Below are positions 1 to 64,000 of a DNA stretch of 64,000 nt, piece by piece. Each line of letters begins with the position of its first letter. Within the stretch, counting starts at the first letter, position 1. The notes beneath the pieces were generated by a model. The model had not been told where the DNA came from. It saw only the letters and a list, made by a program, of their open reading frames with translations, and did not search any database. The position numbers and the translations under genes are program-made. The DNA comes from Megaleporinus macrocephalus (taxonomy: Eukaryota; Chordata; Actinopteri; Characiformes; Anostomidae). Where the stretch lies: positions 27,061,018 to 27,125,017 of the forward strand of contig CM038708.1 of the NCBI GenBank assembly GCA_021613375.1, given 5' to 3'.

Positions 1-541
1 AACACTTAAGGCATATGTCTGGATTTGAATATGTACATACTCTAAGAGAACAAGTGTGTTATAGGACAGTAGTGGTTACAGACAATGGCACACATGCAAA
101 GAAATAACAATGCAAATAGAGCGCTTTATCTCTTCAGATGGAAGAGTAGACATCATTGCTAGTGAATTCTAGTCTGGTGCTAGATTTAAATCGAATTCAG
201 CAGACTATAACTCAATTAATGACAAACCCACATAGATGGAGGCAAACAAAAACAGATTGATATTAAAGGACGTAACACAGGAAAATAAATACACTGGTAT
301 TCAATATCCAGGAGCTGAAGGTGCATCATACTTCAAAAACTTCAACTTCAGCCCACATACTTCACATTTATTTTCTACACATGGTCATCACTCCTTGGAT
401 CCAAATCAGCTCCAGTGGATCTTGAAGATTATGAAACGTGTCAAGACAAGGGCATAAAAACAAATTAACACTTGTGTTATGAAGACTCCGAAACACAGGA
501 TGCTCTGATACTGGAGAAGCAAAGAAGAACGTGGTTAATGC
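1..541 (-). other. Probable 3' UTR / downstream flank of CCDC149
   Basis: This stretch lies directly downstream (minus strand) of the stop codon of the candidate last CCDC149 exon. A minus-strand AATAAA polyadenylation hexamer is present at 372-367, about 170 bases past the stop. The small plus-strand open frame at 236-457 shows no recognisable domain and no exon context, so I treat the region as untranslated. The end of the transcript is inferred, not proven. Confidence 0.4.
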
Positions 542-21188
<20,647 letters not shown>

Positions 21189-21420
21189 TGTGGCAGCATT
21201 TGGCGCCAGTGAATTTTAGCATGTGTAGTTTTCTGCTCATGCACAGATACACAGCGGCGGAGACGAGGGAAGCTCAGCTCCGGCTCCTCCTCTCCTGTTT
21301 ACTGCACGTCACCTAAAGCAGCAGAGCTTTTTTCCCCACCCGTTCTCCCACACACCCCCACCCGTATTCCGCCTCCTACGCCAGGATAGGCTGCTAGTTC
21401 ATATCCACAAGCGGATCCGG
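21189..21420 (-). promoter_or_regulatory. Probable CCDC149 promoter / 5' UTR
   Basis: CpG-containing, GC-richer segment directly upstream of the CCDC149 start. It includes an E2F-type TTTGGCGC at 21199-21206, very close to the ATG. No TATA box is evident, which suits a CpG promoter. The assignment rests on position and composition only. Confidence 0.45.
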
Positions 21421-21605
21421 CGATCAAGTGCTTCTTTATTTACTGAGTACAGTGCAGACCTACACGGTCTTTAGAGCTTTAGCCGGACGTACACAAGCCG
21501 ACTCTACACAATTCTGAAACTGATAAGAGTACAAATATATATACATATGTGTAAAAATGGTAAAAGAAGATTTTCATTCAGTCGTGGCCTGCCGACCCTT
21601 TTAGA

Positions 21606-21619
21606 CACTAGATGGCGCC
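21606..21619 (+). promoter_or_regulatory. CTCF-like motif upstream of CCDC149
   Basis: Reads CACTAGATGGCGCC, close to the common CTCF motif form CCACTAGATGGCGC. It sits about 420 bases upstream of the CCDC149 start and about 100 bases before the 18-bp minisatellite. Binding is inferred from sequence alone. Confidence 0.35.
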
Positions 21620-21740
21620 GACAGACAGAACATGCCAGCGAACAAAACTAGCGTACGACCATTACAGCCCTGTTCAGTTTTATTGTATCAGTGGTATGTA
21701 TATTATTGTAGTATGCATAGTATTAGTGCCATGTATAGTA

Positions 21741-22500
21741 TAGTAGTATAGTATCAGTAGTATGTATAGTATCAGTAGTTTGTATAGTATCAGTAGTATG
21801 TGTAGGGTCAGTAGTTTGTATAGTATTAGTAGTATGTGTGGGATTAGTAGTTTGTATAGTTTCAGTAATATGTGTAGGGTCAGTAGTTTGTATAGTAATA
21901 GTAGTATGTGTAGGGTCAGTAGTTTGTATAGTATTAGTAGTATGTGTATGATCAGTAGTTTGTATAGTATCAGTAGTATGTGTGGGATCAGTAGTTTGTA
22001 TAGTATTAGAAGTATGTGTAGTATCAGTAGTATGTGTAGTATCAGTAGAATGTGTAGGATCAGTAGTTTGTATAGTATCAGTAGTATGTGTAGGATTAGT
22101 AGTATGCTTAGAATCAGTAGTATGTGTAGTATCAGTAGTTTGTACAGTATCAGTAGTATGTGTAGGGCCAGTAGTTTGTATAGTTATAGTAGTATGTGTA
22201 TGGTCAGTAGTTTGTATAGTATCAGTAGTATTTGTGGGATCAGTAGTTTGTATAGTATTAGTAGTATGTGTAGTATCAGTAGTATGTGTAGTATCAGTAG
22301 TACGTGTAGTATCAGTAGAATGTGTAGGATCAGTAGTTTTTATAGTATCAGTAGTATGTGTAGTATCAGTAGTTTGTATAGTATCAGTAGCATGTGTAGG
22401 GTCAGTAGTTTGTATAGTATTAGTAGTATGTGTGGGATCAGTAGTTTGTATAGTATCAGAAGTATGTGTAGGGTCAGTAGTTTGTATAGTATCTAGTACT
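21741..22500. repeat. 18-bp / 36-bp minisatellite upstream of CCDC149
   Basis: About 42 units of TAGTATCAGTAGTTTGTA and its variant with GTATGTG, often alternating as a 36-bp dimer. The period is divisible by three, so it leaves long spurious frames on both strands (TIQTTDPTHTTD-type on minus). It lies about 550 to 1300 bases upstream of the CCDC149 start. Confidence 0.95.
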
Positions 22501-22509
22501 ATATCTAGT

Positions 22510-24085
22510 ACTAGATATAGCTTGACTTGCAACGTGGTATTATCAGGCCATTGTTGATGAGGAACACTGAATTTTTAATATTTCTGAATAATTCAGATAC
22601 AGATTCATTCAGTTTTTATTGTGAAAAGGTTCACTGCTGAGAAAATTACAGACTTACTTTATTTACAGTGGTGGTGATAAGAACCACGAGTTCATTGCAG
22701 ATAGCTGTTTAATTTACTATACAAAAGCACCACTAAACCCGTGTCTGCTAAGTTTTTGTGTGGATAAAATAGATTTGTTCAGTGACACTTTTGCTGCATA
22801 ACAACCTGCATGTAGCCCTCCACCATGAAAGATCACAAAACAATTATAAAACAATGTGTCAGATATCAGATATATAGACATTTCATGTAATAACTTTAAG
22901 TGAGGGAGCTTGTGGAGGTTTTGTGACTATGTTTTTCTAGAACGGAGCGTTTCTAGTCAGACCACTCTGAATAAATGTTTACATCTTATCAATTACGCAG
23001 ATATTTAAAAGAAAATCAGCAAAGTTCCCCTTTAAGTGTAATACTTCAGAGTGAAAATAAATGTTGATTGATTGAATAATGTATTTGTTTTTAAAAACAT
23101 AATAACTTTAGGCCTCATATTAAATGTTAGGTGGCGACAACTGACAGAAAAATCTGGTCATTTGTCACAAATCATTATGATTTTGATATCTAGAAAAATA
23201 AAACAGTTATAAACATTGAATCTCAAGTAAAAGGTTATTTAACATTTAAGATACAAAATAACAGCTTTTATTTTAAAAACTGCTAATAAGGCGTGGCATA
23301 TTTTATCATTATCATTATTAATATCTTAGTATCTTTTGTACGTATATTGTGTATATTTTAAGTATTCAAAGAGTATAATCACTTCCTTGTTCTTTACCTG
23401 TTTCAACATATCAGATGTCAAAAAATATTCTGACATTGTGTATCTGCTAATGAATGTGTCTTGTGCTCCTGAGAACAACATTTATAAAGAAAGTGAAGAG
23501 AATGGTAAAATGAGACACTGAAAGTAATTTTAAGGTCTGAGGAAACGGAACTGGAAACTGGGAGGAATCTCCTATAACCAGATGCCCAATAATATGAAAA
23601 GCCAGCTTTTTTATGTATTTTTTTTAAAGTACCACTGTGTGATTCTTAACATGGATTTTATTAATAAACTAGATGAATTGTGATACATAAGGAAACACAG
23701 TGAAAGTAACTTTCAAATATTTACAATTATCTGATATTTTAGCTTGTATTGCTTAAAGCTAAAATAGCCTAAATCGTTCTGTTGGCACTAATACAGGTTT
23801 GTTGATTTTCTCCTGATATTCCCGAGTGGCTTTTATCCGATATATATTTTTATATCTCCCGCAAATCACATTTTAAAGTCACAGATTTGGTGTAATATTT
23901 TATAAAGCTGACATTGCAATGCTGATGCAAACCAAAAACCATTCACGTTACTTAACCTGAGGTTCATGTAGCCTGGTTGAACAGACACTGCTGACTGTCC
24001 AGGTTAAAAGTTTTCAGTCAAGTGAAAGAGCATCCACAGAGCTACACAAACAAAAAATTAATTGGCTGTGGTCCAACCTAAAATT
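22510..24085. other. Intergenic, no gene seen
   Basis: AT-rich sequence with no exon-like frame, no clear repeat and no RNA gene that I can recognise. Confidence 0.5.
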
Positions 24086-24094
24086 ATAAAGTAC

Positions 24095-24725
24095 TGTTGC
24101 AAGAAAAAGTAAGTGAACCCTAGTTGAATGACCTGGATTTTTTGCTCAAGCCTCCATTCACTAAACAAGAATGTTGTTCAAGGAAGGACACTACAAAGGA
24201 AGCCACTGCTGTCCAAGAAAAGTTTGCCCACCTGAATGTTCTATATCACATAATACTGGGAATATGTTCTAGAGATATGAGACAAAAGTGAATTTTCTTA
24301 GCACAAATGGAGGAACAAGCAACTAAACAACAAAACCTCATCCCAACTGTGAAGCATGGTGGAGGGAGCATCACAGCAAGATTTGTGGCTGTATTGTTGA
24401 CTCCATCCTTGGACGCCTTGTGATATTTAAGGTATCAATGATTTCAAATTGGTATCAAAACATTTCACAAGAAAATGTTAGGACAGCAGTCAGTGATCTC
24501 AAGCTGAAGAGGGTGATGCACCAAATCAACTGAAGATTGGTTGGAAATGAACCATTGAACAAATGAAGACATGGGTTTGGAATGGCCAGTCCTGACTATA
24601 ACCATATCAATATGCTGTGGTAAGACCTTAATGACATTATGAAATGAAAAATACAACAAAGAATACCCCCATTGAGCAGCTAAAATCCTGTATCAAGCAA
24701 GAGTTTGTCTAAAATTCAGTCTTTG
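24095..24725 (+). mobile_element. Degenerate Tc1/mariner element
   Basis: Contains the block CTCATCCCAACTGTGAAGCA followed by TGGTGGAGGGAGCATCA, which encodes the Tc1 transposase signature VKHGGGSI in broken frames. AAGAAAAAGTAAGTGAACCC near 24105 resembles a Tc1-type terminal region known from fish. The transposase frame is destroyed by many changes and deletions, so this is an old relic. Boundaries are approximate. Confidence 0.65.
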
Positions 24726-24837
24726 TATGAAAATCTTGCGTTTCTAGTTACAGCTGGTAAAAATAGCTATAAATAGCTTCAAATATTTTATGTTGCAGTG
24801 GTTGAGCCCTTCATTCTATTGTTCATTTCAATTGATT

Positions 24838-25030
24838 GAGAGCAATAGCAATAACCCCTATTAATCAGAACATTGTGGAGTCTCTATGCAGTACTTCGAT
24901 ATTGTCTTAATTAAGAACTTTAAGACTACACAGCATCTCTATCACAATTTTCTTCAGAATTGTCAGCTGCTCACAACTACCTTTTGATCTTAATAGCTAG
25001 ACTTCTCAGACCAGGAAAAACAAAAGCATT
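24838..25030 (-). pseudogene. Broken third copy of the ankyrin-kinase-KEN gene (kinase exon fragment)
   Basis: The segment aligns by eye with the end of the large kinase exon of copy 1 (about 27985-28145). It shares AATCAGAACATT, AAGAACTTTAAG, ACAATTTTCTTCAG and GCTCACAACTA in the same order and orientation. Downstream, CTCAGACCAGGAAAAAC (about 25015) resembles copy 1 at about 28349, which suggests an internal deletion. The HRD-region codons are disrupted and no long frame remains. It implies that the family was once larger at this locus. Confidence 0.7.
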
Positions 25031-26458
25031 TGGATACCATAAAAGGATTCAGCATTGGGCCCTCAACAAGCCACACCAACCCTAATAATATAACACTATG
25101 CACTACATAGTCATTTTTATGGTAAAATTATATACCAACTAAAAACTAAAAATAACAGAACAAAATAGAAACAGAACATGGAAAACAAAAAAAACACATT
25201 AAATGAAAAGGTCTGATGGTGGCACTAGAGATAAGGTCAGTTGGTCACCAAATCAATAGATTTCCTCTGCCAGGCAGGAGCAGGTGGAGGAATTTGGTAT
25301 GAACAGCCTGCTAGCCTGTATCAATTAAATGTTGCTGAAAGGAACGCAAACAGTATATGAAGACATTAAGCAGCTAATGTTAAGGACGCAAAAACAGCCC
25401 AATTTCACTGGGCTATGTTACAGGTTTATTCCCACCACTTATTAACTACACCCACCTTTCTTTCTTTTTCTTTCTCCCATCCTTCTTTTCATGTTTAGGG
25501 AGCTAAAACATGATGCTCTACCTTTTTCCAAACAAGAAAAAAGGTAGATTTATCTCATCCTTTAATTCTGGTTAAAAATGCCTAAAAACCTGCAGCATGC
25601 TTTACAGTGTATGTGATCAAACAGACAGAACATCTGACAAACAAATTATTACTTGAGGTAAAAAAAAATGTAACAGGAACTAAGTCATTAAAATCCACTT
25701 GCACTGACTAAAAACAGATTTTATTTAATAAAAAATTATGATAACAAAGATAAAAGAGATAATCAAAAATATTACATGTTCATTTCCATTGTACTGTGCT
25801 CATTTGAACAACATTCTCCAACCAGAAATGAAAAACTGATACAGTATGACACATCAGTAAACATAAGCTCTAATAACAGTCTCACAGGATAGAAGTAAAG
25901 AGTAGAGTGGAGTGAATTCCAGCATTCCGGTACATCCACGCAAGGCACATACAGGCTGTGAATTATAGATACATTAGTTCATTCAAATTCCCCCAGAAAT
26001 AACTGTATAGCATAATTTATTTGTTTACAGTGTTTGCTTTTGCTCCTTTAGAAAGAAAACAGATACAGCTAGTGAAAACGGACCTGGAGTTTCTGAAAAG
26101 GTAACCTTTCACCTGACAGACCAAGATAGTGGAACAAACCTTAGTTGTAAACAGAAAGAAATTGATGAAACTTACAGGAAACAGAGAGAATACATACAAT
26201 TGATTGTGTATTTCTGAACACATTAGACTTTTCACCAAGTAAGTTTAGCCTTCGTGGCTAAGCTGTAAAAAAAAAGCTCCCAAAAGACTAATTTTGTTGA
26301 TCCTTATATGTTGGTATGTGTTTACCTCATTCTTTCCACTGCAAATCACTTTTTCTCATTACAGATGTAAATAATCTTGTATAAAGCTAAAATCCTAATG
26401 TTGATGTAAACACAAAATAGATTAGATCACTATTTAACCATTAGTCCATGTTGTCCAA
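25030..26458. other. Intergenic / 3' flank of ankyrin-kinase-KEN copy 1
   Basis: No additional coding exon is visible. A minus-strand AATAAA lies at 26021-26016, about 440 bases past the copy 1 stop, a reasonable polyadenylation signal. Otherwise AT-rich with no recognised repeat. Confidence 0.45.
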
Positions 26459-29400
26459 TCATCCAATCACTGGTACAGATTTGAGCCATTTTCTCAGACT
26501 TGGTTTAGCGTTCCATCCTCTCACTTTGGCAAACTTGAAAACACTTCCAAAAAGGTCAGGGAATGAAGTCATCAGGTTTATTTTCTCTGCCTCCTCAGGG
26601 CTACACACACAGAAAACCCTCAATTACATGCAATCTGACACTAAGAATTACATAAGTGAAATGAAACACATACATATTTATATACTTACTAGTGTGTATG
26701 CAGATTCCGTATGAATCTCAGCAGGCCGAGCGTGTTCTCTGGGTAGGCCTTTTTCTTACCATCCAATTTTTGCACAAGCTCAGCAGGTAACTGTGGACAA
26801 ACACAGAAAAACAAGCATTCATAACAAAAAGCATTCTGTAGGTAAAGGTGGATTTATGGATATAGTTTTCTCAGTCAGTGAAATTTGTAATGTACAACCC
26901 ATGTGGAAATCTATCAGAATCACAAACACAATTAATGTTGCAGTCGATAAAAACTCTCACTTTTGTTTTCCACTCTGAAAAGGTTTTTCCCACAGTCAAT
27001 TCTTCTATGGCACGAAGGAGCTCCTCATCAGCAGAGCGACAGTTCTCCAACTCTTTCTCATTCCCCAGATTCTTTAAGTACTCCACTCTCCTGAGGGAAT
27101 GCAGAATATGTGAAATATAGTACACTAATATACAATATGCACTGCTCCCCACAGAACGATGCATAATTTATTTCTGAAAACATGGAGACCCAAAGGTCCA
27201 TGTTCTGTTATTATAGATTTAAAAGATGTTACTGTGTATGTGGTAATGAATTAAAAGTTAGGTCATGTAAAACATTTACAGCAACAATCTGACAACAATA
27301 AAAGTTTGGATAGGAAACCTGCATTTCCATATGCAAACGATTCTGGCGCATTATAGAATATTCTTTGGATTATGTCTTACCTTTCATCTGTCCAAAAGAA
27401 GGGATGAGCAAGGGTTTCCTCCACTTTAGGTCTTTCCTTCATATCATCACTGATCATCCACTCCACTAGGTCCTTTGCCATGTCATCTTTCAAATGTTCC
27501 AGCAAGTACCTCCCATCCAAGATATTAGTCTCACAACGAACACCTTTACCAAATGGATGGTGTCCACCAGAGAGGATGTAATACACTAACATTCCTGCCA
27601 CCTAAAACAAGGTGTGACAATTAACTGCAAGGGTCACCAGTCTTATCTGCAAAGCGCCACTGTGGCAACATGTTTTCATTCCAAACAAGCAGAATAACAA
27701 ATAATTATCCTCTATTTCAGTAACAGCACATTACCTGAATGTCAGAACTTCTCTTGTATGCACTGTTATCGTCCTCCTCAATAGTCTCCCTGGCTTTCCA
27801 GTACTTTGTTCCAGCGGCGCTAGTTCGCAAAGTTGTCTGTCCTAAATTTAGTCTCCGGCTTATACCAAAATCCGCTAACCTTGCCTTTCCTCTTATATCT
27901 GTTAAAAAATGAAAGTCATTATTACACTGAAAATGTATATAAATATAATGTAAGTCATTGTGATATGATTTTTATTTTCATTAGGGAGCAACAAGAATTA
28001 CTCCTACCAATCAGAACATTCTGAGGTTTGATGTCCCGATGCAGAACTTTCATCTTTTCACTATGAAGAACTTTAAGGCTGCACAGCACCTCCCATACAA
28101 TTTTCTTCAGGACAGCCTGCCGCTCACAACTATCTTGTGGTAAATGGTCTTGAATGAATTCTTCCAGCGTGTATTCACAAAGCTGAAGGACAAGATATCC
28201 GAAATGCTCATCCTCTGCAAAGTCCACATATCGCACAATAGAAGGATGGTCGAGCTCTGGAAACCGTAAAAACTGCTCTTCGTTTTTAAGGTCTTGATAA
28301 TTGGACTTAAGCATTCGTTTGACAGCTACCTCGGTGCCATCATCCCTCAGACCAAGAAAAACCTCTGTTCCATCACTTCCTTTAGCTATCTGGAACTCTT
28401 GACCGACACCAATTGTAAGACTCTTTAGTCTATAAACGCTACTCGCATCTATGTTAGCCAGTATCTCCAGCTTGGGCCTCCAACGACGACTGGTTTGGTG
28501 CCAATTTCTGGGAATATCAGGATTCTCTGTGGTCGAGGTGTATGCCTGCACACTGGAGATTGATTCCTCAACTGAAGTCATGGCTGTATCTGAATCTGTA
28601 GACTCTTTTGTTTCTTGTTCCTCATCTTCAACTGATAGCATCTCCTGCTGGCCTTCTTTCTTCTTCTTTTTCTTCTTCTTCTTCTTTTTCCTGTTCTTTG
28701 ATGGCAGGCTCTCCACCCCCTCACATAAACTGTCTAAGGCACTTGAACTTGGTGAACGTTTGAGATTTTTGTCCAGTCTTTGCAGTTTCTCCTTAATGAC
28801 ATCATCCGTTCTTATCTCTGCAGCATCAAGAACGCTTTCAGGCACTGAGAGTAACCCACACGAATGGATGTGTTGTGGAATAAACTCATAAAGATCAGCA
28901 AACAAGCGGTAAGTTAGAATGCTGACATTAGGTGAACACACAGATGTGGTGAGAGGTATGAGCCCATCGCACAGGTTCTTAAGAACAGCAACGTTAAGAC
29001 CTTCACCACCAGCTTTGTGCTTTGAGGACTTCTCCATAGTCACACAAAGTATGTTCAGTATCAGCTGATTGAGTACCTCATTCTGAGAGGGGCTGGCGGG
29101 CTGCACACTTTTTATCAGAATAGGTATAATCGCATCGAATACTTGGGGATGTATTTCTTTCATTGTGCGTATTACGGCCTGTAAGGTGTTCAGTGCAAAT
29201 GTTTTATGTTCATAAGGCGATATTCTGGGAAAGCGTTCAGCAAACCCTTTAATGTAGAAGTCAACGTTCCTGGAATCCTTCAGCCATTTGATGCTGCTTA
29301 GTCGATATTGTTCTGCACCTTGACCCACAACATTAAAAAATCTCTCAAATAAGGTGACATAGAAGGAGGGATATTCTTCAAGAAAGTGTTCCTTACAAAG

Positions 29401-30021
29401 GTTGAAAACCTCCAAATGAGGTTTTTTGGGAACCGCAGCAATGAAATCAAAAAAGATTTTACATTTCTTAACAGTTTCATTCTTTGAAGAGAGCTGCTGA
29501 ACAATATTGTGCAATTTGTTATCGATATTTGGGTATGCTCCATAATTCATTTCGGTATATGCACCAGCTTCTATAAGCACTTCGACCACATCCTCTCTGT
29601 TATGATCAGCAGCAAACTGTAATGGTGTAAAAATCTGTAATTGAGAGCCGTCTGGATTGGCTTCTGCTGCAAGCAGTCTTTTCACTATACTGCATGAAAC
29701 TCCTTGTGTACATGCAGCATAATGCAGTGGTCCGAGCCTATTTGTTGAGACTATATTAGGGTCTGCATGCTCTCCCAGTAGAAACGTACAAATCTTCTCA
29801 TTTCCACATGCAACTGCTGCTGAAAGCAGAGTAACATCATCATTCTGGAGTGCAAAAGGATAAAGTCCGTTTATATCGCACCTTCTGAGTAGTTTCTTCA
29901 ACTTTTTCAGCTTGTTGTCAACAATGCCTTGTATTATGGGATGTGTTGTCCTTGGCTCTGTAACTGTAACTGGAACTGGTACCTGAACTGCTTGAAATAC
30001 TGCTTGTATTTGTATTGCCAT
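26459..30021 (-). CDS. Ankyrin-repeat protein kinase/endoribonuclease (KEN domain), copy 1
   Basis: Six coding exons on the minus strand: 30021-28008, 27898-27735, 27601-27381, 27090-26961, 26790-26690 and 26600-26459 (TGA); 923 aa, all phases consistent. Domains: ankyrin repeats about 30-160 (for example [37 protein letters not shown]); a long helical, non-ankyrin region about 165-430; a Lys run at 445-455; a kinase about 540-800 with VAVK Lys 568, HRDIKPQN (Asp 663) and ADFG (Asp 681); and a KEN domain about 801-923. The KEN nuclease residues of IRE1 have counterparts at Tyr 859, Arg 871, Asn 872 and His 876, in [12 protein letters not shown]. By family knowledge such proteins dimerise through the kinase and cleave RNA; RNase L is the ankyrin-bearing relative. 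RNase L has nine ankyrin repeats and no such helical insert, so this is a related but distinct architecture. Ligand and RNA target are unknown. Confidence 0.9.
27505..29064 (-). other. Gene-conversion tract shared with copy 2 (39491-41050)
   Basis: From about 29064 down to 27505 the sequence is almost identical to copy 2, including the whole introns 27899-28007 and 27602-27734, which I see as identical by eye. Outside this stretch the ankyrin half of the large exon and the KEN exons show many substitutions, and flanking introns do not align well. Non-coding identity embedded between diverged coding parts points to recent gene conversion or unequal exchange, not selection alone. Confidence 0.75.
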
Positions 30022-30092
30022 TGACTGGTCAGTGTCACAGAAACTGGAGAATCCAGTTTTATAGTCAGATCGATCAGTTTAAAGAGGGCCTG
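28008..30092 (-). other. Copy 1 large exon including 5' UTR
   Basis: The acceptor CCTTTTCAG ends just above 30092, giving about 71 bases of 5' UTR before the ATG at 30021. This one exon encodes the ankyrin, helical, linker and N-lobe kinase parts and ends one base into the codon after NVLI. An ankyrin region plus half of a kinase in a single exon also occurs in RNase L genes, as far as I recall. Confidence 0.75.
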
Positions 30093-32000
30093 CTGAAAAG
30101 GCGAAAGAAAAAACAGAATTAAAATATAATCATGAGCAAAATGTAATACTTTAAAGCAATTTTCTTGGTACTGGATTCAACATTTTGTCAATAACAGCCT
30201 CATGTCACAAGGTGAGTTTATATTATAGTTTATGCAATAGCTTATGAATTCATTTATCATTTAGTAGTTAAGTTGCAGTCTCAATATCAGAGTGGTGGGG
30301 TGGGTTGGGGTTCAATGCCACGATATGCTCTAGAGATCTAGAGAGCAATCAAACTTGTCAGGTGTTCATTGTGTTTATAGTCCCAAGGAACAAAATATTA
30401 AAATAGAGAAATATGAAATATGCCTGTTTTATATGGAGTGTTATATTAGACATCCAGCAAAGCTTGAATAAAAAAACTGATTACATCTATCTAAGAACTA
30501 TGTACTCATACAAAACTAAAATCACGTGAGAGACAGATGAAAGAAAATGTGCAGAATAATCTGAATCTGAATAGCGTCAAGCAATCATATACCGTAAGTG
30601 ACCATAGCTGCCAGCTTCATACAGCAGATCTGGGACATACAGCTACTATTCTGTAGAGGTCCGATAACACTGTCAAAACCATGTACATAATGAGACACAA
30701 ACACGTGCAAGTATATGTGAATAAACGTGCCAGTAAATCGTGAGTAAAGTTAAATCTGCCTTTTTACTTTTATATTTATAAACTGCAACACAGCTGCAGC
30801 TCAGAGTTTACAAGCCTCAAAATGACTCATATAACAGACTCCCATATACACAGGCAGGCAGGTACATACACACGGATACGCACACAGGCACGTACACAAA
30901 CGAGTACGCACAGACACACACAGGCATGGACACATATGCTTACACATTAACACCCTGCGGACCCAAGAACACACACATTCATAGACACAAACAAGTGTGT
31001 ATAGTTATGTTACAACACTGGAAAATAACATACTATATACTATAATATACTATATATATACTATATATATTGTCGCTGTCTAAAGAAATAAACAAGTTTT
31101 GTGATATTTTAGGCCAATAGAAATGCTCCAAAATCACTTTTGAAAAATTCTGGTTCCATTAACTTGCATTAAAAGTAAAGAATGTTCTTGTCCTCTCCTG
31201 TAAAGTTGTTATTTTGGAGATACTTGGCGATACTGGACAGAGACGATATTAGACAATTGATTGCAAAATGCTGTTTCAACTAACACTCCCAAAAAACAAA
31301 ATACACCCATTTTCACTTATAGAAAAAAAAATACAAAACACACATGGATTAAACTTCGATAATAGCATTCTAATAACTTAGTTAATCCGAAAATACATTG
31401 TATTCGAATGTTTCTTGCAAAATAAAAGGATTTAAAAGATATTCCACAAGTCGCACGGTTGTGTGTCATGGCCAAGACAAATACGTTTCATAACCTCACT
31501 TTCTTCTTTACGTTCTTTTTGTTAGAACCTCAGACACATGTGGACGGCTTTAAAGAGAATAGATGTAACTCTACATATTTCCATATTTTCTAGCTTGTAT
31601 TTTAAATTTGCCGCCAAATTTAGCGTTTTGATGCATTTCCCGTGCAGCTCGCGAAGCTCAAAACACTTATTACTAGAACCACCCCTGAGAGAGTCCGAGC
31701 TGGCAGAGCGCGGAATGATCTGACAGTGACCGCAGTACACAACACTACTGTTTCAGGCTACAGTCTACCACCGCAAGTCTTAAATTGTGGTTTAAAAAAT
31801 CGTTACGTCTTAAACAAGCCCAGTACGTGCCGAGCCGGAGGAGAACAAGCCCCGTATGTGACCCTCTGAGGGTGCAGGACTGCTTTTCTTCCTGTCTTTG
31901 TTTTTATAATCTCTTGGCTTCCAGTGAGTCACAATAACACTGCATACGGTGTCCCTGTCATAAGTAAGGTAACTGAGCGAAGTGCTGTAACAGTACTTAC
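30093..32000 (-). other. Probable first intron of copy 1
   Basis: Between the 30092 acceptor and a strong donor-like ACG|GTAAGTA at 32001/32000 on the minus strand. It contains CA-rich and TA-rich simple sequence (30845-31070) and a fragment of the dispersed repeat seen at 2765-2885. No coding exon is evident. Confidence 0.5.
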
Positions 32001-32060
32001 CGTCTGTATACTTCTGTTGGGAATCCTGGACGTGCTGAAGTGGGGAAACCGAAACTGATC
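32001..32060 (-). other. Candidate non-coding first exon of copy 1
   Basis: A minus-strand segment ending TATACAGACG at a consensus GTAAGTACTG donor. Length and transcription start are unknown; the range given is a guess bounded by the ISRE-like motif. It would splice to the acceptor at 30092. Confidence 0.4.
32043..32056 (+). promoter_or_regulatory. ISRE (interferon-stimulated response element) motif
   Basis: GGGAAACCGAAACT matches the ISRE core GAAANNGAAACT exactly; on the minus strand it reads AGTTTCGGTTTCCC. It lies about 45 bases before the donor of the candidate first exon of copy 1. ISREs near the start site are typical of interferon-induced antiviral genes, so this supports interferon control of copy 1. 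No binding data can be seen here. Confidence 0.6.
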
Positions 32061-32099
32061 TTGTCTAAGATCTGATAGGCGGGGATTAAAGCTTCCCTC

Positions 32100-33630
32100 C
32101 AGTCGTCCACGCCTCTGCAAGGCTCTGTACCTCAAACGCCAAGGAGTTTCATTTCAGTGTAATGAAAAATGTAAGGTTTCATTAACAGTTTCTCTCGATT
32201 ACTAACAGACTCTCAGTGCTCGCTAGCACACCGTTCAGAAGATCTGGAGCTCAGGTGTGCGTCAGTGTTGTAAAACTCTGGACTCCTTTCACTGCATTAC
32301 TTCCTCATTACAAACTGCCTTCAGTAAACTCAGATCTTCACCTCTGATCTCGAATCTTATTATCTCTTTTGGTATTGTTTGACAAAATGAAGGTTCTTCA
32401 TGGGTTCACTTGCACTTGACGTCTTATTATACATAAAAGAGTGTTTTTCTATAAACAGCAGCTGGGGTGTGTATCTTGTTTAGCCAGTTTCGTGCCCTTG
32501 AAAAAAACGCAGGTGGGACGCAACTATCTCTATTTGCTGCATGTCATCTGATTCAGGTTTTCCCACCCGTTCACCACTGTTACACTTCCCTAAAATGGGA
32601 CTAGAGTGTGTACGGAAGGAAACACGTGGACACGTGAAGGGAAAGAAGGGGCAAAGAAGCACACAAACAACAGTGGCTCTAGTTTGAGTAGATGCTTTTT
32701 TTACTTTTTATACCTTGTACAATATTACAGGTGTTGAATATGAAGTATGAAGAAATAACTAAACTATGACATATTGTAACACTGCCACTTATTGTGAGTA
32801 TACATGCCAAGCAAAGATGGACAACAGACGGTGCCCAAGCAAAGAAAGTAATTAAAAATAGCTGACCTGCTGACCTGAGAGAAGAAAGGAGCAACAAAGT
32901 GAGACGTGTGTGAACTTACATATCCAAAATCATCAAAGTAACCCAGTCAAAAACTGCACACAACCCAACAGCCTCGTAACACCCACCTTCAACAACAGCA
33001 TGAAGGAGTACAATCCTAGCACAAAGGACAAGGCTGAGTGTGAATGTGATGTTTCAATATATTCTATATGTGATATTTAGTGTGAAGTTATACAACTGCT
33101 TTTAAATGAAACACGAATAATAGATGGACAGTCAATCAGAACATAGATTATTTACATATATATCTTAAAGGCACCTCAACAAAATATATATATATGAACA
33201 CTAATATTCTGGTTCAATCTAAAGAGTAACTAGGGTTGTCAAATTCAAAAAACAAAAACTGTAGACACGTGGCTTTGTCCTGGCAGTGATGATATGTTTG
33301 GTGGAGTTAAATAAATTGGCAAGTTTAAATACAAAACAAGCTAAACTCTAGTTTAGTTTGTGTCCAGTTTGAGATACATATAAAAATAACTCCTGTTTGA
33401 CAAGTGACATAAAAAAGCTGTTATAAGAATGAATTACCAATATGTTAATTTCCATATTTCCATTTTTAATTGTTATATAACTCTACCATGGTTACCGTTT
33501 ATATAGAGCACACATCAAAATAATAATAAAAGTCAAATTAATAATGAAACTTCATTATTAATGCATCTTCTTTTGAAAGGTGTGTTGTCATCATGATGTT
33601 TACCAACGCCGGACAGCAGCTGTTTCTTAC
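32100..33630. other. Intergenic, upstream of copy 1
   Basis: No supported coding sequence. The first few hundred bases may hold upstream promoter sequence; the rest is AT-rich with no repeat family I can name. Confidence 0.45.
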
Positions 33631-33634
33631 TGGA

Positions 33635-33986
33635 TGTCACACCGGTACGCACGGCTCCATCAAGATCCGCCTCTCCGGAGTATTAGAGGCGGACTCCACG
33701 CATCCTGCACACCTGTGGTGAATTATCCAGGGGACTATTTATACTGGGACACATACGCAGTTCAAATTGCGAGATATTGATACTCTGGTACCTATCGAGC
33801 GTTCTTCACTGCATTTACTGTTTTCTGGTTTTGACCCTTGCCCGTTTTTGACTTTGATTCTGCCTAGTGTTTTTCCCCTTCTGGTTTTTGATCTCTGCCT
33901 GGCTTTCGATTACGATTTTGGATTGTGTGTTTATTCTTCATTAAATCTGCCTGCTTTTGCATCCAGCTTCTTTGGTAAGCCTGACA
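33635..33986 (+). mobile_element. Solo LTR of a retrotransposon with 5-bp target duplication
   Basis: A 352-bp unit starting TGTCA and ending TGACA, the usual short inverted ends of LTRs. It is flanked on both sides by the 5-bp direct repeat CTGGA (33630-33634 and 33987-33991). The interior has the run of GTTTTTGA- and TCTGCCT-type blocks and ATTAAATCTGCCTGC common in fish Ty3/gypsy-type LTRs, as I recall. There is no internal coding sequence, so it is the product of LTR-LTR recombination. The orientation is inferred from the 3'-end-like ATTAAA signal. Confidence 0.88.
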
Positions 33987-34474
33987 CTGGAGACCTACAG
34001 AATATGAATATAAATCTTGTACAGGATTTAAGGCAACAATTTCTCCATTTTCAGAGCATTTAACATAAACAAGAACAATGTTTTTTAAGATTTTAGAATG
34101 GCACAATACAATTTAGCCTCTGTAGCAGCAGGACACTAGCTGTAGCTACATTCACACAGCTGACTTCCCGCTTTCTGCCACTTTTCACCTCAACTTTCAA
34201 AGCTTCCGCAGCTCCAGTTGAATCATGGGATAGCACAGTGTGCTACGGGCGCCTACTTCAAAATGTCTCCCGATTCAATAGGTCACCTAGGTAACATTCG
34301 TGTACTGCTTGATGAGTACTGTGTATTCGGGGACACCATCCGCGCTCGCCTACTGTGTACAGTGGAAGATTGAGATTTGAGATTTCAGGCACAGCTCAGT
34401 GTTACTTTCACATACACTGACAGAGAAGAGTGTCTGCACAAATGTGAGGAGGCACAAGTTAAAGTGACACCATG

Positions 34475-34690
34475 ACCAAATCCCCAAACGCACAAGCTAA
34501 TGCGCTAACCACAAATGTGTTAAGAGCCGGGTGCCACCCTAAGCTTGAGCTAACCACGTGAACTAACATGTTAACCACAAACTAAAGCACCAGCTACCCT
34601 GCTAACGCACAAACTAACACACTAACTGTGAACTAATGCACTAGATCTCATACTAACACGCTAGCTAATGTGTTAACATGTAATGTCTTA
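34475..34690. repeat. Degenerate GCTAAC-type short repeats
   Basis: Many loosely spaced copies of CTAAC and GCTAA within phrases such as AACTAACATGTTAACC. An old, decayed simple or minisatellite tract with no fixed period. Confidence 0.55.
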
Positions 34691-35019
34691 ACCTAGCATG
34701 ATAAATGAATATTGGACTAGCAATTCTGTATTTTTACCTGAGAGGCTTTCTTATTAACAAATACATGACAATGACATTGTAATGACAGTTTGTCAAGCAG
34801 ACAAAAATGAGTGAAGGGATAAATCAGCCAGGACAGCAGAAAAAATCACTCACCATTCAACATTAATCACTTCATTTACATTGCAGATGGAAACCAGAAG
34901 CACAGTAACAAGACATCGTCCACAGAGAAACGCTAGCTGGAATTCCATCGTCCAGGAGCTTTCAGGAGCTTTGGTTTATCTTTCTTGCAGGGTTCAAAAT
35001 TATACCATTATAACAATAT

Positions 35020-35225
35020 GAATGTAGTTACCATATGATACCACAGTAGATCACTTTAGATTTGTGGTTCTAAATATATGTGGTTACTACACTACTGTAG
35101 TAAAAACCATAGTATAAACACAATTTACCATAACATACCATAGTAGTTCATGTTAGATTCATGGTAAATACAATAACCAGAATTACTATACACTATCATG
35201 GTAAAACCATGGTAAATGTTTGTAA
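35020..35225. repeat. ACCATGGT/ACCATAGT-rich repeat, MITE-like
   Basis: Alternating direct and inverted copies of TACCATAG, ACCATGGTAA and TTTACCAT within about 200 bases. This gives a palindrome-rich segment typical of short non-autonomous DNA elements in fish. Ends not defined. Confidence 0.45.
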
Positions 35226-35794
35226 GAGTTTTTGGTGGTGCATAAATTGACATGACACAAACATTGTAAGTGGATAAGGGGAAAACAGGCAATAGAAAAA
35301 TGTAACTTGTCCCGAGTAAAAGGAGAGTTTATTTAAGATATGACATATTAATATAGTGGTGTTTATCAAAAGTGGGGTTCACTGACAAAACTGTAGATTT
35401 TAAATGAGGAGAGAACGTGAGAACAACATTCCCAAGAAATAAAAGTGACAAGGTATGAACAACAGTAAACATTAGCTTCAACAAGAAGACTTTTACATGA
35501 CAGTATCAAAGCCAACATAGTACATAGTTTGACAGGGTGGATTCAGGTTTTATGGAACGTCAGGCCGTCAATGAATCTATTATTTTATTCAAATGACCCT
35601 TGTTACTTTAATTAATCTGTGTACAGTATTTTGTTTCACATATTAAGAATAGATCATAGTGATGCCGATGATGCCAGATTCCAGAGTCCACCTTGCTTTT
35701 AAGTACAAATACATTCACTTCCACTGTAAATCACTTTTTCACATCATGTAATAGAGTAATATTTCATAATGTTTAGGTCACATTATTTAACCCG

Positions 35795-38700
35795 TTAGTC
35801 CATGTTGTGCAGTAATCCAATCACTGGTACAGATCTGAGCCAATTGTGTAGACTTGGTTTAGCGTTCCATCCTCTCACTTTGGCAAACTTGAACGCACTT
35901 CCAAAAAGGTCAGGGAATGAAGTCATCAAGTTTACTTTCTCTGCGTCCTCAGAGCTACACACACAGAAAAAATAAATTATACCATATATATATATATATA
36001 TATATATATAAACGGAACTTACAAGTGTTCGTGTAGATTCCGTATGAATCTCAGTAGGCCAAGCATGTTTTCCGGGTATGGCTTTTTCTTACTGTCCATT
36101 TTTTGGACTAGCTCAACAGGTAACTGTGGAAAAAACTCAGATAAACAAACATTTATTATGGTATTGTATTGTATACAAAGTTTGCAATTCAATAAATTCA
36201 ATAAAAGGTGAATGTAGCATATATCAAACTAACTTTGTCTGTCTTTAAACCAATTTTAAACCTATGCTGTATTATCGTTCTTTAATGCTGTTGTTGCAAA
36301 TAGAATGCTACGATTTTAGAATGCTACGATTTTGAAATGTTGATCATTTTGTAACAGTTTACTTGTATGCCCTATAAACAGCTTTGTCTGCAGCCATTTG
36401 CCATGATTTCTACTGAAGAAACTGATATCTGTCATTACGCGACCCCTCAGAGGTCTAATCTAACACATTTCACTTGAGTTAATAAAGTTATGGAATGATC
36501 CTTAAGATGATGCCAGAGATTCTCTTGAGGGGAAATGGCAACACCAAGCGGAGAGCTTGCTAAAACGAATACTGAAACAGTACAGAAGAACGTGCTAGAA
36601 ATTTAAATTGAATTGTGCTTATGAGAATGTGAGTCAGGTCTGATCAACCCTACTTTTGATTTCCACTCTGAGAAGGTTTTCCCCACTGTCATTTCTTCTA
36701 TAGCATGAAGGAGCTCCTCATCAGGAGAGCGACAGTTCTCCACCTCCTTCTCATTCCCCAGTTTCCTTAAGTACTCCACTCTCCTGAAAAAATGCAGAAA
36801 ATGTAAGAAAATACAGCAAAAGACAGATTTGCTATTTCCCACTTTTATGTTAGTCTAAGAAAAGACTAGTCCATGTATAGTCAGCATAGTCTCATAGACT
36901 AAACTAGAACACATAATGCCCCCTCAAGTCCTTTTTTAAAACTGACAAAATGCTACTCCTACATTACACTTGGCCAAAGTGTGTGAACACTTCTTCTTCT
37001 TATTGAGTTCAGATGTTTCAGCCAAACCTATTGCCAATGGGTATAAAATATCTAGCACATAGCAAAGCAGTCTTCAAAAAAAAAAGAATGGGTCATTCTG
37101 AACAACTCAGCTTTAAATGTGGCATTATCATAGGATGCCTACTTTGTCACAATTCAGTTTATGATTTTTTTTCTGCCCTGATACATATGCCCCTGTCAAC
37201 TTTAATTCCTATTATTGTGAAACTGAAATGAGTAGAAGTCCATGAGTAATAACAGTAACAGGCTACACTGTAGTCGACCATGCAAACTCACAGAATAAAG
37301 CCACCAATTACTGAAAGATATAGTATGTAAAAATCACCTATCCTGCGTCAGCACAAGAACTGTGCATTGAAAGCTGATGAAAGGGATTTCCAGCAGCACA
37401 CAAGCCCATGATCACTATGCACAATGCCTAGCGTTGGCTAGAGTGGTGTAAAGTACACCTGCACTGGACTAGAGTAGAGATAATAGGCCTGGCGCTGTTT
37501 GGGTAAGGTCCCTTGGTTCCAGTGCAGGATAATGTTGACAATGTTAATATCCAGACTACAAAGACTTTTTTGACAATTTAATGCTTCCAACTTTGTAGTA
37601 GCAGTTTGGTGGAGGCACTTTCTTGTACCAGAACTATTGTGCCCTTATGTACAAAGCAAGGTCCATAAAGAAATGGTTTGATGAGTTTTGTGGTTGAGGT
37701 CAGGGCTCAACCACAAGAAGTGAAAGGTGTTGAAAGGTGTTCATTTGGGTTGAGGTCAGAATTAGTTCTAACCTCAACCCCAATGAACACCTTTGGGATT
37801 ATTCGGAACATCCCTAAAAATAAACTTATTATGACCAATTATGTCCATCATGAGTAAAATAGACAACCAAACATCATTGTTCACCTGCTTTAGCCACAAA
37901 CTGTGAGCATTCTTAACTACAGGGGTTGGACAATGAAACTGAAACACCTGTCATTTTAGTGTGGGAGGTTTCATGGCTAAATCTGACCAGTCTAGTGGCC
38001 AATCTTCATTAATTGCACATTGCACCAGTAAGTGCAGAGTGTGAAGTTTAATTAGCAGGTAAGAGCACAGTTTTGCTCAAAATATTGCAATGCACACAAC
38101 ATTATCGGTGAAAGTTCAAAAGAGGACAAATTGTTGGTGCACGTCTTGCTGGTGCATCTGTGACCAAGACAGCAAGTCTTTGTGATGTATCAAGAGCCAC
38201 GGTATCCAGGGTAATGTCAGCATACCACCAAGGACGAACCACATCCAACAGAATTAACTGTGGACGCGAGAGGAAGCTGTCTGAAAGGGATGTTGGGGTG
38301 CTAACCCGGATTGTATCCAAAAAACATAAAACCACGGCTGCCCAAATCACAGCAGAATTAAATGTGCACCTCAGCTCTCCTGTTTCCACCAGAACTGTCC
38401 GTCAGGAGCTCCACAGGGTCAATATACACGGCCGGGCTGCTATAGCCAAACCTTTGGTCACTCGTGCCAATGCCAAACATCGGTTTCAGTGGTGCAAGGA
38501 GCGCAAATCTTGGGCTGTGGAAGATGTGAAACATGTATTGTTCTCTGATGAGTCCACCTTTACTGTTTTCCCCACATCTGGGAGAGCTACGATGTGGGAA
38601 AGCCCCAAAGAAGCGTACCACCCAGACTGTTGCATGCCCAGAGTGAAGCATGGGGGTGGATCAGTGATGGTTTGGGCTGCCATATCATGGCATTCCCTTG

Positions 38701-41700
38701 GCCCAATACTTGTGCTAGATGGACGCGTCACTGCCAAGGACTACCGAACCATTCTGGAGGACCATGTGCATCCAAAGGTTCAAACATTGTATCCTGAAGG
38801 CGGTGCGGAATTGACGCTGTATTGGCCGCAAAAGGAGGCCCTATACCATACTAATTAATTATTGTGGTCTAAAACCAGGTGTTTCAGTTTCATTGTCCAA
38901 CCCCTGTAATTAGTGAGCACTAATCTTTCTCTGGGTACTGCTGTAGGACTGGTTCACCTGGTTGGGCCTTCATAGCCTAGAAACCGTAATTGTGCCCTGG
39001 ATACCTCTGAAAAACTGTGTTTGGTGCAGGGGGCGCTTTGCACTCTGGTCAAACATGCAGTTGGGAAGTGATTTTAGGTGCTGAAGAGATCTATGATATG
39101 CTCTAAACAGCTTATTGTGACAAACTGTGAAGTAATGTAGAACAATAAATATTGTCCAGCAATAATTCAATCCATCCGATTGTAATATGTAGAGGCTACA
39201 AAGCACCTTCATTTCTGTGATCAACTCTGCAGAACGCAATTACCAAGATCAGGCACTCCTGCTCTAAAAAGCCTGCACTAATGTTCTCTACGGGAGGAAC
39301 CTACAGTAAACATCAGATAACATCCACTTAAATTTTGTATGATCAAATGTTTGAATTATGTCTTACCAGTCATCTGTCCAAAAGAAGGGATGAGCGAGGG
39401 TCTCTGCTACTTTAGGTCTTTCCTTCATATCATTACTGATCATCCACTCCACTAGGTCCTTTGAGATGTCATCTTTCAGGTGTTCCAGCGAGTACCTCCC
39501 ATCCAAGATATTAGTCTCACAACGAACACCTTTACCAAATGGATGGTGTCCACCAGAGAGGATGTAATACACTAACATTCCTGCCACCTAAAACAAGGTG
39601 TGACAATTAACTGCAAGGGTCACCAGTCTTATCTGCAAAGCGCCACTGTGGCAACATGTTTTCATTCCAAACAAGCAGAATAACAAATAATTATCCTCTA
39701 TTTCAGTAACAGCACATTACCTGAATGTCAGAACTTCTCTTGTATGCACTGTTATCGTCCTCCTCAATAGTCTCCCTGGCTTTCCAGTACTTTGTTCCAG
39801 CGGCACTAGTTCGCAAAGTTGTCTGTCCTAAATTTAGTCTCCGGCTTATACCAAAATCCGCTAACCTTGCCTTTCCTCTTATATCTGTTAAAAAATGAAA
39901 GTCATTATTACACTGAAAATGTATATAAATATAATGTAAGTCATTGTGATATGATTTTTATTTTCATTAGGGAGCAACAAGAATTACTCCTACCAATCAG
40001 AACATTCTGAGGTTTGATGTCCCGATGCAGAACTTTGATCTTTTCACTATGAAGAACTTTAAGGCTGCACAGCACCTCCCATACAATTTTCTTTAGGACA
40101 GCCAGCTGCTCACAACTATCTTGTGGTAAATGGTCTTGAATGAATTCTTCCAGCGTGTATTCACAAAGTTGAAGGACAAGATATCCGAAATGCTCATCCT
40201 CTGCAAAGTCCACATATCGCACAATAGAAGGATGGTCGAGCTCTGGAAGCCGTAAAAACTCCTCTTCATTTTTAAGGTCTTGATAATTGGACTTGAGCAT
40301 TCGTTTGACAGCTACCTCAGTGCCATCATCCCTCAGACCAAGATAAACCTCTGTTCCATCACTTCCTTTAGCTATCTGGAACTCTTGACCGACACCAATC
40401 GTAAGACTCTTTAGTCTATAAACGCTACTTGCATCTATGTTAGCCAGTATCTCCAGCTTGGGCCTCCAACGACGACTGGTTTGGTGCCAATTTCTGGGAA
40501 TATCAGGATTCTCTGTGGTCGAGGTGTATGCCTGCACATTGGAGTTTGATTCCTCAACTAAAGTCATGGCTGTATCTGAATCTGTAGACTCTTTTGTTTC
40601 TTGTTCCTCATCTTCAACTGATGGCATCTCCTGCTGGACTTTCTTCTTCTTCTTTTTCTTCTTCTTCTTTTTCCTGTTCTTTGATGGCAGGCTCTCCACC
40701 CCCTCACATAAACTGTCTAAGGCACTTGAACTTCGTGGACGTTTGAGTTTTGTGTCCAGTTTTTGCAGTTTCTCCTTAATGACATCATCCGTTCTTATCT
40801 CTGCAGCATCAAGAACGCTTTCAGGCACTGAGAGTAACCCACACGAATGGATGTGTTGTGGAATAAACTCATAAAGATCAGCAAACAAGCTGTAAGTTAG
40901 AATGCTGACATTAGGTGAACACACAGATGTGGTGAGAGGTATGAGCCCATCGCACAGGTTCTTAAGAACAGCAACGTTAAGACCTTCACCACCAGCTTTG
41001 TGCTTTGAGGACTTCTCCATAGTCACACAAAGTATGTTCAGTATCAGATGATTGAAGACATCATCCTGAGAGGGGCTGGCAGGCTGTACACTTGTTATCA
41101 GAATTGGTATGATTGCATTGAATACTTGGGGAGGCGTTTCCTTTACCATACGAATTACAGCCTGTAAGGTGGTCAGTGCTATGATTTGCTGCTCATAAGG
41201 TATTTTGGGAAAGCGTTCAATGAACCCCTTGATGTAGCAGTCAACATTCTTGGTGTCCTTCAGCCATTTGATGCTGCTTTGCCGGTACTGTTCAGCACCT
41301 GGGCCCATGACTGTAAAGTAATTTTCGAATAGTGTAACATGAATAAAAGGATGCTCCTCAAGAAATTGTTCCTTAAAGAGGTTGAAAACCTCGATTTGTT
41401 TTTTTTTGGAAACTGCAATAGACAGCTCAAAGAAGAGTCTGCATTTCTTAAAAACTTCATTTCCTGAAGATATCTGAAGAATAATATCCTCCATTTTTTT
41501 ATCGATATCTGGGTTTATTCTATAATTGGTTTCAATAAAAGCACCGGCTTCTACAAGTGTTTTGACCACATCCTCTCTGTTATTATAAGCAGCAAACTGT
41601 AATGGTGTAATCATTTGTGTTTGAAAGCCGTCAGGATTGGCTTTTGCAACAAGCAGTCTTCTCACTATCCTGAGTGAAACTGCTTGTATGCATGCAGCGT

Positions 41701-41986
41701 AGTGCAGAGGGGCGAGCCCATTTGCTGAGACTTTATTAGGGTCCGCATGCTCTCCCAGTAGAAAGTTACAAATCTCCTCATTTCCACATGCAACTGCTGC
41801 TGAGAGCAGGGGTACATCATCATTCAAGTGTGCGGAAGGATAGAGTCCATTAACATCAAACCCACTGAGTAGTTTCTGAACCTTCTTTAACTTGTTGTCA
41901 ATGATGCACTGTATTACTGGGTGGGTTTTCCTTGGTTCAACTGAAACTGGAACAGGCAAAAGTTTTACTTGAAGTGGGAATGCCAT
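35795..41986 (-). CDS. Ankyrin-repeat protein kinase/endoribonuclease (KEN domain), copy 2
   Basis: Six coding exons on the minus strand: 41986-39994, 39884-39721, 39587-39367, 36783-36654, 36123-36023 and 35954-35795 (TAA); 922 aa, all phases consistent. The architecture is as in copy 1: ankyrin repeats ([37 protein letters not shown]), helical region, Lys-rich linker, kinase (Lys 561, HRD Asp 656, DFG Asp 674), KEN domain (Tyr 852, Arg 864, Asn 865, His 869). The residue after that His is Phe where copy 1 and IRE1 have Tyr. The C-terminus is six residues longer than copy 1 because copy 1 has a TGA where copy 2 continues LLHNMD. The intron between exons 3 and 4 is 2.6 kb, against 290 bases in copy 1, because of Tc1 insertions. 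The acceptor before the ATG is at 41998; a first non-coding exon was not found with confidence. Confidence 0.9.
35984..36010. repeat. (TA)n microsatellite in copy 2 last intron
   Basis: Short TA dinucleotide run between the final two exons of copy 2; absent at the same place in copy 1. Confidence 0.85.
36965..37860 (+). mobile_element. Old Tc1-like element remnant
   Basis: Starts near ACTTGGCCAAAGTGTGTGAA. It contains decayed Tc1 transposase segments recognisable at DNA level: GTCAGCACAAGAACTGTGC (about 37346), AGCGTTGGCTAGAGTGGTG (about 37431), GCAAGGTCCATAAAGAAATG (about 37656) and ACCTCAACCCCAATGAACAC (37771), the last encoding the DLNP.EH region around the third catalytic acidic residue. 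The reading frame is broken throughout. It lies in the exon 3-4 intron of kinase-KEN copy 2, just before the younger Tc1 at 37920. Confidence 0.75.
37733..37794. repeat. Hairpin: 24-bp inverted repeat within the old Tc1 remnant
   Basis: Arm 37733-37756 and arm 37771-37794 are reverse complements at 23 of 24 positions, separated by a 14-base loop. The right arm is the transposase segment ACCTCAACCCCAATGAACAC; the left arm is an inverted copy of it. It probably arose by local inversion/duplication inside the relic. Confidence 0.8.
37920..38906 (+). mobile_element. Internally deleted Tc1/mariner transposon, TA target duplication
   Basis: Perfect 31-bp terminal inverted repeats (37920-37950 and 38876-38906), beginning CAGGGGTTGGACAATGAAAC. 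Both ends are flanked by TA (37918-37919 and 38907-38908), the Tc1/mariner target duplication. The 987-bp length is shorter than a full Tc1 of about 1.3-1.6 kb because the 3' part of the transposase gene is deleted. Perfect ends and a mostly open frame indicate fairly recent activity. It sits in the exon 3-4 intron of kinase-KEN copy 2. Confidence 0.95.
38106..38858 (+). pseudogene. Tc1-like transposase, truncated
   Basis: The frame reads [20 protein letters not shown] from just after a TGA at the expected start, then helix-turn-helix-like sequence, [26 protein letters not shown] with the first catalytic Asp, and [16 protein letters not shown]. After YPEGGAE it jumps directly to the C-terminal end, out of frame (the KGGPIPY end is read in another frame at about 38828-38850). 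The second and third catalytic acidic residues are therefore lost and no active enzyme can be made. The first Met codon also seems lost. Confidence 0.9.
38935..39245. repeat. Dispersed repeat fragment shared with 62285-62440
   Basis: CTTCATAGCCTAG with the surrounding ACTGGTTCACCTGGTTGGGC and TACCTCTG.AAAAACT recurs in diverged form at about 62335-62400. An interspersed element of unknown family. Confidence 0.5.
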
Positions 41987-41998
41987 CGGCTCTTAAAC

Positions 41999-43000
41999 CT
42001 ATAGAAGGGACAAAAGACAAGAGGGGGGGGGGTCATTAGCAAAGAATTTCACATCACAACCCCAACAGTAACATGTAAGTAGCAGCCATGCTGTGTGGTT
42101 TTATCTCCTGTTTGTTAGTTAAAGAAGATCATCTTAAACTTCAGGTTTTATAGTGAGTAAAAACTTCATAACTTCAGATCATAAGCAAGTAGCTAGTACA
42201 GGTAACAAGAGATAGCAAGTCACAAGCCACAACAATGGCATAGCAAACTAAATAGTGTAACAACCTAGTTCATTTATACAGAGGTTCATTTTTGTCTGTG
42301 TCTGTTTCAACATGTTGCTTCTGTGTTCACTGCGGTGTCTCAGAGCAGAGCTTATCCAATTATTCACTGAGCTCTTCAAAAAAGGAGAACAGCCCGTTTC
42401 ATTCTAGGATCAGATTATGGCGTGAAAATGGGTGTGTATAACCTCACCAGGGTATTTTTCAGCCCGACCAAAGTAACATACTTTCTATGTAGACATCAGG
42501 ATTTTTTTAATATACTGAAGAAACGCGTCCTAGACTGACTGTCTATATGCTAGTTGTACCAAAACTTAACAAGTAAATCACATTACATAATAATCAATGA
42601 TTCATAAATAATTGGCTTTTTTACAAAGAAATCGACAAATATATGAAAATTTAAATCACATGCAATATATAAAAAACAACACTAAAACACATTTAGCAAC
42701 CACACACCAAACATCTGGCGTCAAATGGGCGTCGTTTTTTGGCCGTTTGGTCCATCATGTCTGTTATTTAGCCCTAAAACAGACGTTGGAATATGGGCCT
42801 TTTTAAGACCACCTACAGACCAAACATGAAAATAAAACCGCTGAAAATGTTTTGTGTAAACCTAAATTAGTCGTAATCACTGATGTTTAACAACTTATAT
42901 ATGTTCATATTGTTGGAGTTCTGAGGAAATTCGCTTTATAATAAAATAAGCAGGAAAAACGAAACTCAACGTCTTTTCGACGAGTTTGCTGTGTGGCCGT
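41999..43000. other. Upstream region of kinase-KEN copy 2
   Basis: No coding exon is evident. An ISRE-like GGAAAAACGAAACTC occurs at 42953-42967, one base off the core GAAANNGAAACT; without a visible first exon its relevance is uncertain. A possible donor CTG|GTGAGG at about 42448 on the minus strand is too weak to call. Confidence 0.4.
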
Positions 43001-43001
43001 G

Positions 43002-43416
43002 TTGTGCCGAATTTAGTACACCCGCTAGGAAAAGAACCCCCTCTCGGGAGCGCACACTCTGTCGCTTGAATCGAAAACTGATATAATCCCCTGACATTAG
43101 TTTGTTTGTTTTGACCAAATAAACTTGAATAAGTCTCATTTCACTAATCAATGTGCGTACGCGATCCCGAGAGGGGTGATTTTCCTGACGGGGGTGCCAA
43201 ATTCAGCACAACTATTGTGCCAAATTCAGCACCCCCGGCAGGAAAAGCACCCTCTCTCGGGAGAGGGTGCAGGTGACATGATTATTTTTTCATTATTTCT
43301 TACGAGTCAGCGTAGCTTAGAATAGTATCTTTGGTATTACTATTTTCTAAGTAAAGTTAAAACCAAGAAGACGAGAGAGGGGATGCTTTTGCTGGCGGGG
43401 TGCAGAATTCGGCGCA
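43002..43416. repeat. Four alternating inverted copies of a CCCGAGAGGGG-type element
   Basis: Related segments of about 45 bases lie at 43002-43050 (minus), 43166-43209 (plus), 43217-43262 (minus) and 43372-43416 (plus). In plus orientation each has CCGAGAGGGG, then TTTTCCTG.CGGGGGTGC, then an AATTC-containing end. Alternating orientation and strong pairing potential suggest a fold-back transposon or nested terminal repeats. Family not recognised. Confidence 0.65.
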
Positions 43417-43419
43417 ACA

Positions 43420-44040
43420 GCTGCTCCCCTTCCCAATTACAAATATGCGGACATAACGACTGAGCTCATACAAAGCCCGCCCACCTGCGCTGCGATTCGC
43501 TCGTAGTTCATTTGCTCAAGCGGTCCACCAATGGCCAGCTGCGAGTGTGGAAGACACGTCCGTCCTGCTGGGAATACGGCTGGAGAAGGCGGGGGACCCC
43601 CTGTACGTTCCTCTTCTTCCAGCCTTATTTGTCCCAAACGACTCGCCTGTCTCAGAGTCCTGCTTACCTTCGACTTGAACTCAAGTTCATATTAAATCAT
43701 ATAAAATAATAATCGACCTCATTACTACCAGAAGAGGCACCGACCACACTTGAGTGTTAGTGTGTGTCTCACCCTGTGCTGCTCACACCAACTTCTTCAC
43801 TCTTCACTCTTTTCCTCCTTTAAGATCAGAGACCGCAAAGACCGAGACATCTCACGTTTTCTGGCCCTGGAACTGGAAACTTGTGGAGATTCGATGTGTA
43901 GAAAATAAAACTGTTATTCTCCTCCTATTCACAGCTGTCAGGGAGGGGCTTCCAAACCGTTTTTAGACCTCCTGCTATACGTCAGAGAACATGATACCAA
44001 CTGGTTATACTGACTGTATTCTGACTGACTGAATGAAAAT
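43420..44040. other. GC-rich unique segment, no gene assigned
   Basis: 43440-43660 is clearly GC-richer than its surroundings and holds CCAAT-type boxes (CCACCAATGGCC at about 43526). It could be a promoter, possibly of kinase-KEN copy 2 on the minus strand (a donor-like GCAG|GTGGGC lies at about 43485), but no protein-coding frame can be supported. Confidence 0.3.
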
Positions 44041-44085
44041 GTATGGCAAGATTAAATTATGTACATAAAACGATTTCTTTTGTGT

Positions 44086-44876
44086 GTGAAGAATATAAAA
44101 CAACAGAATAGGATAGAATGCAAAGAAACAGAATAGAACAGAATAGAATACCAACTAACAGAAATGAATTAAATACAATAAGTAACTGAATAGAATATAA
44201 AGTAATAGAATAGAATGCAAAGTAACAGAATAGAATATAAAGTAATAGAATACACAGTAACAGAATAGAATAGAATATAAAGTAAAAGAATGCAAAGTAA
44301 CAGAATAGAATATAAAGTAATAGAATATAATCCATAGTAACAGAATTCAAAGTAACGGAATAGAATAGAATACACAGTAACAGAATAGAATAGAATTCAA
44401 AGTAACAGAATAGAATAGAATATACCATAACAGAATAGAATAAAATGCAAAGTAACAGAATAGAATATAAAGAAATAGAATGTAATGCACAGTAACAGAA
44501 TTCAAAGTAACATAATAGAATAGAATACACAGTAACAGAATAGAATATAATGTAATAGAATAGAATACACAGTAACAGAATAGAATAGAATGCAAAGTCA
44601 CAGAATAGAATAGAACATAACATAATAGAATAGAATAGACAGTAACAGAATTCAAAGTAACAGAATAGAATAGAATACACAGTAACAGGATAGAATAGAA
44701 TGTAATAGAATAGAATACACAGTAACAGAATAGAATGGAATAGAATAGAAAACAAAATAACAGAATATAATAGAATAGAATAGAATACAAAGTAATAGAA
44801 AATAATAGAATATGAAGTAACAGAACAGAATAGAAAATAACAGAATAGAATACAAAGTAACAGAATCAAATAGATC
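44086..44876. repeat. AGAATAGAATA-based satellite array
   Basis: About 790 bases of AGAATAGAAT-type pentamers regularly interrupted by ACACAGTAAC or GCAAAGTAAC, giving imperfect units of roughly 20-30 bases. The minus strand reads as a long hydrophobic frame (ILFYSVT-type), an artefact of repetition. Confidence 0.93.
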
Positions 44877-44879
44877 AGA

Positions 44880-47800
44880 AAAGATGTCAGTGCATTGTAT
44901 AGTGTAATTCTTGCTCAGTTGTGTTGTGTCAGGAAAACTGTATTTTATAAGCAATAAAAGTGCTTTGTGAACACCTTCACCAAATAACCAGCGAAAATAA
45001 AAAAAGACCATATACACATTATTCAGCAGAATTATAGCATTTACATGCTAAAACGCATCTTAGACCATTTTCAATACATTTGTCATAATGTTGCTAAGTT
45101 CAAAATTAAAGAGTGTCTACCATTATACACAAGCTGTAAATCTCAAAAACGTTATTTAAAATTGCTACAGCTGGATTTACAGCATATACAGCATAATGAA
45201 AGTTGTAATGAAACTCTTCATATGGTCCATTATTTTGTTTAAAAAAGAAGAATGAGTGATTAAGGCCTTTTGACCAAATTCCTTCCTCAGAATTATTGTA
45301 TAAATCATGACTGTCACAAATGATGCTTTTCCTTTTATCAGGTTTGAACAAATAGACGTCCTCATTATCAGGCTGTCCCCCCATCACTGTGTTACCACAA
45401 CAACAAATAGTACTCACTTATTTGTTCCACATAAATCAGTTTACCGAGTAGTTATACCTCTCAGCTCTAAAAGATAAAAAAATTAATTTCAGTTTATTTA
45501 GTTGTCTTTAAAATTATACGCATTATACGCACTGGCCCAACAGTGCTCGGCATACTGTGTGTGGCTAACCATAGTATAGTATAACTAGTTTTGAGTTGGT
45601 TCAGTGCTTCTTAAAAGCTAAAGCTAAGCAGGACAATGATTTACCAACTCTGCAACAGATTGCCCCAAAGGAACAAAGGGAGTGATGTGAAACAGTCTAA
45701 ACTCAGATCTAAACTCTGTCCAAATTTCATGGGTGATGAAGACACATTACTTGTTCCATCCATGTGATACTGAATTACAGATGTGTTTTATTTTCAGCAT
45801 TAGTAGTAGAATTAAAAAAATGTTTTAAAAAAATCTGTACCTTTGTTTTGATTCTATTTATAATAAAAATGCATTTAAACCTAACCTATCTTGGCCTGAG
45901 ACATCTCACACAGCAGACATGCCTACTGTGGTCCTCTGTGAGCAGTGTGGGCAGTGGCTGATCCAAAGGCCACATAGGTTTAAAGCTGCACGGCCCTTAC
46001 TACACTGATAAGCAAATCTCCACTGGCCAAATGTGGGCCAACCAATGCCTTTAAGCCAAAGCTGTAAAGCCCCATTCACACTCATCCTTGTTTTCACTCT
46101 CGGATTGCACTCTTTACTCTCACGTATGCTGGTTTGAAGACTAAATCCACTCATATAAATATTTTAAAGATGTGACCCTTGGAGTTTCTACCTGCACCAA
46201 GTGCAACTGACCAGGCCCACAAAACGTGATGGTCTACAGTGGTAGCTCACCCAAAAGTACCAGAGGTTTAGTTAATGAAGACCATTGGGAAATTATTTGT
46301 GCTAATAACGTCTCCGTACAAACCTCAGTTAGGTTTTAACAAGAAAACATTTCTGCATGTTAACATTTGCAAGTCTTACTTCTAGAGCAAGTACATGAAA
46401 ACGAAACAATACTGTTAAGCATTTATTTTTGATTTCAGTAGTATTCAAAAACATACATGACATTCAAACATAATAGTAGCATTCGACAAATAAGCATGTA
46501 AACAAATGAGCTGAAAAAACATACAGCAAAACATTTCAAGTACATTATTAGGCTAAAAGTGAAAATATATTAGGTTTTATTTTGGATTTGCATCAGTACT
46601 TTCGTAATTCTACGACTGAAAATTGTTGCCAGCTTGAATGTGCTGGACATTCGGAACTGAACAGCATGCTTTTACAATTCGCAATTGATATGATATGTTA
46701 AAGGTTGAATGTGTGATTACATTCCACATCGCAGGTAAAAAGTGATTTTGCTCTGGCACGCTCAAACTCTGAGCATGTTCGACATTCAAGGGTTTCTCAG
46801 TGCACGACAGGAAATGACGTGATTTTACCATGTTCGGTATGGACCAGTAATCTTCATCCCAAATCATGACAGCATGAAGAAAAGTGGATTAAATAGACAT
46901 GACAAAAAATAAAGAAATGCAATGAAGGAGTAAATGTTTAAAGGTTTGTGCTTGTATGCTTTTCCCTGTAATTCGCTTTGACAGAATGTTCTCACTGAGT
47001 GTTCCAGTAAATCTCCTTAGTCCATGCATGACTTTCTTTAACTTGCTCCCTGTAAACCAGCAGATGAATTCTCTGCAGCATACAGTCACATGCAAAACAT
47101 ACATACAACGCTGTAACGATGCATATTTCCTCATGTGGGATAATAAAAGGCTTCTTATCTTACATGTAATTACATCATTTTAATTTTAAGGTTTTTGGCC
47201 AACACGCTTATATTCAGCACTTGTCTGACAATTTTAAGTGCAAAGTTTCTTGTTTATTTGCTGAGTTTACCATATTAGAAAAAATAAAACATAAAATTGT
47301 CTTCCAGTATGATAAACAGTTAACAGTAGTTGTGTATTAAAATGTATGGAGGTGTGCTCCCTGTACAGAACGCTTATATCTGTAAATAAACTTATTTCTA
47401 CTTTCCAATCTACAAAGTGTAATTTGACTGGGGGCGCCCTGACTTTTGCACATGACTGTAGTGTGAAAGTAAATCAGAATAAGGCAAAACAAATAATTAT
47501 AAATGCTCATAATATCAGACAATTCCATTAGACACTTCACCATTATCAAATCTGAATCCTCAAATCTCAACTATAGTCATCATGTCAGTAGTTTTATTGG
47601 TTCCTATCAAGCTATATATGGAGAGTTATTTGTGCCAAACTGATATGAAAGTGGCTCCAGAACAAAAAAGGAAGGGAAATAAATTTCCTGAAAGGAATTT
47701 CCTGAAAGAAAATCCACATATGACATTACTTTTCCATAGAGGTCAGGGCTGGGCAGCATTTTAATATATATAATTCTCATAATAAATTTAGTCACAATGC

Positions 47801-49740
47801 AATACCATTTGCTTTTCTAAACATATTTTAAAAACTATCGTCAGTACGACAGAACACTGTACAACACTGACTGTAGGACACTGACAAGCTGCATGTCTCA
47901 ATATAATATTTTATTATAGTCCCATTTAACCAGATTTAGTGCAAAACAGTATGAATAATGTAAAATACTGAGTAAAAATAGCTGTGGCCACAATTTTTAA
48001 TAGTGTTTTTAATTTATTCTACTGGTTCTCAAATGTCGTTACTCACAATGATATCTTAGTATTATTTTTTATTTTTGCCTACCTCTTCATACAGACATGC
48101 AGAATAAGCGTCCAAATGAAAAGCAAACCTTCTATAACATTGTTTATACATGAGCCAAAAACTAAACACTGAATTTAATGTCAGAATTTAGTTCAACTCA
48201 TCTTGAAATGAAGTTATACAGCTATATTGCTTTCCACTGTGTAGAACTTCAAACGACATTGAATCAGTGTAACAGGTCTTTAACCTTTTCAGTTTGCCAT
48301 GTTTTCCACTGTGACACAAGCCCGAGAGTTACATTACATTTCACTGTTCTCTTTGTTGTGACTGCATTTCAGTTTGTCGCAAATTCCTCTCAACAGGATG
48401 TTTCCTAGGAACAACCCCATTAACACTGCCCTCTGTGGGCCAGCAATGGAGCTACAACCTATGTTTTGGTGTGGAGCTCCAAACTTACAAGCTCAAAACA
48501 GATAACTGTGTATGTTCTTATGTAGAACAGATGTTCTCACTCATTAAGATGGAAAAATGTTGCATGTTGGAATTCCTACCATCCTCCCAGCTGGAAGTAA
48601 GGTCAGTCCACGGTTGCGGAATAATCAAGAGTTTAAGAAAACATCTTAATACAAAATTGAACGATTGTGAGCAATGTAAGATTTTCCTGTACATCCCATA
48701 AATATTTGCACAAAGATGCACCCTCATATTTCAGAGATGGCTGTTAAGATCTATAGTCAGGTTCACTGGAAACCATTTCATATGGTTATAGGCACAGATT
48801 TATAAGTAGGTGTGAAGTGTTGTTGTATCTGCATAGTGTCCCATGCTGCAGAAAACTATGAGATAATGAAATCTTTTTTTTTATTAACAGTAAGCTTTCT
48901 AGATACTGCATTTAGATAAGTAGTATTCAAAATTGTCTTAAGAAGAATTCAAACAAAACATAATAACAGACAGGCGTAAAATTATTAGAGGTCTTATTAA
49001 AAAGAAAGCACAGCAATGACTGACTCTCCAGAATTTAGGCAACAGTGTGCCATATAGGAGATTTATGACAAGAATACATGCATTCCCTGTACTTTAGAGG
49101 AAATTTACAGAGGTTCACAATAATATTCAACAGGAGAAGATACATGAGAAAAATTAGGCTTTCTGTCTGATTTAAGCAGAAAAGACTGTACAATGCTCTT
49201 CGCACTGAAACTCAACACACTCATAAGGCAATGTAGGCATGTTAGTACTAAAGGCATGACGCAAAAAACCTAGTTTTTTGTTTGTACTACATTGCTATGT
49301 AAAAGTCAGAGACTGCGCTTCATTAATTACATCGTTAATACGATTCAGCCGATAATAATAAAGGAAAAATGTGCAAGTCAAACAAAGGAAATGGTTTTTC
49401 TCAGAACAACAGACCAGCCTTAACACCATGTTTCCTGCAGTTTTTCCTGACACTGAAAAATGTTTAACATTAATGATGTTTTTTTTAATAACAGCTCGAA
49501 AATCATTTTGATGGAACACTTAAAATAGCAAGTATGGCCACTCTGAGCCTGTAAAATCTGATATAGCGCTATGTAACTTTGCAGGAGGGGTCATGTTACA
49601 CAACAGCAACAACTATAAGTCATCAGCTAGCTAACTGCTTGTTAAGCCATAACATACTGACCTTTGTGCCCAAGGTCTAGCCTCTATTTCATTGGCTGAG
49701 GCTCACGTTGTTTGAATAAAGCAAAAAAAAAATTCTAGCA
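44880..49740. other. Intergenic, no gene seen
   Basis: About 4.9 kb of AT-rich, mostly unique sequence. A fragment ending GGGGGCGCCCTGACTTTTGC at about 47433 looks like the edge of an old transposon. CACTGCCCTCTGTGGGCC at about 48426 is a one-base-short CTCF-like string. No exon, RNA gene or long repeat could be supported. Confidence 0.5.
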
Positions 49741-49745
49741 CTGTC

Positions 49746-50161
49746 CTTGTGATGAGAAAGAGAGGAGAAAATCGTAGTTGATAGGGTTACAATTCTTAAA
49801 AGAATAAAAGAATATAGTTTAATGCCAGTGGGTTCTAACAGATTGCTAACATTTGCACCCACTGGAAAAAAGTCAAACTGGCCCTTTGTGGATATCTGTG
49901 ACTCATAGGGTATATAGGGTTATATGGGTTTTATAGGGTGCTTCTTGCTATGAAGGCACATCGTTGTGTTTCAGTTGTCAGGCTAAGGCTAGCTAGATAG
50001 CTAATCAGCTAACAACTGGAACAACTGGGCCAGTTTGGCTTTTGCCAGTGGCTCACTAGCTAACATTAGTGTCCACTTGCACTAAACTTCTTCATTCGTT
50101 CAAGAATTGTAACTCACCCTATCAACTGTAGCCTTTTTCTTCTTCTCTTTCTCACCACAAG
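49746..50161. mobile_element. 416-bp fold-back (long-hairpin) element
   Basis: The left arm (49746 to about 49885) and right arm (about 50022-50161) are imperfect reverse complements over about 140 bases, both starting CTTGTGRTGAGAAAGAG when read inward. They share GTTGATAGGGT, TTACAATTCTT and CAAACTGGCCC in order, with a spacer of about 140 bases. It has the form of a palindromic MITE; target duplication is not clear. It lies between LGI2 and kinase-KEN copy 2. Confidence 0.8.
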
Positions 50162-50164
50162 TAA

Positions 50165-51519
50165 AATGTTAGTATAAAGACTGAGTAGTTTTTGGACTCA
50201 AACCACAAGGAACACAGACAGCAGAACCTCAGCCAGCTTGGTAGAGTCTCAGATCTTTTTTAACTGATAATGGTGCCTGAATAAACAAGGAAGAGAGTGT
50301 ATAACAGGTTTACAGGTACAGTGATCTTTGTTTGATATGAGGGGTCTGTAAAAAAAAAAGGCTAATTACATCAGACATACTAATCGAATAAAGAGAAGTT
50401 AGCTTGTCATTCCCAGCATGGACATCATGGCAGGGAGTGTGAAGACAAGACGAGAGTAAATATCAGACTAATTTTTACTGATTGGCAGAAACTAAAAAAA
50501 GATCAAAGGATGTAAGACAGTCTTGCCAATGTTATTAAAAAAAAAGTGTTGTAGGCCATAACTTTATCTTGCATTTTTTCGAGATGCCAAAAGTCATTTG
50601 ACGTCAGTGCCATTTCAGGCTGGCACGCAAAGAAATAAATTAATTCCATACCAAATGGTTTGGTCAGTCTTTGTCAATTCCACACCAATTACGCCAACCT
50701 GCAATATTACTCTACTTAGCAAGTTGACATGTGTCTTACTCTTCTGATGGTGTTGCCGCTGGTATTGTTACGAAGTTCCAAAGTCAATTACACTCCGCAA
50801 TTGTTGGGGGACCCCAACAGTAAAAAATACTAATTCTTGCATAATGCTGCTTTAATGGCTGTCCAACTTAAATTAAAAACAATGAAGGGTGGTCTCTGAA
50901 CTTTTCATGGTGTTGTATGTAGTTGTAGACCAAATAGGTCCTACATTCAGCAAATAATTAAAAAATAGTGCAAGGCCATGTAAATGGAATGAATCAGAAC
51001 ACGTACTGGGGTATTAAATGGTACAGAAAATGACTGCATTGTATCAGTTTCCTGCCTTAAGTTAACATTAGAAGTTTTTCAGCATGCCTGCATTAAATTG
51101 TTTATTTATTTATTAATTTTTGCAACTCCATCATGCATGGTGCCACAGCATGATTGCTGCATAAAGGTCCTTCAAGATATTGCTAGTTTTATATATGCGA
51201 GTGATTTGGGTACAGCTCCACCCAGTGTCCTCAATGAATGTCCCCATTTTTTGGGCTGAAGAACATCTCAGCTAAAGGTCTTCCAAACCAACAAATAAAC
51301 AAAGTAAATGTAAAACTTTATACAAACGCATGAACTACCATGTACCATACCATGAAATTACATTACATACCTGATAAAGATTCTTGAACGTCATTTCCAA
51401 CCAACCTTCTCCACCGCCAACATTCCCATACCCTCCCTTTTACGGTTTTCAGTGGAAGACATTGTCGGCTGCTGAAATGCTTCCAAATGGCCACAAGGAC
51501 CCTGTGTCCATTCAGGATC
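50165..51519 (-). other. LGI2 3' flank and 3' UTR
   Basis: No further exon. Minus-strand AATAAA hexamers overlap at 51112-51101, about 410 bases past the LGI2 stop, and are likely polyadenylation signals. The rest is unique AT-rich sequence. Confidence 0.45.
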
Positions 51520-52337
51520 TCACAGGCTCAGATCGATAATGATGTGCTCAAATATCTGCGTGCTACCCTTGAAGCTGGAAGCGAAGATGAAGTCCCTGCG
51601 ATCTGTGGAGACCACGGTGAAAGAGCGTGGCGCTTGGATGTAGACTTCCTTAAAACGCTCAAAAATCTTCTTCTCCGCATCCCACAGGTAGATCTGTGAG
51701 AAGGTGTAGTCACTACCCAAAGCCATGTAGTACCGATCTTTGAAGGTGAATGGTTGAAGAATCATGGAACCTCTTGAAGGAAGGGCCTGAACCTCAGTGA
51801 AATGCTTGGCAGTCCAGTGAAGGACTTTGGAGTCACCAATGTATCGAGTCATAGCCAGGTAAATCTCCTCCTTAATCCAGAAAGCCTTGACAGCCACTAC
51901 ATCCTCCATGTTGGGGATTTCACCTTGCAAGACAAACTTCTGTACACTCTTGCTCCACTGGTAAATTACTGGCACTTGAGAACGACTGGCCAGGATGAGG
52001 TGAGCCTTGCCATCCAAGTCCACAAACTCTGCATCAGTATCACGGTACCACTCGTGCAGGGACTGGTAGGAGTAGAAGCCTTTGTCGTTCCACTTATAGA
52101 GGGTTGAAAGACCAGCCTTGGAGCTGTCTGCTATAACAAAGAACCAATCCTCACCAATCTGAAAGGCTTCAATGTCATTGGGCTTGGAGATCTTGGAGAC
52201 TTCAATGTCCTGAAACTTGTTGAACTTGCTTTGGTCTTCGTCAAACTTGTAGATGTGAGAACCTCCGAAAAGCTGTGCGACAATCACAAACACCTGGTTC
52301 TGGATGATCACTGACTTGCAGCCAACGATGGACTGAC
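51520..52337 (-). CDS. lgi2: LGI2 last exon: EPTP beta-propeller
   Basis: An 818-base terminal exon coding 271 residues, with a TGA stop at 51522-51520. It begins GQSIVGCK and carries most of the EPTP/EAR repeats, seen as recurring blocks such as VAQLFGGSHIYKFDEDQSKF, DWFFVIADSSKAGLSTLYKW and LALGSDYTFSQIYLWD-type strings, ending in FEHIIIDLSL. A single large EPTP exon is characteristic of LGI genes. Acceptor CACCGCAG. Confidence 0.95.
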
Positions 52338-55300
52338 CTGCGGTGTGCAAATGAAACAAAGTTTTACATTTGTTACAGATTGTAACTACAAAACACTACG
52401 TGCCTTGCCTTTTACTAACCACAGTTAATCTAATATTTAGCGTGTGCATACCGCCACTTTACAGCTATGCAATATTGTTTTTGCAGCACACTCTATAACA
52501 TTGCATCAGTTTGTATTTCAGGGAATGTATGTTTTCAGGATGGGTCAAGTAGTATTATTGGTCATAATGTTTTTGGGCTAGGATTAGTTGTATGGTTATT
52601 GCTTATAGTATTTTTGGGATAAGGTTAGGTAAGATTATTGATAATTGCTAATAAAAGGTCTACATCAGATTCATGATGTGTTCGTAAACCGCAGAATTGT
52701 TTGCACAGGCAAGTTTAGATTCTGTTCTTACATATGAACAAATCCCAAATAAGAAAACACTGTAGAACCAGAATCTTTGTGAAAACTGTTGTACTGGTTG
52801 TACTGGTTATGGGATTGGGTTAAGTAGGGTTATTTGACTTTTTTAATGGGGTGATGATGAGTATGGTTATTGCTTTTACCCTAATGGGATGGGATTGAGT
52901 AGATTTATTGGTTGTACTGATAATGGGATGGGGCTGACTAGGGTTACTGTACTGGTAATGGAAAGAGGAGGAGTAAGCTTACTGGATGTTTTGTTTTTTT
53001 ACAGTAGAGTTGAGTAGGGTTATTGGTCATATTGTTTATAGGATAGGGTTGAGTAGGGTTTTTGGTCATATTGTTTATAGGATAGGGTTGAGTGGGGTTT
53101 TTGGTCATATTGTTTATAGGATAGGGTTGAGTAGGGTTATTGGTCATATTGTTTATAGGATAGGGTTGAGTAGGGTTTTTGGTCATATTGTTTATAGGAT
53201 AGGGTTGAGTAGGGTTTTTGGTCATATTGTTTATAGGATAGGGTTGAGTAGGGTTATTGGTCATATTGTTTATAGGATGGGGTTGAGTAGGGTTATTGGT
53301 TGTACTGGTTATGGGATGGTATTGAGTGGGGCTATTGAAGGCATTGTTCATGGGATGCGGCTAAGTATTGGTCATGTTGTTCTTGTTTTTGAAACAGGGC
53401 CAGGTAGGGTCTTTTTGCTTTAGAACTGTCTGCTGAGAACAATACTGTCAGGGTCTTCAGAGACAAATGCTGAATAGCTGTAGCATTGTTTCCCTGCTTC
53501 CATACTCCTTATTCAAGGCACCAGTTAATTATCATATAATTCTTGATTTGAAGCTACTGTATTATAAATGTGCTTTCTTGTGCCTTGTTTTTATGCATTT
53601 GCCTGTTTTTTGAGTGCACAGCAAGAACATCCTGCTTATCCTACCTGTAATGTTGTCATAAGTCCTGAAGTTCATTTCGATGTGGTCCCACTGAAGCACC
53701 ATACAACTCTCTATGTTAGGGGCAGCGATGGCCACATACACATCATTCTTGTGAGAGAAGGTGTCCACGGATAGAGACTCAGTGGTCACAGAGTGAAGTG
53801 GAATGAAATCTGTTAAGGCAAACAGTATTAGTTCAGAGCAAAATATATTATCTTGTCTAGGAATACTCGGCATTGTAACTGTAGATTACAATGAACTGCA
53901 AAATAGTGTATAATAGTTTTACAGTGCTTTTTGTGTAGGTATCTACAGTGCATTACTCTGTAATGTGTATAACAGCTATAATGTACACTTTTGTACAGTT
54001 TATGGTACTATAAACTAGAAGTGTAAAGTACTTCTCTATGTTTTGCCAGTTTAACTACTGATACATGTTGTTATTGCAGAAACAATGTACTTTAGAAATA
54101 TCCTCTTCATAAATATACCACTAAAAAACATTGACAAACTGTAATATTGCAGGTTTAATATCATTGTGCACAACAGAGAGCCTAGCAGGGTATCAATGAC
54201 AGCAGCCAAATCTCACACATGCAGCCACACACATGTACACACACACACACACACACACACAGACGACCTGTGGAGATGCACTCGTTGTGGAGGCTTGCCA
54301 TGTCATTGAGTCGCTTGCCCTTCATCTCCTCAGGGCCAGCACAGAGGACATCTGACACGGTGGCGTTGGTGCTCTTCAGCCACGTCATCAACCACTTAGC
54401 ACGACAGTCACACTCAAACACATTACCTCTCAGGTCTCTGCAGGAGGACGCACCAGGTTAGAGGATTTCAGAAGGACACTCAAAAGGCTAGAGGTAAATA
54501 GTTTGTAGTACGTATGATTAAAAAAAGCTTTGAACTGGCACAGTCTATCCATTCAGCTGAAAATATATAAAAGGAAACAGCTAATTAATGTAGCATGGAT
54601 TTCTATATCTACTTTATTTGACTATCTGGAGATCACAAAACCTACTTTTTTATTTTTAATGCTTATTAAATGAAATAGAAAGATTTTGTACAACCCAATT
54701 TCCAGAATGCTGTGCAAAATGTTGATAATAATAGAATACAATGATGCACAAATTATTTAAACCCTATATTTAACAGTAAATAGTACAAAGGCAGAATATC
54801 CTATGTTTTAGTTGAGAAATGTGAAAATTATTTTAAATTTGATGTCAGCAACACCAAATATATAAAAGGCCAAATATTTTAGCACCCAAACTCTTTTACT
54901 ACTGAGCCCTGCTGTTGTAGTAATACATGCAGAATGTAGTTTGACACTGTCTTGCAAAAATAAACAAGCCCTTCCCTGAAAAAGTGTCTAGACGGCAGCA
55001 TATGTTGCTCTAAAACCTGTATATGTCATTCTGCATTAACGGAGCCTTCGTAGTTGTGCAAGCCACCCATGCCATCCCTCTCCTCTTTAGCATAGACACT
55101 GTGTCCATGAGCGGGCTGTACATGGCACTTTTATTTAAATAGTGTTGATGAACAATTTTTTGTCTTAAATTTAGGGAATTTTCTTTGGTTGCTATATTGA
55201 AAAATCTCAAAATTACTGTTCCTCTCATGAACAGTACAACTAAATTGTATAGATGTTTCATTTACCCATTTCTACATGCCTCACAAGCACACTTCTATTA

Positions 55301-56480
55301 CACAGTGAATGATGTTGAGTGAAATGCAAGCTCACAGCTCTATTAGCGAATCCAGATCAACGAAGAGATCTCTTGGCAAAGCCTTGATGTTGTTGTTTGC
55401 CAAAGACCTGCAAGGGTACAGAGACACTTAAGTGCACCAGAACAGATTTGATGACATAGCTTATAAGGAATTAAGATGAGTTATGATGTAAACTTACAGA
55501 TGGGTCAGGTCTCTGAGCCCTCTGAAAGAATATTTTGAAGTGGTCTCAATTTTGTTATTTTCAATAAATCTAGAAGAAAAGAAGCAGACAGATCATCAAA
55601 ACTGAATCAGTACATTAGAGAATGAAGGTAACACACATCGTAATTTGTGAAATAGGCCAATCACTATATCTGTTAGAAACAGGATGAATAAACATTGCCA
55701 AAGTAGTGTATAATAATAAAAAAACAATTAAGTATTCAGACCTTAGATATGCAACCAAAGATTATGTGACCTACTACTGATGTACATATGTCTCATACTG
55801 GAATGCAGTGTTTGCTGTTTCTTGTGGTGAGTAGGGGCTTTCTCCATACTATAATTCCATACATACTATTCTTGTTTAGACATTAGTCAGTGGCCTGCAG
55901 ATCAATATATGTTTCCATGGGTTCTTTGTGGTATCCCATAACATTCTATAACTTAATTTCATTTTGTTGGATGGACACTCCTGGGAAAGGTAACAACGGT
56001 GTTGGACTTTCTCAGTTTGTACAGTCTTTACCAGACACTGGGTAAGTCCAGATTTCTAAAATAGTTTTAGAACCTTTTCCAGCCTAATGAGCTTTAATGT
56101 GTTAAATAAGTACACTAACAATGAGCTATGAGCTGTCTATGTCATTTGTGTTATTGGGTTCTCTATATTGTCAAGAGATAAATGATCATCTGCTCATATT
56201 TGGGTTACATTTATAGAGTAATTTACAAACAACCACCACTGTTCAGCCATTACACAGATTTATTCAATTCCATCAGCAGCACACCTTATTTTAACAAAGG
56301 ATTGACTAGATAAATCAATTGCTAACAATGAATGCTGGAAATGTTTGGATATAGTTATAGTTATGCTAATACACTTACAGACTGGTGCAGTATCGTTTAC
56401 TTGCATGTCAACATTTGTGAAAGAAATAAATGCTTACAACTTTGCATATATATGTACATATAATTTTCTATATAAATTTC

Positions 56481-56522
<42 letters not shown>

Positions 56523-59500
56523 TTTTCTTTTCTTTTATCAGTTCAAAAGAATAAACAGGTGTTACACAAAGGAAATGAAACTTACAAATACTCCAGATGT
56601 GGTAGGCCAGCGAACGCATCATCCCTGATTGTAGTGAGCGCATTTGAATTAAGCAGTCTGCAAAAGCAAACAGAGGCCAATGACGTATTGCAAAACAATG
56701 TATGAATTAAACTCTGTGATCATATCACAACAGCAGCCTATTAGCTTGAACAATGTCTAGTGAAAACAACTTCTGTTCAACCCCTTTGCAACCCCTTCTG
56801 TTTTTCAGATGCTGATCTATTTTTAGCTTGTTTACAGTATATCACAGCGCTGACATTATGAATGTCTCTAGTGAAAGGGGGAAAGTCAAAGGAGTCATTG
56901 TGCTCTATAGAGACAGTGTCTTGTTCACTGTGACACTGTGACAGTCAGGGAAACTGTCAGCCCAAGGGAAGTGCTACCATTATAAACAACTGCGGCTGAT
57001 AAATCTGCCCTAAAATGACCCCGTCACTGGACATCAGTTCATTGGAGCACACAGATTCTTTCAGAATTGGAATCAGAATTTTACCAAATACACTACAGTG
57101 CAGAAATCTTAGAGAGTCCTAAACTCATCGTTTAAAACCTTTCATCTTAACTATGACTGTATTTTCACTGAGAACAGTCATTAGAACAGATGTAAATAAA
57201 CATAAATACAACACAAAGTAGCATAAATGTCTTATTTTAGTAAAAAGTAGATCATGTTAGTTAGAAAAACAATGCACCAGACATTGTAGGAATTCATTCA
57301 ATTCCTTCACCAGCAATCTTGATTTAGCTTAATGAAGTACTGAGTACAGAAATAATACTACATAAGAAAAAAATTGGAATGGGTAAAATATAAACACACG
57401 GACATGTGAACCCACTACTTAGAGTATTAGTACCAGACATGGGACCAAGTCAATACAAGCGAGTCTCGAGTCAAGTCCCAAGTCTTAAACTTCGAGTCCT
57501 AGTCAAGTCACCAGATGTAACGTTATTTCAGTATTTAACACGATTGGTGTAGTTGATTAGTAGTATATTAAACTGACATTAATATAACATTAACGTTTTT
57601 AAAGTTTGTATTATAACAAAATTAGCCTGCATATGAAATTAGATAAGTTCAAGCAGTTCTAATCACTAATCACCTCATTAACGAGTTAAAATAGGTGTTG
57701 AAGCAGAAAAAACACTAAAATGTGAGGCAGTGGGCCTCGAAGGCCAAGGCTGAGAAACACTGCACTGTATGTAAGTATTAGTACACATTACACCTACAGG
57801 AACTTTAATGATCACATTCTAAACCCATAAGTATTAATATCTGGACCAGGTCTTTCAGTTCTAACAGCATGTGTGACTCTGCAGTAGCTCTGCATGTACT
57901 GATCAGTGTTCAGCACTTTTCTGCAGATGCTGAGCTTCCTAAATGCTTTAATTGTTCAGTAAAGTTCTCAGTGGACGGTGGAATATCTAGGAGGGATGAA
58001 CAGAGGGATAGAGCTTCGTTCACATTAGCTGTTGTTTATCATTATGTCGCTAAGTCTGCTAGCTTGTTAGTCAGCTAGCTAGCTAACTGCTATATGTGAA
58101 ATATACAGAGCAGAGACTTCCTGTTCTTTGTGCCTCTAAAGTGGAACAAAGTTTGAAGTGGTTTCAGCCCCATCTGTGATCTTGACTCCACGTGTCCTGC
58201 ATGTCTCAGTTCTTTTTTATTTACTACAGAATAATCTTTGTAGTTGAATGGGATTATATTCAGGAGCATGTTGCTCCTAGTCTCCGCACAGATTTAACAC
58301 TGGCGCCCCCCAAGCTTCCCGTGATTGGCTGCAGAACTTCACTTGTTGCTAGGTTACAGATAAACTGAGCGGTGCAGCTTAGCTGCCTAGCATTACAGAA
58401 CCATTTAATAGAAAATGATCCAGTTATGAGATTCAGTTTTCCTTATTTATTATGTAAAAATAGGGTGGCGAGTCTTTTCAAGTCTTAAAGCTCAAGTCCG
58501 ATTCCAAGTCCGAGTCAGTAAAGGTAAAGTCTAAGTCAAGTCACAAGTCATAAAGTCTTTAGTGATGTTGTCAAGTCAAGTCACAAGTCATCAGTTTAGT
58601 GACTCGAATTGGATTCATGTCCAAGTCATGTGACTCGAGTCCACACGAAATAAATAAAATAAATAAATGAATTAAAATAAACAATGAAATAAAATAAACA
58701 GAATAAACAATAACAATAATAAAGAGTTGGGAAGGAGCTAAAGAGAGATGTGAATATCTGCACTTACAAAAATGCTATTTACAGAAAATCACAAAATGCT
58801 ATAAACGTTTATAAAACTGAACATCTGTTATGTAACTGTTATGTAACAGAGGAGTAAGATTAATTTCAGTTCCTGGTTTGAAGTGTTCTTTCAAGGTTGA
58901 ATGGATATCAGAGACTGTGAGGTGCAGTGCTGTTGGTATCTGTGTAATAATTCCCATCACAGTAATATGCTACTTGAACAGTGGTTCCTTTATTGGGTCC
59001 TCTTTATTCACTGACCTAATATATAAAACATAATATCAGTATCTGCCAGTAGCATCTTGGTTGTCTAGAGTTAAATGTTTACTGCATGAGTCCAGTGAAG
59101 GCTACATGAGAGAAGTAACTCCAATAGAAGAACCTTGTGTAGGTGTGTTTTAAAAGACTCCAGCTCTAACCCTGCACACACCTACTGTTATAGCACATTC
59201 AGCACTACTTCACTTACCGCATCCAATAATAAAGTATATGAGCGAGCTAATCAATAAATACTAACGATAATAACACATTTGTTCTCAAATCAAAGCAGAC
59301 CAGAAGATGAAAGCCCTGGTAACAAGAAGATGATACAACACAATGCACTGAACTATAAAATTGTCTAGCCATTATTGCCCTATAGCATTTGTAATGTTCT
59401 ATAGAAAAAAGTATATATATAAAGACATTGATCAAATACAAAAACACTAATGATTATCAGTTAAACACTAGTAAAGACACTGTCATCAAGTTACTAATGA

Positions 59501-61425
59501 ATAGTTAACTGTTTCACAAAGACAGAAAATATAAATATTAATTCAGGTAAAGTTCTTGTAAGAATTGAGCACTGAAGGAACAAAAACAAAAATATATGCA
59601 GAGAGTCAAACAGCTGTCCTATCAATATGCAAATTAGTTTAGGCACCTTTTAGAAATGAGAAGGAAACAGAAGGAAACAGTGTGAATTTACTGTGTCTTA
59701 GCCTTTAATTTATACTATTAACTTTCTCAGTACTGAGACACTTTAAAAACAAAGGATTTTATTAGATACTAAATAACATAAGATGTAAACTATTTTTGTA
59801 TACTAGGAAGTTTTGAAAGTTTAAAATTTTTCATTTACTGAACTTTTTCTTGCATTTATTGTATCTACAGCAGAAAGAAATCGTTTCTGTACTCTTGGAA
59901 CTACCTGGATTTCTTTACAAATGGCTAAGAAAATATTAATTATATTATACTCCATAATAATCCCATAATAATAATTCATAATGAGTTTTCCATTCGCCAA
60001 ATAATGACCATTTTAGGGAATTGAGTTTAAAATAGCAGTTTTGGTGAGTGAGCAGTTACACTGGAAAGTGGCATAGCGACCTAAAACCGGCTTTCAGTAT
60101 ATTATTCTTCAGGTAATATTCTGCAGCACACATCCCTCACAGCCCTCAGCCCCAGTGGTTTAACACAAATCTTGATGTTTTTTCTCTTTCTTTGATCCCC
60201 AGCATGCACACAACCATTGGGATGTAGGTGTGTAAGACAAAATCAATATGCTTGAGTATCTATGGAGTAATCTTCATCCAGCAGACTCTTCCACTCCAAC
60301 ACAAACAAATAGCAAAAGGGTGCACTACTAAACATTAGCATTAGCAAACCTTTATTAAAAGTAGATGAAAATACATCACCTAGCAGTATCTCAATATATC
60401 ACAACATCCTGAATCATAACCCATACATATTGTATCAGCAGGTCCGTATTACAACCTGCCTTCCAAACAGCTGGAGTTCTCAAATGTCTTCCCACCTACG
60501 AGACCCATAATAGGAAGATGGTTTTCACAGACTTTCTACAGAAAATATCTATCTAGAGTTTACCGGGGCACCACGGCAGGCATGTTTTTAAGTGAGGCAG
60601 TCATGCTTCAATTTGTCCCCCATATGATGTAACGCTAAACCTCACATCATATGCCAGAAACAGAATGAACTGACTATCAACTTTTTTTTTTTCTATATGA
60701 AGTTTGAATTTGTAAGAATAAACCAGCTGTAAACTGAATAATAAACTAAAGCAAAAAAAAAAAAAGTAATAATACTAATACTAATACTAATACTACTACT
60801 AATAGTGGTGGGTGTTATTATTATTATTATTAACATTAATATAGTGACCACTTCTTTGTTATTGCCTTTATAGTTATGGTTGTTATTAGTGTTTAAAGCT
60901 AATCTCCCTGACAGGGAGCAGAGGAGGAGAGGGGTATCTTACAGCAGCTGGAGGGAGGGCATGTGGGCGAACATCGCCTCCTTCACCTCAGAGAAGGTTC
61001 CGTTCACGATGCTCCTGAAACGCACACACAGGCGTCGCTCATGAATGACACACGCAATGAAGACACATTCACTCGTTCACGTCGTCCTTACAACCACAGG
61101 AGCAGCGCTACAGCATTACAGACCCCCGTTGTGGCAGGACCCCCCGGCCTCCCCCGCACCACACTGCGCTGCGCTCTCTGCGGTATTTGCGCTGAAACAC
61201 CTTCACATGAAGCACCTCGGACACGCTCGTAAACAGATCTACTTACAGTGAGCTGACATCGCCGGGGGTGATGCGGGTGACGTGGGAGAAGCCCACGCAG
61301 ATGATGGACTCCTTGGAGCAGCTGCATGCTGAAGGGCATTTAAAGCCCTTTTTCCCCGCGTGGACCTGCGGCATCGAGCCCAGCAGCAGAGCCGCTATTA
61401 CAGCGCAGTGGAGCGTGGAGAGCAT
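51520..61425 (-). CDS. lgi2: LGI2, leucine-rich repeat LGI family member 2
   Basis: Eight coding exons on the minus strand: 61425-61247, 61014-60943, 56657-56586, 55569-55498, 55407-55336, 54437-54268, 53809-53645 and 52337-51520; 539 aa, close to the 545 aa I recall for human LGI2. Signal peptide about 1-23 (MLSTLHCAVIAALLLGSMPQ), Cys-rich LRR cap (CPSACSC), four 24-residue LRR exons of exactly 72 bases, C-terminal LRR cap (FECDCRAKWL), then seven EPTP repeats forming a beta-propeller. LGI proteins are secreted and bind ADAM22/23-type receptors at synapses; this role is family knowledge. The best match among LGI1-4 is LGI2, supported by adjacency to CCDC149. A start at 61425 is preferred to an upstream in-frame Met at 61530 because the signal peptide follows it directly. 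Confidence 0.95.
52540..53320. repeat. 39-bp minisatellite in LGI2 intron 7, with degenerate flank
   Basis: The core at about 53007-53320 has eight units of 39 bases, opening GGTTGAGTAGGGTTATTGGT and continuing CATATTGTTTATAGGATAG, nearly identical. From about 52540 to 53000 older, diverged monomers (GGTTAAGTAGGGTTATTTG, TGGGATGGG-type) precede it. Thirteen-codon periodic frames (NPTQPYPINN-type) are spurious. Confidence 0.93.
53645..53809 (-). CDS. lgi2: LGI2 exon 7: first EPTP repeat
   Basis: Codes FIPLHSVTTESLSVDTFSHK, then NDVYVAIAAP and CMVLQWDHIEMNFRTYDNIT. Acceptor TTAACAG, donor GTAGGA, with the Gly codon split to exon 8. This matches LGI proteins residue for residue over much of its length. 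Confidence 0.94.
54238..54260. repeat. (CA)n microsatellite beside LGI2 exon 6
   Basis: Short CA run only about 8 bases from the exon 6 donor at 54268. Length variation here could in principle touch splicing. Confidence 0.9.
54268..54437 (-). CDS. lgi2: LGI2 exon 6: LRR C-terminal cap
   Basis: Codes DLRGNVFECDCRAKWLMTWL, then the SDVLCAGPEEMKGKRLND block and NECIST. The Cys pattern C.C...C...C is that of an LRRCT cap. It follows four 72-base LRR exons. Confidence 0.94.
55336..55407 (-). CDS. lgi2: LGI2 exon 5 (LRR)
   Basis: A 72-base exon with GCAG acceptor and GTGAGC donor. Adds SLANNNIKALPRDLFVDLDS to the solenoid, with leucines in LRR positions. Confidence 0.93.
55498..55569 (-). CDS. 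lgi2: LGI2 exon 4 (LRR)
   Basis: A 72-base exon coding FIENNKIETTSKYSFRGLRD then LTHL; donor GTAAGT. Phase 2 at both ends like its neighbours, so the four LRR exons are symmetrical units. Confidence 0.93.
56486..56520. repeat. (TG)n microsatellite in LGI2 intron 3
   Basis: About 35 bases of TG repeat, about 65 bases past the donor of exon 3 on the other side (56586). Confidence 0.9.
56586..56657 (-). CDS. lgi2: LGI2 exon 3 (LRR)
   Basis: A 72-base exon coding LLNSNALTTIRDDAFAGLPH then LEYL; acceptor TTTTGCAG, donor GTAAGT. Confidence 0.93.
57420..58650. mobile_element. AAGTC-rich terminal-repeat element (transposon-like)
   Basis: Both ends (about 57440-57530 and 58465-58645) are packed with AAGTC and GACTCGAGTC motifs, for example GAGTCAAGTCCCAAGTC and CAAGTCAAGTCACAAGTCA, around a 0.9-kb non-coding interior. 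This arrangement is common for a class of non-autonomous DNA transposons in fish, with subterminal repeats at both ends. Exact ends and target duplication were not determined. It lies in LGI2 intron 2. Confidence 0.6.
60943..61014 (-). CDS. lgi2: LGI2 exon 2 (LRR)
   Basis: A 72-base exon coding SIVNGTFSEVKEAMFAHMPS then LQLL; acceptor GTTTCAG, donor GTAAGA. More GC-rich than later exons, as it lies in the CpG-rich 5' part of the gene. Confidence 0.93.
61247..61425 (-). CDS. lgi2: LGI2 exon 1: signal peptide and LRR N-cap
   Basis: Begins MLSTLHCAVIAALLLGSMPQ, a clear hydrophobic signal, and continues VHAGKKGFKCPSACSCSKES. Donor GTAAGT at 61246-61241. The surrounding 60.9-61.6 kb is CpG-rich, consistent with a promoter-associated island. 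Confidence 0.94.
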
Positions 61426-61650
61426 GTTTCCTGGCTGTTCTGGTTTGCATGTGGGAGTCCGGAGAGAAAAGACCTGAGCTACGCCGAGTCCGCTCTGCAC
61501 CCTCAACTGCAGCACTGAAGCTCCTGACATCAGCAGTTCAGCCGCAGCTCAGGCTCCCCGCGCTCGCTCGCGCTCATTATTTATTAAAGCGCCCAACACT
61601 GACGACTGCTGGTCAAACCGCTCCTGTGAACGAGCTCAACGATGATCAGC
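61426..61650 (-). promoter_or_regulatory. Probable LGI2 promoter / 5' UTR (CpG-rich)
   Basis: GC- and CpG-richer sequence just upstream of the LGI2 start, dropping to AT-rich DNA after about 61680. No TATA box is recognised at a clear position. Assignment by position and composition. Confidence 0.45.
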
Positions 61651-61849
61651 ACCTAGAACCGCTAGAACTGATCTAGATCGTATTCACACAGACCCTCAGA
61701 GTCAGGACCCTCTTAAAATAAAGCTCATTCTCTCTGAGCTTAGCTTAGCTGAACAAACCATGTGGTTAAAAACTAAAAAGCAAGTTTTCTTCCTTAATTT
61801 ATCACAGCTCCTGTCAAGTTAGACTTTAGGTCACATGGAACTGCCTTGC

Positions 61850-62010
61850 TAGAAAAACCAGCATAGAACAGCATGACCGGTCACCAGTAAAACCAGCATA
61901 TGCTGTGTTTTTAGGCTTGGATGCTGGTCAACCAACATGACAAGGCTAAACCAGCACTTGAGCAGCACCAAACCTGATTAAACCAGCAAAGACTGGAGGG
62001 CTAGGGTACT
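61850..62010. repeat. ACCAGCA-motif repeat cluster
   Basis: Repeated AACCAGCA in direct and, less often, inverted form (for example AAAACCAGCATA, GATGCTGGT, TAAACCAGCA). A short fish-type interspersed or minisatellite element upstream of LGI2. Confidence 0.5.
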
Positions 62011-62539
62011 GAAAACCAAAAACAAACAAAAATTTTAATTTTAATTGAAATGAAAGTAAGTCAGATGCTGTTAGATGTTCATCAAGTGTGTAACTATATG
62101 ACATATATATCTATTCAGACTCACCAGCTACCACACTCCTTACTGTAAGTAATTTTGCAACGTTTCTATTGGTCCATTCATCAGAGCGTAAAGAGCAGCT
62201 GCTCTGAGTTTAAATGCTATAGAAAAATGAAAATGCAGATGCAAAAGGAGATAAAAATCTTAGTAAGCTTTGGTCATTCGTTTTCTTAACTAACTAGAGC
62301 TGCAACACGGGTCTGCTTCAGGGTGGCGCTGTACCAAACTGGTTTTCCCAGTTGGTTCTTCATAGCCTAGCAACTGCAAGGGTTACCTCTGGAAAAACTT
62401 TGGAATATGCTGCAGCAAATGTGTATATCTGAAAACTCACCCAGCTTACCAGCAGTCCGGTGGTCTGCTTACTCATTTCTCAAAACAAAAACAAAACACG
62501 CACGTAAAATCTCAATGCATTTCCAGAAGAACTGTTAAA

Positions 62540-62995
62540 CCAATCCGCACCACCATGCTGAAGTAGGAGCCCAACAACGCTGGAGAAGTCAGCCAACATG
62601 AGACCCCATGTTACTTTGCATACAAGACTGGAGGATGACCAACACAAACTGCACAGCAACAGATGAGCTACTGTCTCTGACTTCAAACTCCAGCAGCACT
62701 GCTCTGTCTGATCCACTTGTACCAGCACAACACACACTATCACACCACCACCATGTCATCGTCACTACAGCGCTCAGAATAATCCACCTCCCTAATAGTA
62801 CTTACTCTGTGGTGGTCTGTGGGGGTCCTGACTATTGAAAAACAGAATGAAAAGGAATAAACAAGATACACAGAGAAACAGATGAACTACAGTCTGTAAG
62901 TGTATAACTACAAAGTGCTCCTATAGGGTCAGTGGAGCTGATATAAGGAACAGTGAGTGTAGAAATGAGGAGGCGTTTCTAATAAAGTGCACAGT
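62540..62995. repeat. Dispersed transposon-like repeat, copy 3 of 3
   Basis: Shares AGCACTGCT.TGTCTGATC, CACACCACCACCATGTCA and CTGTGGTGGTC with 18968-19475, in the same orientation. Ends near GTGAGTGTAGAAATGAGGAG. Non-coding. Confidence 0.7.
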
Positions 62996-63157
62996 GATTA
63001 TACAAAGAACTTTCCTTTAAGAGCATGGCAGATGTGGAGCCCCCATAGACTGCATGAAGAACAGTCAATGAGGACCACTGTCCAAGACTGAAAGCCTGTT
63101 TATTAGAACTGCCTGTCAGAACAAACTGCTTTTTGGCTTTTGGACTCCAAGTAGCCC

Positions 63158-63285
63158 TGCAATGGCCTGGCAACCCGTCCAGGGTATCTCCTGCCTTCTA
63201 CCCGATGATCGCTGGGATAGTCTCCAGCACCGCTGTGACCCAGGAGAATAAAAGGTTTAGAAGATGAGTGATGATGATGACCAAG
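63158..63285 (+). repeat. 3'-end fragment of a non-LTR retroelement (LINE/SINE tail)
   Basis: CCTGCAATGGCCTGGCAACC, then GTCCAGGGTATCTCCTGCC and GATCGCTGGGATAGTCTCCA, followed by an ATGA-type tail (GATGAGTGATGATGATGA). This resembles the 3' ends shared by fish RTE-like LINEs and their SINEs as I remember them. Only the 3' end is present, as expected of 5'-truncated retroposition. Confidence 0.6.
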
Positions 63286-63527
63286 TAAAACACAGTCAGA
63301 CTAATAAATGTATTAGTGACTCCGTTCTAAAGCACTGCAGTGATACTCATCAGTATTATGTAATTATTAGCCACACTTTTATATTTGACTCTGAGTTGTT
63401 CTGTACTCTGTGCTCTGAGTGCCAAGTCAGCAGCAGACGAGCAAGCAGTACGTAGAGTAAGGATGGGAAATGAGGAGGTGTAGACTATAGATGGAGTGGA
63501 AATAATAAAAACATGTCGAGTCAGCAA

Positions 63528-63531
63528 ACAC

Positions 63532-63583
<52 letters not shown>

Positions 63584-63941
63584 AGTGGGGCCTGAAACAA
63601 TACTGGCATAGTTAGAAACACAGATAACTGAATCTGCAGAAATCGAATGCGTAAAATGAGAGAAAAGAGAGAAAGAGAGAAGAAGATAGAAAGAAAAAAG
63701 ACAGTGAGAGAAGGTATAGGGTAAGAGAGAGAGAAATAGGAAGATGGAGAGAGAATAAGCAGTGAGAAGAGAGAGCAAGAGGAAGATAGTGAGCAAAAGA
63801 AGACAGTGAAAGGAGAGAGATAGATGGTGAGAAAGGAAACAGGTGGAGGAGAGCAAGAGAGAGAGAATGGAGAGTAAAAAGAGTAAGGAGATAGACAGCG
63901 GCAGGAAGATGGAGATATAGAAAACTGAGAGTTGGACGACA

Positions 63942-63985
<44 letters not shown>

Positions 63986-64000
63986 AAGAGAAAGAGAGAG
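63528..64000. repeat. (GA)n and purine-rich tract at window end
   Basis: Pure GA repeats at about 63538-63580 and 63948-63982 are joined by about 370 bases of almost pure purine with AGAGAGA and GAAAG phrases. The complementary strand gives spurious SLSLSLSL frames. It may continue beyond the window. Confidence 0.93.

What the first reader, a model, noticed from the sequence alone, without database searches (positions are those of the whole stretch)
26459..41986. Tandem ankyrin + helical + kinase + KEN ribonuclease genes: an RNase L-like system with a different sensor
Two intact 922-923 aa genes combine a short ankyrin array, an unassigned helical block of about 260 residues, a Lys-rich linker, a kinase with complete Lys/HRD/DFG motifs, and a KEN domain keeping the Tyr/Arg-Asn/His nuclease residues. 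Seen: the motifs and exon phases. Known: IRE1 and RNase L are the classical kinase-KEN proteins, activated by dimerisation. Inferred: a fish-specific innate RNA-decay sensor whose ligand is not necessarily 2-5A, because the ankyrin part is too short for the RNase L arrangement and the helical insert is extra.
Basis: partly seen in the sequence, partly recalled or inferred. Interest (0 to 1): 0.88.

Follow-up and report, generated by a model that had tools for sequence, protein, structure and literature searches.

The report
Fish RNase L relatives with new sensor
Two neighbouring fish genes encode likely RNA-cutting enzymes that are cousins of the mammalian antiviral enzyme RNase L, but they keep a live-looking kinase and carry a different front-end sensor, so they may be an undescribed fish defence that does not use the usual 2-5A alarm molecule.

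Summary
Two tandem minus-strand teleost genes (923 and 922 aa, six coding exons each) encode four ankyrin repeats, a ~265-residue helical block, a Lys-rich linker, a kinase and a KEN ribonuclease domain. They belong to a teleost family, often multi-copy and mostly 'uncharacterized'. Kinase and nuclease catalytic residues are kept in 116-118 of 118 members. Kinase-KEN trees group it with mammalian RNase L, not IRE1 (alternatives p-AU 0.004-0.013); a shared linker motif agrees. Unlike RNase L, the kinase looks active, five ankyrin repeats are missing, aligned 2-5A contacts are mostly lost (W60 0/118, K89 0/118), and the rest of the sensor is perhaps an ARM/HEAT solenoid. The copies share a recently converted kinase half but have diverged sensors. 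Gene A has one perfect interferon-response element near a likely first exon, not significant over the window. Most likely: a dimerisation-activated kinase-RNase of the RNase L lineage with a non-2-5A sensor, probably immune. Ligand and function are untested.

The parts
26459..30021 (-). Gene A coding region (923 aa): exons 30021-28008, 27898-27735, 27601-27381, 27090-26961, 26790-26690, 26600-26459
   Evidence: open frame across six exons, junctions AG/GT
35795..41986 (-). Gene B coding region (922 aa): exons 41986-39994, 39884-39721, 39587-39367, 36783-36654, 36123-36023, 35954-35795
29548..29946 (-). Gene A ankyrin array, four repeats, residues 26-158
   Evidence: Pfam Ank_2; predicted structure helices 28-45, 65-83, 98-118, 133-151
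28753..29547 (-). Gene A helical block, residues 159-423, possibly an ARM/HEAT-type solenoid
   Evidence: model; weak, sub-cut-off Pfam ARM/HEAT hits in some family members; marginal CRM1/ZYG11B/CAND1 profile hits
28402..28752 (-). Gene A linker, residues 424-540, with 11-Lys run and RNase L-like W-x3-S-x2-W-x3-L-x2-L motif at residue 507
   Evidence: low-confidence (disordered) around the Lys run in the model of a relative
27395..28401 (-). Gene A kinase domain, residues about 541-795 (spans two introns)
   Evidence: Pfam Pkinase 547-795; motifs 118/118
26459..27394 (-). Gene A KEN ribonuclease domain, residues about 796-923
   Evidence: Pfam Ribonuc_2-5A; RNase L best PDB match for KEN alone; catalytic residues
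27460..29059 (-). Tract of gene A that is 94-100% identical to gene B in 100-base steps, introns 1-2 included: probable gene conversion
   Evidence: dS by region
32045..32056 (-). Perfect ISRE (AGTTTCGGTTTC on the gene strand) upstream of gene A
   Evidence: one match in the window, shuffles mean 0.23, 21 of 100 shuffles have at least one
32001..32044 (-). Predicted end of a non-coding first exon of gene A, donor GTAAGT starting at 32000; acceptor AG at 30094-30093
   Evidence: read from sequence; no transcript evidence
38112..38855 (+). Tc1-like transposase frame inside intron 3 of gene B
   Evidence: Pfam HTH_Tnp_Tc3_2 E 4.5e-12
24840..24986 (-). Decayed third copy: kinase fragment with in-frame stop
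   Evidence: best tblastn E 1.7e-8; blastn 73-75% identity

Best explanation
The two genes encode a kinase-plus-ribonuclease of the RNase L lineage whose sensor has been rebuilt. Shown from sequence: four ankyrin repeats followed by a helical block, a Lys-rich tether, a kinase with all catalytic motifs, and a KEN domain with its nuclease residues, grouping with RNase L and not IRE1. Inferred: binding of a ligand or protein partner to the ankyrin/helical part pairs two molecules, the kinases trans-phosphorylate the conserved Thr-rich activation loop (TTxxT), the kinase dimer pairs the two KEN domains, and the dimer cuts single-stranded RNA. The ligand is probably not 2-5A. The role is probably inducible innate defence in teleosts, suggested by tandem copies, gene turnover, diverged sensors over a homogenised effector, and one ISRE.
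Against: No biochemical or expression data. Only two IRE1 outgroups and only mammalian RNase L were in the tree, and the RNase L branch is very long (kinase stem about 3 substitutions per site), so long-branch effects are possible. In the combined tree RNase L falls inside the fish family with weak support (48/44). The ISRE is not significant over the window (21 of 100 shuffles have one), a looser ISRE pattern is rarer than chance (1 found, 2.0 expected), and gene B has only a two-mismatch version. dN/dS between copies is mostly near 0.3, which shows constraint, not positive selection; it is 1.03 in the second helical half but on only 3 synonymous changes.
Confidence: 0.58

Rival explanations
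1. It is simply the teleost orthologue of RNase L and still answers to 2-5A made by OAS; the sensor looks different only because fish sequences diverged.
For: Groups with RNase L; shared linker motif; [quoted passage not shown] the best ankyrin-profile stretch falls at about residues 20-159 in 41 and 60-159 in 39 of 105 mammalian RNase L proteins, i.e. repeats 1-4 or 2-4. The abstract of PMC6307210 lists fish among animals with OAS.
Against: Aligned 2-5A residues: W60 0/118, K89 0/118 (Ser in 116), E131 2/118, Y135 6/118; repeats 5-9 absent; kinase motifs intact. Some teleosts are reported to lack OAS genes (passage of PMC2852836). The locus lies between LGI-family and CCDC149 genes, not RNASEL neighbours in human (recalled).
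Confidence: 0.15
2. It is a fish-specific duplicate of IRE1 that lost its ER parts and works as a cytosolic stress kinase/RNase.
For: Kinase+KEN together score higher against IRE1 (164 bits) than RNase L (98 bits) in PDB; several database names call members IRE1-like or irl.
Against: KEN alone is closer to RNase L; the linker motif; family+human IRE1 topology rejected, p-AU 0.0046 combined, 0.013 kinase, 0.008 KEN; no strongly hydrophobic stretch in A or B (max 19-residue hydropathy 1.29). A higher kinase score to IRE1 is expected if RNase L's kinase decayed.
Confidence: 0.08
3. An RNase L-lineage enzyme used for ordinary cellular RNA turnover or development, not defence.
For: Strong conservation of the effector; no expression data.
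Confidence: 0.19

Closest known systems
RNase L (2-5A-dependent ribonuclease, RNASEL)
   Same: Ankyrin repeats, linker with W-x3-S-x2-W-x3-L-x2-L motif, kinase fold, KEN nuclease of RNase L type; [quoted passage not shown]
   Different: Four repeats instead of nine, added helical block, 2-5A contacts mostly lost, kinase motifs complete (RNase L is a pseudokinase, recalled and in a cited title); not shown to answer to 2-5A.
IRE1 (ERN1/ERN2) kinase-endoribonuclease
   Different: No lumenal or membrane part; KEN and linker are RNase L-like; tree separates them.
KEN proteins listed in the HEPN survey (PMC3710099, passages read)
   Same: Kinase-KEN with ankyrin repeats; that survey ties lineage-specific KEN expansions to defence.
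   Different: The KEN expansions it names are in Oikopleura and monocots; in the passages seen no fish family and no helical block are described.

Membership tests
RNase L | Nine-repeat ankyrin 2-5A sensor | tested here: not met
   Predicted structure shows four repeats then a non-ankyrin helical block; Pfam ankyrin match ends near residue 155
RNase L | 2-5A contact residues (W60, K89, F126, E131, R155; residue list from passages of PMC5927464; Y135 recalled) | tested here: not met
   W60 0/118, K89 0/118, E131 2/118, Y135 6/118, but F126 65/118; R155 lay outside the profile alignment. Depends on the repeat register, which was not unanimous
RNase L | Catalytically dead kinase (pseudokinase) | tested here: not met
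   Lys, Glu, HRD, catalytic-loop Asn and DFG Asp/Gly kept in 118/118; activity itself not tested
RNase L | KEN nuclease with Tyr, Arg-Asn, His | tested here: met
   118, 118, 116 and 117 of 118
RNase L | Phylogenetic grouping with RNase L rather than IRE1 | tested here: met
   limited sampling (10 mammalian RNase L, 2 IRE1); sister versus nested unresolved
RNase L | Activation by 2-5A | not testable with these tools
   Needs biochemistry
IRE1 | Lumenal domain and transmembrane segment | tested here: not met
   N-terminus is ankyrin plus helical block; max 19-residue hydropathy 1.29 in A and B
IRE1 | Active kinase joined to KEN | tested here: met
   by motifs and fold only:
IRE1 | Phylogenetic grouping with IRE1 | tested here: not met
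   family+human IRE1 rejected
HEPN/KEN ribonucleases | R-x4-6-H motif | tested here: met
   R871-x4-H876; definition in PMC3710099
ARM/HEAT solenoid (helical block) | Recognisable ARM or HEAT repeats | tested here: inconclusive
   At E <= 1: ARM_CPL3 14/52 members (best 2.4e-5), INTS7_N 10/52 (1.1e-5), UTP20_N 2/52 (8.9e-6), the best of each below its curated cut-off; profile best PDB hit CRM1 E 0.0085; block not folded alone
Interferon-stimulated gene | ISRE in the promoter and induction by interferon | tested here: inconclusive
   One perfect ISRE near gene A, looser pattern below chance; induction not testable here

The most novel reading that the evidence does not exclude
Teleosts keep an interferon-inducible, 2-5A-independent branch of the RNase L lineage in which an ankyrin-plus-ARM/HEAT sensor directly recognises a pathogen product and fires a still-active kinase and ribonuclease. 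The family preserves the live-kinase state from which mammalian pseudokinase RNase L arose.
Probability: 0.35. Interest if true: 0.87.

Novelty: new variant of a known kind. Interest (0 to 1): 0.7.

Why it matters
RNase L is a central antiviral RNase with a dead kinase, triggered by 2-5A (recalled; reviews). A conserved relative with a live-looking kinase and another sensor would show how the RNase L pathway was assembled, give a natural test of why its kinase died, and reveal a possible OAS-independent RNA-decay defence in fish, including farmed groups such as carp, tilapia and trout, where members sit in databases as 'uncharacterized' or under other names (IRE1-like, irlA, PAK 2-like, even 'mesothelin').

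Tried and rejected
Rejected: the higher PDB score to IRE1 for kinase+KEN as proof of IRE1 origin. KEN alone, the linker and topology tests disagree, and the score is explained by RNase L's decayed kinase.

Rejected: the ankyrin match to RNase L as proof of common ankyrin origin. RNase L is not among the 60 best of 305 PDB ankyrin matches listed, so only the register was used.

Rejected: a first mapping of 2-5A residues with MAFFT --keeplength. It mis-numbered human residues because inserted residues were deleted; the profile mapping replaced it.

Led nowhere: Foldseek and VIA searches with the N-terminal model were filled by ankyrin proteins. DARPin-Armadillo fusions took Foldseek ranks 1-4, but at query TM-scores of only 0.26-0.31. 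CRM1, ZYG11B and CAND1 were only marginal matches of the helical profile. Rfam at gathering threshold found nothing in 24-44 kb. The RNase L query listed 120 of 235 hits; all listed rows with organism names were mammals, so whether teleosts also have a nine-repeat RNase L is unanswered. Ten paper searches listed no study of this family (several matched hundreds or thousands of papers and listed at most 20). Chu et al. 2023 (PNAS, origin of OAS-RNase L), seen only as a reference, is not held and might already list these proteins.

Dropped rows: three RNase L proteins (P0199, P0211, P0288) were not cut by the pattern and left out of the tree. The tree had 43 sequences: 31 family (2 window, 29 fish), 10 RNase L, 2 IRE1. 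The AU test used 24 of these. Conservation counts used the 116 fish proteins of 860-965 aa out of 179 fetched, plus A and B. The structure alignments used 91 and 71 sequences. The register test used the RNase L proteins of 691-759 aa, 105 of which matched.
Full report
What is there. On the minus strand of this fish window lie two complete tandem genes. Gene A (30021-26459) has six coding exons and 923 codons; gene B (41986-35795) has six coding exons and 922 codons; the junctions carry AG and GT. They are about 84% identical in protein. Pfam at E <= 0.001 assigns ankyrin repeats, a protein kinase and the Ribonuc_2-5A (KEN) domain above cut-off and leaves roughly residues 160-430 unassigned. 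A decayed third kinase fragment with a stop lies at 24840-24986. A Tc1-like transposase frame sits in intron 3 of gene B. Neighbours are CCDC149 exons (15.5-18.5 kb) and an LGI-family gene (EPTP frame at 51.5-52.4 kb; its likely N-terminal exon near 61.5 kb was judged by eye, Pfam gave no match). The closest proteins come from characins (Salminus, Pygocentrus, Astyanax, and a partial Prochilodus protein), so the window is probably from a characiform fish.

A teleost family. A search with residues 1-430 gave 180 proteins at E <= 1e-3, of which 120 are listed (only the 7994 candidates sharing most words were scored); a search with residues 770-923 gave 149, of which 120 are listed. Every listed row that bears an organism name is a teleost, from Arapaima through herrings, carps, catfishes and salmonids to percomorphs; some rows are unnamed. 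Most named rows are called 'uncharacterized' or 'hypothetical'. Absence outside teleosts is not shown, because the search needs shared short words and the lists are capped.

Relationship. PDB comparison of kinase+KEN favours IRE1 (164 bits against 98 for RNase L), but KEN alone favours human RNase L (E 1.2e-6) over yeast IRE1 (E 0.13). In trees of 43 sequences the yeast and human IRE1 split from RNase L plus the fish family in the combined, kinase-only and KEN-only data. Constrained alternatives are rejected: p-AU 0.0046 and 0.0052 combined, 0.013 and 0.004 kinase, 0.008 and 0.009 KEN (24 sequences). A linker motif, W-x3-S-x2-W-x3-L-x2-L, occurs in 99 of 116 fish and 113 of 120 RNase L proteins and in 0 of 5980 shuffled proteins; it starts 38 residues before the IAKGSDGT start of the kinase in A and 35 before the matching IADTSEGG in baboon RNase L. 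The best PDB stretch to pig RNase L starts in this linker while those to human IRE1 start at the kinase. Against: the sampling is narrow, the RNase L stem is very long, and in the combined tree RNase L falls inside the fish family with weak support (48/44), so sister versus nested is open. Because IRE1 and the fish family both have intact kinase motifs, the simplest inference is that RNase L lost its kinase activity after the split.

Sensor. The N-terminal model (residues 1-430, 91 sequences, mean pLDDT 91, pTM 0.84) shows four ankyrin repeats followed by 15 helices. In mammalian RNase L the best stretch of the fish ankyrin profile is most often at about residues 20-159 or 60-159 (41 and 39 of 105), that is repeats 1-4 or 2-4, which include the 2-5A-binding repeats 2 and 4. 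At the aligned contacts the fish family has Val/Ile for W60, Ser for K89 (116 of 118), and rarely keeps E131 (2) or Y135 (6); F126 is Phe in 65 (contact list from passages of PMC5927464, with Y135 recalled). Repeats 5-9 have no counterpart. The helical block gives weak ARM/HEAT-type Pfam matches at E <= 1 (ARM_CPL3 in 14 of 52 members, INTS7_N in 10, UTP20_N in 2; the best of each is below its curated cut-off) and marginal profile matches to CRM1 (E 0.0085), ZYG11B and CAND1. The top four Foldseek hits to the whole N-terminal model were ankyrin-armadillo fusions, but with low TM-scores, and the VIA list was filled by ankyrins. I therefore call it a possible ARM/HEAT-type solenoid, not a settled one.

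Two copies, two histories. The stretch of gene A from about 29.06 to 27.46 kb, covering the second half of the helical block, the linker, most of the kinase and introns 1-2, is 94-100% identical to gene B in 100-base steps, while the ankyrin and first helical part is 70-87% and intron 3 does not align well. Synonymous divergence is 0.59 in the ankyrin plus first helical half, 0.035 in the second helical half, 0.08 in the kinase and 0.26 in KEN. This is the footprint of recent gene conversion of the effector side. dN/dS is 0.28-0.35 in the ankyrin, first helical and KEN parts, so both copies are constrained; it is 1.03 in the second helical half but on 3 synonymous and 10 nonsynonymous changes. 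Across the family, mean pairwise identity (1500 random pairs) is 0.42 in the helical block and 0.55 in the ankyrins, against 0.74 in the kinase and 0.62 in KEN. That fits, but does not prove, adaptation of a sensor to different targets.

Regulation. The strict ISRE GAAANNGAAACT occurs once in the window, at 32045-32056 (expected 0.23; 21 of 100 shuffles have one or more). The looser GAAANNGAAANY also occurs only there, against 2.0 expected. On the gene strand the site reads AGTTTCGGTTTC and ends about 45 bases before a consensus splice donor at 32000, about 2 kb upstream of the ATG, with an acceptor just before the coding exon. This would be a non-coding first exon. [quoted passage not shown] exact intron positions were not compared. 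The site was placed after looking, it is not significant over the window, and gene B has only a two-mismatch relative (43901-43912).

How it probably works. Ligand or partner binding to the ankyrin/helical part dimerises the protein; the kinase trans-phosphorylates its Thr-rich loop; the KEN pair cuts RNA. The last two steps are borrowed from IRE1 and RNase L (established for those families, recalled) and rest here on conserved residues only. The ligand is probably not 2-5A: contacts are mostly lost, repeats 5-9 are missing, and some teleosts are reported to lack OAS (passage of PMC2852836; but the abstract of PMC6307210 lists fish among animals with OAS). An immune role is likely but rests on indirect signs.

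Novelty. No paper describing this family appeared among those listed in ten searches. The HEPN survey notes kinase-KEN proteins with ankyrin repeats and KEN expansions in Oikopleura and monocots, not fish, in the passages read. Chu et al. 2023 on the origin of OAS-RNase L could not be read and may mention these proteins. I rate it a new variant of a known kind.

Noticed in passing
24840-24986 (-): Decayed fragment of a third copy (kinase region, in-frame stop), showing gene turnover in the cluster.
   Followed up: yes
37920-38906: Tc1-like element in intron 3 of gene B; a transposase frame on the + strand (38112-38855) between what look by eye like inverted terminal repeats.
   Followed up: partly
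51520-61548 (-): LGI-family gene (six EPTP stretches, similar to LGI1 in PDB) upstream of the KEN genes; with CCDC149 on the other side this looks like the LGI2-CCDC149 neighbourhood (human order recalled).
   Followed up: partly
15538-18469 (-): CCDC149 coiled-coil exons (Pfam CC149).
   Followed up: partly
8015-8698; 21680-22574; 44057-44914; 52944-53423: Long repeat-like stretches giving open frames with repetitive translations; probably not genes.
   Followed up: no
Database proteins P0104, P0112, P0113, P0116: Sarotherodon members of this family carry unrelated names (dihydroorotate dehydrogenase, AMP deaminase, polypeptide N-acetylgalactosaminyltransferase, mesothelin), probably annotation errors.
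   Followed up: no
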